In this document: one piece after another, positions 1 to 64,000 of the stretch
How positions within the stretch are numbered: position 1 is the stretch's first letter
How the letters are laid out: every line of letters starts with the position of its first letter
Assembly (NCBI GenBank): GCA_020346605.1
Contig: CP070784.1
Span: 1,372,292 to 1,436,291 of the forward strand
From: Candidatus Bathyarchaeota archaeon
Lineage (GTDB): Archaea; Thermoproteota; Bathyarchaeia; TCS64
Reading direction: 5' to 3'
Length of the DNA stretch: 64,000 bases
Program-made: the position numbers and the translations under genes
Notes under the pieces: generated by a model
The model's database searches: none
What the model saw: the letters and a program-made list of their open reading frames with translations, nothing else
What the model was told of the DNA's origin: nothing

Positions 1-145
1 CCCCGTCCCGCACAAGATACTCCTGCCCTTTCTCATGGATATAGCATGGACCCATCCAATCTTTCTTCTCGATTGGATATTCATCCTCGAACACATCGTC
101 TGGGTGAAAAACTCTGAGGACCGTGATTTTTAGATCAGACACCAT
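1..145 (-). CDS. TIGR04076 family protein, N-terminal part only
   Basis: A reading frame starts at an ATG at 145 and runs off the left edge, giving 48 residues. The N-terminus (MVSDLKITV, then a PDDVF segment, then WMGPC and GQEYLV) resembles the short TIGR04076 family, whose members begin with a K/R-I-T-V strand and carry a conserved PC and a GxEF/Y-type motif. The family has no established biochemical role. It is transcribed leftward, with about 200 AT-rich bases separating it from the next candidate gene. The C-terminal part is outside the window, so completeness cannot be judged. Confidence 0.7.
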   Translation of the reverse strand, partial: MVSDLKITVLRVFHPDDVFEDEYPIEKKDWMGPCYIHEKGQEYLVRDG

Positions 146-341
146 ACGATCAATGAATCACGGACCACCCATATAACCTCGCGCAAGCGGGCGTGTCAGC
201 AATCACATCGCGCGCTGCGCGTGGCGCGCGCCATCAATCAGAATCATCTGATGTTGTTGTCCCCTGTAACTCACCCCGTTGTGTGTAGTTAAATTTTAAC
301 CCTGAACACTCAAATCTGGGGAACAGGGGAAAAAGAACACG
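146..341. other. Intergenic stretch, no gene seen
   Basis: No convincing coding frame is visible. Around 205-235 there is a run of short GC palindromes (repeated GCGCGC elements), which contrasts with the AT-rich sequence further right. No tRNA or recognisable promoter pair was identified. Confidence 0.4.
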
Positions 342-509
342 CTAGTATCCCTTGATGAGCCTTCTCGCTACATTCCAGAGTATAATTACTACTATGAGAG
401 CTGTGAACAATGTGAAAATGGGGGGTGCTCCTGCACGCGCGCGTTGTATTATTAAAAAAAGTATTATCAGAGCGAATATTGAGAAGATAAAATTTCTTAT
501 CTGACTCAT
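342..509 (-). CDS. Possible small two-helix membrane protein
   Basis: The frame could begin further upstream (671), but the most protein-like part starts at the ATG at 509 and encodes 55 residues. It has two hydrophobic segments (about residues 6-21 and 28-47) separated by a short RARAG loop, and a basic C-terminus (RRLIKGY). No Shine-Dalgarno sequence is seen before 509. I do not recognise the family. The composition is AT-rich, so this may be a spurious frame; the paired transmembrane segments and basic tail are the only support. Confidence 0.35.
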   Translation of the reverse strand: MSQIRNFIFSIFALIILFLIIQRARAGAPPIFTLFTALIVVIILWNVARRLIKGY

Positions 510-818
510 CTCATGTAAATGATAGTCTTTGAGATAATAAACACACCCACGCACACCCTTGGGAGTCAAGGGTTGAAAAAAATATGCAACAAATTTTCGA
601 TGGAAGGGGATAAGGGAAAGAAAATAAATTAATCGCGCGCGTGTTGGGCTCAATTTTATCATTAAAAACAATTTTCTTTATGGATTCGAGACTGGTCATA
701 CTCTGTTAGCTCGCGCTTTGACACTATTACTCACTTGAAGTGACCACGATAGGTGAGTTGCCCTTTATTACCGGACCTCGCAAAGTCTTGATCGATAAGC
801 CAGGAATAGGTGAGATGG
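510..818. other. AT-rich intergenic region upstream of the zinc-ribbon/DUF4097 gene
   Basis: About 300 bases with no convincing gene. A leftward extension of the small membrane-protein frame reaches 671, but its composition does not look coding. The last 10 bases contain GGTGAG, which probably serves the ATG at 819. Confidence 0.4.
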
Positions 819-1898
819 ATGCTGTATTGCACAAAATGCGGCGAGGAGCTCCCCGACGACGCAAACTTCTGCCACAAGTGCGGTGAGAGGACGGAGAAGG
901 GGATCGAAGAAAGCGCCCCCGAGGTGAGCCACAGGAGGGCAGACTGGGAGGACGAACTGGAGGAGGCCGTGTCGAGCGCGGCCAAGGGCGTAGAGGAGGG
1001 CCTCCAGGCCGCCTTCGAGGGGATCCGGGGGGCCAGGTGGGGCCACAACAAGTACAGGGTGGAGGAGGACAAGTCCTACAGCGGCGAGGTCGCCACTGGA
1101 AGGGTGTTCTTCTCGGTCATGAACCACAACGGCGTCGTGAAGGTCTCGACGTGGGACAAGCCGGAGTACAAGATCGACATGACCGTTAAGGCCTGGGGCT
1201 ACACCAAGGAGGAGGCCGAGGCAAACCTGGATGAGCTCAAGATCGAGCTCAACGATACGGACGACGAGGACCAGAAGAGGCTGATACTTGACATCGAGCG
1301 CCCAGCGGACACGTGGAGGAGATACTCAGTCGACGTAGACGTCGTCCTCCCTGCGTCCACAGAGAACGACCTCGACGTCAGCTCCAGCAACGGCGGCATC
1401 AGCGTTAACGAAGTGAAGGGCAAGACGCTGAAGATGAGCACGAGCAACGGCAGGTTGAAGCTGAGAGACCTCTCGGCCGAACTGCTGTCGGGGAAGACCA
1501 GCAATGGACGCATCACCCTCGACAACGTGACTGCAGATCGGCTAGAATGCAGGACCAGCAACGGCCGGATTGAAGGGAAGGTTGACGCCGTGGAAGCCTT
1601 CCTCAGGACCAGCAACGGCAAGGTGGACCTCGACCTCCCGTGCGCCAGGAGCGGCGAGTACGAGCTCAAGACTAGTAACGGGAGCGTGCAGGTTAACGTA
1701 GAGGAGAGCCCGTCCGTGGGCTTCGACCTGGACCTGCACACGAGCATGAGCACGGTCAGAGTAAACGTACCAGACCTGGTCTACACGAGAAACAGAAGAC
1801 ACTCCAAGAGGGCCAAGACCGCCAACTACGAATCCAAGGAAGTCAAGATCTACATCGACGCAAGCACTTCCAACGGCAGTGTAAGGGTAAACTCGTGA
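819..1898 (+). CDS. Zinc-ribbon plus DUF4097 repeat protein
   Basis: The protein is 359 residues from the ATG at 819; a GTG at 810 is in frame, but the ATG gives the usual zinc-ribbon N-terminus. Four cysteines in two CxxC pairs lie within the first 25 residues. An acidic linker follows, then a long DUF4097-type region built of repeated TSNGxI/V units, which typically folds as a beta-solenoid. No signal peptide or membrane segment is visible, so it is probably cytoplasmic. Function is unknown; DUF4097 proteins are often near envelope or stress genes. A second DUF4097 protein with membrane helices lies 3.4 kb away on the opposite strand, which suggests paralogues with different locations. Confidence 0.85.
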   Translation: MLYCTKCGEELPDDANFCHKCGERTEKGIEESAPEVSHRRADWEDELEEAVSSAAKGVEEGLQAAFEGIRGARWGHNKYRVEEDKSYSGEVATGRVFFSVMNHNGVVKVSTWDKPEYKIDMTVKAWGYTKEEAEANLDELKIELNDTDDEDQKRLILDIERPADTWRRYSVDVDVVLPASTENDLDVSSSNGGISVNEVKGKTLKMSTSNGRLKLRDLSAELLSGKTSNGRITLDNVTADRLECRTSNGRIEGKVDAVEAFLRTSNGKVDLDLPCARSGEYELKTSNGSVQVNVEESPSVGFDLDLHTSMSTVRVNVPDLVYTRNRRHSKRAKTANYESKEVKIYIDASTSNGSVRVNS

Positions 1899-1911
1899 TC
1901 TCCCCACAACC

Positions 1912-1917
1912 TTTTTT
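1912..1917 (+). terminator. Oligo-T terminator candidate
   Basis: A run of six T residues begins 13 bases after the DUF4097 stop codon, followed by CTTTC. Archaeal transcription commonly ends at such T tracts without a hairpin. Confidence 0.45.
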
Positions 1918-1986
1918 CTTTCAGTACATCCTTAGATCGAGTTTTTATATTGAGCCAAAATTGTACTCAGGCTGGGTGGTAGTGGA

Positions 1987-2763
1987 TCATTCGTGGAACA
2001 GCAAACCCAGGTACCACATCACTGCTAGGCCCACTACGAACACAGCGAACTGTACTACCGACTTCGCGAAGTCCCTTTCTTTCTGGAGCTCCGGGACCAA
2101 CTCCGAGGCGGCGAGGTAGAGGAACGCTCCGGCGGAGAAAGCCACGAGGAGCCCGCTCAGGGCGTCCACCGTCTCAAGGAAGAAGACCGCGAACACGCCT
2201 CCCAGGACAACGGACAGGGACGCCATGAAGTTGGCAACTAGGGCCCTGGTCCTGTCGAAGCCCGCGTAGATCAGGATCCCGTAGTCCCCCATCTCCTGGG
2301 GCAGCTCGTGGAAGATTACCGCGACGGTGGTGGCGATCCCGACATGGGCCCCCACGGTGAAGCTCGCGGCGATGATCATTCCGTCGATGAAGTTGTGGAT
2401 GCCGTCGCCCAGGATGTTCAGGTAGGCGAAGCCCCTCGTGGTGACCCTCTCGTCGTCCATTTGATGGATGTCGTCGTGGTGGCCGTGGCCGTGGTACCAG
2501 TAGATGAAGCGCTCCAGCACGAAGAAAGCCACGAAGCCCCCGGCTATGTAGATGAAGACCACCGACTCGTCAACGAGCTCCACCGCCTCGGGGAGGAGGT
2601 CAAAGAGGGAGGCGCCGAGGATGGTTCCGCCGGAGAAGGCGACTAGGAAGTAGAGTATCGAGTGCAGCGTCTTTTCCCTGAGCGAGAGGGCGATGATACC
2701 GCTCAGGGAGAAGAGGCTAACGACGACCGTCGCCAAGATAATGTTAACGTACGGAGTGGCCAT
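1987..2763 (-). CDS. ZIP family divalent metal transporter
   Basis: This membrane protein of about 258 residues has roughly eight hydrophobic helices. Two ZIP signatures are present: HNFIDG at residues 123-128 and HELPQE at 152-157, which form the metal-binding site in helices 4 and 5. A histidine-rich loop (residues 91-100) lies between helices 3 and 4, as is usual for the family. I used the ATG at 2763; a TTG two codons upstream is possible. ZIP proteins move Zn, Fe or related ions into the cytoplasm. It sits 38 bases downstream of the P-type ATPase on the same strand, so the two may be cotranscribed, pairing an importer with an exporter. The exact metal cannot be read from sequence. Confidence 0.9.
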   Translation of the reverse strand: MATPYVNIILATVVVSLFSLSGIIALSLREKTLHSILYFLVAFSGGTILGASLFDLLPEAVELVDESVVFIYIAGGFVAFFVLERFIYWYHGHGHHDDIHQMDDERVTTRGFAYLNILGDGIHNFIDGMIIAASFTVGAHVGIATTVAVIFHELPQEMGDYGILIYAGFDRTRALVANFMASLSVVLGGVFAVFFLETVDALSGLLVAFSAGAFLYLAASELVPELQKERDFAKSVVQFAVFVVGLAVMWYLGLLFHE

Positions 2764-2801
2764 GGACAATCAAGGATAATTGAAAACGACTCTTAGTAAA
2801 G

Positions 2802-4757
2802 TTAATGGCTGACACGCTGTTGCCCCTCAGATCTCTCTAGAGAGGCCCCGTCCCTGATGCCCCCAAGCCTGATCGAGTTCAGGATGACCGTCAGGCTGAG
2901 ACCCATGTCCCCTACGGCCACCGCCATCCAGAGGCTTACGAGTCCCGTGAAGGCGAGTACGGCGACGATCAGCTTCACCAGGATGGAGGTGGCGATGTTT
3001 TCCCTGATCCTGCTCATCGTGGCCCTGCTGAGCCTGGTGAGGTAGGTGATGCGCCGTATCTCGTCTTCCATCAACGCCACGTCGGCAGTCTCCAGCGCAG
3101 CGTCGCTCCCGATGGCTCCCATCGCAATCCCCACGTCGGCCGCCGCCAGGGCGGGGGCGTCGTTGACACCGTCTCCTACCATGGCCACCGGGCCATACCT
3201 GTCCCTGAGCCCCTCAATGGCCTCCACCTTCTCCTCCGGGAGCAAGCTGGACACGTATCCGTCCAGATCCAGCCTGTCAGCTATGGCCTGGGCCGTCTCC
3301 TCATTGTCTCCCGTTAACATCTCGACCCTCATGCCCTGCCGCTTCAGCTCCGCCACGGTCTCCTCGACGCCGTCCCTGACCTTGTCCATCAGGGCTATGG
3401 CCCCAACTACGCAGTCGTCCTCGGAGACCAGGACGACGGTCTTCCCCTGGGACTCCAGCTTCTCCAATACGCCATCAACTAGGGGGATGTCCAGCTCCTC
3501 GAAGAGCCTTATGTTCCCTATGCAGCAGGTCTTGTCGTCTATGCATGCCTCGACACCCCTGCCTACGTAGGCCTTGAACTCCGTGGTCTCCTCTATCTCG
3601 ACTCCATCGGCTTCGGCCTTCTCCAGGATCGCCTTGGCTATGGGGTGCTCGGCCTTGGCCTCCAGTGCGGCCGCCCGCCTAAGCACCTCCCTCTCGGGGA
3701 GGGTCGTGGAGACGATGTCCGTCACTCCCAGCTCCCCCAGTGTGAGTGTCCCTGTCTTGTCGAAGGCGAAGACCTTAGTCCCGCTCACCTGCTCGATAAA
3801 GGTGCTCCCCTTGACGAGGACTCCGTTCCTGCTGGCGCTCGTTATCGCCGAGACCATGGCGACGGGTGTGGAGATGGCGAGGGCGCAGGGGCACGCCACC
3901 ACGAGCATCACGAGCGCCCTGTAGACCCATTGATGGGAGGGATGGCCCATGAGCAGCGGGGGCAGCACCGCCACGAGGACGGCCAGGACTATCACTGTGG
4001 GAGTGTAGACCCTTGCGAAGCGGTCCACGAAGCCCTCCGTTGGTGAGCGCCTCTCCTCCGCCTCCTCGACGAGCTCAAGTATCCTGGCCAGCAGCGTCTC
4101 CTCGGCTATCTTGCTCACCTTGACGGCGAGGAACCCGTCCAGGTTGATGGTGCCCGCGTAGACGTCGCTACCGACCTCGACCGAGACGGGGTTCGACTCC
4201 CCCGTGATGGTGGCCTGGTCTACGCTCGAGGCCCCCTCAATGATCGTGCCGTCCAGGGGAAGGCGGTCGCCGGGCCTCACGACGAAGACCTCTCCCGGCC
4301 AGACTTCGCCGATAGGTACTACCTCCTCCTCGCCGCTCCTCCTCACCGTCGCCACCTCCGGCTTCAACTCCATGAGAGCCTCGATGGAGTGGCGCGCCCG
4401 GTCCGCGGCCATGTCTTCTAGCTTCTCGGCGATGCTGTAGAGGAACACCACAGCAGCTCCTTCCTCCAGATGGCCGATGGCGAAGGCCCCGAGGGCGGCT
4501 ATGGTGATGAGCAGGTTGATGCTGATGTGCATCCTGAGGAGGTTCCTCACCCCAAGCTCGGCTATCTTATAACCCGACAGCGCCATCGTCACCAACAGCA
4601 GCAGGTCCGAAGGGAAGGAGGGCCCCTGGAAGAACCTGAGAATCAGGCCCACCGATATGGTGACGACAGAGATTGCTAGGGGGATCCAGCCCCCCTCGGT
4701 GTGCTCGTGGGTGTGGACGCGCCCATCGTTGTCGTCGTAGTCGTGTTCGTGGCTCAA
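2802..4757 (-). CDS. P1B-type heavy-metal-exporting ATPase, Zn/Cd/Pb class
   Basis: The protein is 651 residues and exports soft divalent metals using ATP. Motifs in order: TGES (185-188, actuator domain), CPC (289-291, transmembrane metal site), DKTGT (333-337, phosphorylated Asp), HP (371-372) and GDGVND (528-533). A Lys in the next-to-last helix (about 595) and a DxG motif (about 617) match the ZntA-like P1B-2 subgroup. There is no N-terminal HMA domain; instead the first 20 residues are His- and Asp-rich and may bind metal. The start is a TTG at 4757, with AAAGGAG upstream. It is divergent from the NikR-like regulator and upstream of the ZIP gene, which suggests metal-responsive control. 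Confidence 0.93.
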   Translation of the reverse strand: MSHEHDYDDNDGRVHTHEHTEGGWIPLAISVVTISVGLILRFFQGPSFPSDLLLLVTMALSGYKIAELGVRNLLRMHISINLLITIAALGAFAIGHLEEGAAVVFLYSIAEKLEDMAADRARHSIEALMELKPEVATVRRSGEEEVVPIGEVWPGEVFVVRPGDRLPLDGTIIEGASSVDQATITGESNPVSVEVGSDVYAGTINLDGFLAVKVSKIAEETLLARILELVEEAEERRSPTEGFVDRFARVYTPTVIVLAVLVAVLPPLLMGHPSHQWVYRALVMLVVACPCALAISTPVAMVSAITSASRNGVLVKGSTFIEQVSGTKVFAFDKTGTLTLGELGVTDIVSTTLPEREVLRRAAALEAKAEHPIAKAILEKAEADGVEIEETTEFKAYVGRGVEACIDDKTCCIGNIRLFEELDIPLVDGVLEKLESQGKTVVLVSEDDCVVGAIALMDKVRDGVEETVAELKRQGMRVEMLTGDNEETAQAIADRLDLDGYVSSLLPEEKVEAIEGLRDRYGPVAMVGDGVNDAPALAAADVGIAMGAIGSDAALETADVALMEDEIRRITYLTRLSRATMSRIRENIATSILVKLIVAVLAFTGLVSLWMAVAVGDMGLSLTVILNSIRLGGIRDGASLERSEGQQRVSH

Positions 4758-4876
4758 CGGAGAAAGCTTCTCCTTTCAAGGCTACGGTCCGAGTACAATT
4801 TATTAATATAATGCTACGGAACGCCCTATTTTTCATAATTATTATTAATTTCGATGAGATTCTTAGTAAGATCGTT
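4758..4876. promoter_or_regulatory. Shared divergent promoter region of ATPase and NikR-like genes
   Basis: This 119-base region separates divergent genes. A TATA-like stretch sits at about 4799-4811 for the leftward ATPase. The heptamer GCTACGG occurs twice in direct orientation (4781-4787 and 4813-4819), 32 bases apart, flanking the TATA-like box. A 6-bp hairpin (4759-4764 with 4768-4773) abuts the ATPase start. These are plausible regulator sites, but no perfect NikR-type palindrome was found. Confidence 0.5.
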
Positions 4877-5290
4877 ATGATGGTCATCAGCATCTCGCTC
4901 ACCTCCGATCTCCTGGAGCGTCTCGACGACTTCGTGAAGAGCTCGGGCTACTCCAGCCGCTCGGAGGCCATCAGGTTCGCTGTAAGGGACGTCCTTTCAA
5001 ATTTTGCACTCCAGCGGCTGGAGCGGGGCCTGGTGGTGGCGACGGTCACCGTCGTCTCGGACAGGGAGAGCAGGGACGTGAATACGCACCTCATGGAGCT
5101 CAGGCACGAGTTCGACGAGTTCATAATAAGCAACATGCACTTCCATGTAGGTAACGGCTCCTGCGTGGATATCTACATAGTCAGAGGGGGCTCCGACGTG
5201 GCACTGGACTTCGTCCTCAGGGTGAGGGCGGTGCGAGGGATCTCCGAGGTCAAGTACACGATGACACCCGTGCTGGAGCCCTCTCCCTAG
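4877..5290 (+). CDS. nikR: NikR-like ribbon-helix-helix metalloregulator
   Basis: The protein is 137 residues from the first ATG of an ATG-ATG pair. The N-terminal 40 residues form a ribbon-helix-helix DNA-binding domain. The C-terminal domain matches the NikR metal-binding ACT-like fold. His77, His88, His90 and Cys96 have exactly the 11-2-6 spacing of the square-planar nickel ligands of E. coli NikR (His76, His87, His89, Cys95). It is divergent from the P-type ATPase and ZIP genes, so it probably controls them in response to nickel or a similar metal. Since the ATPase looks Zn/Cd-type, the physiological metal is open. The frame is open further upstream, but that part does not look coding. 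Confidence 0.88.
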   Translation: MMVISISLTSDLLERLDDFVKSSGYSSRSEAIRFAVRDVLSNFALQRLERGLVVATVTVVSDRESRDVNTHLMELRHEFDEFIISNMHFHVGNGSCVDIYIVRGGSDVALDFVLRVRAVRGISEVKYTMTPVLEPSP

Positions 5291-5314
5291 CTCGGTGAAC
5301 GACAGCCTCGAAGC

Positions 5315-6385
5315 CTAGGACCCTATGTAGACGGCCCCGTTCGTCGTCGAGGCCTTTATCTGGATCTGGATCGCCTTTGTGCTGTAGCCAGATGTCTCGG
5401 CCTCCTTGTGCCTGGACGTGTCGACGTCGTAGTCGAGCCCAGACACGTCGAAGGTGACCCTTCCGTTGGTGGTCCTTCCGATCAGGCTGTACCCCACGTC
5501 CGGGATCCGATCCAGTTCGACATCCACGTTGCCGTTCGTGGCTCCGAGGTCGTAACTTCCGTCTCGGGTGGGTGGTATCGTGAGATCTATCGCGCCGTTG
5601 ACGGTCGAAGCGGTCATTTCCTCTACCCCCACTGTGCCGGTGACGCGTCCGTTGGTGGTGGAGCCTCGCACTGAATTGGCGTTGACGTGGTCAAGAACGA
5701 TGTCTCCGTTCGTTGTCGTCAGCCTGATGTCCCCCCCTGAGAGCTGCGCCGCGCTGAGCCCTCCGTTGACTGTGGTCACGTCTAGGTCGATGATCGCGTC
5801 CGACGGGAGTGTAAGGACCATCGAGACGGTGACCCTCCTCCAGGTGAGCCTAGGTACGTTGACTGTGAGGACGAGCTCGAGCCTCCCCCCGACGGTGCTC
5901 TCGTCGAGGGTGACGTCGACCTTTTCGAATGCGCTCTCTGCGTCAGATTGCGACGTGCCCCTCGCCTTCACTGTAATGTTCAGGTCGTACTCGTCTCTGC
6001 TCCAGGTCTCCACCTCTAACCCGCCGTTAACGTTCTCGACCTCGAAGAGAATGTCCTGCGCGGTCGCCTGCCCGCTGAAGTTCATCGTTCCACCCATTGT
6101 GACTGGGTAGATGCCGCTGTCGAAGCCCCCGGTTATGATCTGGCTCGGACCGGAGACGACTAGGAGAGCGATTATCAGGCCAAGGGTGAACCATGTGATG
6201 GCTCCGGTGAGAGGGAGGCCGGGATTCATGCGGGAGAGAAGCGAGGAGGCGACGATGGCCCCTCCTGCCAGTATCATTATCCACGCTATGAGATCGGCTG
6301 AGACGGTCATGTTCGTGAAGAAGAGCCATCCAAGGCCGATGCCGATCAGGAAACCGCCGAAGCCGAGACCTTTAGTCCTCGCCAT
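5315..6385 (-). CDS. Membrane-anchored DUF4097 protein
   Basis: The protein is 356 residues from the ATG at 6385. The N-terminus has about three hydrophobic helices within the first 85 residues. A DUF4097 region follows with many TTNG/TVNG units spaced about 20 residues apart, the usual sign of a beta-solenoid. It ends 25 bases after the NikR-like gene, in convergent orientation. It resembles the zinc-ribbon DUF4097 protein at 819-1898 in its repeat domain, but has membrane helices instead of a zinc ribbon. The repeat domain could face outside or inside. Function is unknown. Confidence 0.85.
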   Translation of the reverse strand: MARTKGLGFGGFLIGIGLGWLFFTNMTVSADLIAWIMILAGGAIVASSLLSRMNPGLPLTGAITWFTLGLIIALLVVSGPSQIITGGFDSGIYPVTMGGTMNFSGQATAQDILFEVENVNGGLEVETWSRDEYDLNITVKARGTSQSDAESAFEKVDVTLDESTVGGRLELVLTVNVPRLTWRRVTVSMVLTLPSDAIIDLDVTTVNGGLSAAQLSGGDIRLTTTNGDIVLDHVNANSVRGSTTNGRVTGTVGVEEMTASTVNGAIDLTIPPTRDGSYDLGATNGNVDVELDRIPDVGYSLIGRTTNGRVTFDVSGLDYDVDTSRHKEAETSGYSTKAIQIQIKASTTNGAVYIGS

Positions 6386-6462
6386 GCTGAACCGCCACAA
6401 TAAAGGAAGGGCAGCTTAAAATCTTTGATAGAAGAAGGGAACCCGCTTTGACTGTGAGTTTA

Positions 6463-6515
6463 TGGAAGCCAGAGCCGGAATCGAACGGGGTTTCACATCT
6501 CCTCCCTGGCTTCCA
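6463..6515 (-). other. tRNA-like hairpin (acceptor/T-arm-like minihelix)
   Basis: Ten-base perfect complementary arms (6463-6472 and 6506-6515) enclose a sequence that, read on the minus strand, holds GTTCGATTCC, a typical T-loop core. The apparent T stem pairs poorly (three of five pairs) and there is no D or anticodon arm, so this is not a normal tRNA. A nested hairpin (6504-6509 with 6513-6518) competes with the outer stem. The block is flanked by imperfect direct repeats at about 6446-6465 and 6523-6545. It may be a tRNA remnant, a terminator-like structure or a small RNA. Confidence 0.4.
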
Positions 6516-6609
6516 GGGTCTACTTTGGACTGTGCGTTTATCGGGATGATGTCACATCGTTGATGTGTTCCAAGTTACAGAACGTGTGGATTGGACCAGT
6601 TGGTTCCCT

Positions 6610-6867
6610 TTACTTGTTTCGCTCCAGTGACTCGCCGTATGTTATCAGCGTGATCGTCGTCTTGACGCTGTCCAGGCGCCTGATGTTGTTGAAAACTATC
6701 TCCTTGACTTTGTCCATGGACTCGGCCTCCACCTGCACGATCACGTCGTAGATGCCGTACAGCGAATGGATACCTGTTATGCCATTCACGTTGCTAAGCT
6801 CCCTGACCACGTCGTTCTCCTGACCTAGCTCGGTGTTGATCAGAACATACGCTTTCACATTGACCAC
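6610..6867 (-). CDS. Stand-alone Lrp/AsnC ligand-binding (RAM) domain protein
   Basis: The protein is about 85 residues from a GTG at 6867; a TTG seven codons upstream is also in frame. It matches the beta-alpha-beta-beta-alpha-beta RAM/ACT-like domain of Lrp/AsnC regulators, with the typical GIYDVIVQV strand and a hydrophobic I-T-L-I-T-Y C-terminal strand. No helix-turn-helix is present. Such single-domain proteins form rings, bind amino acids and may modulate full-length Lrp regulators. No amino-acid operon adjoins it directly, so the partner is unknown. Confidence 0.82.
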   Translation of the reverse strand: MVNVKAYVLINTELGQENDVVRELSNVNGITGIHSLYGIYDVIVQVEAESMDKVKEIVFNNIRRLDSVKTTITLITYGESLERNK

Positions 6868-7038
6868 TCTTCTGGGATCCTCTATCAATTACTTTGCAGG
6901 TATGCTATTTCTATGTTTTGTAGTACGTAGAACGCCCGTGAATAGTTCTTGCTCCATGCAACATAGCCACCTGGACAGCAGATGTGTGTTCTAAATCTTT
7001 TATTCCGTGGGTTCCAGTCAATCTCTGGAGTTTCAACC

Positions 7039-7533
7039 ATGCTGGAACTCAGGAGATATCAGGGGGAGGATCTGGTGCCGTGCCGAGGGCTCTGGAGCGA
7101 GTTGACGGAGTGGCACCGCACGATCTACGAGGACCCGACCATCGGAGGGTCCGACCCAGGCAAGTATTTTGACGAGTATCTGGCGAAGGTGGGCGGCGAG
7201 AACCTCTGGGTCGCCGTGCGCGACGGGGCGGTGGTGGGGCTGGCGGGATTGATGGGCGAGGGGGAGGAGGTCGAGGTGGAGCCTGTCGTCGTGAGTGCCC
7301 CGCACCGTGGGAGCGGCGTGGGGTGCATGCTCGTGGAGGAAATGGTCGATGAGGCCCGGAAGAGGGGCGTGAAGTACATGAGCGTGCGGCCCGTTGCGAG
7401 GAACCTGAAGGCGCTCGAGTTCTTCGCCAACCGGGGGTTCGTGAACGTGGGGCATATCGAGCTCTTCATGGACCTTACTGGCGGTAGCTGGAGGAGCGGG
7501 ATCAGGCTCTTCGACCGCGATTACAGTTACTGA
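7039..7533 (+). CDS. GNAT family N-acetyltransferase
   Basis: The protein is 164 residues from the ATG at 7039; the open frame begins earlier, but the upstream residues do not fit the fold. The acetyl-CoA binding motif A is clear (PHRGSGVGCMLVEEM, matching R/QxxGxG/A), followed by a RNLKALEFFANRGF motif B-like segment. GNAT enzymes transfer an acetyl group from acetyl-CoA to an amine; the substrate cannot be predicted. The stop codon is six bases before the end of the convergent amidohydrolase gene. Confidence 0.85.
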   Translation: MLELRRYQGEDLVPCRGLWSELTEWHRTIYEDPTIGGSDPGKYFDEYLAKVGGENLWVAVRDGAVVGLAGLMGEGEEVEVEPVVVSAPHRGSGVGCMLVEEMVDEARKRGVKYMSVRPVARNLKALEFFANRGFVNVGHIELFMDLTGGSWRSGIRLFDRDYSY

Positions 7534-7539
7534 GATGAG

Positions 7540-9171
7540 TTAATCCCCGGCGTGTACCACCTTTCCGTCCATGATGGTGGTGAGAACCCGGATGTCCTTT
7601 ATCCCCTCGACGTCGACCGATGTAATGTCGCCGCTGAGCACGACCATGTCGGCGAGCTTCCCCTTCTCGATGCTGCCTAGCCTGTCCTCGTCGAAGCTGG
7701 CGTAGGCGCCGTTGATCGTATAGGTCCGTACCGCCTCAATGACGTCGACGGCCTGATTCGGGCCGATGGTGTCCCCTCCCTCAGTCCTCCTAGTCACCAT
7801 GGCGTAGATGCCGAGGATCGGGTTACCGTGCCAGGGTCCGCCGCCGTAGTCGCTGTTGCTACTCGCGACGATGCCGCCCTCCTTGAAGCTCCTGTAGGGG
7901 TAGAGCCACTGGCTCCTCTCGGGGCCGAACTGGTACTTGTAGGCGTCCCCGAAGTTCCAGACGTAGTTGGACTCCGCGGCGACCACGCCGAGTTTCTTGA
8001 TCCTCTCCAGCTGCCTGGGCTCACAGTGGGTGCAGTGCTCTATCCTGTGCCTGTGGTCCTCGGCAGGGAGCTCCGCCAGCGCTGCCTCGATGGCGTCCAG
8101 GTTGATGTCGATCGCCCTGTCCCCGATGGAGTGGGTCGCCGACTGCAGCCCCGCCCTGTGGGTCTTGAAGATATACTCCTTCAGGGTCTCGGGCTCCATG
8201 AGGAGGATGCCGAGGCTTTCGGGGTTCCCAGTGCAGGGCTCGTATGTGGCGGCGGTGCCCATGGTGCCCATGCTGTCCAGCGCGAACTTAATCCCTGACA
8301 ACCTTAGCATGTCGTTCCCAAAGCCACCCATCAGGCCAAGGGCTAGCACGTTTTCGTAGTTGTCCACGTTCGGGGCCATGTTGTTGACGTAGAGGCGCAC
8401 CCTGCAGGGGAGCTCACCCTCTCTTAGTAGGCGCTGGAACGTCAGCGTGCTCTCTCTGGTGGCCCCGGCCTCGTGGATCGTAGTTATGCCCCACCCGGAG
8501 AACCGGTTACACCCGAGCCTCACCGCCTCGTAGGGCGTCAGCTCCAGGGGCGGGACGTGGCTGCTCACGAGCCTCGTCGCCGCGCCGCCTCTGAGGACGC
8601 CCGTCGGTTCCCCGGTCTCGGGGTCCAGCTCCACCTCGCCGTACTCGGGGCGGCTGTCCGTAGTCACCCCCGCGATCTCCATCGCCATCGAGTTGGCGAC
8701 GCCGAAGGCCGAGAAGAACAGGAGCACCGGGTTGTCCGGTGCCACCTCGTCGAGCTCCATGCCCGTCGGCGGGCGCTTCTCCCTGAAGCGAGTCCAAAGG
8801 TACCCCCAACCGACAACCCACTCTCCTTTAGGGGTCTCTCTCGCTCGGGCCCCTATACTCTTCTTCACCTCCTCGATGGAGTCGGCGTACTTGATGTCGA
8901 CGTACTCCTTCTCCTTCACTGTGAGGAGGCCCGCTCCCTGGGCATGGACGTGGCTGTCGATGAACCCCGGGAGGACTGTGCGCCCCTCAAGGTCCATGAC
9001 CTCCGTGTCGGGGCCGATCAGCTCTTCTAGGCGACTGGTACTGCCCACACGGATTATCCTATTCCCCCTCACTGCCACGGCCTCTGCCAACGTGTCATCG
9101 CGATCTACGGTTACAACCTTGCCATTCAGGAGAACCATGTCAGCTAGGCTCAGAGCGCTCACAGCATTCAC
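7540..9171 (-). CDS. Amidohydrolase family 3 (YtcJ-like) metal-dependent hydrolase
   Basis: The protein is 543 residues from a GTG at 9171; an ATG at 9138 is an alternative. It has a typical amidohydrolase layout: an N-terminal beta-sandwich strand (VLLNGKVVTVD), the HVH metal motif after GFID, a TIM barrel with HSIGDRA and RIEHCTH segments, and a C-terminal KLADMVVLSGD segment. This is the family of YtcJ and N-substituted formamide deformylase, which hydrolyse amide or related bonds. The true substrate is unknown. A TATA-like element lies just upstream at about 9195-9205 on the minus strand. Confidence 0.88.
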   Translation of the reverse strand: MNAVSALSLADMVLLNGKVVTVDRDDTLAEAVAVRGNRIIRVGSTSRLEELIGPDTEVMDLEGRTVLPGFIDSHVHAQGAGLLTVKEKEYVDIKYADSIEEVKKSIGARARETPKGEWVVGWGYLWTRFREKRPPTGMELDEVAPDNPVLLFFSAFGVANSMAMEIAGVTTDSRPEYGEVELDPETGEPTGVLRGGAATRLVSSHVPPLELTPYEAVRLGCNRFSGWGITTIHEAGATRESTLTFQRLLREGELPCRVRLYVNNMAPNVDNYENVLALGLMGGFGNDMLRLSGIKFALDSMGTMGTAATYEPCTGNPESLGILLMEPETLKEYIFKTHRAGLQSATHSIGDRAIDINLDAIEAALAELPAEDHRHRIEHCTHCEPRQLERIKKLGVVAAESNYVWNFGDAYKYQFGPERSQWLYPYRSFKEGGIVASSNSDYGGGPWHGNPILGIYAMVTRRTEGGDTIGPNQAVDVIEAVRTYTINGAYASFDEDRLGSIEKGKLADMVVLSGDITSVDVEGIKDIRVLTTIMDGKVVHAGD

Positions 9172-9308
9172 CTCTCAGCCACCTATCCACAAATCGCTAT
9201 AATACAATAACGTCAGGGCCCGAATATGAATTCTGGATAGAAGGAGGGAATCGCCGTCTTTATATCTGGATACAACTCTGCTATTCGTATCGATTCGGAG
9301 GAGTCTGT

Positions 9309-9677
9309 TTGTCAAAGATATTCAAGATCGGTGAGGCCCGGAAGGTGGAGACACCCGGCGAAAGGACGATGCACTGGCTCGTGGACAGGGAGCTCGGCGC
9401 CACCAACATGAACGTCGTGATATACGACTTCGAGCCCGGCTACGAGTCCAAGAGGGTCCATTACCACGAGAGGAGGGAGAGCGCCTACATCGCCCTCAAG
9501 GGATCCGGGACGGTGCATCTGAACGGCGAGGAACACCCGATGGAGCCAGAGACCGTCGTCTACCTCTCACCTGGAGACGTGCACGGCGTGGTCGCGGCCG
9601 GAGAGGACGGCTTCACCATGATAGAGGTGTGGTCCCCCGGGGAAAGGGACACAATCTATGTCGATGACGAGAACTGA
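9309..9677 (+). CDS. Single-domain cupin protein
   Basis: The protein is 122 residues. The TTG start is supported by a strong GGAGGAG at 9298-9304 with five bases of spacing. Cupin motif 1 provides His51, His53 and Glu57, and motif 2 (SPGDVH) provides His92, the usual four metal ligands. Cupins of this size include sugar isomerases, dioxygenases and binding proteins, so the activity is unclear. It is upstream of, and on the same strand as, the Ntn hydrolase gene. Confidence 0.85.
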   Translation: MSKIFKIGEARKVETPGERTMHWLVDRELGATNMNVVIYDFEPGYESKRVHYHERRESAYIALKGSGTVHLNGEEHPMEPETVVYLSPGDVHGVVAAGEDGFTMIEVWSPGERDTIYVDDEN

Positions 9678-9727
9678 GCCGAGTGAACTATAAGGGTCCC
9701 CGTCAATGTTGAATTTGAGGGTGCAGT

Positions 9728-10786
9728 TTGCTGCGAGACCGACCAGCCGCACTCATAATCGTCGTCGTAGTTCTTGCCTTGGGCGCCTACTCCCTAGCAA
9801 TGCTCGAACCTCCTTCTCAGGGAGATGAAGACTTGTCCCCGGTCGGTTCCGGCGCCAAACAAACGGATGTCGCCGACACGGGGAGCCTGAGCCCCTCGAA
9901 ACTGGAGAAGGTGGACGACTACCCGCTCTACGTCCTGAGGCTGGAGGGGGACTACGGCTTCTCCGAGTACCTCAGGACGGGCCGCCTCAACTATCGGTTC
10001 AGCGACGGCTCGGGCCACTCCTGCACCTGCTTCACCGCGATGGGAGAGGGGTCCGACCCCCTCTTCGGAAGGAACTTCGACTTCCCCGAGAACCCGGCGC
10101 TCCTGCTGTACACGGACCCCCCGGACGGTTACGCCAGCGTCTCCATGGTGGATCTAGGCTACTTCGGATACGGGATGGGCCGCCTGCCCGATCTGGAGGG
10201 GGACCTGAAGGACCTCAGGATGACCCCCTACCTACCCTTCGACGGAATGAACGAGCACGGCCTCGCCGTGGGTATGGCCGCAATTTCACAGGCAGAACCT
10301 CCCCACGACCCAAGCAAAGGCACGATAGGCGAGATACAGGTGATCCGGCTTCTCCTCGACAGGGCAAGGGACGTGGACGGGGCGTTGGCGCTCCTGGGGG
10401 AGTACAACGTGGAGATGACCGAACCACCCATCCACTACATCGTCGCTGACCGCTCCGGACGCTCCGCGATCGTGGAGTACGTGGATGGCGAGATGGTGGT
10501 CCTCAGGGACGACGACCCGTATCAGGTGATCACCAACTTCATCGTGTACGACTCGGGCGCCCCAGGACTCGCCCCGTGCTCCAGATACAGATCAGCTTAC
10601 AGCGGTCTTCGGGAGGTCGGTGGCACCGTCTCGATGGAGGAGGCGATGGATCTGCTGGAGGGGTCCTCTCAAGAGAGCACCATCTGGTCCACGGTGTACA
10701 ACCTTGAGACCGGCGATCTGAACGTGGCGATGGGTGGGAGATACAAAAGGGTCCATTCCTTCAATGCAACGGTCGCAGAGGATTAA
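9728..10786 (+). CDS. Membrane-anchored linear amide C-N hydrolase (choloylglycine hydrolase-like Ntn hydrolase)
   Basis: The protein is 352 residues from a TTG at 9728. Residues 7-25 form a hydrophobic signal or anchor, so the enzyme is probably outside the cell. An SCTCF segment (Cys99, Cys101) followed by LFGRNFDFP (112-120) matches the Ntn hydrolases related to choloylglycine hydrolase and penicillin acylase, in which an N-terminal Cys becomes the nucleophile after processing. Which Cys is used is not certain. The family cleaves acyl-amide bonds. Its neighbours are a cupin and a flavin oxidoreductase, without clear operon logic. A second secreted Ntn hydrolase (C69) lies at 31.8 kb. Confidence 0.85.
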   Translation: MLRDRPAALIIVVVVLALGAYSLAMLEPPSQGDEDLSPVGSGAKQTDVADTGSLSPSKLEKVDDYPLYVLRLEGDYGFSEYLRTGRLNYRFSDGSGHSCTCFTAMGEGSDPLFGRNFDFPENPALLLYTDPPDGYASVSMVDLGYFGYGMGRLPDLEGDLKDLRMTPYLPFDGMNEHGLAVGMAAISQAEPPHDPSKGTIGEIQVIRLLLDRARDVDGALALLGEYNVEMTEPPIHYIVADRSGRSAIVEYVDGEMVVLRDDDPYQVITNFIVYDSGAPGLAPCSRYRSAYSGLREVGGTVSMEEAMDLLEGSSQESTIWSTVYNLETGDLNVAMGGRYKRVHSFNATVAED

Positions 10787-10876
10787 CCACAAACACCAAT
10801 TCGACGAAGAAAACAGCCCGGAGAGCCTCGTCAAACTATTTAAGCAAGCGAGCAGCATTCTTGGCAGGTATTGTAC

Positions 10877-11734
10877 ATGGAGTTCTATCTCTCAGGTCTG
10901 GGTAACATGTACGGGAACCTGGACCACATCAAGAAAGCCGTCGTGGAGGCGGACAGGCTCGGATTCGACGGGGCCCTGATGCCCGACCACTACATGTGGG
11001 GCGCGATGGGGGGCCACGCCGTCCAAGACGGGTACTCCACACTGGAGACTTGGGTGACGCTGACATACCTGGCGGCGAAGACTGAGAACATAAGCCTGGG
11101 CACACTGGTGACGCCGATCCCGTTCAGGAGTCCAGGGATGCTGGCGAAGATGATCTCGACCCTCGATGTCCTGTCCAACGGGCGGGTCGTTCTCGGCGTA
11201 GGGGCCGGATGGTCCCAGGTGGAGTTCGAGGGCTACAGCGAGTGGGACAGACCAGGAGTGAGGGTGAACAAGACCAAGGAGGGCCTCGAACTGATGATCA
11301 GGCTCTGGACAGAGGACAAAGTGACGTTCAAGGGCAAATACTACGAGGCGAAGGGTGCCGTCCTAAAGCCAAAGCCCGTCCAGAAGCCGTACCCCAGGCT
11401 CTTGTTCGGGGGGACCGGGGACAGGATGCTCAGGCTCGCGGGGAGGTACAGTGACATCTGCTACATCCCCATGTGGATGACCAGGGGGAACATCGATGAG
11501 GCGCGGACCAAGGTCAGGACAGCCGCGAAGAAGGCGAACCGCGAGGACAAAGTCGCTTTCATGGCCGGAGCCATGGGCGCGTTAGGCTCTGTCGACGTTG
11601 GGGAGTACTCTAAGATGGTCGAGGCGGCCCAGGAGAGCGGCGCCAGGTACTACATGGTTGGCTTCCCCCAGGGTGAGGGGTACCTAGATGCGATGAAGAG
11701 TTTCGCCAAGGAAGTAATGCCGTCATACCATTGA
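10877..11734 (+). CDS. LLM-class flavin/F420-dependent oxidoreductase
   Basis: The protein is 285 residues from the ATG at 10877; a TTG two codons upstream is possible. It resembles the luciferase-like monooxygenase TIM-barrel family. The strands ISLGTLVTPIPFRSP and GRVVLGVGAGW and the PYPRLLFGGTGDRMLRLAGRY segment are characteristic of F420-dependent members such as Mer and F420-dependent dehydrogenases. Archaea use F420 widely, so F420 rather than FMN is my inference. The substrate is not predictable. A TATA-like element (TATTTAAGC) lies at about 10836. Confidence 0.86.
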   Translation: MEFYLSGLGNMYGNLDHIKKAVVEADRLGFDGALMPDHYMWGAMGGHAVQDGYSTLETWVTLTYLAAKTENISLGTLVTPIPFRSPGMLAKMISTLDVLSNGRVVLGVGAGWSQVEFEGYSEWDRPGVRVNKTKEGLELMIRLWTEDKVTFKGKYYEAKGAVLKPKPVQKPYPRLLFGGTGDRMLRLAGRYSDICYIPMWMTRGNIDEARTKVRTAAKKANREDKVAFMAGAMGALGSVDVGEYSKMVEAAQESGARYYMVGFPQGEGYLDAMKSFAKEVMPSYH

Positions 11735-11874
11735 GAGGGTCGACCGATAACATCCATGGGATGAGGGCGTCTCCTTTGCACACCTTTGTTGAGAGCGTGG
11801 TCTAAGCCTTCAAGCGTTACAGATATGCTAGTATTATCTACCCTAGCTCTTTTTAACATGCAGGAAAAGTGAGT

Positions 11875-12099
11875 CTACTCGTCCTCTTCCGCGGTTATTG
11901 GTCCTGTGACGAGTATCTCCACCGCGTACCCCTTAAAAATGGAGGGGATGCTCCTCTCCACCTCGGGAGTCTTGGTCTCGACGGTCACCAGGAGGCAGTC
12001 GACGCCCTCCTTCTCGCTTACGGCGACGCCATTCACCCCCTCAACGTCCATCCACAGCTCCACTGCCTCTGAGAGAGCCTCCTTGATTGTTGCACCCAC
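11875..12099 (-). CDS. Stand-alone N-terminal-domain homologue of the adjacent protease-like protein
   Basis: The protein is 74 residues. Its segment VNGVAVSEK, a DCLLVTVET strand and FKGYAVEILVTGPI align with residues 27-84 of the neighbouring trypsin-like protein (VVGVAAGNK, PCITVFVTH, LKGYKTDVIETGEI). The small protein therefore looks like a free copy of the N-terminal domain that precedes the protease domain in this type of enzyme. It lies 110 bases downstream of that gene on the same strand. Possible roles are inhibitor, chaperone or partner of the protease; none is demonstrated. Confidence 0.7.
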   Translation of the reverse strand: MGATIKEALSEAVELWMDVEGVNGVAVSEKEGVDCLLVTVETKTPEVERSIPSIFKGYAVEILVTGPITAEEDE

Positions 12100-12172
12100 A
12101 GGTTCTCGCCAAGGCTAGTACAACCTGCTCGCGATATAAACATTTTCCGTCAGCGGGTACTAATTCTTCCAC

Positions 12173-12180
12173 AAAAAAAA
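12173..12180 (-). terminator. T8 terminator after the protease-like gene
   Basis: Eight A residues on the plus strand, read as T8 on the minus strand, lie 28 bases after the stop codon of the trypsin-like gene. This fits an archaeal intrinsic terminator, and would partly separate that gene from the 74-residue gene. Confidence 0.55.
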
Positions 12181-12208
12181 GGGGTATTGGTCTCTGTGTT
12201 GATGATGC

Positions 12209-13198
12209 TTAGGGGTGGAGCCTGATTCCAAGGCGGCTCTGAACCTGTAGTATACTGTTGATAATGGTGACCCGGGAGGAGCCGGCGAAAAGGAGCCCCA
12301 CAGCCCCCTCGCTGATGTCGCAGACGAGGCTCCCTGAGTCTCCGCCTGCGGACATATTCGACGTCACGATCTGGTCTGCGAAGCGGGCTATCCGTCCCCC
12401 TCCATAGTTGACGTTGACAGTGGCATGAAGAGCGATGATCCTCCCTGTCGTGAAGTTCGTCGTCCTGCCGGTCTTCTCGACGATGTCCCCGACCCTGGGG
12501 TTGCTCTTCACCTGTTTCACGTATCCTATCCAGTAGATCTCCCTGTTCAGGTTGTGGAACTCGCCCTTGGCGATGGCCGCGTCGACGTAGTTCAGTGGCG
12601 TGTAGCCCGGGGCCATGAACCTGATGGGGACGTACCTCGACAGGCGGGCAACGATGTCCCCGGGGACTGTTCCGCCGTCGTAGGGTCCGGGCTGCAGAAT
12701 CGGGTCTCCGATCCGTGCGTTGTTGGAGTTCGCTAGGACGTGGTTGTTGCTCAGGATGTAGTACTTCTCAGGGATGCCGGGGAATGGAAAGAGGTCGTAG
12801 ACGCACGTGGCGACGGTCCCAGCCGTGATCCTGTAGTGGCCTACGCTGAACCCGCCCATGACGGGCCTCACCCTCTGCCTCAGGGTCTCGACGCCGAGGT
12901 CGTCTTTCATGGCCACTTTTTCATCAGTGACGGCGGTGGGACCGGCGAAGATCTCACCTGTTTCGATAACGTCTGTCTTGTAACCCTTGAGCTCTGGGGA
13001 GATCAGGTCCTTACTGCTGAGCTTTTCAGCATCGACCCTATGCGTTACGAACACGGTGATGCATGGCTCGCCTGTGTCGACTTCTTCAGTTATCTTGTTC
13101 CCAGCTGCGACTCCGACGACGTTCTGCTTGCTGAAGAGGTCTTCGTATTCGGTAGAGGCTGCCTCTGCGATTTCCGCATAAACACTTACATCTTCCAA
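12209..13198 (-). CDS. Trypsin-like serine peptidase (Nal1-type), cytoplasmic
   Basis: The protein is 329 residues and lacks a signal peptide. Residues 25-90 form an N-terminal alpha/beta domain. The chymotrypsin-like domain then shows His153 (LSNNHVLA), Asp206 (NYVDAAIA) and Ser288 (AGGDSGS), the complete catalytic triad in the right order. A KTGRTTNFTTGRI motif before the Ser is typical of this peptidase-like family, which is related to plant NAL1. The target is unknown. A short homologue of the N-domain is encoded just downstream. Confidence 0.85.
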   Translation of the reverse strand: MEDVSVYAEIAEAASTEYEDLFSKQNVVGVAAGNKITEEVDTGEPCITVFVTHRVDAEKLSSKDLISPELKGYKTDVIETGEIFAGPTAVTDEKVAMKDDLGVETLRQRVRPVMGGFSVGHYRITAGTVATCVYDLFPFPGIPEKYYILSNNHVLANSNNARIGDPILQPGPYDGGTVPGDIVARLSRYVPIRFMAPGYTPLNYVDAAIAKGEFHNLNREIYWIGYVKQVKSNPRVGDIVEKTGRTTNFTTGRIIALHATVNVNYGGGRIARFADQIVTSNMSAGGDSGSLVCDISEGAVGLLFAGSSRVTIINSILQVQSRLGIRLHP

Positions 13199-13456
13199 TT
13201 TTTTCCCTCACTTTTCCCGCAGTGAAGGCGAGAACTCAGACAGCTAGAATGCCCTTGTCACAGTTAGGCTCGAACAGATCTCCGAGCTTCAGTGGAAGCA
13301 TTCGATTCGAAGAGTTCTCGGAGTTTTTTCTTAAGTTAAAGATATATTTAAAACTTTCATTAAAACGAGCTCGAACGAACATCATCTCATGGAATTCTTC
13401 AGACCCTGCCCAGCGTTTTCAAATACCCGTGCATAGTTAATTGTACAGGCGATCTA
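13199..13456. other. Intergenic region, possible promoter only
   Basis: No gene is seen. An AT-rich stretch at 13328-13365 contains TATATTTAAA, which could be a TATA box for leftward transcription, although it is about 140 bases from the protease-like start codon. Confidence 0.35.
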
Positions 13457-13792
13457 TCACAGAACCTTTTCCAGGTTCTCGGCCTCCCTGATATGGACGT
13501 CCAGGATCTGGGACACGTACTCCGATATCTCGTTGATCTCTTCATCGATGGCCCTCTCGCTCTCCCTCATGTGCAGCCTGAAGCCCAGCAGCTGTAGCGT
13601 GACGAGGCTGCGGTTGACGGAGATGAGCTTGGTGACCTTCATCACGAACTCTCTTAACGGTCCATCGCCAACCTCCTCTGCGAGGCGCAATAGATCTTCC
13701 GACAGCTCACCGCTCAGAGCCTCCAGACGCCTCAGGTATTCATCTAGGACCAATCGTTGTGCTTCGGCGGAGCTGCGGGACCTGTGCTGCAA
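13457..13792 (-). CDS. Hypothetical helical protein
   Basis: The protein is 111 residues from a TTG at 13792; no in-frame ATG occurs before residue 51. It is almost entirely predicted helix, with heptad-like leucines and many charged residues, suggesting a coiled coil or four-helix bundle. I do not recognise the family. It stands alone between AT-rich gaps. Confidence 0.55.
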   Translation of the reverse strand: MQHRSRSSAEAQRLVLDEYLRRLEALSGELSEDLLRLAEEVGDGPLREFVMKVTKLISVNRSLVTLQLLGFRLHMRESERAIDEEINEISEYVSQILDVHIREAENLEKVL

Positions 13793-14013
13793 CGTGGACC
13801 TGAAACGAGATTTACGGGCGTATTTATGGGTTTTGAGAGGTCACGTTTTGGGCAACGACTTACAGACAGCCCAGTAAAGGACTATATTTAACGGCTTCAT
13901 CATGACGATTTGTGATTGATTAGAACCGGCGTCGAGGGAGCTCAGGGCGGCTTCTTAGGATGATCGCCTCCTAAACCTTTTCCCCTCTTGCGACCCACTC
14001 TGATCGAATACGT

Positions 14014-14631
14014 ATGAGGATCAGATTGGTCATACCCATCACAGGCCTCGATGACGCGGCGATCGAACAGCGTCTCCACTACCTCAGGGAGATCGCCGAC
14101 CTGGGCACCCAGGTCGACGCGGTCCATGTAGAGGTGGGGCCGCCCGCCATCGAATCGGAGGCCGACGCCGTCCTCGCGGGCCCCGAGATACTCAGGCTCG
14201 TCAAGGAGGCCGAGGCGGAGGGCTGCGACGCCACCATAATATGGTGCGGGGGAGACCCCGCCCTTGCGGCAGCTCGCGAGATCGTCGACATCCCCGTCAT
14301 CGGCCCAGGCGAGTCGATGAAGACCATAGCATCCGTCCTTGGGAAGAAGGTCCTCAGGGTGACCCCTGACATCCCCGTGCTGGAGATGAGGAAGGACCTT
14401 GAGGCGACCATATCGGCCGTCAGAGACAGGGTCGAGGAAAGGGTGGAGAGGGGGGAGGGAGACTCCTTCATCCTCGGCTGCCTCGCCCTCTGGGGAGTAG
14501 GCAGGGTTATCAGGGAGGAAACTGGTCTCCCCGTCCTGGATGGGGCCGAGGCCTCCCTGAAGATGGCCGAGCTCGCCGTGAAGCTGGGGCTACGCCACAG
14601 CAGATACGCGTATCCGAAAAAGCAGACATGA
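14014..14631 (+). CDS. Aspartate/glutamate or hydantoin racemase family protein
   Basis: The protein is 205 residues from the ATG at 14014. Two cysteines, Cys78 (WCGGDP) and Cys156 (LGCLALWG), occupy the positions of the paired catalytic acid/base cysteines of Asp/Glu and hydantoin racemases. The C-terminal PVLDGAEASLKMAELAVKLGL segment is typical of the hydantoin racemase branch. It lies 58 bases upstream of a class III aminotransferase on the same strand, so the two may act on related amino compounds, though the aminotransferase seems to have its own promoter. Confidence 0.86.
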   Translation: MRIRLVIPITGLDDAAIEQRLHYLREIADLGTQVDAVHVEVGPPAIESEADAVLAGPEILRLVKEAEAEGCDATIIWCGGDPALAAAREIVDIPVIGPGESMKTIASVLGKKVLRVTPDIPVLEMRKDLEATISAVRDRVEERVERGEGDSFILGCLALWGVGRVIREETGLPVLDGAEASLKMAELAVKLGLRHSRYAYPKKQT

Positions 14632-14658
14632 GCCCTCACTAGTTTGGCTCATACCAAA

Positions 14659-14667
14659 CATTATATT
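14659..14667 (+). promoter_or_regulatory. TATA box of the aminotransferase gene
   Basis: ATTATATTC is centred about 27 bases before the ATG at 14690, the spacing expected for a leaderless or near-leaderless archaeal transcript. Confidence 0.55.
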
Positions 14668-14689
14668 CAGAGAAATCCGACTCAGAGCC

Positions 14690-16021
14690 ATGGTCAACGA
14701 GGACTACATCAGGGAGCTGGAGAAGAAGCACGTATACGGTACCTGGAGGTACGAGCACACCTGGAACCCAGTCGTGATCGAGGAGGGCGAGGGGTGCTAC
14801 GTCACCTCTCTGTCGGGCAAGAGATACCTGGACCTCTCCTCCCAGCTCATGTGCAGCAACATAGGCCACCACAGCCAGGCGGTCATCGACGCCATCGCCA
14901 GGCAGGCTGAGAAGCTCTGCTACGCAGCGCCGGGCTTCGCCACCGTCCCAGCCGCACTGCTGGGCCAGAAACTGGCGGAGATCACCCCCGGGGACCTCAA
15001 CAAGAGCTTCCTCACCAACGGCGGCTCAGAGGCCAACGAGGCCGCCATAAAGATAGCCCGGCTCTACACCGGCAAGACCAAGCTGATATCTAGGTACAGG
15101 TCCTATCACGGTGCCTCCTCCGGGGCCATCGCCCTCACCGGGGATCCCAGGACCCAGTACGCCATCGGGATGCCCGGCGTGGTCAGGGCCCCTGACTGCT
15201 ACTGCTATAGGTGCCCCTTCGGCAAGGAGTACCCGGGCTGCGGGATAACCTGCGCGGAGTACGTCGACGAGATCATCAGAATGGAGGGCCCGGGCACTGT
15301 TGCGGGCGTGGTCATAGAGCCCATCGTGGGCTCCAACGGGATCCTCGTCCCACCGGACGAGTACGTCCCGAGGCTCAGGGAGATCTGCGACGAGCACGAA
15401 GCGCTGCTCATCGACGACGAGGTCATGGCCGGGTTCGGGAGGACCGGCAAGATGTTCTGCATTGAGCACTGGGGCGTGGTGCCCGACATCATGTCCATGG
15501 CCAAGGGGATAACGGGCGCCCTCTTCCCAGTCGGCGCCACCATAACCCGCCAGAAGATCGCAGACCACTTCGACCAGCCTGGGAACCTCTTCAGCCACGG
15601 GCAGACATACGCCATGCACCCGCTGGGATGCGCGGCTGCCCTGGCGGCGATCCAGGAGTACGAGGACAAGAACCTGGTGGAGAAAGCCGCCGCGATGGGG
15701 AAGGTGCTGGAGGGGCGGCTCAATGAGCTGGCTGAGGCCCACAAGTCGGTGGGCGAGGTCAGGGGGAAGGGGCTGTTCTGGGGCATCGAGTTGGTCAAGG
15801 ACAGGGGGACCAAGGAGCCCTTCGTGACTAGGAAGCAGAAGTTCGAGCCCAACACGCTGAAGAGGATCAGCGCGGTGGCGATGGAGATGGGGGTCTACGT
15901 GGTCAACATCATCAACATACTGATAGTGGCACCTCCACTGATAACCACCGAGACGGAGATAGACGAAGGCATCAGGGTCCTGGATAAGGTGCTCGAGATC
16001 TCGGACAAGGAAGTTGTGTAG
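14690..16021 (+). CDS. Class III PLP-dependent aminotransferase
   Basis: The protein is 443 residues. The fold-type I features of class III enzymes are present: the TNGGSEANEAAIK loop that binds PLP phosphate (109-121), a DDEVMAGFGRTGKM segment with the PLP-nitrogen Asp, and Lys272 (SMAKGITGA) for the internal aldimine. A Cys-rich insertion (residues 170-188, five cysteines) is unusual and could bind a metal. The family covers GABA, taurine, ornithine and beta-alanine transaminases, so the substrate is unclear. A TATA box suggests independent transcription from the racemase upstream. Confidence 0.92.
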   Translation: MVNEDYIRELEKKHVYGTWRYEHTWNPVVIEEGEGCYVTSLSGKRYLDLSSQLMCSNIGHHSQAVIDAIARQAEKLCYAAPGFATVPAALLGQKLAEITPGDLNKSFLTNGGSEANEAAIKIARLYTGKTKLISRYRSYHGASSGAIALTGDPRTQYAIGMPGVVRAPDCYCYRCPFGKEYPGCGITCAEYVDEIIRMEGPGTVAGVVIEPIVGSNGILVPPDEYVPRLREICDEHEALLIDDEVMAGFGRTGKMFCIEHWGVVPDIMSMAKGITGALFPVGATITRQKIADHFDQPGNLFSHGQTYAMHPLGCAAALAAIQEYEDKNLVEKAAAMGKVLEGRLNELAEAHKSVGEVRGKGLFWGIELVKDRGTKEPFVTRKQKFEPNTLKRISAVAMEMGVYVVNIINILIVAPPLITTETEIDEGIRVLDKVLEISDKEVV

Positions 16022-16043
16022 GCTTAGATCTGAACGAGTTCCC

Positions 16044-16346
16044 CTATTTCGCGGTCATCTTGGCCATTATGCGCCGTCGGGGCTTGATGATATTGTCTCC
16101 TTGCCTCAGCCTCAGCCCGGGTCGGAACTTCTCCGCGTACTTGACGGCTTCGTCCGTGAACCCTCCGGGGGAGCTGATCTCCTTCACACCCCTCTTTGCC
16201 TCCTTGATGACCTCTTCCTTGGTCCACTCCAGGTTGGGGCAGCGGTACCCCAGGATCCGGGGCTTGAGACAGTAGGGGCTTGTCCTCTTCTTGAAGCAGT
16301 ACAGCCTCTTCTCGAAGAGGTTCAGCCGGCACCGTCCGGTCTTCAT
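16044..16346 (-). CDS. Hypothetical cysteine-containing basic protein
   Basis: The protein is 100 residues, rich in Lys and Arg. Its N-terminal third has four cysteines (6, 17, 26, 36) and aromatic residues, which could form a small metal site. A helical segment (WTKEEVIKEAKRGVKEI) follows. A competing frame (16024-16368) has a Pro/Gln-rich product that looks artefactual. Family unknown. It converges with the aminotransferase gene. Confidence 0.55.
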   Translation of the reverse strand: MKTGRCRLNLFEKRLYCFKKRTSPYCLKPRILGYRCPNLEWTKEEVIKEAKRGVKEISSPGGFTDEAVKYAEKFRPGLRLRQGDNIIKPRRRIMAKMTAK

Positions 16347-16534
16347 CCTTGGCTCTACTGATGGACAAGCTAGATAACTGGATTATGGGGCCTCGTAATC
16401 TGTCCGTATATAGTATCCCTAGGATAGACTACGGAACGCTATTGAGATCTTGTCTAAAAAAAGCGTGCTAGGTGAAATTTGTGTCATACGTAAGTATTTT
16501 CTATTATAAAGAAGTAAATATTGACTGTGTTTTC

Positions 16535-18943
16535 ATGAATGGATCTGCGGGCAAGCACCGATCTGACACGAGGCTCCCCATTGACAGGCAGCGATTGGGA
16601 GTGTTGACGCCGGATGATTCCGGTTCCCTTGTCTCAGTCGTGAGGCTGGACCCGGAGGAGGCCTACGTCGGCGTCTCCGATCTGCTGAAGAAGGTCATCG
16701 ACGATTCAGACGACGAATCTTGGTGCAGTATATGCGAGAAGATAGACTACATCTACGCAAACCTCGACCACGTCCTTGGGCCTCTGGGGGAGGGGACCGA
16801 TTTTGGCGATAGGATTGGGGAGGAGGTTGCGAAGGGGAAGAAGCTCCTCTTCAAGCCAAATCTGGTGATCCCCGAACACATCGATCCACTCACCCACGGG
16901 GAGTCATCCTTCAAGGGCGTCTGCACCGAGTGGCCCTTCATGGCAGCCCTGATGAGGTGGATACACGACAACCTAGAGGTGTCCTATCACCAGATGGCAC
17001 TGGGCGAGACGGCCACCCTCACCTCCACGTACCAGGGATACTACAACCTGCATTACGAAACAGAGAGGCCGATCACCACCGAGGTGTTGTTCGAGGGCAG
17101 GAGTGGCGACTTCTACGGGGGGTGGGGATTCTACTTCGTGAGAAGGTACCTCGCGGAGACCCATCCGCCCGACCATGAAGACGACCCCATGAACGGCTAC
17201 GAGGAGAGCGTCTCTGGGACCTACCTGCCCCCCGGTAGAGCCGGGGATAAGCTCATGATCTACGACCTTAACCGCGTCTCCGACGTGAAGGGGAAAGGTA
17301 GAGCCGTACCAGTCCCGGACGGGGTGAACTTCACGGATATAACTTTACACAAGGCGGTCGTGGGCGGAGACCCGGATGATCCCGAGGACGTCAGTGACTA
17401 TCCTGGGTGCGTCCTCATCAACGTCCCCAGGCTGAAGATGCACTCAACGGACCTCATGACGAACGCCCTCAAGAGCCTGGGGCTTGGACTCTACCCGATG
17501 GAGGCGGCTGAGGACGATGACCTGGAAGACTCCAGGTGGAAGTACAGCTTCCCCTTCGACCAGATACCGGGGATGAAGACAGAGGTCCCCCACCTCATCT
17601 GGGATCATCAACTGGACGAGAAGACCAGCCTCCCGCTGCGAGATCACGAGGGCAAGTACATCCCCCTCAAGACGGGGGGGATGGCCGCCTCACTGGCAGA
17701 TGTGATCAGGGCTACCGAGAGCCAGGGAGTTTTCATGCTCCACATCGTGGACGCAATTCAGGCCATGAACATCAGCCACACAGGTGGCGGTGTAAAGGTC
17801 CCTGAAGGCTTGATCTTTGCATCCCTTGATCCTGTCGCGCTGGATCTAGCGTGTGCCAGGTATTGTTTCAAAACGGTGCCTATGTGTGAGGCAACTGGAA
17901 TTCGAGAGGGGAAGAGCCTTCAAGCGGACTTTTTGCAGAAGGTGCCTATCCCGAGAGTGGAGGGTGCGGACATCACGAATGGTGAGGGGTACGACTCACC
18001 GCTCCTACGGTATGGCCTGTACAAGTACGCTGGGTCAAGGGGATTGGGCCAGGAACGGTACCACGTCAAGGGGTGGGACACCACTAGGGCTGTTCCCCTC
18101 GGCTCTGTGGAAGGCCATCTCGGCTGGTTCGAGGAGAGAGAGTTCCGTGAGCTGATTACCTCAGGATTCTACTACAACCCCGGCTCCATCATCTGGGACC
18201 TGCAGCGCACAGTCCTAGCGTACTTGGAGGCGAACGACTCACTCACAGGATCGTCCTACCTCAGAGAGCTGCTGGACGCTCTCGACGAGAACAACGATGG
18301 CAGGCTCGACTACTTCGAGCGGGGGAAGAACAACGGCCGTCGCACCCAGCTCAGGATCACAGCAATTGGGTACCATCTCCAAGGCGTCGAGAGGTACGGA
18401 TTCCTGCGGGGGCCATTCGTCTCGTCGACGAGCATAAAGTACGGGAACGAGAAGTGGAACACTCAGGGACACGACTTCCTGAGAGAGCATCTCCTGATAC
18501 CTCCAGTGGCGCTGGCCTATCACATGTCGCTTTCGCAGGTCGAGGAATCCGACCTCTTCTTCCCCGGCATGACCTGGGGCAGAGGTAAATGGCCAAGCCT
18601 CCAGTACGCCTCTTACCTATCCACATTGAGGAGCATCTACGGCTCAGGCGTCCCATCCTCAGTCGGCATCTCCTCCATGTACGGCAGCGCCTTCCAGTAC
18701 GCAGACAAGACATTAAACCAGTCGAAGTACACGGGCGACCCAGGGATTATCAGCGATCCGGAGGCCGCTGACAGTTACATACAGGCGGTCAGACAGGGAA
18801 AGGAACCACTTGACTTCGTGGTCTACGTTCCCGAGGGATTCGGAACGCTGGATGGAGAGGGCGTGCCCAACGTCCTGGAGACCGATGACACAAGCAAGAT
18901 GTTCACGGCAAGGTTCGATAAGGGCAAGGAAGTGTGGCAGTAG
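16535..18943 (+). CDS. Large DUF362 domain protein with an EF-hand-like calcium loop
   Basis: About 802 residues from the ATG at 16535; the frame opens at 16472 with AT-rich codons that do not look coding. The N-terminal half resembles DUF362, with the LLFKPNLVIPEH segment, a VPRLKMHSTDLMTNALKSLG segment and a GLIFASLDPVALDLA segment. Near residue 584 (18284-18319) a twelve-residue loop DENNDGRLDYFE fits the EF-hand pattern D-x-N-x-D-G-x-L-D-x-x-E exactly. No signal peptide or ferredoxin motif is evident. DUF362 proteins have been linked to iron-sulfur and methyltransferase systems, but the function is unknown. Both ends are flanked by AT-rich DNA. Confidence 0.85.
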   Translation: MNGSAGKHRSDTRLPIDRQRLGVLTPDDSGSLVSVVRLDPEEAYVGVSDLLKKVIDDSDDESWCSICEKIDYIYANLDHVLGPLGEGTDFGDRIGEEVAKGKKLLFKPNLVIPEHIDPLTHGESSFKGVCTEWPFMAALMRWIHDNLEVSYHQMALGETATLTSTYQGYYNLHYETERPITTEVLFEGRSGDFYGGWGFYFVRRYLAETHPPDHEDDPMNGYEESVSGTYLPPGRAGDKLMIYDLNRVSDVKGKGRAVPVPDGVNFTDITLHKAVVGGDPDDPEDVSDYPGCVLINVPRLKMHSTDLMTNALKSLGLGLYPMEAAEDDDLEDSRWKYSFPFDQIPGMKTEVPHLIWDHQLDEKTSLPLRDHEGKYIPLKTGGMAASLADVIRATESQGVFMLHIVDAIQAMNISHTGGGVKVPEGLIFASLDPVALDLACARYCFKTVPMCEATGIREGKSLQADFLQKVPIPRVEGADITNGEGYDSPLLRYGLYKYAGSRGLGQERYHVKGWDTTRAVPLGSVEGHLGWFEEREFRELITSGFYYNPGSIIWDLQRTVLAYLEANDSLTGSSYLRELLDALDENNDGRLDYFERGKNNGRRTQLRITAIGYHLQGVERYGFLRGPFVSSTSIKYGNEKWNTQGHDFLREHLLIPPVALAYHMSLSQVEESDLFFPGMTWGRGKWPSLQYASYLSTLRSIYGSGVPSSVGISSMYGSAFQYADKTLNQSKYTGDPGIISDPEAADSYIQAVRQGKEPLDFVVYVPEGFGTLDGEGVPNVLETDDTSKMFTARFDKGKEVWQ

Positions 18944-19003
18944 ACAAGTTAGGGACTCGAATTGTGTGCATGCACCAAGACACTATACACGTGATTGTTA
19001 CAA

Positions 19004-19603
19004 TCAAGGAGCACTATTGGGCTGCTCGACCTCTAATTGAGCTTCAGCGTTTTCTACTGTGACGCTCTTTGACGCTGTCTCTCTCATAGGTGAGAGTATG
19101 TTCATGTCCTCGAAGCAGAACAGCAGATCGCTCCTGAGGAAGGAGGAGAACATCTCCCTGAACCCCAGGAACGCCACAAGGACCCCTCTGCGCATCAGCT
19201 GGTCCCTGATCCCGCGGAAGCCGCCATCGTGGGTGCCCAGGAGCACCAGATCAACGTCTGACGCCCTAGACACGTCGCTTATCGTGAACCCCATTATTGC
19301 GTCCGAGTCGAAGGGGTTCTGATACACGATGAAACCCGTGTCGTAGAGGAACTTCACCATTCCGTTCGACAAGTTGAGGCTCGTGTATGCGTAGTGCCCT
19401 TTGAGGTTGTAGAGCGTGGAGAAAAGGTACACCAGGTCCTCGATGTCGATCCACACGGAAAACTCATGGGCCCGACATAGGATGTTGGACAGATCTAGGA
19501 ACATCAGCGCGTCCCTCCCTCTGTAATCGAAGTGCCGAGTGTAGTATGGATTCTTTTCGAGGATCTCCACTATGGAGTTGATGTAGGCTGCCTTATCCTG
19601 CAT
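19004..19603 (-). CDS. NYN domain (PIN-like) ribonuclease
   Basis: The protein is 199 residues. It matches the NYN/LabA branch of the PIN-like nuclease fold: LMFLDLSNIL near residue 35 gives the first Asp and Asn, and DVDLVLLGTHDGGFRGIRDQLMRRGVLVAFLGF at about 118-150 gives the remaining acidic residues and the Rossmann-like strand. These enzymes cut RNA with Mg or Mn. The gene diverges from a Pelota/eRF1-like gene 92 bases away. An RNA quality-control link is possible but is only inferred from adjacency. Confidence 0.8.
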   Translation of the reverse strand: MQDKAAYINSIVEILEKNPYYTRHFDYRGRDALMFLDLSNILCRAHEFSVWIDIEDLVYLFSTLYNLKGHYAYTSLNLSNGMVKFLYDTGFIVYQNPFDSDAIMGFTISDVSRASDVDLVLLGTHDGGFRGIRDQLMRRGVLVAFLGFREMFSSFLRSDLLFCFEDMNILSPMRETASKSVTVENAEAQLEVEQPNSAP

Positions 19604-19695
19604 TAGGTTTCATCTCTGAGATGTGATTTTAATGATTATGGACAGTAAATACCGCATAGGCGTACCCAAAGCGAGAGCTGCTCACCAGTTTCTCA

Positions 19696-20442
19696 ATGAT
19701 AAGGGAAAGGCCTTACGACGCCCTCAAACATATAAACCACCCCAGTGTCTTGAAGCCCATGCCGAGGCGCAGGCGCAGACGAGGATACCCCGTAGCGATG
19801 CTCATAGGGCTCGAAGGAGACCAAGCTGCTACGTGGGACATCTACAGCGAGTCCGTAAAATCGGGTGTTCGGATTCAGGGAGAAGACGGATACAACTTCT
19901 ACGAATCGATCGTCGATGCCTTGCGTCCAGGGATCAAGGAGGGCGTCAAGAGCATACTGATCGCCGCCTCCCACGAGAAGGGCTACAGCGCCTTCATGGA
20001 CCACATCAGGAAGCACCAGAGCTGGCTGCTGGGCGGCTGGAGCCTGAACACGGCGACCTTCACCCACATAAAGGAGCCCGCCATGAGCGCCCGCCAGGTC
20101 AGGGAGCTTGTGGGGAACAGCGGCTTCAGGGAGAAGCTCGCCGAGGCGTCCCAGGGAGACATCCAGCAGGTGATGGGTGTTCTTGAGAAGCGCCTGAACG
20201 ACCCTGAGGGCATCGAGACGGTGCTCTTTACACTGGGGGAGGTCGAGGAAGTCGTCTACGGGAGCGGGGAGAGCCCGGAGTACATACTGGTCACTGAGCT
20301 CCACATGTCAAGGAACAGGGGAAGGACGACCAGACTGCTCCAGGTAGCAGCCAACAAGGGTATAAAAACCCGGATCATAGGGCCCGACACGCCTACTGGG
20401 GCGAGGGTGGAGCAGTTCGGTGGCCTCGCCTGCCTGCTGTGA
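19696..20442 (+). CDS. Pelota/eRF1-like protein lacking the N-terminal domain
   Basis: The protein is 248 residues. Residues 30-115 resemble domain 2 of eRF1/Pelota (a long beta hairpin, then an FYESIVDALRPGIKEGVKSILIAASHEKGYSAFMDHI helix-strand unit). The C-terminal part resembles domain 3, ending with GARVEQFGGLACLL, the usual end of this domain (GeqLkglGGIaAlL). No N-terminal decoding domain and no GGQ motif are present. A run of six arginines (residues 24-29) may contact RNA. Such proteins are akin to Vms1-type or Pelota paralogues acting on stalled ribosomes, but the exact role is unknown. It is divergent from the NYN nuclease. Confidence 0.78.
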   Translation: MIRERPYDALKHINHPSVLKPMPRRRRRRGYPVAMLIGLEGDQAATWDIYSESVKSGVRIQGEDGYNFYESIVDALRPGIKEGVKSILIAASHEKGYSAFMDHIRKHQSWLLGGWSLNTATFTHIKEPAMSARQVRELVGNSGFREKLAEASQGDIQQVMGVLEKRLNDPEGIETVLFTLGEVEEVVYGSGESPEYILVTELHMSRNRGRTTRLLQVAANKGIKTRIIGPDTPTGARVEQFGGLACLL

Positions 20443-20545
20443 GAGCACCCGTATTATCCTCTACGTTCTGGAGAATGCTTTATTGCCTTGACTGCGCGCA
20501 GAGTGAATTCATATACGACAAACAACCAGTGCAGAATCGATTGAG

Positions 20546-21085
20546 ATGACCCCGTCAAGCGGGAATCCCAAAATCGTGATCAGGACACCACTCGGAGACG
20601 TGAGAGTTGAGATATTCAAGGAGAAGGCCCCCATCACATCGGAGAACTTCCTCCGATACGTGGACGACAAGCTCTACGACGGGACGTCGTTCTTCAGGAC
20701 GGTCACCATGGGGAACCAGCCCAACTCCGAGGTGAAGATAGAGGTGGTCCAGGGGGGCACGGTGCCCAGGGACAGGGCCTACCCCTCGACCTACCCGCCG
20801 ATAGAACACGAGACCACCGAGAGGACCGGCCTGAGACACGTGGACGGCGCCGTATCGATGGCGAGGATGGAGCCGGGCAGCGCGACCTCCAGCTTCTTCA
20901 TCTGCATCGGTGACCAGCCGGAGCTGGACTTCGGCGGTCGGAGGAACCTGGACGGGAAGGGGTTCGCGGCCTTCGGAATGGTGGTGGAGGGAATGGACGT
21001 GGTCAGGGCGATCCAGAGGCAGCCCCACGAGGGGCAGAGGCTCATGCCACCTGTGGAGATCAGCTCGATCAGCCGTGTGAATTGA
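20546..21085 (+). CDS. Cyclophilin-type peptidyl-prolyl isomerase
   Basis: The protein is 179 residues, the normal size for cytosolic cyclophilin, with no signal peptide. The N-terminal strand (IVIRTPLGDVRVEIFKEKAPITSENFLRYV), the FFRTV motif holding the catalytic Arg, and SSFFICIGDQPELDFG then GFAAFGMVVEGMDVV are diagnostic. Sequence around the QGG core is altered relative to the classical enzyme, so substrate preference may differ. It catalyses proline cis-trans isomerisation and helps protein folding. It follows the Pelota-like gene after about 100 bases. Confidence 0.93.
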   Translation: MTPSSGNPKIVIRTPLGDVRVEIFKEKAPITSENFLRYVDDKLYDGTSFFRTVTMGNQPNSEVKIEVVQGGTVPRDRAYPSTYPPIEHETTERTGLRHVDGAVSMARMEPGSATSSFFICIGDQPELDFGGRRNLDGKGFAAFGMVVEGMDVVRAIQRQPHEGQRLMPPVEISSISRVN

Positions 21086-21236
21086 GTTTTCATTGTATAG
21101 ACAGCTGACGTAGTGATGACTCGGCAGGGCGGGTTTCGACTCAACAGTCGATGTAGTCATAGGGGAAATGGCCCGAGCGATTCGTGCTCCGTTTAAATAG
21201 AGGCACGACGTTAAGGACAGGAATCATAGCACTGGA

Positions 21237-22496
21237 TTGGTGGGAGCCGTGTCATTTCTAAGCAGACTGAGGGACTTCACGCGAGAGCAATCAAGGAACT
21301 ACAGGATCCTCCTGGTGAGGGGGATCATAGCCTCGTTCCTCAATCAGCTGGTCCAGAACTTCAGCAACCTGTACATCGTCGAGCTCGGTGCGACGCCCTT
21401 CCAGCTGAGCACCGTCAGGTCTGTGGGCTCGGCGCTCAGCGCCGTCATCGCCGTCCCCGCAGGCTGGCTGTCGGACGTCTACAGCATCAAGAAGATAATG
21501 GTCTTCGGCATGTTCTTGCAGGTGTTCTCTGTGGCCTGCTTCGCCTTCGCCCAGGACTGGCGGTGGATAATAGTCGCCATGGTCTTCGGGACCCTCACGA
21601 TGACCCTCGTCTTCAGGACCCAGAACGTGATAATCGCCAACAGCCTCACAGGCGCCAACAGGGCGACGGGGTTCGGCATGAGGAACATTGTGATACAGTT
21701 CTTCAGCGTCTTCGCCCCAACCGTCGGCGGCCTCCTGGTCCACCTCTTCGGGGGAATCTCCGTCGAGGGTATCAGGCCCCTCTACTACTTACAGCTCGTC
21801 GGGTTCATCGTGATCCTGTTCTACGTCTGGAGGAACCTGGAGGAGGTCGAGGCCACCGGGGAGGCCCAGGCAGGGAAGCTCTTCGGCCAGTACAGGGAGA
21901 TGTTCAGGGGTCGGAGGTACCTGGGGCGGTTCGCCGCCCTCCAGGCCCTGGGCTCCGTCACCTGGGGGCTGAGCATGCCCTTCCCCTTCGTCTACGCCGC
22001 AGAGTTCAAGGGGGCGGACTCCCTCACCATCGGGTACATGGGCACCTGCATGGTGGTGTTCTCCATGATCCTCGCGGTGCCCATGGGGGCGCTGGCGGAC
22101 TCCAGGGGTAGGAAGTTCGCCATCTACCTGACCCGCCCCTTCTTCTGGGGGAGCTACCTGTTCCTGGTGTTCGCGCCTAGGGGGGCGACGTGGATGCTGA
22201 TGCTGGCGTGGTGCTGCCGGGGGGTGATGATGAGCAGCGCCGCCTTCCAGGCTATGAGCATGGAGATGGTCCCCCGTGAGTACAGGGGGCGGTGGACGGG
22301 CTTCGTCAACATGTTCCAGAATCTCATCAGGGTGCCGGCGATGCTCCTCGGGGGCTGGCTCTACGAGAGCGTTAACCCCGCCCTCGTCTTCATCATACCC
22401 GTCGTCGTCGACTCCCTCATACGGATACCACTGCTCACCACCATCCCGGACACGCTGAAGAGCAGGGACGCCTACACGACGACTCCCCAAGACTGA
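21237..22496 (+). CDS. Major facilitator superfamily transporter
   Basis: The protein is 419 residues with about 12 transmembrane helices in two halves. Loop 2-3 carries AGWLSDVYSIKKIMVFG, a variant of the MFS motif A (GxLaDrxGrkk), and the second half has the related GALADSRGRKFAIY. The start is a TTG at 21237 or a nearby GTG. The family includes drug and small-solute carriers; the solute is unknown. A TATA-like TTTAAATAG lies at about 21193. Confidence 0.92.
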   Translation: MVGAVSFLSRLRDFTREQSRNYRILLVRGIIASFLNQLVQNFSNLYIVELGATPFQLSTVRSVGSALSAVIAVPAGWLSDVYSIKKIMVFGMFLQVFSVACFAFAQDWRWIIVAMVFGTLTMTLVFRTQNVIIANSLTGANRATGFGMRNIVIQFFSVFAPTVGGLLVHLFGGISVEGIRPLYYLQLVGFIVILFYVWRNLEEVEATGEAQAGKLFGQYREMFRGRRYLGRFAALQALGSVTWGLSMPFPFVYAAEFKGADSLTIGYMGTCMVVFSMILAVPMGALADSRGRKFAIYLTRPFFWGSYLFLVFAPRGATWMLMLAWCCRGVMMSSAAFQAMSMEMVPREYRGRWTGFVNMFQNLIRVPAMLLGGWLYESVNPALVFIIPVVVDSLIRIPLLTTIPDTLKSRDAYTTTPQD

Positions 22497-22728
22497 GCAC
22501 TCATCCACCTTACAGAGGGGTGATTCCGATTACATACGATTACATGCACACGGCTCAGCCGCTCAACGCGAAGCGGGCCAGAAAAACTCCATCAATGCAA
22601 CTTGATTCTGAGAACGACGTGGACTAAGTACACGCTCCAACTAGTAGAGGTCCTTCTCGCTGAGGAGACAGTAAGAATGACCGCCACATCCATGAGCGCG
22701 GACCAATGGGAGAGGTGAAAGGCCGCAG
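22497..22728. other. Intergenic stretch, nothing recognised
   Basis: 232 bases with no coding frame of useful length, no tRNA and no clear promoter. It separates the MFS gene from the convergent small membrane protein gene. Confidence 0.4.
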
Positions 22729-22968
22729 CTAGCGCACGTTTCTCTCAGAGTCGGGGGCTCTGCCATGCCTGAAATCGTATACAACCCCCTTCCTCTCCCC
22801 CATCCCCTTCCCGATCAGTAGGCATCCGGCCAATAGGAGAATGGGAAGCAGAAGGCTGAATACCCAAGGCCATGGAGAGGATCGATCCATCCCCATGGTG
22901 ATGTGGATCAGCAGTGCGTCGACTAGGCCCGCCGACACCAGTATGATCCCGATCCGCAGCTTGTTCAT
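22729..22968 (-). CDS. Small two-helix membrane protein
   Basis: The protein is 79 residues with two hydrophobic segments (about 6-26 and 34-53), and a basic then polar C-terminal tail. A good GGGAG Shine-Dalgarno sequence lies eight bases before the ATG, which supports translation. I do not recognise the family; it could be a cytoplasmic-tail membrane protein or a subunit of another complex. Confidence 0.65.
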   Translation of the reverse strand: MNKLRIGIILVSAGLVDALLIHITMGMDRSSPWPWVFSLLLPILLLAGCLLIGKGMGERKGVVYDFRHGRAPDSERNVR

Positions 22969-23185
22969 CTGCTTACTCCCAAGTTATATTGAATCTTTGA
23001 TTTTAAAATTTCACGCTTTTTCCGGAGAACAACCGGTGTGCTTCATTCTAATTATTTTACATCCATCTAAAGCTCACTGGATTTAGATATTCATTTTTCT
23101 AGAGTGTATATAGTATATAATTATTATTTTTTTATTATATTAAGTCTTATATACATTATCGTTTAGATTATACCGAGGAAAAAAA
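22969..23185. promoter_or_regulatory. AT-rich promoter region for the ABC importer binding protein
   Basis: This region is extremely AT-rich. A TATA-like element (CTTATATAC, about 23146-23154) lies about 32 bases before the ATG at 23186. A GAGG Shine-Dalgarno (23175-23178) is seven bases upstream of the start. The long AT tract before the TATA box could also hold regulatory sites. Confidence 0.5.
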
Positions 23186-24499
23186 ATGGAATCTAAAGGC
23201 ACAACAATGATGATAGCACTTGCGATAGTCGGACTCATCATCGGCGGTGGCGTCGGATACTACATGGCCCCAACCAAGACAATTGAGGTTGAAGTTCCTG
23301 CAGAAACTATAACGGTCGAGGTTCCTGGAGAAACCGTGACGGTCGAGGTTCAAGTCCCAGCCTTGAGCGGGACGATACCCATCGGTGCACTCTATGCTAA
23401 CACAGGGCACATAGATTCCTCTGGTGTGGCCGCCGCCATAGCCATAGAGGAGGTGAACGAGTATGTAGAGGCACTGGGGCTCGACGTCACCTTCGAGCTC
23501 GTCGAGGAGTGCTCCGAAGGATCGGCTACAACGGCCCTTGAGAAGTTCCAGAGCATGGTCGCCAGGGGGGTCAAGGTGGTGGCCGGCCCCAACTGGAGCA
23601 GCCAGTGCAAAGCCATCAAGGAATACGCCGACGAGAACCAAGTGGTCGTCTTCAGCGAGGGATCCACCTCGCCGGTGGTGGCCATCCCAGACGACTACAT
23701 CTTCAGGCTCCCGGTGACGGACACCACCCAGAACTCCGCCCTCGCACCAGCGATAATTGACATGGGGATCGAGCACCTGATCATCGTCGCCAGGAACGAC
23801 GCGTGGGGGGACGGCAACTACGAGACTATGAAGGAGCTGTACGAAGCCGAAGGGGGAGCGGTCGAGGAGTACCTCAGATACGACTCGGAGAAGACCGAGT
23901 TCTCCGCCGAGGCCGCCGCCCTCAACGACGTCGTGGTCCAGCTCAACAGCCAGTTCGGCGCCGACAAAGTGGCGCTGGCTACGTGGTCCTTCGAGTTCTC
24001 GGCGATATTCGCAGCCTGTGAGGAGTATCCGGCCCTGAAGAATGCCGTCTGGTTCGGTTCCGACGGATTCGGACGAAGCACGACACTCGTCGACGAGCAC
24101 CCGAATCTTCACGAGACGACTTTCCATGCGATGATCATGGGCACGGCCAAGTCCAGCAGGTTCGACGACTTCCAGGACAAGTACCTCCAGAGGTCGGGAG
24201 GAAGACTGGCTGGGACCTACACGACCCACATGTACGACATCGTTTGGCTGTTGTGCAAGGCAGTCCTCGAAGCAGGTACCTACGACGGGGCCATTGTGAA
24301 GGACGTGCTGCCGACGGTAGCTGAGCAGTACTGGGGCGCATGTGGATGGACGAAGCTAAACGAACACGGCGACAGGGCCGAGTCGAGCTATGAACTTTGG
24401 ACGGTGAATCTGAACGCCACATCCGGGCTGCCCGCATGGTACCGTGAAGCGATCTACGACTCAGGCTCAGGTGCTCTCACCTGGCTCATTCCACCCTGA
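23186..24499 (+). CDS. Branched-chain amino-acid-type ABC substrate-binding protein
   Basis: The protein is 437 residues. An N-terminal hydrophobic segment (8-28) anchors or exports it. A low-complexity Val/Glu/Thr spacer with repeated VEVPxET units (35-60) follows, then a periplasmic-binding fold of the LivJ type. It captures the solute outside the cell and hands it to the LivH/LivM-type permeases encoded nearby. The ligand could be a branched-chain amino acid, another amino acid, urea or an amide; the motifs do not decide. The strong upstream promoter and a T7 tract downstream suggest a separate, highly expressed transcript. Confidence 0.9.
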   Translation: MESKGTTMMIALAIVGLIIGGGVGYYMAPTKTIEVEVPAETITVEVPGETVTVEVQVPALSGTIPIGALYANTGHIDSSGVAAAIAIEEVNEYVEALGLDVTFELVEECSEGSATTALEKFQSMVARGVKVVAGPNWSSQCKAIKEYADENQVVVFSEGSTSPVVAIPDDYIFRLPVTDTTQNSALAPAIIDMGIEHLIIVARNDAWGDGNYETMKELYEAEGGAVEEYLRYDSEKTEFSAEAAALNDVVVQLNSQFGADKVALATWSFEFSAIFAACEEYPALKNAVWFGSDGFGRSTTLVDEHPNLHETTFHAMIMGTAKSSRFDDFQDKYLQRSGGRLAGTYTTHMYDIVWLLCKAVLEAGTYDGAIVKDVLPTVAEQYWGACGWTKLNEHGDRAESSYELWTVNLNATSGLPAWYREAIYDSGSGALTWLIPP

Positions 24500-24529
24500 T
24501 AGGGGAGAATAGGACCAACTAGGACCCCC

Positions 24530-24536
24530 TTTTTTT
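24530..24536 (+). terminator. T7 terminator after the binding protein gene
   Basis: A CCCCC run followed by seven T residues begins about 30 bases after the stop codon, and lies between two converging transcripts. Confidence 0.6.
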
Positions 24537-24626
24537 AACTCAAACATATGAACGAACGATACCGTCTGAGATCTAGATCAGATACTTAACGGCCCCAGGG
24601 CGAGGCCTGCGGCGTTCCACCGTCCG

Positions 24627-25754
24627 TTAGTTCCTCAGCCTTCCGGACAATAGGCGCCGGAAGATATTCTCCTTCCTGGCCTCCCTCTCCGGGACCTTGA
24701 CACCCTTCTTCTCCAGCTCATCGTGGAATCTGTCGTAGTCCAGCCCTCTCATTGTCGTGGGCTTCTCCGGAAGGAGTCCCTGGGGGCGGAATATGATGAT
24801 CAGCAGCAGCATGACCCCCGTCAGGATCTGCTCCAGCCACTGCACCTGGAAGGGCACAAACACCTCGATGTCGTGCTTGAAGAAGATAATCATCCTCCTG
24901 AGGGTGATGAAGATGAACGTCCCGAAGGTGGCGCCCATGTTGTTGCCAACCCCGCCCACCATGAACATCAACCAGGGGTAGAAGGTCCAGGACGCCCTCG
25001 TGTACGACGTGGAGAGGACGGCGTGGATGTAGAAGCCGTAGAGCACTCCGGCTATGGAGGTCAGAGCCGAGCAGAGCACGATCACCTTCGTTCTGACGCC
25101 GGTGACATCCTTACCGACGCACTCCGCACTCGTGGGGTTCTCCCTAACCGCCCTGACGACCCTGCCCAGCGGGGAAGTGCTCATAGCCTGCAGCAACATG
25201 AATATTACCAAGGCGAAGAGCGTGCAGATTATCAGGTACCCCTCCGTCCTGTAGTCGCCCATCCAGTTGAACACGTCGGGGACGTGCACCCAGAAGGTCC
25301 CGCCGACCAGGGGATAGTAGTTCATCCCAACTATCCTTATCGCCTCGGCCATGCCTATCAGTACAATAATCAGGTAGCTGCCGCTCAGCCTGATCGCGGG
25401 ACGCGAAACGATGTACCCGAGCCCCGCATTTAGGACGAGGGACAGCACGATCACGAGGAGGAAGACGCCAATCCCCGTGAAGGGATCGTTGACGAGATGC
25501 GCGTTGATCTCGTTCGTGATCTTGGAGTTCTCGTACATGAAGTCCAGCTCCGGATAAACGTTGTATATCCACCTCAGTATCCTGCCGGTGAGGGCCCCCA
25601 CGACGTATCCGCCGCCAGCCACGGAGAGGGAGACGCCGAAGTGGGGTATACCCGTGTAGCCATACATGAAGTTTAGGTTCATCGTGACGATCAGGTAGAG
25701 CAGGAAGAACATGAAGAGGTCTATGGACCACTGCAGGAACACATTCTCCGTCAA
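24627..25754 (-). CDS. livM: LivM-type ABC importer permease
   Basis: The protein is about 375 residues starting at TTG 25754, whose bases overlap the TGA of the upstream permease gene; a longer open frame upstream has an unnatural composition. It has eight or more hydrophobic helices and the LivM-type conserved EAIRIVGMNYY and VREN segments, with MFMVGGVGNNMGATFGTFIF near the C-terminal third. Together with LivH it forms the membrane channel. The overlap with livH implies translational coupling. Its C-terminal tail of about 35 charged residues is long. Confidence 0.9.
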   Translation of the reverse strand: MTENVFLQWSIDLFMFFLLYLIVTMNLNFMYGYTGIPHFGVSLSVAGGGYVVGALTGRILRWIYNVYPELDFMYENSKITNEINAHLVNDPFTGIGVFLLVIVLSLVLNAGLGYIVSRPAIRLSGSYLIIVLIGMAEAIRIVGMNYYPLVGGTFWVHVPDVFNWMGDYRTEGYLIICTLFALVIFMLLQAMSTSPLGRVVRAVRENPTSAECVGKDVTGVRTKVIVLCSALTSIAGVLYGFYIHAVLSTSYTRASWTFYPWLMFMVGGVGNNMGATFGTFIFITLRRMIIFFKHDIEVFVPFQVQWLEQILTGVMLLLIIIFRPQGLLPEKPTTMRGLDYDRFHDELEKKGVKVPEREARKENIFRRLLSGRLRN

Positions 25755-26698
25755 CTGGACTCTTCCCCCCTGACCCTCCTTACTCCCCAGAACCTGGCCC
25801 TTAGCCTCTGGACGATGGATGTGAGCCCACCGGGCTCGTACATGAGTATGAACGACATCAGCGTAAGGGGTATCAGCATCCTGTATGCCCCGATCCAAAG
25901 CCCGAAGTACTTCATAAGCATGTAGGAGCCCCAGACCTCCAGGAGGCTGATCAGATACCCGCCGATCATCGCACCGTAGATGCTTGACAGCCCCCCGACC
26001 ACACTCGACGCGAACACGCTCGTCGCGAGCATACCGCCCGATCCAGGACCTGATGAGAACCAGAGGGGTAGGAAGGTGCCGGCAAGGCCCGCGAGACCCC
26101 CGGTGATGATCCAGGAGACCAGCGTCACCCTTTTAATGTTGATCCCCAGAACCGAGGCTAGGGGGGCGTTCTCGACTGTTGCCCTCATGGCTATGCCGAA
26201 CTGCGTCATCGTCAGCATGAAGTGCAGGAGCACTATGACGCTGATCATGATCGCGGTGGAAACGATGAGGACGCCCGGGAACTCCCCTACGCGAAAGTCG
26301 TTGACCCTCAACATGAACCCGCGCGAGTACACGCCTAGGACGTTCCTGACGTAGTCGGCGTAGATCTGAACCCCAGCCAGGAAGATCTGCTGGAGGGCGA
26401 GCAGGGAGATGGTCAGCAGTATCGGCCCCGCGCCGTACTTCATCAGCGTGTTCACTATGCCCAGGTAGACCAGAACGGCGAGTGAGGCGCCGAGTAGGAC
26501 CCCCAGGGGCATCGCGATGTAGGGGTTGATGTGGAGCAGGCGGACCATGGAGAAGGTGCAATACACGCCGAGGACGGCGAAGGTGCTCTGCGCGAAGTTG
26601 GGTATCCTCGAGATGAGGTAGACGAGCGTGAACCCGATGCTCATCATGGTGACGCAGTTCGCGTACACCAGCGCGTCTTTGATAATTGGGGGGAACAT
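25751..26698 (-). CDS. livH: LivH-type ABC importer permease
   Basis: The protein is 315 residues from the ATG at 26698, with about eight transmembrane helices. The conserved EAA-like region (GLAGTFLPLW then FASSVVGGLSSIYGAMIGGYLISLLEVW) identifies the LivH branch of the branched-chain amino-acid permeases. It overlaps livM by four bases. A TATA box 24 bases upstream of the ATG predicts a leaderless mRNA. It is divergent from the ATPase subunits livG and livF. Confidence 0.9.
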   Translation of the reverse strand: MFPPIIKDALVYANCVTMMSIGFTLVYLISRIPNFAQSTFAVLGVYCTFSMVRLLHINPYIAMPLGVLLGASLAVLVYLGIVNTLMKYGAGPILLTISLLALQQIFLAGVQIYADYVRNVLGVYSRGFMLRVNDFRVGEFPGVLIVSTAIMISVIVLLHFMLTMTQFGIAMRATVENAPLASVLGINIKRVTLVSWIITGGLAGLAGTFLPLWFSSGPGSGGMLATSVFASSVVGGLSSIYGAMIGGYLISLLEVWGSYMLMKYFGLWIGAYRMLIPLTLMSFILMYEPGGLTSIVQRLRARFWGVRRVRGEESS

Positions 26699-26718
26699 TC
26701 ATGTTATTTATTTTCAGG

Positions 26719-26728
26719 ATATATAAAA
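26719..26728 (-). promoter_or_regulatory. TATA box for livH-livM
   Basis: The plus-strand sequence ATATATAAAA reads TTTTATATAT on the minus strand, centred about 25 bases before the livH ATG, as for a leaderless archaeal transcript. Confidence 0.6.
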
Positions 26729-26821
26729 TGCTTAGTGCCTAACAATTGTAAACGGGTTTTACGTGAAAAAAATCCTTTTTTCCCACGCATTTCCCGGAAT
26801 ATGGGAGGAGATAGGATAAAC

Positions 26822-26834
26822 CTTATTATAATAT
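26822..26834 (+). promoter_or_regulatory. TATA-like element for livG-livF
   Basis: A TTATTATAATATT stretch lies about 25-36 bases before the livG ATG at 26858. It gives a second, divergent promoter in the livH-livG intergenic region. Confidence 0.5.
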
Positions 26835-26857
26835 TAAAAATAGTCATTTGATGCATC

Positions 26858-27622
26858 ATGCCTAAACCGGTTCTCTCCGTGAGAAATCTTACAAAAAAGT
26901 TTGGGGAGTTTAAGGCGGTGAACGACCTCTCCATGGACATAGAGAAGGGGAAGGTCACCCTCCTGATCGGTCCCAACGGCAGCGGGAAGACCACGCTGTT
27001 AAACTGCATAACGGGGCTGCTCGATTTCGATGAGGGGGAGGTGTACTTCCACGGGGAGAACGTGACGAAGGCGAAGACGCACGAGCTCGTCGAGAAGGGG
27101 ATGGTCAGGACGTTCCAGATCTCATCCCCCTTTACTAGGTTGACGGTGTTGGAGAACCTATTGGTCAGCTACGGGGACAACTCGGGGGAGAGCTTCGTCT
27201 GGTCTCCTTGGAGCAAGAAGTGGATAGGCGAGGAGAGGGACGCGATGGAGAAGGCCTACAGGGTCCTCGACCTGCTGGAGGTCACGGAACTGGCCTACGA
27301 TCCCGCGTATACCCTCAGCGGGGGCCAGCTGAAGCTGCTGGAGATCGGCAGAGCCCTCATGACCGACGCGAGGATGATACTCACCGACGAGCCCGCGGGC
27401 AGCGTCAGCGTCCCACTCGCCGAGAAGATCTTCACACACATAACGGATCTATCGAGGAAGGAGGGGCTGGACTTCTTCCTCATAGAGCACAGGCTCGATG
27501 TGGCCTCCCAGTTCACAGACCACGTCGTCGCCATGGACAGGGGCAGCGTCATCGCCCAGGGTCCCCCAGAGGAGGTGTTCGAGAATCTAAGGGTCATCGA
27601 GTCCTATCTGAAGGTGAAGTGA
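26858..27622 (+). CDS. livG: LivG-type ABC importer ATPase
   Basis: The protein is 254 residues. Walker A (GPNGSGKTT) is at 38-46, then the signature LSGGQ and the Walker B region MILTDEP, with EHRLDV as the switch His. Instead of the usual DEPAAGL, Walker B continues DEPAGSVS, a small deviation. It energises transport by the LivH/LivM permeases. The gene overlaps livF, whose ATG starts in its stop codon (TGATG). Confidence 0.92.
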   Translation: MPKPVLSVRNLTKKFGEFKAVNDLSMDIEKGKVTLLIGPNGSGKTTLLNCITGLLDFDEGEVYFHGENVTKAKTHELVEKGMVRTFQISSPFTRLTVLENLLVSYGDNSGESFVWSPWSKKWIGEERDAMEKAYRVLDLLEVTELAYDPAYTLSGGQLKLLEIGRALMTDARMILTDEPAGSVSVPLAEKIFTHITDLSRKEGLDFFLIEHRLDVASQFTDHVVAMDRGSVIAQGPPEEVFENLRVIESYLKVK

Positions 27623-28335
27623 TGTTACAGGCGAAAAGCATTAACGCAGGATACGGGCCCGCCCAGGTGCTGTTCGACTTCGACTTCAGCGTGGCGGAGA
27701 GGGAGAAGGTGGCCATCATCGGCCCCAACGGGAGCGGCAAGTCCACGCTGTTAAAGACCCTGATGGGGCTGACCACGCTGTACTCCGGGGTGGTGGAGTT
27801 CGAGGGCGAAGACATATCTAGGCTGGAGCCCTTCGAGCGGGCGAGGATGGGCCTAGCCTACCTGCCCCAAGTGGGGAGCACCTTCGACAACCTGACCATC
27901 AAGGAGAACCTGCGGATGGCGGGGTATACCCTTCATAAGGACGAGAGGGAGGAGAGGATCGGTGAGGTTCTGGACATCTTCCCCATCCTGAAGAGCTACG
28001 TCAACGAGAGGGTCAAGGTCCTGAGCGGCGGGATGAGGCAGATGCTTGCGACAGGCATCGCCCTAATGAGGAGACCGAAGATTATGCTATTCGACGAGCC
28101 CACGGCCAACCTGGCCCCTAACCTGGCCGAGGAGGTCATGAACAAGATATTAGAGATAGAGGAGCAGTTCGGGATAACCATGGTCTTCGTCGAGCAGAAC
28201 GCCGCCATGGTCCTGGGGTGCTGCGACACGGCATACCTTCTCGTCAACGGGAGGTTGAGCTACACGGGCAGCGCCCAGGAACTCCTCGACAACCCGCGCT
28301 TCGGCCAAATCTTCCTCGGCGTAGAGACGATTTAG
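27622..28335 (+). CDS. livF: LivF-type ABC importer ATPase
   Basis: The protein is 237 residues. The ATG at 27622 shares its first base with the TGA of livG, so translation is coupled. Walker A (GPNGSGKST), LSGGM signature and IMLFDEPTANL Walker B are intact, and VEQNA supplies the switch region typical of LivF. It is the second ATPase of the importer. No other subunit follows, so the operon ends here or continues to the membrane-protein gene at 28393. Confidence 0.92.
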   Translation: MLQAKSINAGYGPAQVLFDFDFSVAEREKVAIIGPNGSGKSTLLKTLMGLTTLYSGVVEFEGEDISRLEPFERARMGLAYLPQVGSTFDNLTIKENLRMAGYTLHKDEREERIGEVLDIFPILKSYVNERVKVLSGGMRQMLATGIALMRRPKIMLFDEPTANLAPNLAEEVMNKILEIEEQFGITMVFVEQNAAMVLGCCDTAYLLVNGRLSYTGSAQELLDNPRFGQIFLGVETI

Positions 28336-28392
28336 CCGCATGGGGATCCATGCGGACTGGAGTATGGCCATCAGGACCAGGTGTGATGAGGG

Positions 28393-28857
28393 GTGTTGGC
28401 TGTTAGACAGTTCCTGATACCTGCAAGGGATTGGCGCGTCAGAGTCTACGCGCTCTACGTCTTCATCCTCCAGGACTATCTGATGACGGGCGCTTTCTGC
28501 AAGGACTTCGCCGACGAAGCGAACCTGCTGGTGAGGGCCTCCATGATCTACTTCGACGACGTCCAGGTGGGGTTGCTCGTCTTCGCGCTGGCCTTCTACG
28601 GGCCCGTCTACGCGGTGCTGTGCCTCTTGACGAACCGGGACTGGGATCACCTGAGGGGCACGAGCCTCTTCGAGTTCCTCTCGGAGCGGAGGCGCCCCAT
28701 CTTCGACGTCGCCCTCGGCCTGGGGGTCGCATCGAGGCACTTCGAAGGGGGCATGAGCTGGGTCCTGCCCCTCTCGAACAGACTCTGGCTGCCGTTGGGG
28801 TTCATCGCCTACCTAACTCTGGTGCACATAGGGACTTTGAAGACGAGAGTCGGCTAG
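28393..28857 (+). CDS. Hypothetical membrane protein
   Basis: The protein is 154 residues from a GTG at 28393. It has about four hydrophobic segments, a long cytoplasmic-looking loop around LTNRDWDH and SERRRP, and a C-terminal helix. I do not recognise the family. It follows livF after 57 bases on the same strand, so it may be cotranscribed with the importer. It overlaps the convergent beta-helix gene by four bases. Confidence 0.65.
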   Translation: MLAVRQFLIPARDWRVRVYALYVFILQDYLMTGAFCKDFADEANLLVRASMIYFDDVQVGLLVFALAFYGPVYAVLCLLTNRDWDHLRGTSLFEFLSERRRPIFDVALGLGVASRHFEGGMSWVLPLSNRLWLPLGFIAYLTLVHIGTLKTRVG

Positions 28858-29975
28858 CGGAGCCCACCGATGAAGCCTTTTACACTTTTCCTGAAAACGA
28901 CTCCTAAAGAGAGGAAAATCAACGCAGCCGCAAACAATAGAGGCTCCAAGGCTCGAATTGGCGGATTCTCCGAGCCTAGGGGTTCTTCGACCTCCGCACT
29001 CATCCTGGTGATGTGGAAAGTTTCTCGCTGAGTCTCGTTCAGGACGGAGATCTGGACGCTCAGAGGCTCGTAGCCATCCTCCACCAATTGGACCATGTAG
29101 CCACCCTCCTCCACGTCGCGAAAGGATGCGGCACCATCGTCACCCGTGTGTGCAATGGTGACTCCATCGCCCCATGAGCGATTCAGGCAGACCCCAACGG
29201 CAGGGACAGGTTCAGCGGTCTCCTCGTCGTAGACCAATATAGTCAGGTCGCAGAGTTTCGGCACGAACCTTATCTCGTCCTCGTAGGTGCAGTTCATTAT
29301 GGTCGCGGTCCCATCGTCGAAGTAGAATATGAACCTCAGTTCAGTGTCCGAGACGGAAACGTGGGACCTGTCGTACAGTATTACCTCGATCATCCGGGAT
29401 CCGGCCACCCGTGCGGAGGAGTCACCCATTAGCAACAGGTAACTCAGATCGGCGTCCTCGGCATCGACTGTTGTCTGGTTCAGGCAGTGCAGGGCCCAGA
29501 TATGGGAGCCCCAGATGGTGACTCTTGTGGTGTTGCCGCAGATGGCATGTGTGCGCCAGAATGTGGAGTTGTCGACCGTTATCGTGGCGCCTTGCGCCCT
29601 GAAGAAATAGAGGTTGCCCAGCCCTGTGATCCTTGAGTCGTGGATCTCCAGCGTGGAGTTGTTCTTGAGGAGGATCCCGTGCTCGTAGTAACCCGTGTGG
29701 TTGAAGGCGATCTCAGTGCCTCTGAGGATGAGCGTTCCACCTTCTTCCACGATGATGTCTCCAAGAGGAGCGATTAGTTGATCTTGAAAAATCATTATTT
29801 CCCCATCCCCGATCACGATGTTGCCCTCATCGAGAGCCCCGGCGCTGGGAATCACGAAGCCACTTGTCGAGTTTGGGTTTGTTCCGTTCTTCTGTCGTCG
29901 GCGGAGGGTGGGTAGAATCAAGGGGTTTGTGGAGAAGATGATTAAAATCAAGAGAATGCACGATAATTTTTTCAT
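28854..29975 (-). CDS. Surface beta-helix protein with C-terminal membrane anchor
   Basis: The protein is about 373 residues from the ATG at 29975; an upstream in-frame TTG would break the signal peptide. The N-terminus (MKKLSC then a hydrophobic stretch) is a signal peptide. Residues 60-250 contain short repeated strands, many N-x-S/T sites and I-V-S-D-x-x patterns typical of right-handed beta-helices. A carboxypeptidase-regulatory-like segment (about 260-325) follows, then a hydrophobic helix and a basic RKSVKGFIGGLR tail. It is probably displayed outside the cell. The opposite-strand gene at 30221 encodes a related beta-helix protein, making a divergent pair. Confidence 0.72.
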   Translation of the reverse strand: MKKLSCILLILIIFSTNPLILPTLRRRQKNGTNPNSTSGFVIPSAGALDEGNIVIGDGEIMIFQDQLIAPLGDIIVEEGGTLILRGTEIAFNHTGYYEHGILLKNNSTLEIHDSRITGLGNLYFFRAQGATITVDNSTFWRTHAICGNTTRVTIWGSHIWALHCLNQTTVDAEDADLSYLLLMGDSSARVAGSRMIEVILYDRSHVSVSDTELRFIFYFDDGTATIMNCTYEDEIRFVPKLCDLTILVYDEETAEPVPAVGVCLNRSWGDGVTIAHTGDDGAASFRDVEEGGYMVQLVEDGYEPLSVQISVLNETQRETFHITRMSAEVEEPLGSENPPIRALEPLLFAAALIFLSLGVVFRKSVKGFIGGLR

Positions 29976-30220
29976 AACAGCCTCTTGGGATCTTGAAGAA
30001 AGCCGTTCAGGTTGTATTTCTCCAGCTTTAGCAAGATTTAGAGACAATTTTTCCATGTTGATGGTAGTGTCTTCCGAGATAAATTATATTGGGGACTCCG
30101 GTGGTCTATAGGGGTCCGTTTGAACTGTTACTTTGACCATTGTTTAAATAAGACACCGTTTCAGGGATAACAAGGGCGGCAAAATTAACCACGGACGGCT
30201 GGATTCCTCTGCTCACAAAG
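29976..30220. promoter_or_regulatory. Intergenic region between divergent surface-protein genes
   Basis: This 245-base region should hold two promoters. A TATA-like TTTAAATAAG at about 30143-30152 fits the rightward gene, placing its transcript start about 45 bases before the TTG at 30221. No clear operator repeats were seen. Confidence 0.4.
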
Positions 30221-31774
30221 TTGTTCCTCCTCTTATCGAGCCCCATGCATCAATTCGCAACTCCCACCGAGAACGTCAACGATGTCAGAGAGGTGTTTGA
30301 GAGCACAGTCGTCTTCGATCGCGATATGACCTATGAGGGGGACCTTATCATCGACGGGAATGCATCGGTGATCGTCGAAGACTGCGATTTCGAGATCGAT
30401 GGCCGCGTATTATTGTCCGGCGATTCCACGTTGATCCTCCGAAACGCCAGAATCAGGCTGGTCGAGTCGAGGGAGGGACGCAGCGAGGATGCTGGATTCA
30501 TGTTCACAATGAACGAAAGCTCAAGATTTGATGTCGTGAACACCACCGTCGAGACGATCTCCTTCAGGAGCTTCAGCATCCACGTCTCCGACGGGGTGGA
30601 AGCGCTGTTCGACAACGTCTACTCCCTCGAATGGCACGGCCTCACCTGCGAGGGGGACTCCAAAGTCCAGATCGTCGACTCAAGCTGCTGGTCCATGATC
30701 GAGACGCGGGATGAGAGCACACTGTCCGTCAGGGATTCGAGGATCTACGGCGTCAACACCACCGGCGGCTCCAGCGCGTTCCTGGAGGGCGTCTACACCA
30801 CCAAGGCGTCCGTGGAAGCGGCGAGTTCCCTCGAAGCCATCAACTCCACCATCAGCTCCGAAACGGAAGGGTTGGAGCTGGTCTTCCAAGGGGACACGGA
30901 GCTGGTTCTATGTAATTTCTCCACCGTGTCAAGCGGGATAGGCTACGAGCTCTGCGATCACTGGTCCCTGGTCGAGGACAACGTAGCATCGAAAGTACAC
31001 ATCGACGTGTCTCTGGACCACGTTTACCTCAGGCTGATCCAGTTTGTGGTCGAAGAAGGGTCCGATGTGAGTCTAGAGGGTTTGCACGCCCCTCATGCGA
31101 AGATCGTCTGCAGCGCTGAGGATATCGAAGCAGTTGATTCCACCCTGAAGCAGGTTGAGCTGCTCCAAGATTGCGCGCTGAACGCCTGTCACGTCGAGTT
31201 TGACTCGCTAACGGCGTCTGGAAGCTCCTTCGCCAGCCTGGCGGACTCGAAGTTGGGCCAGGTCTCCGGCAGGGATGAGAGCATGGCCAGCATCTCTTCA
31301 TCTGAGATTCGAGACGTCGACGGCAGAGGTAGCGCCGTCATGCACTTGAACAACTGCAGTGTCCTCGACTCCATCTCCGTCTCGGACAGCTCTGTGATCT
31401 TCCAGAATGATCAGCCGATCTCGATGGATGGCTTCGACTATGACCTGAAGGGGCACAAGCTGAACGTGCGGTTCGAGAACCCCCTGGATGAAAGGATACA
31501 GGTTGACATGATCCTTGACCGTAACAGGATCAGGGAGATGAGGGATCTGAAGGTCTCGTTGGACGGCGATCCTCTGGTCGTTGATTCCGAGATGGTCAAG
31601 GATCTGAGGATCGCATCGTTCTCGGTGCCGTCTGGTACGGGACGCCTGAGCGTCTCCCTGGGTCCCGTACCGCCGGAGCGCGTGCCCTTTTTCCTTACGC
31701 TGGTGGGGCAGCAGGTGATATCCCTCGCGATTATCCTGGTTCTTGTGATTGCAGTCCTTCTGGCTTGGAAGTGA
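30221..31774 (+). CDS. Surface beta-helix protein with C-terminal transmembrane segment
   Basis: The protein is 517 residues. It has repeated short strands separated by S/T-N-x patterns and D-x-S motifs, consistent with a right-handed parallel beta-helix. A hydrophobic C-terminal helix follows the PVPPERVP linker and ends with a single Trp-Lys. The N-terminus is odd: the frame is open back to 30152, but only a TTG at 30221 is a usable start, which gives a very short leader. The true start may be non-standard or damaged. It is followed by the C69 peptidase gene 55 bases later on the same strand, suggesting a surface operon. Confidence 0.72.
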   Translation: MFLLLSSPMHQFATPTENVNDVREVFESTVVFDRDMTYEGDLIIDGNASVIVEDCDFEIDGRVLLSGDSTLILRNARIRLVESREGRSEDAGFMFTMNESSRFDVVNTTVETISFRSFSIHVSDGVEALFDNVYSLEWHGLTCEGDSKVQIVDSSCWSMIETRDESTLSVRDSRIYGVNTTGGSSAFLEGVYTTKASVEAASSLEAINSTISSETEGLELVFQGDTELVLCNFSTVSSGIGYELCDHWSLVEDNVASKVHIDVSLDHVYLRLIQFVVEEGSDVSLEGLHAPHAKIVCSAEDIEAVDSTLKQVELLQDCALNACHVEFDSLTASGSSFASLADSKLGQVSGRDESMASISSSEIRDVDGRGSAVMHLNNCSVLDSISVSDSSVIFQNDQPISMDGFDYDLKGHKLNVRFENPLDERIQVDMILDRNRIREMRDLKVSLDGDPLVVDSEMVKDLRIASFSVPSGTGRLSVSLGPVPPERVPFFLTLVGQQVISLAIILVLVIAVLLAWK

Positions 31775-31829
31775 TCTCCCAAGACCCAAAAAATTCAAGA
31801 GGGGCCCGCATAGTCCTAACTAATACGTT

Positions 31830-33353
31830 ATGCTCCAGAAAAAGGTATCACTACTGGCCCTTGTGCTGCCCCTGCTCCTGCTTCACTGCGTAGCATCTCT
31901 CCCTAAGGAGGAGGCCCTGTCTAGGGACGGGGGGTGCACGACGGCTTTGGCTGCGGGCAACGCTACGAGCTACGGGACGATAATCCTCGCGAAGAACCGT
32001 GACCTATCGGAGTACGAGATCCAGTGGCTGTACCGCGCGCCCAGGGAGCATCACCCAGCGGGAGCCGTTGTGAGGCTGCAGTACATCGAGATACCGCAGG
32101 TCGAGGTGACCTGGGCGTGGGTTGGTTCGAAGTCCTATACGAAGAAGTGGGGGATCGGGATGGGGATCAACGAGTGGGGGGTGGTGGTCGCGGACAACGA
32201 CGCTCCCACGCGGGAGCCGCTGGAGGGGGAGAGGGGGCTCCACGACAACGACATCTGCCGCCTGATACTGGAGCGCTCCAGGACCGCGAGGGAGGGAATG
32301 CAGGTCGCGGGGGCCCTCCTCGAGGAGTACGGCCACTCCTTCGTCGGCGAGATCTACTGGATAGCGGACTCGGAGGAGGCCTGGATCGTCGAGGGAGCGG
32401 GTCACCATTGGGCGGCGGTCAGGGTCACCGATGGCGTGGCCGTGAGGGCCAACCAGTTCCAGATAACCACCCGCTGGGACGCTGGTAGCGAGGACCTGGT
32501 GGAGTACGCAATCAGCAGAGGCTGGTGCAGATCCGCTGAGAGCTTCAACTTCGCGAGGTGCTACTCGAAGACTGGCTACCCGTACAGGTCCTCGCAGACC
32601 AGGTTCGAGCGGGGGCACGATCTCCTAGACGACGGCGTCGGGGGCCTCACCATGCGGGACCTGATCGAGGTGCTCTCCGACCACTACGAGGGCACGAGCA
32701 TGTACAGGACGGCCCACAGCAACTCCGCATACAGGACCATCTGCAGCAAGAGGACGGTGTCGGCGATGGTCGCGCACCTGAAGCCCGGCACACAGTCCGA
32801 GATGCAGGTGATGTGGTACTGCATGAGCAGCCCTTGCATAGGGGTCTTCATTCCCGTCTACGCCAACTTCTCTGCGATCCCCTCCCCCTATCTGACGGGG
32901 GACCCACCTGAGGACATCTCTGGATATGATAGTGACTCGGCCTGGTGGGCGTACAAGAAAATACAGCTTCTGGTCGACGAGGACTACGACGAGCAACACG
33001 CGACGGTCAGGGCGACATGGGACGATCTGTACGAAGGCTTCTCCTCGGACGTCGACCAGCTCGAACAGGAACTGCGAAGCCACTACTCTGCCGGCGAGAA
33101 GGGTGAGGCGCGAGCCAAGATGGACTCGTTCGTGGAGCGGCGGCTGACGCAGGCCTACGAAGCGTCGCTGCAGACCATAGAGGAGCTGACCAGCGTCGAG
33201 GGTGTCGAAGAGGAACCTTCTGGGGACATGCCTGAAGACGGTGAAGAGAAGGAGGATAAGACGATCGTGTACATGGGTCTATTCATCTTCATGGCGCTGA
33301 TCGCCGTCACACTTTGGCTATATGTCAAGAACGCAGGTGTGAGCCGTTCCTAA
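31830..33353 (+). CDS. Secreted or membrane-anchored C69 family dipeptidase
   Basis: The protein is 507 residues. A signal peptide covers residues 1-24. Cys36 in GGCTTALAAG is the expected N-terminal nucleophile after processing, as in the Ntn hydrolases of family C69 (dipeptidase A). Family features follow: NRDLSEYE, GIGMGINEWGVVVADND and IVEGAGHHW. A C-terminal helix and a short basic tail (VKNAGVSRS) anchor it, so the enzyme probably acts at the cell surface, degrading peptides. It sits beside two surface beta-helix genes. It is about 60-90 residues longer than usual C69 enzymes because of the acidic linker and anchor. Confidence 0.88.
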   Translation: MLQKKVSLLALVLPLLLLHCVASLPKEEALSRDGGCTTALAAGNATSYGTIILAKNRDLSEYEIQWLYRAPREHHPAGAVVRLQYIEIPQVEVTWAWVGSKSYTKKWGIGMGINEWGVVVADNDAPTREPLEGERGLHDNDICRLILERSRTAREGMQVAGALLEEYGHSFVGEIYWIADSEEAWIVEGAGHHWAAVRVTDGVAVRANQFQITTRWDAGSEDLVEYAISRGWCRSAESFNFARCYSKTGYPYRSSQTRFERGHDLLDDGVGGLTMRDLIEVLSDHYEGTSMYRTAHSNSAYRTICSKRTVSAMVAHLKPGTQSEMQVMWYCMSSPCIGVFIPVYANFSAIPSPYLTGDPPEDISGYDSDSAWWAYKKIQLLVDEDYDEQHATVRATWDDLYEGFSSDVDQLEQELRSHYSAGEKGEARAKMDSFVERRLTQAYEASLQTIEELTSVEGVEEEPSGDMPEDGEEKEDKTIVYMGLFIFMALIAVTLWLYVKNAGVSRS

Positions 33354-33492
33354 CCCGTTCTTTCTAAGAAACCAAGGCAGAAAAATTTTATCACCAATCA
33401 CTGTCGCGTCGCAACAGTGCGGGGAGTGGGAAAATCACACAGATTTACTAGTACTATGACATTCGCGTGCTCGTCCACTTCCCAAAGTCGAG

Positions 33493-34227
33493 TTAGAGGA
33501 TACCCTTAACCTCACTGGTGCTCAACAGTTCCTCTTCCCCGAGTTTTCCGACCGGACACGCTGCGAAGCAGCTGTGGCAATACAGTCCCCTGTTGACTAT
33601 CTCGGTTCTTTTGGCGGTACACCTCTCCTGTGAGTAGGAGTCCGGGTATTTTTTCACAGGATCAAGGGCTCCCGCGGGGCACGCTTTGATGCAGAGGTCG
33701 CAGTTCTCGCAGGGCTTGAACCCTTCGAGGCGGAGATCGGGCTCCAGTGCCGCGTCCGTCATGATGGCTCCGAGGTTCATGCGGTTGCCGAGGACCGGGT
33801 GGATGATCAGGCCCGAGCGGCCGTACACTCCTAACCCGGCTTCGTAGGCGGACAGCTTGAGCTGGGGCGTGAGGAAGGACACGTCGAAGCCCTTCGAACT
33901 CAGGAGTGCCATCCCCTTCATGGCGATGGATGAGAGGAAGAGGATCGATAGCCTCGTCATCGCATACTCGTCTGAAAGGACGTACTGCGGCGCGGGGCCG
34001 ATGTTGCGATAGCCCTCCCACGGTGCGAGGGGGCCCAGATAGATGTTGTTGGCCCTGGGCGGGCAGGCCACGGCGAAGACTACGACCGACCGGCATCGAT
34101 CCCACAATTCCAGCGGGTGCCTCCCCTTCTGGGCATGTTCGTAACCGACGCTCGGATCAGCGACACCAACAACGTATGCCCCTGCCTGCTTGAGGCGATC
34201 CTTCAGGTTCTTTTTCAGGTCGTTCAT
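33493..34227 (-). CDS. Epoxyqueuosine reductase-like protein with two 4Fe-4S sites
   Basis: The protein is about 244 residues from the ATG at 34227, or 251 from an upstream ATG at 34248. Two ferredoxin-type clusters are predicted from CENCDLCIKACP and the later C-x8..CHSCFAACPVG run. The N-terminal part shows the GLGVYGRSGLIIHPVLGNRMNLGAIMTD segment shared with QueG and reductive-dehalogenase-like proteins. Whether it binds a corrinoid is not evident. It lies downstream of marR on the same strand, and MarR-type operator repeats are in its promoter region, so redox or small-molecule control is likely. Confidence 0.8.
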   Translation of the reverse strand: MNDLKKNLKDRLKQAGAYVVGVADPSVGYEHAQKGRHPLELWDRCRSVVVFAVACPPRANNIYLGPLAPWEGYRNIGPAPQYVLSDEYAMTRLSILFLSSIAMKGMALLSSKGFDVSFLTPQLKLSAYEAGLGVYGRSGLIIHPVLGNRMNLGAIMTDAALEPDLRLEGFKPCENCDLCIKACPAGALDPVKKYPDSYSQERCTAKRTEIVNRGLYCHSCFAACPVGKLGEEELLSTSEVKGIL

Positions 34228-34360
34228 TCTCGATTCTACCATTTCCAATCGATCCTATCCTCTGATGTTGCTAGGGTTCACTCAGGTCACGCTCTCGGAA
34301 TATTATTTTTTTTACGTGAGATGAATTGGTGTTTCAGGCTTGTATCTTTCTAGATTAATT

Positions 34361-34389
34361 GTTTTATGTAAAACTGTCCTATATAAAAC
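34361..34389. promoter_or_regulatory. Tandem operator-like palindromes before the Fe-S protein gene
   Basis: Two 14-bp elements lie 15 bp apart: GTTTTATGTAAAAC (34361-34374, palindromic except its central TG) and GTCCTATATAAAAC (34376-34389). The second also contains a TATA-like sequence read on the minus strand. The first is 134 bases upstream of the Fe-S gene start. The same element occurs upstream of marR. Confidence 0.65.
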
Positions 34390-34856
34390 TATGTTTGGCT
34401 CGCACGCGTCAGATTATCCAGGATTCTCCTGAGGTAACCCTCATAATCATCGATCTCATCTGACGTGAAGCCGTTGTAGTAGATCTTGTCCATCTCCTCT
34501 GAGATCTCGAAATATTTCCGCCTCAAGCCCCCGTCATCTCCAGTGAGTTTTATCAGCATGGTCCTTCGATCCGTTTCGGGGCGCACCCTCGTCAAATGGC
34601 CTGCCGCCTCCAGACGGTCGAGCATGAGTGAGAGTGTGGACTTACTGAGCCTTGTTCTCTCAGCGAGCTCATGGATAGGGATCCTATCGTGCTGCCAGAG
34701 CACGAACAGGATCCTCCCCTGCGCCGGGTTGATGTCCAGCCGATGTTCTCTCAATAATCCTCCTAGGAAGCGCCCCGACAGCTGATGAATCTTGGCGGTT
34801 AGGAAGCCTCCCTGCCTAATGGTTCTCATGCTGCTCTCTTCCAGGTTCTGAGACAT
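34389..34856 (-). CDS. MarR family transcriptional regulator
   Basis: The protein is 155 residues from the ATG at 34856; a GTG eight codons earlier is also possible. The winged helix-turn-helix core is clear: GRILFVLWQHDRIPIHELAERTRLSKSTLSLMLDRLEAAGHLTRVRPETDRRTMLIKLT, with the DRR wing motif. Dimer helices flank it. It probably represses its own gene and the Fe-S protein downstream, because matching operator-like repeats occur on both sides. The ligand is unknown. Confidence 0.88.
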   Translation of the reverse strand: MSQNLEESSMRTIRQGGFLTAKIHQLSGRFLGGLLREHRLDINPAQGRILFVLWQHDRIPIHELAERTRLSKSTLSLMLDRLEAAGHLTRVRPETDRRTMLIKLTGDDGGLRRKYFEISEEMDKIYYNGFTSDEIDDYEGYLRRILDNLTRASQT

Positions 34857-34885
34857 CCTATAGTGATAGAAGTTTACCACTTATA

Positions 34886-34899
34886 GTTCTATGTAAAAC
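34886..34899. promoter_or_regulatory. Operator-like palindrome before marR
   Basis: GTTCTATGTAAAAC differs by one base from the element at 34361-34374. It lies 30 bases upstream of the marR ATG at 34856, the position expected for self-repression. The left and right halves are complementary except at one position. Confidence 0.65.
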
Positions 34900-35099
34900 C
34901 ATTTTCATGATCGACTTGCATGGCGCACGCATTCAACGTTTCGATTTTCCAGCATCGACCCTCTTCGTAAGTTGAGCTCTCAAGTCGAGCGAACGACAAT
35001 GTTGCGAGGGGGTGGAGTCCGAAGCCGCCAGGAAGCGGTTATGTAACCGTCTCCCACATTCATCGCACGTACTTTTGTCTGAGGGTGTGAGGGGCTCAC
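34900..35099. other. Intergenic stretch, nothing recognised
   Basis: 200 bases without a coding frame or RNA gene that I recognise. It ends with the stop codon region of the RraA-like gene. Confidence 0.4.
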
Positions 35100-35930
35100 C
35101 TATTTTTTCATGAGCCAGTCCCGATAGTCCTGCTCCATCTCATCCGTCCAGGTGCGCCCGTCTATCTCGCCTGAGGTGTATCTCCCCTGGCTGAGCCGGA
35201 GCCTGCTGAACTCGTCCTTGAGCCGTATGTCCTCGGATCTCTCCACGACTTCATCGGCGAGGTGTGCAGGAATGAAGATGATGCCCGTCGGTGTCCCCAG
35301 CACGACGTCCCCCGGCAAAACGGTGGCCTGCCCTATGCGGATGGGCGTGTTGATGCCTAAGAGAGTCGTGTCGGCGATGGCCGAGGGATCTAGGCCCCTG
35401 CAGAAAATCGCTAGATCTGGCAGCTTGGCCACTCCCTGATAGTCACGGATGGCCCCGTCGATGACCGCCCCTGCCTTGGTGCGGGTCTGTATGGAGGTGG
35501 ACAGGTTGTCGCCGGCGAAAGTGCCATCCTTGATCTTTCCGAACAGGTCAACGACGAGCACGTCCCCCGGGCTAAGGGAGTCGATGGCCCACGTATTCTG
35601 GCCCCCGGCCAGCCCGTGTTCCTCTCCGCTCTCTTGGACGAGGTCGTTTAGGTCCGGTCTGTGTGGGACCATCAACGCTGTGACTGCCCTGCCCACCAGG
35701 ATCTTGTCTGGGTGGGTCTGGAACCAGTTGCCCTCGAACTGTAGGCTGTAGCCGTGGTCTCTCAGAACGCCCCAGGCCTCCTCGGTGGTGACCTTCTCCA
35801 TGCGCTCGAGCAGGTCATCGGGGACCTTGGGGCGGCCGTCGGGAAGGCGTTCATAGCTGCAGAGTCGCGTCAGCTCCGCGACTGCTTCGGGCGGGTTCAC
35901 TATCCTCATACCCATCCCTCCATGGTTCAT
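35100..35930 (-). CDS. RraA/HMG aldolase-like family protein
   Basis: The protein is 276 residues from the ATG at 35930, which overlaps the stop of the upstream gene as ATGA, so translation is coupled. It matches the RraA-like family fold (RNase E inhibitor RraA, 4-hydroxy-4-methyl-2-oxoglutarate aldolase): VLVVDLFGKIKDGTFAGDNL, GAVIDGAIRDYQG and PGDVVLGTPTGIIFIPAHLADEV carry the conserved Gly and Arg-Asp residues. Archaea lack canonical RNase E targets, so an aldolase or related carbon-bond lyase role is more likely. It is paired with a mannonate dehydratase-like enzyme, suggesting sugar-acid breakdown. Confidence 0.85.
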   Translation of the reverse strand: MNHGGMGMRIVNPPEAVAELTRLCSYERLPDGRPKVPDDLLERMEKVTTEEAWGVLRDHGYSLQFEGNWFQTHPDKILVGRAVTALMVPHRPDLNDLVQESGEEHGLAGGQNTWAIDSLSPGDVLVVDLFGKIKDGTFAGDNLSTSIQTRTKAGAVIDGAIRDYQGVAKLPDLAIFCRGLDPSAIADTTLLGINTPIRIGQATVLPGDVVLGTPTGIIFIPAHLADEVVERSEDIRLKDEFSRLRLSQGRYTSGEIDGRTWTDEMEQDYRDWLMKK

Positions 35931-36949
35931 CCCTTCCTCTCGGCTTCCTCGATGCTCTGGGCGAGCCCCTTCATGTAGCCGAGGGAGTAGACCTTTCCGA
36001 GCATGTGGTACCCCTCGCTCCCGCCGAAGGCGTTGTCGCCGATGAGCTTGGGTGCGTGGTCTGGCCTCATGGGCCCCTCGAAGCCGATCTCGTAGTAGGT
36101 CTTCATGCACTCTATCATGTTCAGTTCGCCCTCCGGGTCGTCGTGGAAGACCTCTTGGAATCCGCCCTTCTCGTGGACCGACCCTCTGACGTTCCTGAAG
36201 TGGGCGAAGTGGATCTTGTTTTTTCTTCCGAAGTGCCGGATGGCGGAGGGGACGTCCACGCCCATCTCGGCGAAGCATCCCTGGCAGAAATTGATTCCTA
36301 AGCTGTCGCTGGGGACGATGTCCAGCAGCCTGTCGAAGGCCTCAACGCTCCTCAGGACTCTGGGGAACCCCTGTATCGGCGAGATCGGCGGATCGTCCGG
36401 GTGGAAGGTGACGACCACCCCTGCCTCCTCGGCGGTGGGGACGACCCCTTTCAGGAAGTACTCCAGGTTCCGCCAGATGTCCTCCTCCCTGTAACTCCCA
36501 TACTTGACCGTCGGGGGGACGTCCTTCACCAGCTCGTAGTCGAAGGCCGTGGATGTGGCCCCTCCCCTCGTTGGCGCGTCCAAGCTCGTCCTCCAGATCA
36601 TGTTCCTCACCGGCGGCATGTGCTGCGGCTTGATCACCTTGATCCCCGCCGCCCCCAGGTTCTCCAAAGACCTGCAGAACTCTTCGAGCTGCTCCTCACG
36701 GCCCGGGAGGTCGTAGAGGATCCTGTCGATCCCTGGCCCATCCTCCAGCACGTCAAGCCTCAGGCCGTGGCTCTCCACTAGCCGCCTGAGCTGCTCTAGG
36801 TCTCCCTGCTCCCACACCCCCGGCGGCCCGGAGCCACCGCGTGGGCCGTGGCCTATGACGTCGGTGCAGCCCAGTTGCCTCATCAGCGTCAGGTTCTCCG
36901 GCCTGTACGGGCCGCCGGGCGGCATGAAGGCGAACCTCATCCTGACCAT
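35927..36949 (-). CDS. uxuA: Mannonate dehydratase-like enzyme
   Basis: The protein is 340 residues. It resembles UxuA: a TIM barrel with FHPDDPP, INFCQGCFAEMG, HFAHFRNVRG and EGPMRPDHAP segments, which contain the metal-binding His and Cys residues of the family. UxuA dehydrates D-mannonate to 2-keto-3-deoxygluconate. The enzyme could act on a related sugar acid. It overlaps the RraA-like gene by four bases; an aldolase following a dehydratase is a reasonable catabolic pair. Confidence 0.85.
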   Translation of the reverse strand: MVRMRFAFMPPGGPYRPENLTLMRQLGCTDVIGHGPRGGSGPPGVWEQGDLEQLRRLVESHGLRLDVLEDGPGIDRILYDLPGREEQLEEFCRSLENLGAAGIKVIKPQHMPPVRNMIWRTSLDAPTRGGATSTAFDYELVKDVPPTVKYGSYREEDIWRNLEYFLKGVVPTAEEAGVVVTFHPDDPPISPIQGFPRVLRSVEAFDRLLDIVPSDSLGINFCQGCFAEMGVDVPSAIRHFGRKNKIHFAHFRNVRGSVHEKGGFQEVFHDDPEGELNMIECMKTYYEIGFEGPMRPDHAPKLIGDNAFGGSEGYHMLGKVYSLGYMKGLAQSIEEAERKG

Positions 36950-37117
36950 GGCGTCTCATGGATGAATGAGACTTACATGTACAAAACATTTGCATCAGTA
37001 CACGATCCGTTTCTGCACATGGGTTTGCTATACTCGGTCCCACACGAGCACGCTGGCGTCAGGCGAATCCTGCAAACAAAGAATTAAGAGAAACAGACTT
37101 GGAATTATTTATGCGGG

Positions 37118-37471
37118 ATGGATCTCGACTCATCACTTCTAGCAGTATGCGGAAGACACTGCGGTAACTGCGTCTGGTATCTCGGTGGGAGGGGCAGCAG
37201 CTGCTCGGGGTGCAACGTACATAAGGGTCACCCCAACTGGGGGGAATGCCGAGTGCATACCTGCGTCGAGGAGCACGATGCAAAATACTGTGGTGTCTGC
37301 GACGGGTTCCCCTGCGACCTGATCATAAACTACTATGACCCGGGCAACCCGGAGGGAGCGAGAAATGCAGCAATACGAGTTGCGGTGAATGCGTACCGCG
37401 CAAGGCACGGAGACGAGAAGACCCTGGATTACATCGAAAGAGCCGGTACACTTAACAAACCGGTAAAATGA
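37118..37471 (+). CDS. DUF3795 cysteine-rich protein
   Basis: The protein is 117 residues. It has eight or more cysteines in CGxHCGNC, CSGCNVH, CRVHTC and YCGVCDGFPC patterns, as in DUF3795 proteins, which probably bind metal. The function of the family is not known. An ATG at 37118 gives a normal length. It is isolated, upstream of a tRNA gene on the opposite strand. Confidence 0.8.
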   Translation: MDLDSSLLAVCGRHCGNCVWYLGGRGSSCSGCNVHKGHPNWGECRVHTCVEEHDAKYCGVCDGFPCDLIINYYDPGNPEGARNAAIRVAVNAYRARHGDEKTLDYIERAGTLNKPVK

Positions 37472-37585
37472 CGCGTTCACGGATGAGTAACGACGCGCGT
37501 GCAGGTAGTTATGTTTCCTCGGTGTTCTCTTGGTTATCTCCGTCGTGCTCAGGATTTTATTCTCAAAATTCTGTAAGAGCAGTGG

Positions 37586-37668
37586 TGCGGGGGGTGGGGT
37601 TCGAACCCACGGAGGACTAAACCATCAGGTCCTAAGCCTGACCCCTTTGGCCACTCGGGAACCCCCGC
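37586..37668 (-). tRNA. tRNA-Leu (anticodon TAG)
   Basis: The gene has a 7-bp acceptor stem (GCGGGGG with CCCCCGC), an intact T arm (GTGGG, TTCGAAC, CCCAC), a long variable arm, and a perfect anticodon stem TCAGG/CCTGA with loop CTTAGGA, anticodon TAG. A CCA is encoded next to it (37583-37585). The long variable arm identifies leucine, and TAG reads CUN codons. Confidence 0.95.
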
Positions 37669-37743
37669 CCGCCCCAATAGTAACCCACACGGAATTAAAA
37701 TCTTCCCGGACAGACAACCAGGAAGCAGAAAAAGAGAGTCAGC

Positions 37744-38832
37744 TCAGCGGGAGTGGAAGCCCTCCACGGGCTGGACCGCCATCTCGCCCACGACATCCAT
37801 CGTAGAATCGTCGCCGACGTAGGCTGCCACGGCGTCCCCCACGTCAGAGGTGCTCGAGGCGCCCCCCAGGTCGGAGGTCCTCACCCTCCCCTCGGAGAGC
37901 AGCCTGCAGACCGAGGCCTCGATCATGTCCGCCTCACGCCGCCGCCCCAGCCACTCCAGCATCAGCTTCGCCGATAGGATCGAGGCAATGGGATTGGCGA
38001 CGCCCTTCCCCGCCAGGTCCCAGGCAGTCCCGTGGATGGGCTCGAAGAAAGCAAAGTCTTCCCCGATGCACGCCGACGGGGCGAGACCAACCCCCCCTGT
38101 CTGCGCTATGACGATCCCCGAAAGGATGTCGCCGTACATGTCGGGGGCCACGATGACGTCGAAGCTCCGGGGGTCCCGGACTTGCATCATCGCGGCGACG
38201 TCCACGTTCTCGCAATCGGTCTCGATCTTAGGAGACTCGGCGGCCACCTCCTGGAACGCCATCCTGAACAGCTTGTCGCTGAACAGCCAATTGCTCTGCT
38301 CCACGCAGGTCACCCTCTTCCGCCTCCTCTCCTGGGCGTACCTGATTGCGAAGCGGGAGATCCTCCGGGAGCCGCTGCTGGTGATCACCCTCTTATCCAT
38401 CCCCCTCTCGTTCCAGAGGAAGCCCTCATGCTCTAGGGCGATACCCTCGGCGTTGTCCCTGACGATGACCACGTCGATGTCACCATAACCGTTTCCAGAC
38501 CTATCCCTAATGACACCGGGGTACAGCTTCAGCGGGCGCACGTTCGCGTAGGCGTCCCTCTCCATCCTGAGGTAGACGAGGACCTTCCTGGGGATCCCGT
38601 AAGGGGCATAGTCGTGGCCCACGGCCCCGAACAGCACCGCGTCGGCCTCCTCGCAGGCGTCCCTTGCCTCCTGGGGCAGGGGGTCGCCCTCCCTGATGTA
38701 GGCCCCTCCGCCCACTGAGCACTCGGTGAACTCGAAGCCGAGCCCCGTAGCCTCTAGGACCTTGACGGACTCTCTGGTGACCTCTGGTCCCACACCGTCA
38801 CCTGGGAGGACAGCTATGTTGTACCCCGTCAT
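37744..38832 (-). CDS. Isopropylmalate/isocitrate dehydrogenase family enzyme
   Basis: About 362 residues from the ATG at 38832; the open frame upstream has an unnatural composition. The protein starts with the typical MTGYNIAVLPGDGVGPEV and contains LRMERDAYANVRPLKLYPG, VIVRDNAEG and the metal-binding FDVIVAPDMYGDILSG region, then the NAD-binding loop EPIHGTAWDLAGKGVANPIA. It could be 3-isopropylmalate dehydrogenase, homoisocitrate dehydrogenase or a tartrate/isocitrate relative; the substrate loop does not decide. No other leucine genes are nearby. Confidence 0.88.
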   Translation of the reverse strand: MTGYNIAVLPGDGVGPEVTRESVKVLEATGLGFEFTECSVGGGAYIREGDPLPQEARDACEEADAVLFGAVGHDYAPYGIPRKVLVYLRMERDAYANVRPLKLYPGVIRDRSGNGYGDIDVVIVRDNAEGIALEHEGFLWNERGMDKRVITSSGSRRISRFAIRYAQERRRKRVTCVEQSNWLFSDKLFRMAFQEVAAESPKIETDCENVDVAAMMQVRDPRSFDVIVAPDMYGDILSGIVIAQTGGVGLAPSACIGEDFAFFEPIHGTAWDLAGKGVANPIASILSAKLMLEWLGRRREADMIEASVCRLLSEGRVRTSDLGGASSTSDVGDAVAAYVGDDSTMDVVGEMAVQPVEGFHSR

Positions 38833-39082
38833 TTCTCCCATCCAATGGGGAAGCTTTACAGTCGACCCGATAAATCCCTTCGTAGGTATCGACGGGAGAC
38901 ACACAGCTCCAGTCCGAAGAAAGTAACATTCCAGGGCAGAGGGCGCCAATGACGGGGTCGCTACGGCTCGTCCTTTGATCATCCTGTCAACGGCGACGTT
39001 CGTCGACTTCCCCCTCGCCGCGAAGCACACCAGCGCCCTGGAGACCAACAGCTGTAATAGCCACGGAGAGATCTAGAATATC

Positions 39083-39724
39083 GTGCTCCCTGCAACCACT
39101 ACGGCCGTCGTTCTGACCCTCTACCTCTTCGTCTTCTTCTCGATAAACGCACAGAACATTATCAGAGGCATCAGGCTCAGGAAGGGTAACAGGTCCTACG
39201 CAGAGGTAGAGTCACCTCAGGGCGCTGCCATGGCGCTGACGGGGCTCGGAACCCTGGCGTTCTATATGGAGACCATAGGATTCATCTACCTTTGCCTCGC
39301 CGGCGGAAGTTATTATATACACTCATCGCTCCTCCAACTGCACCTCCCACACGAATCTCTCCTCCAGGTCCTGGGCCTGACGATCGTGGGTGTCGGTGTC
39401 GGCGTCTTCCTGTGGAGCGTCACGAGCCGCGGACGTTACTCAGTCTCTTGGAGCATGCCCGAGGACCACCGGCTGGTCACGTGGGGCCCCTACAGACACG
39501 TCCGCCACCCGTCCTACCTGGGCTACTGCCTCATGTTCCTCGGCCACGCCCTGGTCCACCTCAACGTGATCGCGCTCCTACCGCTGATCGCCATCCCCGG
39601 CTACGTCACCCTATCAGCGAAGGAGGAGGAGCTGCTGATCGAGAGGTTCGGCGAGGAATACCTCGGGTACATGGAGACCACCGGCGGGTTCCTACCGAGA
39701 TTCGGCATCAGAAAGAAGAACTGA
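39083..39724 (+). CDS. Isoprenylcysteine carboxyl methyltransferase-like membrane protein
   Basis: The protein is 213 residues from a GTG at 39083, with about five transmembrane helices. The C-terminal motif GPYRHVRHPSYLGY with the later EEELLIERFGEEYLGY is diagnostic of the ICMT/phospholipid methyltransferase fold, which binds S-adenosylmethionine and methylates membrane substrates. Target unknown. It converges on the HAD gene, one base apart. Confidence 0.85.
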   Translation: MLPATTTAVVLTLYLFVFFSINAQNIIRGIRLRKGNRSYAEVESPQGAAMALTGLGTLAFYMETIGFIYLCLAGGSYYIHSSLLQLHLPHESLLQVLGLTIVGVGVGVFLWSVTSRGRYSVSWSMPEDHRLVTWGPYRHVRHPSYLGYCLMFLGHALVHLNVIALLPLIAIPGYVTLSAKEEELLIERFGEEYLGYMETTGGFLPRFGIRKKN

Positions 39725-39725
39725 A

Positions 39726-40445
39726 CTAGCCCTTGTCGATCTCATCCAAGATGGGGATGACCTCTGACAGGACTTCGATCTCGTAGTCGGGCTTATAGGG
39801 ACCCATCTCAACGCCATCTCCCCTGATCCAGACAGCTATCATGCCCACTCCCTTTGCCCCGGCGACGTCCGTCCGGAGGAGATCACCAACGTGAACCGCC
39901 TCCGAAGAATTCATACCCAGCTCCATCAGAGCTCTCCCGAAGACCAACCCGTTGGGCTTGCAGAAGCCCACCTCGTCCGAGAAGATCGTCGAGGAGAAGA
40001 ACCCCAAGATCCCCAGCTCATCCATCACCCTCTTGATCACGCGGCCCGAGGTTATGCCGGTGTCGCTGATCATCCCGATCGCGTAACGATCATGGAGTGC
40101 CTCCAGCGTCTCCATGGCACCCTCCTTCAAAGAAGGGGGGTTCTCCCAGATCGCGTTCTCGAACCTGCCGATCAACAAAGACCAAGCATCCTGTGGTAGT
40201 TCGACGTCTAGATGACCCAGTACGTGTCCAAGCCTCTCCTGGTTCGTGAAGTGGCGGTGGTCCCCGGTAGCTGAGAGGCTGCGGCCGAGATCCGCTGCAC
40301 AGGTGTAGGCCTCCCTGATCTCGTGGGTGGTCCTCTCCATTTTCAGCGTCCTCAGGACATCGGAGACGTACCCCACCCGATGTTCTGAGTAGTCCCTGTC
40401 CGAGAAGAGGGTGTTCCAGAGGTCGAATGTCACTGCCCGGATCAT
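39726..40445 (-). CDS. HAD superfamily hydrolase
   Basis: About 239 residues from the ATG at 40445. Motif I is FDLWNTL: the nucleophile Asp is present, but Trp replaces the second Asp, as in a known HAD-IA subgroup. Later motifs (MISDTG, a KRVMDELG helix, CKPNGLVF with Lys, HVGDLLRTDVAGAKGVGM with Asp) complete the set. It probably acts as a phosphatase on a small metabolite. Confidence 0.86.
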   Translation of the reverse strand: MIRAVTFDLWNTLFSDRDYSEHRVGYVSDVLRTLKMERTTHEIREAYTCAADLGRSLSATGDHRHFTNQERLGHVLGHLDVELPQDAWSLLIGRFENAIWENPPSLKEGAMETLEALHDRYAIGMISDTGITSGRVIKRVMDELGILGFFSSTIFSDEVGFCKPNGLVFGRALMELGMNSSEAVHVGDLLRTDVAGAKGVGMIAVWIRGDGVEMGPYKPDYEIEVLSEVIPILDEIDKG

Positions 40446-40511
40446 CCTTCCGTGCCTCCAACCTCTAGGAGACCTCAATCTATAATTAGCCTTGCCGGCG
40501 GTGCGAGGACC

Positions 40512-41726
40512 TCACCTGGCCCTTCTCCTGCCTTGGGTCATGATCTTGATCACGTCCCTGTGCCTCAGGGTGTAGTCCTTCGGCAGCCTCATCCCCGTCA
40601 CGGCGTCTATCGCGAGGATGTAGTTCTCCGCTAGCCTGGTGTGGACGTCCCGTGCCAGGTCGAGTGGCGTGGCTCCCTCGGGCATGAGGTGGACGTCGGG
40701 GAGTACGTTCTTGTGGTTGTCCGAGTAGGTCGACTCTTCGGCGACGGGGTACACCATGTTCACCTTGAGGAGCTTGAAGACCAGCGTGTTCAGGGCCTGC
40801 TGGATGCCGGTCCTCATCCACTTGGACATCACCCTCTCCTCCACGTAGTGGAGGGCCCTCTGCTGCTCGGGGGTCAGCTCGGCGTCCTCGGCCATCCTGA
40901 ACTTCTCCTGGCCGGGCGTGTAGCGGAGGAGCCCCATCCTCTCGGCTCTCCTCAGCACGAGCTCCGCCTCAGCCGAGCAGGCGGCGACGAGGCCGTGGCT
41001 GTAGTACTCCATCAGCAACTCGATGTTTTCCTCAGCGGCGTGCAGGTCCATCTTGTTGGCGATTATGAGCGTGGGCTTGATGAGGGGGAGCAGGACGGAC
41101 GAGAACTTGAGGGTCTGCTCCGGGCTCCATCCCTCGAAGGGCGTCTCCTCGAGCCCCGAGTCCCTGAGGGCCTGCGCGACCTGAGGGGTCCTGGCTTTGA
41201 TGCCCGAGAGGGTCTTTGCGAGGGCCTCCTCGGTCGTCGTGGACGCCTCCTCCCGCAGGACGAGTTGCCTGTTGTGGAGCACGATCTCGGTGATCCACTG
41301 CTCTATCTCGTTCTCTATGTCCATGACGTCCTGCACCGGGTTGCCGCTGCCAGGTCCCGCTATCTTGCCGTCGGCGTCGATGGAGCCCGAGGCGTCCACC
41401 ACGTGGATGAGCGCGTCGGCCTGGCCTATGACGGAGAGGAACCGGTTTCCGAGGCCCCTGCCGACCCAGGCGTCCTTGATCAGCCCCGGGACGTCCAAGA
41501 TCCTGACGGGGGCGTACCTCCAGCCGTCGATGCAGGTGGAGTTCAGGGGATTGTCCTCCACGCCCAGTTCGCCGCAGACGCACGCGTCGCAGACGTAGGC
41601 GGTGCCGACGTTGGGCTCCCTAGTCGTGAAGGGATAAGTGGAGATCTCGGCGTTCAGGAGGGTCGCCGCGTTGAAGAGGGTCGTCTTACCGACGTTCGTC
41701 TTCCCGATTATAGCCACGGTCACCAA
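40512..41726 (-). CDS. Obg-family GTPase with TGS domain (Ygr210/YchF type)
   Basis: The protein is 404 residues. G1 is GKTNVGKTT (8-16), G3 DVPGL, G4 NKMD. A helical insertion holds a pair of cysteines (CDACVCGE) near residue 45, unlike YchF itself. A C-terminal TGS-like segment (about 370-400) ends basic (KIMTQGRRRAR). Such proteins bind the ribosome and couple nucleotide hydrolysis to translation or stress. It is upstream of tRNA-Gly on the same strand. Confidence 0.9.
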   Translation of the reverse strand: MVTVAIIGKTNVGKTTLFNAATLLNAEISTYPFTTREPNVGTAYVCDACVCGELGVEDNPLNSTCIDGWRYAPVRILDVPGLIKDAWVGRGLGNRFLSVIGQADALIHVVDASGSIDADGKIAGPGSGNPVQDVMDIENEIEQWITEIVLHNRQLVLREEASTTTEEALAKTLSGIKARTPQVAQALRDSGLEETPFEGWSPEQTLKFSSVLLPLIKPTLIIANKMDLHAAEENIELLMEYYSHGLVAACSAEAELVLRRAERMGLLRYTPGQEKFRMAEDAELTPEQQRALHYVEERVMSKWMRTGIQQALNTLVFKLLKVNMVYPVAEESTYSDNHKNVLPDVHLMPEGATPLDLARDVHTRLAENYILAIDAVTGMRLPKDYTLRHRDVIKIMTQGRRRAR

Positions 41727-41831
41727 GGAAGAACCCCACGTAGTATCTGGAACTCCTGAAACATTAGAGTTCTGCTTGCGGTGAAGCTCTTTGGATTCGA
41801 CGACCTCGAAATGGAGGCTCCTTTGCTTTGG

Positions 41832-41904
41832 TGCGACCGCCGGGATTTGAACCCGGGACGTTGGCTTGGAAGGCCAAAATCTTGCCAGGCTAGACCACGG
41901 TCGC
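41832..41904 (-). tRNA. tRNA-Gly (anticodon TCC)
   Basis: A 73-base gene with acceptor GCGACCG/CGGTCGC, T arm CCGGG, TTCAAAT, CCCGG, and anticodon stem TTGGC/GCCAA with loop CTTCCAA, anticodon TCC. A CCA is encoded at the 3' end (41829-41831). TCC reads GGA and GGG codons. Confidence 0.95.
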
Positions 41905-41942
41905 CGACCTAGGAGGTGTGCGGATGGGATTAAAATCCTTTC

Positions 41943-42395
41943 TCAGCCCTTCAGGGGCCTCATGACCTCGATGGTGTAGTCCACGTTGTCCACGTCCTCC
42001 GGGACGTACATCACCTCAATGCTGTAGATCTCGTCGGAGGGCTCCAGGTCCTCGTCGTCTATGTACTCCTGGAGGCGCTGGTAGTATACCTCGATGGGGG
42101 ACTCGGCCCCGCAGAAGACCAGGAAGACAGCCCTCATGGAGGGCAGGATCTTGGTCTCTACGCCCTCGACCTCCTTCGGGACAGGTATGAGGACCTCCCT
42201 CCTCCCGTTCTTCACCCCCGGGGGGTCGTAGTACACGACGATGGAGTGGTCGTACCTGGGGTTCAGGTAGTCCTCGTGCGTCGAGAGCGCCCTCAGCATC
42301 TCCGTTATGGCCTTTCCCTCGTTCTCGCCGGGGGCCAGCGACCTGTAGGCGACCCGGTCGGGCTCTGTGGTCCTCACGCCGAAGTGGAGTATCAT
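41943..42395 (-). CDS. GyrI-like small-molecule-binding domain protein
   Basis: The protein is 150 residues without a DNA-binding domain. It resembles the GyrI/effector-binding fold of AraC-type regulators: repeated strand units VRTTEPDRVAYRSL and SIVVYYDPPG, then PKEVEGVETKILPSMRAVFLVFCG, and a C-terminal strand ending IEVMRPL. These domains bind hydrophobic or amphipathic small ligands. It may be a sensor or a resistance factor. It is downstream of taw1 on the same strand with no clear functional link. Confidence 0.75.
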   Translation of the reverse strand: MILHFGVRTTEPDRVAYRSLAPGENEGKAITEMLRALSTHEDYLNPRYDHSIVVYYDPPGVKNGRREVLIPVPKEVEGVETKILPSMRAVFLVFCGAESPIEVYYQRLQEYIDDEDLEPSDEIYSIEVMYVPEDVDNVDYTIEVMRPLKG

Positions 42396-42557
42396 CAGTT
42401 TACACCGTTGTTCCGGGCTGAGGGATCGAATTTCCCTGGTCCGGATGTCTTAGATAATTAGGGGGTGGATTTAAAGGCTTGCCCATGGGCGATCTCTCGA
42501 TGCGGGTTCTGCCCTCGGCAGGGTCATTGACGAGGCGTGGCTCAAATCTAGGCGCCA

Positions 42558-43523
42558 TCAGTAGAGCTTCTTCGGCTTCCGCAGGCTGCTCAGGAGGACG
42601 ATGGAGCTCGCTGGCTGCTCGTCCAAGATGCTGTAGCCCGACGCCTCGGACAGAGCCTCCGCGAAGATCATGATGTCCCTGTGCCACGCCATCTCCTCGT
42701 AGCCGAACCTCTGCCTGGCGTATCCGACGGACATGGCGGCCTTCGGCTCGAGGTAGGTGGCCCCGGATCTCTCGGCAAGCCTGGCGTAGCCCTCGGGGTC
42801 ATGCATGTTCAGCTTGGGGACGAGGGTGTGCCTCAGCACTGTTGGGCAGCTGAAGCTGGGCAGCAGGTCGAGGGTCTCCATTAGTCTCTGCCAGCCGTCG
42901 GGGACCAGGGGCCTGCAGGTGCGCCTGTAGGTCTCCTCGTCGGGGGCGCAGGCGCTCACATAGAGCTGGGAGGGCTCGGTGCCCAGGGCCGATAGGGCCT
43001 CGGGGAGCAGCCCGTTGGTGACGATGAAGACCGACTTGAAGCCGTGGTCGTAGAAGGTCTCGACGAGGTCCCCGAGGCGGGTGTAGAGTGCGGGCTCTCC
43101 CTCGAGGCTGATGGCGGCGTGGACGGGGTTCCTAGCCTCTTCGAGCATCTGCTTGGGCACTCTGGGGTTGCCCCCGAAGCCCGTGAGCGTCCTCCTGTGG
43201 GCCTCCAGGCACCCCTGGACTATGACCTCGGGCTCCACGATGGGGCCCTCCATAAGGCTGGTCTGCTCCCAGTGTACTCCGAGGTTCTCCGGGGTCGCCC
43301 TCCAGCAGAAGACACAGCTCTGGGTGCAGTGGCCCAGGCTGGGGGTCATCTGGAGGCAGCGGTGGCAGGGGACGCCGTAGAACCTCTGCTTGTAGCAGTG
43401 CTCCTCCCCAGCGGTGTTGAGACTCTTGCGGACCCAGTGGCAGGTCTTGACGGCGCTGTGGGTGCCCACGAGGCCGTAGCCCTGCCGGGTGTAGACGCTC
43501 CTCAGTTCGTCGGGGACGCTCAA
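42558..43523 (-). CDS. taw1: 4-demethylwyosine synthase (Taw1)
   Basis: The protein is 321 residues, a radical SAM enzyme. Cys66, Cys70 and Cys73 form CxxxCxxC. Additional cysteines at 28, 43, 53 and 56 could bind the second iron-sulfur cluster found in archaeal Taw1. LYVSACAPDEETYRR and TLVPKLNMHDPEGYARL are family segments. It condenses N1-methylguanosine at position 37 of tRNA-Phe with pyruvate. The stop is ten bases from the start of the next gene, the M32 carboxypeptidase. Confidence 0.9.
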   Translation of the reverse strand: MSVPDELRSVYTRQGYGLVGTHSAVKTCHWVRKSLNTAGEEHCYKQRFYGVPCHRCLQMTPSLGHCTQSCVFCWRATPENLGVHWEQTSLMEGPIVEPEVIVQGCLEAHRRTLTGFGGNPRVPKQMLEEARNPVHAAISLEGEPALYTRLGDLVETFYDHGFKSVFIVTNGLLPEALSALGTEPSQLYVSACAPDEETYRRTCRPLVPDGWQRLMETLDLLPSFSCPTVLRHTLVPKLNMHDPEGYARLAERSGATYLEPKAAMSVGYARQRFGYEEMAWHRDIMIFAEALSEASGYSILDEQPASSIVLLSSLRKPKKLY

Positions 43524-43532
43524 GGGTGGGCC

Positions 43533-45074
43533 TCAGAAGCCGTAGAGCTGGGAGAACTTGTCTTCGAGGTACTTAAGGAACGGTGTGTAGGTGAGGTTCC
43601 TCCCCGTTATCTTCTTGATGAGGTCTGCGGGGTCGTGGAGGTCTCCGTGTCTGTGGACGTTCTCCACCAGCCAGCCGCCCACCTCCTTGAAGCTCCCCGC
43701 GGCGATCTTCTCCATCATGTCGGGGAGGTCGGCCTTCATCTTGTCGAGCATCATCCCTCCGTAGATGTTGCCCAGGGCGTAGCTGGGGAAGTAGCCGTAG
43801 GAGCCGCCCGCCCAGTGGGTGTCCTGCATCACCCCCTCGGAGTCGTGCTGGACCTCGACGCCGAGGTACTCGCGGTACTTCTCGTTCCAGGCCTGTGGAA
43901 GTTCGTCGAATGTGATTCTTCCGGCTAGGAGGTCCCTTTCCATCTCGAAGCGGATGATAATATGGAGGCCGTACGTGATCTCGTCCGCCTCGACGCGTAT
44001 CTTTGAGGGATGGACCCTGTTGATCGCCCAGACGAACTCCGCAAGGTCCACGTCGGAGAGCGCGTCTCCTGTCAACTTCTTCAGCTCTGGGAGGAAGTGG
44101 CTCCAGAACTGGGTGCTGCGGCCTATCATGTTCTCCACGAAGCGGGACTGGGACTCGTGGATCCCCATGCTGCTGGCGGTCCCCACGGGCTGGTACATCC
44201 ACTCGCCGGGGAGCCCCTGCTCGTAGAGGGCGTGGCCCCCCTCGTGGAGCACGGAGAAGACGCTAGAGGCGAACCTCTCCTCGTGGTAGTGGGTGGTGAT
44301 GCGGACGTCGTCGTAGTACCCCGTGGTGAAGGGGTGCTCCGTCTCGTCGATCCTGCCGCCCGCCTCGGGCCCCTTCGTCTTGTAACCTATGAGGTCTGTC
44401 AGAGCCTCTGCTATGTTCCTCTGGGCTTCAACAGAGATACCGCGGTCCATGAAGGATGTGTCCGGCTGACTTTCGGAGTCTCTGCACTTGTCGATGATCT
44501 CGATGAGCCCCTTTCGCATCCCCGTGAAGACTTTGTCTATCATGTCGGCAGTCATGCCGGGCTCGAAGAGGTCGATCAGGGCGTCGTAGGGAGTCGATGT
44601 GCCCTTTACATCCATCAGGATCTCTGCGGCCCTCTTCTTCAGGTCGAAGAGCTTCTCCAGATCGGGCCTGAACATGCCATAGTCCTTGGCCGCCTTCGCC
44701 TTCTTCCAGACATTCACAGTCAACGCCTGCTGCCGGGCCGTCTCCACCACCAGTTCTTCGGGCAACTTGGTGGCCTCGTCGTAGGCCTTCTTCGTGAGGA
44801 AGACGTTCCTCTTCTCGACCTCTCCTAAGCTCCCGTAGTTTGGGTGGTCGATTATCTCGTTGATGAGTTTGCCCTTCTCTGGGTCGGTGAGCATCCTGTG
44901 GCTTATCTTCTCTAGGAGTGCCATCTGCTGGCTCCTGAGGTTTACGCCCCTGGAGGGCATCTTGGTCTCCATGTCCCAGTAGACTATTGAGCCCATGGAC
45001 TGGAGAATGAACAGCTCCTTGGTACTCTCCATCAGCTTGCCGTAGGCGTCGCTGACTTTGCTTTCAACGGGCAC
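43533..45074 (-). CDS. M32 family carboxypeptidase (Taq-type)
   Basis: The protein is 513 residues. The zinc motif HEGGH is at 277-281, preceded by EHPFTTGYYDDVRITTHY, an M32 signature; a downstream HESQSRF supplies the second Glu ligand. These enzymes are metal-dependent carboxypeptidases in the cytoplasm. It is transcribed upstream of taw1 and ten bases before it, so the two may share a transcript. Full length, with no sign of damage. Confidence 0.92.
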   Translation of the reverse strand: MPVESKVSDAYGKLMESTKELFILQSMGSIVYWDMETKMPSRGVNLRSQQMALLEKISHRMLTDPEKGKLINEIIDHPNYGSLGEVEKRNVFLTKKAYDEATKLPEELVVETARQQALTVNVWKKAKAAKDYGMFRPDLEKLFDLKKRAAEILMDVKGTSTPYDALIDLFEPGMTADMIDKVFTGMRKGLIEIIDKCRDSESQPDTSFMDRGISVEAQRNIAEALTDLIGYKTKGPEAGGRIDETEHPFTTGYYDDVRITTHYHEERFASSVFSVLHEGGHALYEQGLPGEWMYQPVGTASSMGIHESQSRFVENMIGRSTQFWSHFLPELKKLTGDALSDVDLAEFVWAINRVHPSKIRVEADEITYGLHIIIRFEMERDLLAGRITFDELPQAWNEKYREYLGVEVQHDSEGVMQDTHWAGGSYGYFPSYALGNIYGGMMLDKMKADLPDMMEKIAAGSFKEVGGWLVENVHRHGDLHDPADLIKKITGRNLTYTPFLKYLEDKFSQLYGF

Positions 45075-45183
45075 GATCCTACACCTTTGAATTGTAATTC
45101 ACAGCCCTAGGCTATATTTATTCCCGGGTTTATTGGGAAAGTCCGTTTGTTTATTATTAGGGCTCGGATATATCTTGCACATA

Positions 45184-45816
45184 ATGGGGAATGACGCCGA
45201 GACCATGACCCCAAAGGTAGCAGCGGTCTACGTCGCATCATTCGCCGTGATCGCCTGGTCCCTCACCCTAGTCCCGTCCTCGTGGCTCGAAGCGCTCACA
45301 GCGCAGTACTCATCGGCCACGTTCACCGCCCTGGGTCACTCCTCAAGCTGGGGCGTCCAAGGGGGCCGGAGCTTCCTCACGCTCGTTGGGGAGATGGGGC
45401 CAGTGACCGTCACCATCATCAGAGAGTGCACGGCCATCAACGTCTACTCGGTGATCCTGGGCCTGGTGCTGCCCTTGGACGGAGGGACGGTGGCGAGGAA
45501 GCTGACCAGCGTGGTCCTCTCCGGGGCACTGCTCTTCGCCATGAACGTCTCTAGGATCATGCTGACGGTGTACCTGACCGGGTTCAGCACGCCGCCGTTC
45601 TCGTGGTTCTTCACCGACCCCACCGTCGAGCTCTACCACTACCCCATAAGCTTCGCCTATGGGGTCATTGGCGTCGCGCTCCTCATCCTGATACTGAACA
45701 AGTACACCCTTCCCGAGTTGGGCGACACCCTCGTCGCCATACCGCTCAACCTCAGAAGACTACCGGAGTACGTCAAAAACATCTGCGAAGACAGACCCAA
45801 CAAGCCAGACGCCTGA
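45184..45816 (+). CDS. Archaeosortase/exosortase family membrane protein
   Basis: The protein is 210 residues from the ATG at 45184; a TTG at 45133 would add 17 residues. It has about six transmembrane helices. The exosortase catalytic triad is visible: Cys82 in IIRECTAI, Arg124 in NVSRI and His152 in YHYP. Archaeosortases cut C-terminal sorting signals of surface proteins and attach them to the envelope. Their substrates usually carry a short motif, a transmembrane helix and basic residues at the C-terminus; several proteins at 28.9-33.4 kb have a C-terminal helix and short tail but no recognised PGF-type motif. The gene stands alone. Confidence 0.82.
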   Translation: MGNDAETMTPKVAAVYVASFAVIAWSLTLVPSSWLEALTAQYSSATFTALGHSSSWGVQGGRSFLTLVGEMGPVTVTIIRECTAINVYSVILGLVLPLDGGTVARKLTSVVLSGALLFAMNVSRIMLTVYLTGFSTPPFSWFFTDPTVELYHYPISFAYGVIGVALLILILNKYTLPELGDTLVAIPLNLRRLPEYVKNICEDRPNKPDA

Positions 45817-45931
45817 CAAACCCGACCCCACCAAGATCATCACGAAAACTCTTAAGACCACCCCACAGCGCGCTGACAAGGAGACGGGCTAAAAGAGGGG
45901 GTTCATAGACAAGAAGATATCCTAGACGGTG

Positions 45932-46051
45932 ATGGCGGTGCTGTCCAAGGAGCTTGGGCTGGTGTTAGATATGGAGGTGCAGAACGATCTCAAGGATTGG
46001 AACACAATACGGGATTTCGAGCACAGGTTCGTCGAATCTCTACGTGAATAA
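45932..46051 (+). CDS. Short ORF, possibly an acyl-carrier-protein-like remnant
   Basis: A 39-residue frame from ATG 45932, preceded by an in-frame TAG, ends just at the start of the tRNA-Gln-like sequence. The segment KELGLVLDMEVQNDLKDWNTIRDFEHRFVESL has the helix pattern and W-x-T-I-x-D motif seen near the C-terminal half of acyl carrier proteins, but the phosphopantetheine Ser region is missing. It may be a fragment, a real microprotein, or chance. GC-rich coding-like codon use contrasts with the A/C-rich DNA to its right. Confidence 0.3.
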   Translation: MAVLSKELGLVLDMEVQNDLKDWNTIRDFEHRFVESLRE

Positions 46052-46121
46052 CCCGGGCGAGATTCGAACTCGCCTGAGGGTCCAAAGCCCTCTACCCTCA
46101 TCCACTAAACACCACACTCCG
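46049..46121 (-). pseudogene. Degenerate tRNA-Gln (TTG)-like sequence
   Basis: Read on the minus strand, a perfect T arm (GCGAG, TTCGAAT, CTCGC) and a perfect anticodon arm (GAGGG, CTTTGGA, CCCTC; anticodon TTG) are present. The variable loop is only two bases. The acceptor 3' strand CCGGGTT (46050-46056) does not pair with the sequence where the 5' strand should be (46115-46121), and the D stem pairs badly. No matching 5' strand occurs in the next 250 bases. It looks like a broken tRNA-Gln, or the 3' part of a split or intron-containing one. Confidence 0.5.
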
Positions 46122-46606
46122 CAGAAAACATACCCCACAGACCCACTCTTAGGATAACACATCCAGAAAACAACCCCAACCACCATCAGAGTCCATCCCG
46201 TCATTAACACCGCTCGCGCAACGAGACATCACTCCCGAAACTCCAGCCCCCCTCCGAAAAACGCAAGTGATACAACGGGGGAGGGGGTCTAAAGGCTGAG
46301 TAAGTAAAAAAACACGCCAGCACACGAGAGGACCGTGAAAACGACGCCAATCAGCTCCCATTCAAGGTAAAAACATGGAAAATAACGGCACTAAACAGAC
46401 ATCGCCCACGCCACAGAAATGCGGAAAACGCACCCACAAGCCGAGAAACACAACCTCCCACAAGACCTCACGCAGAGGACACACCACCTCAAAGAAAAAA
46501 TCCCTTTTCATATGTTACCATTACAAGGAGACCGACCCTACCACCCGAAAAACATCTTTAATAGAAGAGCAGACACCCATACAGAACATCCAACGAAGGG
46601 ACCCAA
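46122..46606. other. A/C-rich leader region without a gene
   Basis: Almost 500 bases upstream of the inositol phosphate synthase gene with few T residues on the plus strand. No coding frame is convincing. An 8-bp GC hairpin (46248-46255 with 46280-46287) has a 24-base loop. A TTTAATAG TATA-like element near 46556-46563 lies about 45 bases before the ATG. The strand bias is unlike the surrounding coding DNA. Confidence 0.5.
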
Positions 46607-47677
46607 ATGGGAAAGATACGAGTCGCCATCGCCGGCCTAGGAAGCTGCGCCTCAGCCCTCATCCAGGGCGTAGAGCACTACCGCCACCAGAAGCACGGCC
46701 AGATCCCCGGTCTAATGCACGTCAACTTCGGCGGCTACCACATCGACGACATAGAGTTCGTCGCCGCCTTCGACGTCAACAACCTCAAGATCGGCAAGGA
46801 CATCTCCCAGGCCATATTTGCCAATCCGAACCTCTGCGTCAGGTTCGCCGACGTCCCCGACACAGGCGTCAAGGTACAACCTGGCCCCATCGCCGACGGC
46901 GTCGCCCCCCACATGATCGAGGCATTCCACGTCGACCCCAACCTGAAACCCGTTGACGTCGCAGAGACCCTCAGGCAGAACAAAGCTGACATGCTCATCA
47001 ACTACCTCCCCGTGGGCAGCGCCGAGGGCACCAGGCTCTACGCCGAGGCCGCGCTGGAGGCCAACTGCGCCCTGGTCAACTGCATCCCCGAGTTCATCGC
47101 CTCAGTCCCCCAGTGGAGCAAGAGATTCCAGGAGGCCGGCCTACCCGTCGCAGGCGACGACATCAAGAGTCAGGTGGGCGCCACCATTCTCCACCGCGCC
47201 ATGGCCGAGCTCTTCTACAACAGAGGCGTCCACATCGACTCCACTTACCAGCTCAACATCGGCGGCAACACCGACTTCCTCAACATGACCGTCGAGAACA
47301 GGCTCAAGACCAAGAGGGTCAGCAAGACCCAGGCCATCACCAGCATCATCCCCTACGAGGTCCCCACTCGCATAGGCCCCTCAGACTACGTCCCCTTCCT
47401 CGAGGACCACAAGATCTGCTACATAAGGGTCAACGGCCACGGTTTCGGCAACCTCCCAATAACGTTGGACGCCAAGCTCGTGGTCAACGACTCCCCCAAC
47501 AGCGGCGGAGTCGTCATCGACGTCATCAGGGCAGTGAAGATCGCCCTCGACCGAGGCATCTCGGGCCCCCTCACGGGAATCTCCAGCTACGCCTTCAAGC
47601 ACCCGCCGACGCAGGTCAACGACGAGACGGCGCACAGATGGGTAGAGGAGTTTATCGAGGGGAAGAGAGAAAGATAA
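46607..47677 (+). CDS. Inositol-1-phosphate synthase (archaeal type)
   Basis: The protein is 356 residues. The N-terminal GLGSCASALIQGVEHY loop binds NAD. NCIPEFIASVPQWSKRF, DDIKSQVGATILHRAMAELF and NIGGNTDFLNM are typical of the archaeal/actinobacterial branch of myo-inositol-1-phosphate synthase. It converts glucose-6-phosphate to inositol-1-phosphate, used for archaeal phospholipids (archaetidylinositol) and, in some species, solutes. A GAAGGGA Shine-Dalgarno lies just before the ATG. It converges on TFB, 22 bases away. Confidence 0.93.
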   Translation: MGKIRVAIAGLGSCASALIQGVEHYRHQKHGQIPGLMHVNFGGYHIDDIEFVAAFDVNNLKIGKDISQAIFANPNLCVRFADVPDTGVKVQPGPIADGVAPHMIEAFHVDPNLKPVDVAETLRQNKADMLINYLPVGSAEGTRLYAEAALEANCALVNCIPEFIASVPQWSKRFQEAGLPVAGDDIKSQVGATILHRAMAELFYNRGVHIDSTYQLNIGGNTDFLNMTVENRLKTKRVSKTQAITSIIPYEVPTRIGPSDYVPFLEDHKICYIRVNGHGFGNLPITLDAKLVVNDSPNSGGVVIDVIRAVKIALDRGISGPLTGISSYAFKHPPTQVNDETAHRWVEEFIEGKRER

Positions 47678-47699
47678 AAAACTCGAAAATCGGCCCGGC

Positions 47700-48620
47700 T
47701 CACATGTCAAGTTCGATGTTCAGCTTCTGGGTGAGCTCCTTGTACCTGTTCCGGATGGTCACCTCGGTGACGTGGGCCCCCTTCGCGATCTCGCCCTGCG
47801 TCCGCCTCTCGTCCGTGAGCAGGCTGGCGATGTAGGTCGCCGCAGCGGCGATCCCCGCGGGCCCCCTACCACTGGTCAGCCTCATCTCCGAAGCCTGGTT
47901 TAGGATCATCATCGCGATGTTCTCCGTCTCACCCGACAGAGTCAGCTGGCTCACGAACTTGGAGACGTAGCTCGTTGGATCCACCGGCGGCACCCGGGTC
48001 TGGAGCTTCCTGAGCAAGAACCGGTAGTTCCTCCCCCCCTCCTTCTTGGAGATGTGGGCGGCGTTCGCCACCTCCTCCAGAGTCCTAATGACGTTACACT
48101 GGCGGCACGCCATGTAGATGGAAGCGGCGGCAACCCCCTGGATGGACCTGCCCCTGATCAGCCGCTTCCGGACGACGCGCCTGTAGATCACCGACGAGGT
48201 CTCCAGCACGTTCTTCGGCAGGTTCAGCTTGTACGCCACCTTCGTGAGCTCCGAAAGGGCGAAGGCGAGGTTCCTCTCGGTGGCGCCCGAGACCTTCGAC
48301 CTCCTGTGCCACTTCCTGAGCCTGTAGACGCGGGCCTTCTGGTCTGGCTTTAGCTTGCGCCCGTAAACGTCACGATCGTGCCAGTCGATGATCGTCGAAA
48401 GGCCCTTATCGTGGATCGTCCAAGTGAGCGGCGCACCGACCCTGGTCCGCTTCTCCCTCTGCTCCTCGTCGAAGGCCCTCCACTCCGGGCCATGATCGAA
48501 GAGGGTTGACGAAAGGACATAGCCACAGCGCTCGCAGACGAGCTCTCCGGCCTCGAAATCCCGGATGAGATCAGCGTTTCCACATTCGGGACAACCCGTA
48601 ACTTTCTCACTCTTCATCAT
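47700..48620 (-). CDS. tfb: Transcription initiation factor TFB (TFIIB), first copy
   Basis: The protein is 306 residues from ATG 48620. The zinc ribbon uses Cys10, Cys13, Cys29 and Cys32. The B-finger/reader region (FDEEQREKRTRVGAPLTWTIHDKGLSTIID) and two cyclin folds follow, with GAHVTEVTIRNRYKEL in the second repeat. TFB bridges TBP and RNA polymerase at promoters. It ends a long minus-strand run of genes; Gar1 is 12 bases upstream of its start codon. A second TFB lies at 57.3 kb. Confidence 0.95.
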   Translation of the reverse strand: MMKSEKVTGCPECGNADLIRDFEAGELVCERCGYVLSSTLFDHGPEWRAFDEEQREKRTRVGAPLTWTIHDKGLSTIIDWHDRDVYGRKLKPDQKARVYRLRKWHRRSKVSGATERNLAFALSELTKVAYKLNLPKNVLETSSVIYRRVVRKRLIRGRSIQGVAAASIYMACRQCNVIRTLEEVANAAHISKKEGGRNYRFLLRKLQTRVPPVDPTSYVSKFVSQLTLSGETENIAMMILNQASEMRLTSGRGPAGIAAAATYIASLLTDERRTQGEIAKGAHVTEVTIRNRYKELTQKLNIELDM

Positions 48621-48632
48621 TTCGGTAAACCT

Positions 48633-48878
48633 CTATCTCCTCCCCTTGCCGAGGAAGAGGGCTTCACCGAGAAGCCTCTCCGGGCGTTCGATGCTGGGCT
48701 TCACGGCCACGTAGGGGCCTGAGACTGGGCCGAAGAAATCGAAGACAGTTCCGACCTTCCTGCCACTGGAGTCAACGACAGTTTCGCCGATTTTAACGCC
48801 ACCTTCGGCTCCCAGGATCAGGTTGCCGCTGCTTCCAGAACGGTGCAGGACAGTTCCCAGTCGGATCCTAGGACTCAT
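48633..48878 (-). CDS. gar1: H/ACA RNA-protein component Gar1
   Basis: The protein is 81 residues. It has the Gar1 beta-barrel pattern: RLGTVLHRSGSSGNLIL, IGETVVDSSGRKVGTVFDFFGPVSGPYVAVKP. Gar1 binds Cbf5 in the pseudouridine-guiding H/ACA complex. It lacks eukaryotic Gly/Arg extensions, as expected in archaea. It sits between SRP19 and TFB on the same strand, with short gaps, so the genes probably form an operon. This Gar1-TFB pairing is common in archaea. Confidence 0.9.
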   Translation of the reverse strand: MSPRIRLGTVLHRSGSSGNLILGAEGGVKIGETVVDSSGRKVGTVFDFFGPVSGPYVAVKPSIERPERLLGEALFLGKGRR

Positions 48879-48952
48879 AAAACCCCCTAATAAACTTAAG
48901 TATTGAGACGGTAACCGCCTTATAACTGTTTGTCAGTACGATGGGCCACAGC

Positions 48953-49243
48953 TCATTTTTGGGCCCTGTTCAGGCGGATCCTCTCGGCCAGATCCTTTAG
49001 GAGAACTGTTTTAGGCGCTGCCTTCCCGATACGGACCACGCCCGTTTTCAGCCAAGGTGTCTTCGAGTATCCGACACCGGGCTCCATGACCGGGTTCAGC
49101 CCCAAGTCGTTGGCGGCCTCAAGAACCTCCTCCACCTTGACACCCCGCACAGCGAGGCTCTTAGAGACCCGCCTACCCTGACGCCAAGTATACTGTGCGT
49201 CGAAATAAACTGGCCAGACAACTTGATCACCCCTCCCCCTCAA
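48953..49243 (-). CDS. srp19: Signal recognition particle subunit SRP19
   Basis: The protein is 96 residues from a TTG at 49243, which follows a GGAAGGGTG Shine-Dalgarno; an in-frame ATG-less extension to 49279 adds a Gly-rich tail that does not fit the family. RGRGDQVVWPVYFDAQYTWRQGRRV and GYSKTPWLKTGVVRI are SRP19 signatures. SRP19 binds SRP RNA and helps SRP54 dock. It is between rpS8e and gar1 on the same strand. Confidence 0.9.
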   Translation of the reverse strand: MRGRGDQVVWPVYFDAQYTWRQGRRVSKSLAVRGVKVEEVLEAANDLGLNPVMEPGVGYSKTPWLKTGVVRIGKAAPKTVLLKDLAERIRLNRAQK

Positions 49244-49292
49244 TGCAGCACCCTTCCTCCCGAGTAGAGATCCCTGCACCTCAGTGTCTAAA

Positions 49293-49676
49293 CTACTCCT
49301 CGTATAATAAGGCGTTGAGCACGCCGTCCTGGCCTGGTCTCGAAACGATCCTAGCGAGCCCGTTCTCGGTCCGCACGATCACGCCCTTAGTGATTACGCC
49401 TCTCCTGTTATAATCGACATTGGCAGGGTTACTGACCACATCCAGTATCTCCAGCCTCTCAGTCCTCCCAGTTGAAGGATCCGAGACGTTGACGTACTTA
49501 TCTGACACCAACTTAGCCTTCTCTCTTCTACTACGTCCCGAAGTCATCTTTCTCTCGGTCTCACCCAACATCGTCTCGGCAGGGTGGCTCCCCAACTCGT
49601 GCAGCCTCTTCGTCCGGTAGGCTCTCTTCTTGCCGCCCGTCTTCTTCCGCTTCTTAATGTTGCCGTGCCAAGACAT
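49293..49676 (-). CDS. rps8e: Ribosomal protein S8e
   Basis: The protein is 127 residues, basic at the N-terminus (KKRKKTGGKKRAYRTKRLHELG), and matches the archaeal S8e family, with ITKGVIVRTENGLARIVSRPGQDGVLNALL at the end. It is part of the small ribosomal subunit. A TATA-like TTTTTATATTTAC lies at about 49740-49752 on the minus strand, 65 bases before the ATG, and probably drives S8e with SRP19, gar1 and TFB. Confidence 0.95.
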   Translation of the reverse strand: MSWHGNIKKRKKTGGKKRAYRTKRLHELGSHPAETMLGETERKMTSGRSRREKAKLVSDKYVNVSDPSTGRTERLEILDVVSNPANVDYNRRGVITKGVIVRTENGLARIVSRPGQDGVLNALLYEE

Positions 49677-49734
49677 CTTTTATTCTCACCGATGTGACTT
49701 TATCTCCCCACGTTCTGTAGCCTTTAGACAAAGC

Positions 49735-49752
49735 GTAAATATAAAAAGTATG
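49735..49752 (-). promoter_or_regulatory. Promoter of the rps8e-srp19-gar1-tfb group
   Basis: The plus-strand GTAAATATAAAAAG reads as a TATA-like element on the minus strand, about 65 bases before the S8e ATG. The predicted leader is about 35 bases. Confidence 0.5.
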
Positions 49753-49813
49753 GTCTTTTCACCCATTTTCATTTGGGCTGAAATTAATCGTTCTCAGAAT
49801 CCCAAGGAGGTCC

Positions 49814-50470
49814 TTAGAACGCGTCGAAAGGTTCGCTGAAAGAGGTCTCCGAGAAGACGTCTGTGAGCACTTCGGAGGAGGTTGACTCCTCCTCCCCGTT
49901 CTCCATCTTGTGGATCTTCATCGAGCTGAACATCTGACGCAGCTGTATCTTAGATTTGAGAGGATCGTAACCGAAGCCAAAGTACTCGGAGAAGTATCGA
50001 GTCGTCTCGATGAGATATGATCTATTGTTTAGTCTAGTCCTTGTGATCAGACCCATCTCTTCTATTTGCCTCAGATGGGAGTAAATGTGACTCCCCCGAT
50101 CCGCCACGACCTTCATCTGTTCGACAGGCTGGTGATAAGCTATGTATGAGAGTGTTCTCAGAGGACCACTGGTCAGAAGGGGTCTGTTAGTGAACTTCTT
50201 AACGGTAGTGTCGAACTCCTCTTTCAGCCTCATCACAGCGCGGTCCCCAGGGAGTGACTTTACCTCAAGGGCGCTTCGTCGAGTAGCATATCTGATAGCG
50301 AGTTCCTTTACTAGTTTCCTGATTATCTTGTCGGACTTTGTCCTGACAACTAGTTTCAGACTCCCGACGTCCACGGGTCTCCCCGCGGAGTATAGTGCCG
50401 CCTCTAGCATCGCGAGACGTTCCTGATATCTCTGGTCAATCGTCTTCTTTGACCTCCTTAACTTTAACAA
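49814..50470 (-). CDS. scpB: Segregation and condensation protein ScpB
   Basis: About 218 residues at most. It shows the ScpB winged-helix pattern, with RPLLTSGPLRTLSYIAYHQPVEQM, DRGSHIYSHLRQIEEMGLITRTRL and TTRYFSEYFGFG. The start is unclear: the frame opens at a TTG at 50470 inside scpA, but GGAGGT within the overlap would fit an ATT or another downstream codon near 50447, or the ATG at 50410. It works with ScpA and SMC to form the condensin-like complex that organises the chromosome. Confidence 0.88.
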   Translation of the reverse strand: MLKLRRSKKTIDQRYQERLAMLEAALYSAGRPVDVGSLKLVVRTKSDKIIRKLVKELAIRYATRRSALEVKSLPGDRAVMRLKEEFDTTVKKFTNRPLLTSGPLRTLSYIAYHQPVEQMKVVADRGSHIYSHLRQIEEMGLITRTRLNNRSYLIETTRYFSEYFGFGYDPLKSKIQLRQMFSSMKIHKMENGEEESTSSEVLTDVFSETSFSEPFDAF

Positions 50471-51098
50471 TGATGTCTGTCTCTTCCTCGTCCTGGTAGA
50501 GGTCTATCGTGTCTCGTTGTGCCAGGAATAGAAGCATCATGAAGACCCTGACGAGCCCTATAAGGCTCCTATCAGTGACGAGGTCGAACATACTCAGGGA
50601 ATCTACTCCCAATCCCCTTATCCGTCGAAGAAGGTCGTCAGCGCGTTCCTCGATCTCAAGTAGATACGCCTCCACATCCAAGAAATCGGGGATAGGTATA
50701 GGGAGAACAGGCGTTCTAGGATCCCTGAGCTTACGCCTCTCCTCAGTGAGAGCCTTCTCTAGCGCCTCGATGAGATCGGTGACCCCTGTGGTTGTGAACT
50801 GAAAACGATACGGCAGGTTGAGAGGAGGCGGGATGTACACATCGGGCCTCTCGGTCGGTGGAGCGGGGGGTTCCTCCAACTTCAGAAGCAGCTCAGCCTT
50901 CTTGAGGTAGATTAGGACGGAGGAGTTAATTGCCGTACCAGCCAGTCGGAAGTCCATACCGACTCTATTCATCTCTTCGAGGAGCGTGGTAAGCAAGTAG
51001 ACCAGATCGATGCTCCACGGAGACGCTTTGTCGATTTTTGTATCTTTGAAAAGGATCTCCCAGGGTTCCCGGAGGTAGAAAGGCTTGTCCTTCCTCAT
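50436..51098 (-). CDS. scpA: Segregation and condensation protein ScpA
   Basis: The protein is 220 residues, the kleisin of the SMC complex. The N-terminal helix region (DKASPWSIDLVYLLTTLLEEMNRVGMDFRLAG), a Pro-rich linker and the C-terminal winged-helix ending in TDIIVKVKEVKEDD are typical. It follows smc after a one-base gap and overlaps scpB, so the three are cotranscribed and translationally coupled. Confidence 0.9.
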   Translation of the reverse strand: MRKDKPFYLREPWEILFKDTKIDKASPWSIDLVYLLTTLLEEMNRVGMDFRLAGTAINSSVLIYLKKAELLLKLEEPPAPPTERPDVYIPPPLNLPYRFQFTTTGVTDLIEALEKALTEERRKLRDPRTPVLPIPIPDFLDVEAYLLEIEERADDLLRRIRGLGVDSLSMFDLVTDRSLIGLVRVFMMLLFLAQRDTIDLYQDEEETDIIVKVKEVKEDD

Positions 51099-51099
51099 A

Positions 51100-54000
51100 T
51101 TAGACGGATACCTCCACCTTCATCGGTAGCGAGATCACCTTGCTACGGCCACCCTGGGCGAAGACGCCATAAATCTTATCGGCGTTATGGACCATCACGT
51201 CCTTGAGGCTCACCATGAGGAACTGGGACTCAAGCGCGTTCTCTTTGAGGACGTCTGCCAACCTCGCCGTGTTCAGGTCGTCCAGATGGGCGTCGATCTC
51301 GTCAAACAGGTAAAAGGGCGCCTTGAGGAAGCGCTGTATAGCAAGAAGGTAGGCTATAGCAGCTACCGATCTCTCCCCGCCACTGGCGCCGCTGGCCAGC
51401 CTCATGGGCTTCCCTGGGAACTGGACGTAGAGATCCACCCCACCAGAGAAAGGAGACTCTGGCTTCTGGAGCTCCAAGCGCCCGTCGCCACCTCCAGTGA
51501 GCTTCTCGAAGAAGCCCGAGAAGTTCTCACAGATCTGGTTGTAAGCGTTCATGAAGTGCGCGGTCTTCTCCTGCTCCACTTCGTCGATGAACTTCAGGAT
51601 GGAGCCCCTCTCCTCCTCCAATTCGTTGATTCGAACACTGAGCTGCTTGTAGTTGTAGGCATCCTGCTCATAGTGTCTGATGGCTAGTTGGTTAATCATG
51701 CCGAGGGATGACTTCTCCAGCCTTATTTTCTGAAGGGTACGCTCGACTTGTCCAAGTTCAACGTCTTCGATGGAGACGATGTCCTCGAACCCAAGCCTCG
51801 CTAGCTCATCGAACCTCTGCTCTGCCTGCAGTCTGTACTTTTCCACCTCGACGCTTAGGCTCATGTTCCTCCTTTCGATGTTGGATCGCCGGTTCTCCTG
51901 GCGCTCTATCTGGCGGTCAAACCTACGAACTGTCGCTCTATGCCTTTCTAGGATGCGGCTCGTCGCCTCCACCTCGGAGGTCACGCTGTTGAGAGACTTT
52001 TGGAGCTCATCCATCTCTCTCGTTTCTTCATCGAGCCTTGCCAAGGTCTCGACGCGCTCCTGCTCGAAGGTCTCGATCTCTCTCTTCCAAGCTTCAATCT
52101 GCCCCTCTGAGTCCGAGGTCTTCATATCGAGAATCTGAGCTATAATGTTCGTCTGGATCTGGATATCAGAGACGAGCTGAACTTTACTGTTCCGCATGTC
52201 TGCGAGTTCGTTGACCATGTTGTCATGTGTCACTTCAAGACTAGCTACATCTGATGGGGAGAGTTCTTTTAGTTTAGCTATCTCACTCTTGGTCCGTTCT
52301 ATCTCCTGGAGCGTCCTATCCTTCCTCTCATTTAGGGTGTTAACGAGACTATGTTGTCTGTCCTGTTCCTCGTTTATCTTCATGGAATTCTCGTCGATTG
52401 TGGCTTCTGTTCTCCCGAGGCGCTCGATGTTCTCTTGGGTTTCCCGGATCTGCCCGTCGATTCCTTCTATGTTTTTATTGAAATGGTCCATGTAACCGGT
52501 GAACTCCCTGAGGCTGCCGCCTGCTTTTTTCAGGTCAGACATTCGCCCCATGAGACGAGCCCTCAGGGTCCTGATGGTCGCAGACAGATCTTTTATTGAC
52601 TCTTCGCTGGGGATAAGCTTCGAGTAATCAGGGGGACGACGCCAATGACCGCCGATGAGCCCACCGTCTGCTTCGAAGAGATCGCCCGACAAGGTGACCG
52701 TTCTGTATCCCCTCTTTGAGAGGCGGATGGCCGATTCGTGGTCCTCGACAATAAATGTATCACCCCAGATCAAGTGAACCGCAGGAGTATACTGCTTCTC
52801 GTACCTGATCAACCTTGGGATGTACCCAACTACGCCAGGCTCACTAATGTCTACCAGAGGTTCAGGAGGATTGATGTCTCTAAGAGGAAGAAATCGCGTC
52901 ATGCCTAGCTTTGTCTTCTTGAGCCCCTCCACGCAATCGATGGCGGTCCTTATGTCTTCGACAACGACGGCGTTGATCCAATTTTCAGCGGCGGTACTTG
53001 TAGCCCTCTGGTACTTGAGATCGATCTTTAGAAGGTTTCTAAGTGGACCGTGGTAACCTTTAAGGGCTCCGGCCTCGCCCATCTCCCTTATACGTTCGAG
53101 GGCCTTCTCCTCAGTTACAATATTCTTCCAGAGGTCCCTCTTCGCAGTAAACTCGGTGATGGTGACTTCTGCGTCTTTTGCTAGTTTGTTTGCGCCTTCG
53201 ATGGTCCCACGGAGGTTTTTCTGGTGCTGCACCTGCTCCTCGATTGTAGAAAGCATATCCTCCAACTTCTGGGCCTCATCGAGTTTGAGCCTTTCATACT
53301 CCTCGATCTTGTCCTCAAGAGTTTTAACCGTGTTCCCTGACTCGGTTCTCTTCCGTTCCAGTTCCTCTAGCTTCGACTCCAAGGAGTTAATGTTAACAAG
53401 GTGCCTGTTGATCTCGATCTCTAGCCCGCTGAGGCTCTCCTGCATGGGTACCAGATTCTCGGTGAGCTCCTCGACTCTAACTTGGTTAGCTTCAGCCGTC
53501 TCCTTCAGGGTTCTTATTTTCTCAGAGAGCCTCTGGAGCTGAGTCTCTTTTCGCCTTATCTCTCGTGTCAGCCCCTTCTCGGACGAAATGAGCTCTTGGA
53601 GGCTTTGACGTTTCTCTTCTTTCTCAACCTCTGAGCTCTCGATCTCGGCAAGTTTTACCTCAATATTCCCCTGGATGGCAGTCTTCCTGTTATCGAGCTC
53701 TCTTATTCTCTGCTCAAGTGAGTTCTTCAGAGTCCTCTTACCAACGAGATCAGACTTTAACATGGGGAGCCTTGTGTTCCCCTTCACGGAGGCCTCTTTG
53801 CTGAACTCCTCGAGGCGCTCCCTGGCCTTCTCTCTCTCCTGAAGGAGATTGATTTTCTCTGTCTCTATCTTTGCGACCTCGGCGAGATTCTGTTCGATCT
53901 GATTCCGTGTCTCCTTGAGCTGGAATTCGACTTGGGTGATCTGATAGGTGAGTTTGAAGGCAGTTAGCCTCTGCTCGGCCCGGGTGAGGAGCTCATGACG

Positions 54001-54645
54001 GATGGCGTCGTTCCTCTGACGCTCAAGCTCGTTGACCCTCTTCCTCACCTCATCGCCTTTTGCAGAGGCCACCTCGATCTTGCGCTCGGCCTCCGCTAGC
54101 CGGACCTTGGCCTCCGATTTTTTCTCGTCATACTCGGTTATACCGATTAAATCCTCTAGGGCGGTCATTCGCTCCGAGGGCATAAGGTCGCTGAGCCTCG
54201 TAGCGGTTCCCTGAAGGACGATGTTGTATCCACCAGGGCTGATACCTGCCATCACTAGAAGGTCAAGGAGCCTCCTTCTTGAGGTCCTCTTACCATTGAG
54301 GAAGTACTTGCTCTTACCCTGCTTGTCGATCCTCCTTCCGACACTTACCGATTTGCGATCGATAGCCAACCCACGGTCAGAGTTATTGAAGTAGACCGTA
54401 ACTTGGGAGAACTGGGGTTTAGAACCGTCCTCTCCAGCGCCATCATAGATCAAGCCAGCTAGATCGGGCACCCTCATCCTCTTTGATCCGAGCTCCCCAA
54501 ACACAAATTGAACGGCATCTATAATGTTACTTTTACCACTGCCGTTGGGACCCGTGATGACGTTAAACCCTTGATCAAAGTCCAGTTTTACTGAACCATT
54601 GAAGGACTTGAAGTTCCTGACATTAACTCTTGAGATATGGACCAA
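51100..54645 (-). CDS. smc: Chromosome segregation ATPase SMC
   Basis: The protein is 1181 residues, the usual SMC length. Walker A (GPNGSGKSN) is at 32-39. Two long coiled coils flank a hinge (about 530-680). The C-terminal half holds the ABC signature SGASGGERSVAAIAYLLA and the Walker B region FYLFDEIDAHLDD. SMC dimers with ScpA and ScpB fold chromosomes. It leads the smc-scpA-scpB operon; the AT-rich 54.65-54.75 kb region probably holds its promoter. Confidence 0.97.
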   Translation of the reverse strand: MVHISRVNVRNFKSFNGSVKLDFDQGFNVITGPNGSGKSNIIDAVQFVFGELGSKRMRVPDLAGLIYDGAGEDGSKPQFSQVTVYFNNSDRGLAIDRKSVSVGRRIDKQGKSKYFLNGKRTSRRRLLDLLVMAGISPGGYNIVLQGTATRLSDLMPSERMTALEDLIGITEYDEKKSEAKVRLAEAERKIEVASAKGDEVRKRVNELERQRNDAIRHELLTRAEQRLTAFKLTYQITQVEFQLKETRNQIEQNLAEVAKIETEKINLLQEREKARERLEEFSKEASVKGNTRLPMLKSDLVGKRTLKNSLEQRIRELDNRKTAIQGNIEVKLAEIESSEVEKEEKRQSLQELISSEKGLTREIRRKETQLQRLSEKIRTLKETAEANQVRVEELTENLVPMQESLSGLEIEINRHLVNINSLESKLEELERKRTESGNTVKTLEDKIEEYERLKLDEAQKLEDMLSTIEEQVQHQKNLRGTIEGANKLAKDAEVTITEFTAKRDLWKNIVTEEKALERIREMGEAGALKGYHGPLRNLLKIDLKYQRATSTAAENWINAVVVEDIRTAIDCVEGLKKTKLGMTRFLPLRDINPPEPLVDISEPGVVGYIPRLIRYEKQYTPAVHLIWGDTFIVEDHESAIRLSKRGYRTVTLSGDLFEADGGLIGGHWRRPPDYSKLIPSEESIKDLSATIRTLRARLMGRMSDLKKAGGSLREFTGYMDHFNKNIEGIDGQIRETQENIERLGRTEATIDENSMKINEEQDRQHSLVNTLNERKDRTLQEIERTKSEIAKLKELSPSDVASLEVTHDNMVNELADMRNSKVQLVSDIQIQTNIIAQILDMKTSDSEGQIEAWKREIETFEQERVETLARLDEETREMDELQKSLNSVTSEVEATSRILERHRATVRRFDRQIERQENRRSNIERRNMSLSVEVEKYRLQAEQRFDELARLGFEDIVSIEDVELGQVERTLQKIRLEKSSLGMINQLAIRHYEQDAYNYKQLSVRINELEEERGSILKFIDEVEQEKTAHFMNAYNQICENFSGFFEKLTGGGDGRLELQKPESPFSGGVDLYVQFPGKPMRLASGASGGERSVAAIAYLLAIQRFLKAPFYLFDEIDAHLDDLNTARLADVLKENALESQFLMVSLKDVMVHNADKIYGVFAQGGRSKVISLPMKVEVSV

Positions 54646-55274
54646 CCCGTATTCATTCTCCTTCTTTTATGACGCCCTCCGATCGTTCCCGAAGTTGAGT
54701 AAACCTGATGGAGCCGGTTCCTAGTAAATTTCAATATTCATTTAAACAATTCAAAACTACCGCACGCGAAAAAGCTTCGCGAGGCAGGTATTATCGAGTA
54801 TTAGACTAGGATTATAATGAATTGAGGGAGTCGGAGGATATCTACGAAGCTTTCATTGTATATGTACACAGAATTTTACCAACTATTATGTGTCGCTTCG
54901 TACATCAATATTCGAATATCCGTGAGGATCAAGAAGTTAACTAGCTCTTGGAGAGCACGGGGCTTGATGCTTGCATACGGATGAAAGTCCTTACATCTAT
55001 ATTACACTGGAACGATCAGCGGTGGAAATCTACTCGGATCTTTATTTACGGATTTGAGCACGGAGTCGAACTGAAGGCCCACGAGGGACCCAACCTATGT
55101 AAAACAAGCAAGGACCTGTTCACCACCGGTAACGTCGTCGCTGATGAGCCATTTTTCGACATCCATGGATTTGGAGAAGCCAGGAATAAGGACATCGTCT
55201 TTGTACTATGTTTGAACCAGAGAGGCTAACGAAGGCACCTGAAATACTCGACGCGATGCTCGTCTGAGGTCATC
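54646..55274. other. Non-coding region between uppS and smc, possible structured RNA or promoter
   Basis: Nothing recognisable as a protein gene; a 93-residue plus-strand frame (54948-55229) has odd composition and no supporting start. A strong hairpin, CGCGAA with TTCGCG around a five-base loop (54774-54790), may terminate uppS transcription. At about 54980 GATGAAAGTCC resembles the CR-I region of RNase P RNA, but the other conserved elements were not found, so I do not call it. Confidence 0.4.
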
Positions 55275-56081
55275 CTAACTCCCGTACCTCCGTTGCCTGT
55301 TCTGATAACTCCTGATGGCTCTCTCCAGGTCAATTTCCCGAAACTCTGGCCAGAACACGTCGACGAGAAAGAACTCGCTGTAGGCAGCTTGCCAGATGAG
55401 GAAGTTGCTGATACGGGCCTCCCCTGAAGTCCTGATTATGAGGTCGGGATCCGGTTTGGGTAGATATGACGTGTATAGGTGATCTTCGATTAGCTTCTCA
55501 TCGATGTCGTTTGAATCAATTTCGCCGTTTTTAACTTTGTCAGTGATCTGCTTGAGTGCGTCAACGATCTCTGCTCTCCCTCCGTATGCTAGCGCTATAT
55601 TTAGATAGAACCTATCGTAGTCTTTGGTGAGTTCCTCCATCTCATCTATGAGCCCCTGTATTTTTACGGGAAGAAGGCTTGTCCTACCAATTACACTCAC
55701 TCTCACTTGATGCTCGTGGATGACTTCCGAATCGAGTAGCTCCTTCAAGTTCTCCTCATAGATCTTCATCAGTTCCTCAACCTCCGTCTCGGAACGGGAG
55801 AAATTTTCGGTAGAGAACGCATATAGTGTGACTGTCTTTATCCCCAAATTGAGACACCACTCGAGGAACTCCCTGACCTTGGCTGCGCCCTCCCTATGCC
55901 CCTGCCAGGGGATCATGTCTCTCGCGGACGCCCAACGCCTGTTACCGTCGAGAATGATACCAATGTGCTCAGGTAGCCGTTCCAAATCAATCTGACGATG
56001 GAGCCAAGCTCGATACAATTTATAGACGCCGAATGCGGAGAGAAGATTCTGAATCAATGGGGGGCACCTTCCGTACTTCAT
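55275..56081 (-). CDS. uppS: Undecaprenyl diphosphate synthase-type cis-prenyltransferase
   Basis: About 268 residues from ATG 56081; a GTG three codons upstream is possible. LDGNRRWA contains the catalytic Asp, and LYAFSTENFSR, LNIALAYGGRAEIVDA and PDLIIRTSGEARISNFLIWQ are the conserved cis-prenyltransferase segments. It elongates isoprenoid diphosphates for the dolichyl-type lipid carrier in archaea. The N-terminal 35 residues are a little longer than usual. It is in the minus-strand run between smc and DUF373, the common archaeal DUF373-uppS neighbourhood. Confidence 0.93.
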   Translation of the reverse strand: MKYGRCPPLIQNLLSAFGVYKLYRAWLHRQIDLERLPEHIGIILDGNRRWASARDMIPWQGHREGAAKVREFLEWCLNLGIKTVTLYAFSTENFSRSETEVEELMKIYEENLKELLDSEVIHEHQVRVSVIGRTSLLPVKIQGLIDEMEELTKDYDRFYLNIALAYGGRAEIVDALKQITDKVKNGEIDSNDIDEKLIEDHLYTSYLPKPDPDLIIRTSGEARISNFLIWQAAYSEFFLVDVFWPEFREIDLERAIRSYQNRQRRYGS

Positions 56082-56142
56082 ATAATCCACTGTATAAAAT
56101 TACTATTGTTCTATTGTCATTAATGGGAGTAACTTTTCTCTC

Positions 56143-57288
56143 TTACTTGAAGGAGAGCCTATCTTTGTAGGACCCGTAAATATAGAAGACTGACATGATC
56201 GTAGTCACGACCCCTGCCAGGGTCATTATTACCAATGGCGAGGAAAGATTCAGGGTCTTCTCAGGCTTTATCAGGATCTCAGCTGACTCCTTTACGATAA
56301 ACCACAGCCAGAAGGTTACGATGATACCTACGATGTTCTGCAACATCTTGGAATCCTTCTGGACGTAGTAGGACGCCACGCCACCGATAAGAGTCACCAT
56401 TACCCCAAGAATGATGAAGTCTATCGCCCCGATGATGAAATGGCCCAGCAGTAACGGAGACTGTTGTATCCACCATGGGTAGTTCTCCCACATAAGCGGC
56501 GCTGACGCCGGCACGAAACGCCAAGAATAAACGACACCATTTATGACGCCGACAATCGAGACTATAACCCCAACGCTGAGAGAGGCCAGCGTGAGCTGTC
56601 GATCGGGGGAAGGCAGCTTCAATCTCGCCACAGCTAGTTTCTCGTCAAAACCGAAGCCCTTTATGAGAAGTATTATACCAAGGAAGAAGGTGAGGACCAT
56701 CCCCGCGTTCTTGAGCTGTCCAAAGATCGTCAGGAACCCAAGTATGACCAACATAATCCCTGGTACACCAAGGCTCATCCTTGAGTAATAGGGGTCCTCG
56801 ACGAGCATTCTCATGTACCTGAAGAGGACAGCCCAAGTCTCCTCGATCCTTTCGCTGTGTTTAACGACTACGTGCTGGATGGATGTGATGGGTACCCGAG
56901 CCTGGATGAGGGGGATAACTTTCTCGTCGGAGTATCCGTCTGTGACCAAAATTACGCCATTGGCCTTGAAGGACTCCAGTACGCTCTCGAGCTCCCGCAC
57001 GATCTTCCGGTCAGCTTCGACGCCCCCTATCGACGTGCCTGCGATTGTAGCTACTTGGTAGACCTCATTGGGATATTTTTTTATTAGCTGATCGTAGAGC
57101 CTGACTGCGCCGAACATGGCATTCGCGTCGGCCTCCTCGGGGTCGACCAAGGCAAGGTTTGTGGCGGCCTCAAGGTTGGCGTTCCTGTTAAGGATCGGAG
57201 TTTTAACTAGGGATTTCTGCCCAATGTCGTCGTCCCCGTCGATGCAGAGAATCAGCGTCCTCTCGACGGATCCCCCTGACTCCGGCAT
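56143..57288 (-). CDS. DUF373 family membrane protein
   Basis: The protein is 381 residues. The N-terminal half is a soluble Rossmann-like domain (TLILCIDGDDDIGQK, GVILVTDGYSDEKVIPLI) and the C-terminal half has about six transmembrane helices. DUF373 proteins are widespread in archaea and often sit beside uppS, but have no established function. It is 62 bases upstream of uppS on the same strand, possibly linking lipid-carrier metabolism and the membrane. Confidence 0.9.
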   Translation of the reverse strand: MPESGGSVERTLILCIDGDDDIGQKSLVKTPILNRNANLEAATNLALVDPEEADANAMFGAVRLYDQLIKKYPNEVYQVATIAGTSIGGVEADRKIVRELESVLESFKANGVILVTDGYSDEKVIPLIQARVPITSIQHVVVKHSERIEETWAVLFRYMRMLVEDPYYSRMSLGVPGIMLVILGFLTIFGQLKNAGMVLTFFLGIILLIKGFGFDEKLAVARLKLPSPDRQLTLASLSVGVIVSIVGVINGVVYSWRFVPASAPLMWENYPWWIQQSPLLLGHFIIGAIDFIILGVMVTLIGGVASYYVQKDSKMLQNIVGIIVTFWLWFIVKESAEILIKPEKTLNLSSPLVIMTLAGVVTTIMSVFYIYGSYKDRLSFK

Positions 57289-57328
57289 GTGTACCTTGTA
57301 GAAATTATGGGCGGAGGTATATAGGTTC

Positions 57329-58255
57329 TCAGATCTCGAGTTTCAAAGCTTCTTTTAAGCCTTTGTAGCGGTTGCGTATGGTGACTTCTGTGACTCCGGC
57401 GGCGTCGGCGATCATCTTCTGTGTCCGCTTCTCGTCGTTCATTACGCATGCGATGTAAAGTGCGGCGGCCGCAAGTCCCATGGGGTCCTTGCCTGCGGTC
57501 GTCTTGAGCCTCTCCGCCTCCCTGAGGATCTCCACCGCCCTCTGCTGGGTCTTCTCTCCGACCCCGACTTTCGAGGCGATCTTGGGCACCCTGAGCTGGG
57601 CAGCAGGGATCGGCATCTGTAGGCTGAGCTCCCTGAGGAGGAGCCTGTAGCAGCGGGCGATGTCCTTCTTGTCGATGGGGCTGTGTTGGGCCAGTTCCCT
57701 GAGGGTTCTCGGGGTCTGTGTCGTCCTGCATGCGGCGTACAGCGAAGCGGCTGCTATGGCTGATATGGATCTCCCTCGGACCAGCCCCTTGTCGAGGGCT
57801 TTCCTGTAGATGACTGCGGCCTTCTCCTTGATGGGAGGTGGGATGTGGAGCTTGTCGGTGAGCCTGTCGAGCTCCGCCATGGCCTGGGCTAGGTTTCTGT
57901 CCACTGAGGAGTGGACCCTGGATCTGATCTGCCACTTACGGAGGCGGAGCATCTGAAGCTTGGTCTTAAGAGGTATCTTGCGGCCGAAGGCGTCCCTCCC
58001 TACTCGGCCGATCATGGTTGTGAGGCCTTTGTCGTGTACCGAGAAGCTGAGGGGTACTCCAACCCGGCTCCTGGACTCCTTCTCGCTCTGTGTGAAGGCC
58101 CTCCACTCCGGGCCCTTGTTGATCGTCGACTCGGTGATGACGAGACCACAGTTTCCACAGATGATCTCGCCTGAATCCTCATCATGAATAATGTTGCTGC
58201 TCCCGCATTCGGAGCACACGTCCTCATTCGCGAGTTTCTCTCTTCTTCTGGACAT
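57329..58255 (-). CDS. tfb: Transcription initiation factor TFB (TFIIB), second copy
   Basis: The protein is 308 residues from the ATG at 58255, preceded by GGGAG; a TTG four codons upstream is unlikely. The zinc ribbon (CSECG, CGNCG), the B-reader RSRVGVPLSFSVHDKGLTTMIG and the two cyclin repeats ending in EVTIRNRYKGLKEALKL are intact. It is about two-thirds similar by eye to the TFB at 47.7 kb, with strong differences in the N-terminal linker (SFS versus TWT in the reader). The two copies may serve different promoters or conditions. Confidence 0.95.
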   Translation of the reverse strand: MSRRREKLANEDVCSECGSSNIIHDEDSGEIICGNCGLVITESTINKGPEWRAFTQSEKESRSRVGVPLSFSVHDKGLTTMIGRVGRDAFGRKIPLKTKLQMLRLRKWQIRSRVHSSVDRNLAQAMAELDRLTDKLHIPPPIKEKAAVIYRKALDKGLVRGRSISAIAAASLYAACRTTQTPRTLRELAQHSPIDKKDIARCYRLLLRELSLQMPIPAAQLRVPKIASKVGVGEKTQQRAVEILREAERLKTTAGKDPMGLAAAALYIACVMNDEKRTQKMIADAAGVTEVTIRNRYKGLKEALKLEI

Positions 58256-58547
58256 AAACTCCCTCAATATAGGGGATCGTTATTTTCCATCCCAGAATAT
58301 TCTTCATCTTTCAATCGGAATTATCTGTTCACTTGGAGCACAGCCTTTTTCTCTAAATGTTATATTTAAATCTTTTGGTTCAGCCATATACGACCTATAG
58401 AGCAATTGTAATAATATATACAGAGGTCTCGAAGAATAGAGATATCAATCTTTATTTTGATATACATATAGCCATCACACTCGGGTAACTATCTGGGTCC
58501 GGGAAAGATATTAACTGAGTCCCATAGAGAGTATTGGGGCCCTAGAG

Positions 58548-59651
58548 TTGTCCGATTCCAGTGGAGTCTTTCGTTCGTTGATCGGTGGCTTCGTAGATGA
58601 GCTCGTGCAACGTGAGGTCGAGCCTTCCGTGGGGCTTTTCGGGAGCTGGACTAGGTACGGTGCATCAACATCCAGCGCCCTCGACCTCCTCGTGGCGTCG
58701 AGATCTGGTGCTGACCACGAGTTCTACGAGTGGGCGGAGTACGACGGACTGCTGCTGAACGTGAATCGGATCCCGTGGTTCTGGATCGGGGAGGTCGTGG
58801 CCCCCGAGGTGGACCACAGGCTCCACGAGTCGGTGGTTCTCCATGATCCTGAGGGGGTGCTTGGGAGGGCTAGGGGGTTCGTGGAGGACAACTACCGTAC
58901 CAGTGGGAGGGTTGAGGTGAGGACGGAGGGGTACCTGAAGACCTCCGACACCTACATGAGCAGGGTCGCGAGCGCTATGAACCGGGGCGACTTGGAGACG
59001 GCTCTGGTCTTCGCAGAGCTTAGCCTGGTCTCTGCCACGCATGTGCTTTTGGACGTGGCGGGGTTGCCGGTGACGCGGGGTTCCTACGTCTGGGACGTGA
59101 GGAGGGCCTGCGAGAGGCTTGGGTTGATGGAGGCGTACTTTGAGGCACTGGGGGTATTTCGGCTTGCGGAGGTGGACAGTGACTACGTGTCCAGTCTGAG
59201 GGGGAGCTACGAGGCGGCTTGGCGGGGCATCCGCGAGTTCATGGTGGACAGACGGGAGGTGATAGAGGACCTCCACGAGAGGTTGAGGAGGGATGTAGTT
59301 TACCTGACGGATCCTCTGGCTCTTGGGCTGGTGATGGGCAGGACAGAGGAGATGCTAGGTGAGGGTGATCTGGTAGGTGCGGCGATGTACCTGAGGGGTT
59401 GGCTCCTTCCGCTGCTCGAGGTTTGCGCGTGGGTGGTCCAGGCGGGGCGCGGGGACAAGTTCGACTACACTTCGCTGTTCAGGACGCTGGGGGAGGGGGA
59501 GATCGGCGGGGTCTACGACGAATCTGTCACGGTCTTTGGGCTCGATGGTGTCGGCGGGGGGGATGCTGAGGAAGCTGTGGCGGGGTGCCGTGCCGTGGTC
59601 TCGGGGATCAGGGGTGATAGGCGTAGGTTGATCCGGGGTTTCGTGGACTGA
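58548..59651 (+). CDS. Nucleotidyltransferase-fold protein, probably inactive
   Basis: The protein is 367 residues from a TTG at 58548. The pol-beta/MNT-like core is visible in residues 28-50: GLFGSWTRYGASTSSALDLLV contains the GS motif and the strand that normally has DxD. The first Asp is replaced by Ala44, leaving only Asp46, so metal binding is probably impaired. The remainder is helical, with a HEPN-like look (long helices rich in charged residues), suggesting a fused or partner domain. Function unknown; a regulatory or toxin-antitoxin-like role is possible. A tRNA-Gln gene follows 54 bases later. Confidence 0.7.
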   Translation: MSDSSGVFRSLIGGFVDELVQREVEPSVGLFGSWTRYGASTSSALDLLVASRSGADHEFYEWAEYDGLLLNVNRIPWFWIGEVVAPEVDHRLHESVVLHDPEGVLGRARGFVEDNYRTSGRVEVRTEGYLKTSDTYMSRVASAMNRGDLETALVFAELSLVSATHVLLDVAGLPVTRGSYVWDVRRACERLGLMEAYFEALGVFRLAEVDSDYVSSLRGSYEAAWRGIREFMVDRREVIEDLHERLRRDVVYLTDPLALGLVMGRTEEMLGEGDLVGAAMYLRGWLLPLLEVCAWVVQAGRGDKFDYTSLFRTLGEGEIGGVYDESVTVFGLDGVGGGDAEEAVAGCRAVVSGIRGDRRRLIRGFVD

Positions 59652-59704
59652 GGGTTGTGTGCGGTTAGGTTTATATTGGGTGTGTGGTTGTGTTTCTTTT
59701 CAGC

Positions 59705-59777
59705 AGCCCGGTCGTCTAGCGGTCAAGGATGGGGGCCTCTGGAGCCTCAGACGAGAGTTCGAATCTCTCCCGGGCTA
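59705..59777 (+). tRNA. tRNA-Gln (anticodon CTG)
   Basis: The acceptor AGCCCGG pairs with CCGGGCT. The T arm GAGAG, TTCGAAT, CTCTC and anticodon arm GGGGC, CTCTGGA, GCCTC are intact, and the anticodon CTG reads CAG. An encoded CCA follows (59778-59780). Confidence 0.93.
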
Positions 59778-59889
59778 CCATTTCTCTTGTGATGCAGCTG
59801 GCGCGCGCGGCGGGTGCACATGTATAGGTGGGGGCTCCGGGCCCAAGTGGTTTTTTCCTCGTCGTTCGATGATTCTGTGGTTATTAAGC

Positions 59890-61158
59890 TCACCAGCTGA
59901 TCTTGCCGTCCTCCACCAGAGTAAAGCCTTCCTTGATCACGGTTCGGATGTTCCTGCGGTCCTGCAGCACGGCGATGTCCTTCAGCGGGTTTCCGTCCAC
60001 CAGGATTATGTCGGCGCTCTTGCCGACCTCGATCGTGCCCACATCCGGTAGTGCGCAGTTCTCGGCGTTCGACTTGGTGGCGTTTACTATGGCATCCATG
60101 GGCTCCATGCCTCCGTGCTCCACGTATGTGTATAGCTCCCATGCCAGCCCTGGTGCGTCCCAGTAGGTGTTGTCGGTGCCTGCGGCGATCTTCACTCCCG
60201 CCTTGGCGCAGGCCTTGAAGTTCTTGACGAGGTCTGGACGCATGGCCTCGAAATTTTCCCTGGTGCCGGGGTCGGCCCCGTCGTATGCGTCCACAAGTGG
60301 CTCGTAGAAGAACATACCGAGCGTCGGGACCAGGAACTGGCCGTGCTCGGCCATGTGCTCGATCAGGTCGGGCTGCTCGATGAGCTGCGTGCCATGCTCG
60401 ATGCTGTCCACTCCCTCCTCGACCGCGAACCTGAGCCCGGGGCCGTTCTTGGCGTGGGCGGCGATGGGTACACCTTTCCAATGGGCCTCCTCCACCGCTG
60501 CGACTATCTCCTCGCGGGTCATGCAAGTGTGCTCGGGTCCCGGGCCCGGCTTGTAACGCTTGTGGCCCGGGCCGATGAGCTTGATGAAGTCGACCTCGTG
60601 CTGGAGGCATTCGCGTGTCTGCCTGCGAACCTCCCAGGGGCCGTCCGCGCCCCGCCAGCCAGGGTTAAACACGAATGGTGGGCCCATGCTGTTCAGGTGT
60701 CCTCCCGTTGGGAGCACGCATCCTCCGGCTACCACCCTGGGGGCGGGGAAATATCGCCTCTCGACCGCCTTCCTCAAAGCGACGAGCCACTCCCCCCGTA
60801 GCTCCGGGGCGTTCGCTATCGTGGGGTGGGGTATCCTCACGGTAGTTATGCCCCGGGTAAGCAGCCCCTGGATTACCTGTATGCCCTTCATCAGCGCCAG
60901 CGCCGGGCTGTTCACCATGTTGTCATAGTACTTCTTGAACCCGGGGTCGCTGAACTCTCTCTCCCCCAGCGGGTGGTTGTGGCCCTCGATGAGGCCGGGC
61001 ATGACCGTGAGGCCGTTGGCCTCGATGACCTCGGCTTTGCCCCTTCTAACGTCGCCGATCTCCAATATCTTCCCTTTCTGTACCTTTACATCCACTTCAC
61101 GCGGCGGTGCACCCGTCCCGTCGATCAGTGTACCACCTTTGATCACGATTTCGTCCAT
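59890..61158 (-). CDS. Amidohydrolase, imidazolonepropionase-like
   Basis: The protein is 422 residues, cytoplasmic. It starts with the usual IVIKGGTLIDGTGAPP strand. HNH after GLIEG supplies the first metal pair; VPIAAHAKN, SIEHGTQLI and AAGTDNTYW give later His and Asp ligands of the amidohydrolase barrel. These enzymes include imidazolonepropionase, prolidase and related cyclic-amide hydrolases. The substrate is unknown. A second amidohydrolase is at 7.5 kb, of a different subfamily. Confidence 0.88.
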   Translation of the reverse strand: MDEIVIKGGTLIDGTGAPPREVDVKVQKGKILEIGDVRRGKAEVIEANGLTVMPGLIEGHNHPLGEREFSDPGFKKYYDNMVNSPALALMKGIQVIQGLLTRGITTVRIPHPTIANAPELRGEWLVALRKAVERRYFPAPRVVAGGCVLPTGGHLNSMGPPFVFNPGWRGADGPWEVRRQTRECLQHEVDFIKLIGPGHKRYKPGPGPEHTCMTREEIVAAVEEAHWKGVPIAAHAKNGPGLRFAVEEGVDSIEHGTQLIEQPDLIEHMAEHGQFLVPTLGMFFYEPLVDAYDGADPGTRENFEAMRPDLVKNFKACAKAGVKIAAGTDNTYWDAPGLAWELYTYVEHGGMEPMDAIVNATKSNAENCALPDVGTIEVGKSADIILVDGNPLKDIAVLQDRRNIRTVIKEGFTLVEDGKISW

Positions 61159-61430
61159 GACAACTCATTCAAGCGTTCTCTCACTTTCAGATTTAATACC
61201 TGCGATCTTAAGCCTCGTGGGATACGCTTCCCATGAAAGGGAGTTTACATTGGATCCCACATACCCACCTGCAGATGTCACTGTGATAGAGATGAAAGGG
61301 GTGGGAGACGTCTCTACTGGAAGTGATGTTCAAACTCGACCTCTAGGTGAAACAGCTAGGAGGTGCAACATGAAACTGAACGGTGTCGGAAATATTTGGA
61401 GGTGTTTTTATCTTCTAATGAGTTATGGAT
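61159..61430. other. Intergenic stretch, nothing recognised
   Basis: About 270 bases with no credible gene on either strand. It separates two minus-strand genes and probably holds the promoter of the amidohydrolase. Confidence 0.4.
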
Positions 61431-62687
61431 TTAGATAAGATGGAAGGATGTTTGGACGCCATCTAGGGGCTGGCAGCCATCTTTTGTGAACTTTACGATG
61501 TGCTCGGTCTGGCATGAGACCAGCTGGTTGTCCCACTCTGGAACGACGTCCTTAACAGACAGCTCCATCGCGAAGCATGAGTTGTATTCCAACCTGACCT
61601 CTCCCCTGCCCGGGATGGGATCCTGTTCCCAGAGAAGACCTATTAACGGTCCGGGCTCGTGCACTAAGAGACCTAGAGAATGGGAGAAGATCAAGGGGAA
61701 AGGAATTCCCTCTTTGTGAGCAGAGGATAGGATGTTATCTAACAGCTGGTTTCCGGACAGGCCCTGCTTAAACTCGCGCATGAATATCTTCTGTAGGCGG
61801 TTGTTCGTCGCCAGCAGGCTCTTCAACCCACTGGGCGCATCCGCCTCATCATCATATCTGACATACGCCAGTTCCTGGTGATCTGTGTAGAGGCCAAGAT
61901 ACTTGAGCCCCACATCACAGACCAGTAGATCCCCCCTGCGGATGATACCGTCGGAGTGCGTGTGCTTCTTTGCTTCAGTGTCGCTCCTCAGGATGCGGAA
62001 GTAGGGCTTGAATGACTGCTCCAGACCATGATCGGAGCACATCTGCCAGAACGTCCACTCAAGGTCCTCAACCGTAGTAACACCTGGCGTGATCGTTGAC
62101 GGGCTGAAACATATTGCGATGATCTGGCGTGCGGTTGAGGATATTTTCGGGTAGAGTTCCAGTTCTTCATCGGTTAGCGTCATCGCCCAGCGGGTGCAGG
62201 TGGTCTCTGCCGAGGTGAGCCGTTTGATATATTTCTCTGGAAGCGCTTCGAGAAGCTGGTTGAAGAGGTTTTGGGTCAGCCCGCCGGCTGCCCAGTTCAC
62301 GTCCCCGATGTTTACACCGATCCTTCTGGGGTCACGCTCCTCGATGATCTCTGAAAGCATGCGCCACTGTTCAGTGTGGTTTCCGCCGTTCCAAGGCTTG
62401 TCGTACAGGTCTTTTGTGTCGGTCATCGAAAGATTGATCCTTTCCACCCCCTCCTCTGTGCCCCGGTCGAAAAAGATCAGCATCTGAAGTATCTTCGGCC
62501 AGGTGTCCATGGGGATCATGGTTCTGTATATCGGGTCGAGGTTGTCCTCCTGGCAGATGATGAGCCATATGTCGATGTCCCCGGCTCTGAGGGCGAGGGG
62601 AAGGACGGTATCAAGCCGTTTTCGCAATATTTTGGTGGTGACTTCCATTTGCCTTCTCACAGGCATGATCTGCGGCAAATCTGACAT
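61431..62687 (-). CDS. M24 family metallopeptidase (Xaa-Pro aminopeptidase-like)
   Basis: About 418 residues from ATG 62687. The pita-bread fold ligands are visible: two Asp in DLLVCDVGLKYLGLYTDHQ, His in FSHSLGLLVHEPGP, Glu in CFAMELSV and Glu in QTEHIVKF. The N-terminal part (1-150) resembles creatinase-type domains. It removes an N-terminal residue before proline or acts on a related amide bond. The upstream AT-rich region probably has its promoter. Confidence 0.88.
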   Translation of the reverse strand: MSDLPQIMPVRRQMEVTTKILRKRLDTVLPLALRAGDIDIWLIICQEDNLDPIYRTMIPMDTWPKILQMLIFFDRGTEEGVERINLSMTDTKDLYDKPWNGGNHTEQWRMLSEIIEERDPRRIGVNIGDVNWAAGGLTQNLFNQLLEALPEKYIKRLTSAETTCTRWAMTLTDEELELYPKISSTARQIIAICFSPSTITPGVTTVEDLEWTFWQMCSDHGLEQSFKPYFRILRSDTEAKKHTHSDGIIRRGDLLVCDVGLKYLGLYTDHQELAYVRYDDEADAPSGLKSLLATNNRLQKIFMREFKQGLSGNQLLDNILSSAHKEGIPFPLIFSHSLGLLVHEPGPLIGLLWEQDPIPGRGEVRLEYNSCFAMELSVKDVVPEWDNQLVSCQTEHIVKFTKDGCQPLDGVQTSFHLI

Positions 62688-63277
62688 GTGCAAAGCGTAC
62701 TTCGTTCATGATAAAAGACTACTGCATATTTAATTGACTTTAACCGATCATCTAAAATTTTCCACTGCCAATGCGCGTGTATAAAAGAGGGGATGGTTCA
62801 AGGCCTCTACAATACGGTGAGAGTGCGAATCTCTTTTAAGCTCCAGCTCCGTTAAGCGGTAGTTTATGATAAGGATTTGTTAATTTTCTATGTGTTAACT
62901 AACAGTGTCTGGGAGCGCCAGATTCCACTTCCCCTGTAGAGTGTGGCTATGATCGCGATATGGTCTAAAAACTTGGTAGGGATGGTGCGCGCGCGACGGA
63001 ACAGGGAGAACTGTGACTAGGTTCGGAATGCTGATACCCGGATCCATAATCATCTTAATCGGAGTGTTGCTCATACCGACGGCCTTCATAGTGAGCAGGG
63101 ATTGAAGAAATGGAGAATAATAAAGGCAAAGTCTGCCTTGCCCCTGGATGGTGGAGTAAAGTGCCGACAGCCCAAGAGTGAAGATGGAGAAACCCTACCC
63201 GCACAGTGCGAGGTACTTGTATCATTGGAGCAGTTATTATTGAAGAGATTTCACGTCCACTCAGGAACTGGGTTCCT
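62688..63277. other. Non-coding stretch with one possible microprotein
   Basis: About 590 bases between the M24 gene and the broken dehydrogenase. It is AT-rich at the left. The only frame I find interesting is the short hydrophobic one at 63013-63105. Confidence 0.4.
63013..63105 (+). CDS. Possible 30-residue single-helix membrane microprotein
   Basis: A GTG at 63013, preceded by AGGGAGA, begins a 30-residue frame; residues 6-25 (MLIPGSIIILIGVLLIPTAF) are a clean hydrophobic helix, and a short basic/polar tail follows. An ATG five codons further in is an alternative. I do not recognise it. The hydrophobicity is convincing, but frames of this length occur by chance. Confidence 0.3.
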   Translation: MTRFGMLIPGSIIILIGVLLIPTAFIVSRD

Positions 63278-64000
63278 CTAGTAGAGCAGCTCCTTGTCCA
63301 GCAGATTCCTCAACGCTCGTCCGTCGAGGTACCTTCTGAGGTTGGAACAGAAGATCTCCGTGAGCTTCTCGTTCTCTGTGTCCGCGGTGCTCGCTGAGTG
63401 GGGGCTGATAATTACCTTGGGCATGTCCCAGAGTGGAATGTCGGGCGGGAGGGGCTCCACCTCGGCGACGTCGAGGGCCGCTCCGCCGAAGTGCCCCGAC
63501 TCCAGGGCCCTGATGAGGGTGGCCTAGTCGACGATGGAGCCGCGCGCGATGTTGATGAGCGGCGAGCCCCGCTTCAAGGAGGCCAGCTCTCTCTCGCCGA
63601 TGAGCCCCCTAGTCTCCTCGGTCTCCGGCACGATCAGGACCACGAAGTCGGCCTCTCCCAGCATCGGCAGCAGGTCCCCCGGATGGTACAGCTTGTCCAT
63701 TTTCACGGAGGCCGGCTCCACCCCCTCGACGCTCCGCTTGGAGCCTACGACCCTCATCCCCAGGCATCTGCCCAGCCGCGCCACCTCCCTGCCGACCCAT
63801 CCAAGGCCCACCACGGCCAGGGTCTTCGTGCGGAGCTCCGTGACGCAGGTCCTCCGCCAGTGCCTCCCCCCCCTTCTCCTCGGCCAGGTGGAAGTAGTCC
63901 TTGGCGAACATGAGCATCGCCATCATGCAGAACTCCGTCAGGGGCGTGGCGTGCATACGGCTCGCTGTGGTGAAGCTGATGTCGGTCTCTGTCCACCCGT
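63278..64000 (-). pseudogene. Broken D-isomer-specific 2-hydroxyacid dehydrogenase, runs off the right edge
   Basis: Three segments in two frames form one D-2-hydroxyacid dehydrogenase. The visible N-terminal part (63956 leftward) leads into EEKGG, then a shift at an eight-C run (63866-63873 on the plus strand); removing one base restores RHWRRTCVTELRTKTLAVVGLGWVGREVARLG, the Rossmann GxGxxG motif. Downstream, a TAG at 63524-63526 replaces the Glu codon normally found in VDEATLI. After it the frame resumes with the AALDVAEVEP and HSA (catalytic His) motifs and ends with TAG at 63278. Both defects argue for a pseudogene, though the homopolymer shift could be a sequencing error. Confidence 0.8.

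What the first reader, a model, noticed from the sequence alone, without database searches (positions are those of the whole stretch)
46049..46121. Degenerate tRNA-Gln(TTG) with intact anticodon and T arms
The anticodon arm and T arm are perfect, yet the acceptor and D stems do not pair and the variable loop is short. The only complete tRNA-Gln in the window is CTG, which cannot decode CAA. This could be a pseudogene, one half of a split tRNA, or a chimeric sequence.
Basis: partly seen in the sequence, partly recalled or inferred. Interest (0 to 1): 0.55.

Follow-up and report, generated by a model that had tools for sequence, protein, structure and literature searches.

The report
Decayed second copy of tRNA-Gln gene
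A broken, full-length copy of an archaeal glutamine tRNA gene lies in a spot where genes have been rearranged; an intact gene is present elsewhere in the genome, so the copy itself is ordinary, but relatives carry rows of small gene cassettes separated by pieces of this same tRNA.

Summary
On the minus strand, 46118-46049 is a tRNA-Gln(TTG) homologue (Rfam tRNA 24.6 bits, cut-off 29; 60 of 73 positions identical to the genome's intact gene). It is not the only CAA decoder: an intact tRNA-Gln(TTG) lies 481 kb away on the other strand. A search for a separate 5' half found only the two complete tRNA-Gln genes, so a split tRNA is unlikely. It looks like a decayed full-length gene: its upstream 47 bases still match those of a tRNA-Gln copy in a same-genus genome, but the TATA-like motif is gone, the variable loop is 2 nt, and the acceptor stem keeps 3 Watson-Crick and 3 G-U pairs. 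Its 3' end overlaps the stop codon of a broken flavodoxin gene, whose close homologues occur in 4 of 27 family genomes, near tRNA-Gln copies. In two same-genus genomes the flanking genes are adjacent and divergent, with neither sequence between. In relatives tRNA-Gln(TTG) is an integration hotspot: one carries an integrase element there, two carry arrays of tRNA 3' halves every 0.6-1.4 kb. Best reading: pseudogene and relic of that hotspot. The arrays are the more interesting lead.

The parts
46049..46118 (-). decayed full-length tRNA-Gln(TTG) pseudogene (70 nt; 60 of 73 positions identical to the genome's intact copy)
46119..46165 (-). decayed upstream (promoter) region: 35 of 47 bases match the upstream region of the tRNA-Gln(TTG) copy on G002:C3; where the own intact gene reads TTTATAAT (TATA-like, by eye) this copy reads CTAAGAGT
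45875..46051 (+). C-terminal remnant of a Flavodoxin_5-family gene (58 residues, 60% identical to the G013 protein P0001, two internal stops, TAA and TAG); its final stop codon TAA at 46049-46051 overlaps the 3' end of the pseudo-tRNA
45199..45816 (+). exosortase/archaeosortase-family gene (TIGR04178 30.3 bits, cut-off 23); turned round relative to the inositol-phosphate synthase gene when compared with two same-genus genomes
46607..47677 (+). inositol-3-phosphate synthase-like gene, flank of the rearranged spot (83% identical to G001 and G002; TIGR03450 438 bits, under that model's cut-off of 638)
59705..59780 (+). complete tRNA-Gln(CTG)

Best explanation
It is a pseudogene: a second, full-length tRNA-Gln(TTG) gene with its own promoter that has decayed. 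In this archaeal family the 3' half of tRNA-Gln(TTG) is an attachment site that has been used repeatedly by integrating DNA. The copy in the window has an accessory flavodoxin gene butted against its 3' end, as accessory genes are in relatives; both then decayed, and a chromosomal rearrangement left the unit between two genes that are adjacent and divergent in same-genus genomes. Shown: homology, the intact gene elsewhere, the broken flavodoxin overlap, the different gene order, the repeated 3' halves and an integrase element at this tRNA in relatives. Inferred: that integration at the tRNA 3' end placed the flavodoxin gene, that an inversion moved the unit, and that the copy is silent.
For: Intact tRNA-Gln(TTG) on the opposite strand, 481 kb away, in a neighbourhood shared with G002, G004, G009 and G013. 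Upstream homology in register to G002:C3: alignment score 34, reached by 0 of 500 dinucleotide shuffles. TATA-like motif lost, variable loop 2 nt, acceptor stem weakened. Flavodoxin matches of 58% identity or more occur in 4 of 27 family genomes (G000, G002, G011, G013), on stretches with tRNA-Gln copies or 3' halves. In G001 and G002 the two flanking genes are divergent, about 125 bp apart, and no match to the tRNA or the flavodoxin remnant lies in that gap. G012:C25 holds an integrase gene starting inside tRNA-Gln(TTG) and an exact 57-bp repeat of the tRNA 3' part about 8.9 kb away. One complete and 7 partial copies in one orientation on G013:C26, and likewise on G002:C63.
Against: No integrase lies beside the window copy, and G000 has no PF00589 match, though it holds one integrase-like N-terminal region at a tRNA-Met. 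There is no second 3' half elsewhere in the 64-kb window apart from the complete tRNA-Gln(CTG). The upstream similarity to the genome's own intact gene is weaker and not significant by the same test (31 of 47; 167 of 500 shuffles reach the score), and the test also gave low values for G013 (0.010) and G009 (0.022) among 12 regions compared. The inversion partner was not located. Three G-U pairs keep a weak acceptor stem, so loss of function is likely but not proven.
Confidence: 0.82

Rival explanations
1. It is a plain attR scar: only the 3' half of tRNA-Gln was copied when an element integrated, and the 5' half is unrelated DNA that happens to look tRNA-like.
For: The 3' half is nearly intact (44 of 48) while positions 1-25 are much worse (16 of 25); 3'-half copies are common in G013 and G002.
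Against: Homology continues through the 5' half (BLAST 10-73) and 47 bases further upstream in register with a complete tRNA-Gln gene. A 3' scar has no promoter.
Confidence: 0.1
2. It is a divergent but working tRNA-Gln(TTG) or a tRNA-like regulatory RNA that keeps anticodon and T arms under selection.
For: No change falls in the anticodon arm or T arm; 6 of 7 acceptor positions can still pair if G-U is allowed.
Against: 2-nt variable loop, lost TATA-like motif, score below cut-off; no counterpart between the same flanking genes in G001 and G002; an intact copy makes it dispensable. Recent exchange of the 3' att core would explain the same pattern.
Confidence: 0.06
3. It is one half of a split (trans-spliced) tRNA.
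Against: The pattern AACCCGGTNGTNTAGNGGNNAAGG with up to 3 mismatches finds only the two complete tRNA-Gln genes; the window copy has its own degenerate 5' half.
Confidence: 0.02

Closest known systems
Partial and displaced tRNA genes left by integrated elements in Thermococcaceae, incl. PYG1 at tRNA-Gln(TTG) of Pyrococcus yayanosii and the inverted Arg-TCT pair of T. kodakarensis (van der Gulik et al. 2023, PMC9897764; abstract, passages and section 12 read)
   Same: Same isoacceptor as target in PYG1; 3' part repeated (44 bp there); complete and defective copies on opposite strands far apart (about 179 kb there, 481 kb here), explained there by integration followed by inversion.
   Different: The window copy is full length with a recognisable upstream region, not only a fragment, and no element bounded by the two copies was identified.
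Integrase-driven inversions between tRNA genes in Thermococcus (Cossu et al. 2017, PMC5495485; passages read)
   Same: tRNA genes in opposite orientation at inversion breakpoints.
   Different: No PF00589 integrase in the own genome, and the inversion here is inferred, not mapped.
Integrated mobile elements in Thaumarchaeota (PMC6563490; passages read)
   Same: Tyrosine-recombinase elements in the 3' part of tRNA genes; arrays by repeated integration mentioned.
   Different: The relatives' arrays here have intervals of only 0.6-1.4 kb, and no integrase was found among the proteins scanned.
Integrons and CALINs in archaea (Ghaly et al. 2022, PMC9668308; passages read)
   Same: For the arrays in relatives: tandem small cassettes between repeated recombination sites, with no integrase found in the array.
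   Different: Sites are tRNA-Gln 3' halves anchored at a complete tRNA gene; attC folding and IntI were not tested here.

Membership tests
functional tRNA gene | covariance-model score over the family cut-off | tested here: not met
   24.6 bits against 29; ARAGORN does not call it
functional tRNA gene | paired acceptor stem and variable loop of normal length | tested here: not met
   3 WC + 3 GU + 1 mismatch of 7; variable loop 2 nt against 4 in the intact gene
functional tRNA gene | transcribed and charged | not testable with these tools
   no RNA data
split tRNA | a separate matching 5' half elsewhere in the genome | tested here: not met
   one pattern, up to 3 mismatches: only the two complete tRNA-Gln genes match
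tRNA pseudogene (decayed duplicate) | full-length homology to an intact paralogue in the same genome | tested here: met
   60 of 73 positions identical; intact copy at 1899552
tRNA pseudogene (decayed duplicate) | homology extends into the upstream region | tested here: met
   35 of 47 to G002:C3, 0 of 500 shuffles reach the score; to the own intact gene only 31 of 47, not significant
attachment site / integration scar | 3' half of the tRNA preserved next to accessory DNA | tested here: met
   44 of 48 in positions 26-73; flavodoxin remnant overlaps the 3' end
attachment site / integration scar | integrase gene and flanking direct repeat at the locus | tested here: not met
   no PF00589 match in G000; no further 3' half in the window except the complete tRNA-Gln(CTG)
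integron (for the arrays in relatives) | attC sites with the single-strand fold, and IntI | not tested
   repeats are tRNA 3' halves; folding and IntI subfamily were not examined

The most novel reading that the evidence does not exclude
In this archaeal family tRNA-Gln(TTG) anchors integron-like cassette arrays: small, integrase-less cassettes (PIN-domain and MazE-like toxin-antitoxin genes, RelA/SpoT-like, nuclease-like and other candidate defence genes), each ending in a copy of the tRNA 3' half, move between genera one cassette at a time, recombined in trans by integrases like the one on G012:C25. The window copy would be a dead outlying anchor of such an array.
Probability: 0.32. Interest if true: 0.62.

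Novelty: new member of a known kind. Interest (0 to 1): 0.3.

Why it matters
The window feature itself removes a false puzzle: CAA can be read by an ordinary tRNA, and tRNA gene counts should not include this copy. The wider pattern matters more. If tRNA 3' halves serve as cassette boundaries in archaea, genes for defence and toxin-antitoxin pairs could be swapped singly at a tRNA gene without each carrying an integrase, a second route to what integrons do.

Tried and rejected
Rejected: split tRNA; missing CAA decoder; plain 3' scar (upstream homology). A flavodoxin gene as an old chromosomal neighbour of tRNA-Gln was considered and dropped, because matches of 58% identity or more occur in only 4 of 27 family genomes, although many of the 27 are incomplete assemblies.

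Two viral-contig scans for the att core found nothing. The position of the neighbouring peptidase gene (43533-45074; its name is recalled) in relatives did not reveal the inversion partner. An Rfam hit to a lncRNA family at 46232-46320 (16.9 bits, cut-off 40) is taken as chance. ARAGORN run with introns allowed reports a 'tRNA-Stop' with a 2.5 kb intron at 46049-48686, taken as an artefact. Pfam found no family for several cassette proteins; PADLOC gave candidate-defence matches for 4 of the 10 proteins given.

Full report
WHAT IS THERE. The feature is on the minus strand, 46118 down to 46049. Rfam's tRNA model matches it over its whole length at 24.6 bits, under the cut-off of 29, and ARAGORN on the window calls only tRNA-Leu(TAG), tRNA-Gly(TCC) and tRNA-Gln(CTG). 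The genome is held as one contig of 2.30 Mb (92.8% complete by the tool's table); a tRNA search gave 42 matches, 35 over the cut-off, ours among the 7 below it. Anticodon arm and T arm pair fully. The acceptor stem has 3 Watson-Crick pairs, 3 G-U pairs and a G-G mismatch; the D stem has 3 of 4 pairs (two G-U); the variable loop has 2 nt.

THE INTACT GENE. A complete tRNA-Gln(TTG) lies at G000:C1:1899552-1899627 on the plus strand, with 7 of 7 acceptor pairs. The window copy (G000:C1:1418409-1418340, minus) is identical to it at 60 of 73 positions; the 10 substitutions are 6 C to T, 2 A to G and 2 C to G, plus 3 deleted bases. Several genes upstream of the intact gene also neighbour tRNA-Gln(TTG) in G002:C63, G004:C64, G009:C1 and, with the block turned round, G013:C26; I take two of them for a cbf5/truB-like and a methyltransferase gene from recall, not from a family search.

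A FULL GENE THAT DECAYED. The 47 bases upstream of the window copy match the upstream region of the tRNA-Gln(TTG) copy on G002:C3 in register (35 of 47; score 34, 0 of 500 shuffles reach it). The own intact gene matches at 31 of 47, not significant by the same test (167 of 500). Six other tRNA-Gln(TTG) upstream regions give 21-23 of 47; among them G013 and G009 had low shuffle values (0.010, 0.022), the rest 0.07 to 0.75, and two unrelated tRNA genes of the window 0.87 and 0.88 (12 regions compared). Where the own intact gene reads TTTATAAT, the window copy reads CTAAGAGT; that this is a TATA-type motif is my reading. Differences from the intact gene crowd into positions 1-25 (9 of 25) against 26-73 (4 of 48), Fisher p 0.008; against the 8 copies compared, the own one included, p is under 0.02 for 6, and 0.08 and 0.17 for G004 and G013. 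These copies are related and the boundary was set after looking, so this is suggestive only. It fits renewal of the 3' half by recombination at an att core.

THE NEIGHBOUR. On the plus strand, 45875-46051 encodes the last 58 residues of a flavodoxin-domain protein (the G013 homologue matches Flavodoxin_5), 60% identical to it, with two internal stops. Its final stop codon is the last three bases of the pseudo-tRNA. Matches of 58% identity or more occur in 4 of 27 family genomes, G000, G002, G011 and G013, on stretches that also carry tRNA-Gln copies or 3' halves; on G002:C69 that half is strongly decayed (21 bases matched, E 0.01). So the gene looks accessory, tied to tRNA-Gln sites.

A REARRANGED SPOT. 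In G001 and G002, the two same-genus genomes held, the inositol-phosphate synthase-like and archaeosortase-like genes are divergent and about 125 bp apart, and neither the tRNA nor the flavodoxin remnant has a match in that gap. In the window the archaeosortase-like gene is turned round and the flavodoxin remnant and pseudo-tRNA lie between. The intact and decayed tRNA copies are on opposite strands 481 kb apart. Published cases in Thermococcaceae are close: an element in tRNA-Gln(TTG) (PYG1), and a complete and partial tRNA-Arg pair separated by an inversion (PMC9897764, section 12 read); and inversions between tRNA genes with an integrase that performs such inversions in vitro (PMC5495485, passages read). 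The inversion here is inferred; its other end was not found.

THE HOTSPOT IN RELATIVES. G012:C25 (8,989 bp) starts with tRNA-Gln(TTG), whose 3' half overlaps the start of a tyrosine integrase reading frame (PF00589, E 3e-16), and ends with an exact 57-bp repeat of the tRNA 3' part at 8890-8946. G013:C26 has one complete tRNA-Gln and 7 partial copies; G002:C63 one complete and 7 partial 3' copies plus one 5' piece; all are in one orientation, at intervals of 0.6-1.4 kb; the weakest of these matches has E 0.011. The 26-base core occurs in 19 of 27 family genomes with up to 3 mismatches, its reversed control in 0 of 27; many of these hits are ordinary tRNA-Gln genes. Pfam was run on 20 proteins from G013:C26, G002:C63 and G002:C33, a few of them outside the arrays: PIN-domain proteins, a MazE-like antitoxin, a RelA/SpoT-like protein, a methyltransferase, a DUF5700 peptidase, the flavodoxin, a cation transporter and unknowns, and no integrase; PADLOC added a CARF_PDDEXK-like nuclease region and candidate defence proteins. 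Small reading frames were not scanned.

DO CASSETTES MOVE? Two stretches are shared between genera g1 (G002) and g8 (G013) at 87.8% over 945 bp and 90.2% over 908 bp, against 70-75% for three long chromosomal stretches of the same genomes. The first runs from repeat to repeat in both genomes, and lies in different places: behind the tRNA-Gln(CTG)/(TTG) pair on G002:C34 and in the TTG array of G013:C26. The second begins at a repeat in both, but ends at the flavodoxin stop in G013 and 83 bp short of the next repeat in G002:C63. On G002:C33 a version of the second stretch continues into the flavodoxin end (85.9% over 1124 bp), and the flavodoxin gene itself is 82.9% identical between G002:C69 and G013, so a larger block, not a single cassette, may have moved there. 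PF00589 proteins exist elsewhere in G002 and G013 (4 and 3 matches) but none in G000, so recombination in trans is possible in the former and shown in none.

LITERATURE. Six searches were seen as listings, cut to the best 6 to 15 papers each; in those listings and in the passages read I saw tRNA-targeting elements and integrons in archaea, but no description of arrays bounded by tRNA halves with single-gene cassettes. The library is open access only, so this is weak evidence of novelty. Arrays by repeated integration are mentioned (PMC6563490, passages), and integrase-less cassette clusters are known for integrons (PMC9668308, passages).

VERDICT. The window feature is a decayed duplicate tRNA-Gln(TTG) at a rearranged, probably former integration site. 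It is ordinary in kind. The cassette arrays in relatives deserve their own study.

Noticed in passing
L094 (G013:C26) 8072-15499; L095 (G002:C63, minus strand) about 11594-4754: Arrays of tRNA-Gln(TTG) 3' halves every 0.6-1.4 kb with small cassettes between them; two stretches shared between genera at 88-90% DNA identity against 70-75% background, one of them exactly repeat to repeat.
   Followed up: partly
L101 (G012:C25) 1-8989: Element of about 8.9 kb with a tyrosine integrase whose reading frame starts inside tRNA-Gln(TTG), bounded by an exact 57-bp repeat of the tRNA 3' part.
   Followed up: partly
L094 8072-8147: The complete tRNA-Gln(TTG) of G013 has a 5' half identical to the own intact gene (25 of 25) but a 3' half that differs at 7 of 48 positions and by eye resembles the CTG isoacceptor, as if the 3' half had been exchanged.
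   Followed up: no
L036 5196-5260 (G000:C1:1532195-1532259): Another low-scoring tRNA in the own genome (24.9 bits) resembles tRNA-Thr with anticodon CGT by eye; only Thr(TGT) and Thr(GGT) were called by ARAGORN among the fetched loci.
   Followed up: no
G000:C1:2160316-2160764 (L120, L011): An integrase-like N-terminal region (55% identical to residues 2-142 of the G012 integrase, open frame 330 aa) overlaps the 3' part of a tRNA-Met gene in the own genome, though the PF00589 search found nothing there.
   Followed up: no
window 45199-45816: Exosortase/archaeosortase-family gene beside the pseudo-tRNA (TIGR04178 30.3 bits, cut-off 23).
   Followed up: partly
L099 (G002:C34) 4540-3829, minus strand: tRNA-Gln(CTG) and a tRNA-Gln(TTG) in tandem, followed by further partial copies, in the region syntenic with the window's tRNA-Gln(CTG).
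   Followed up: no
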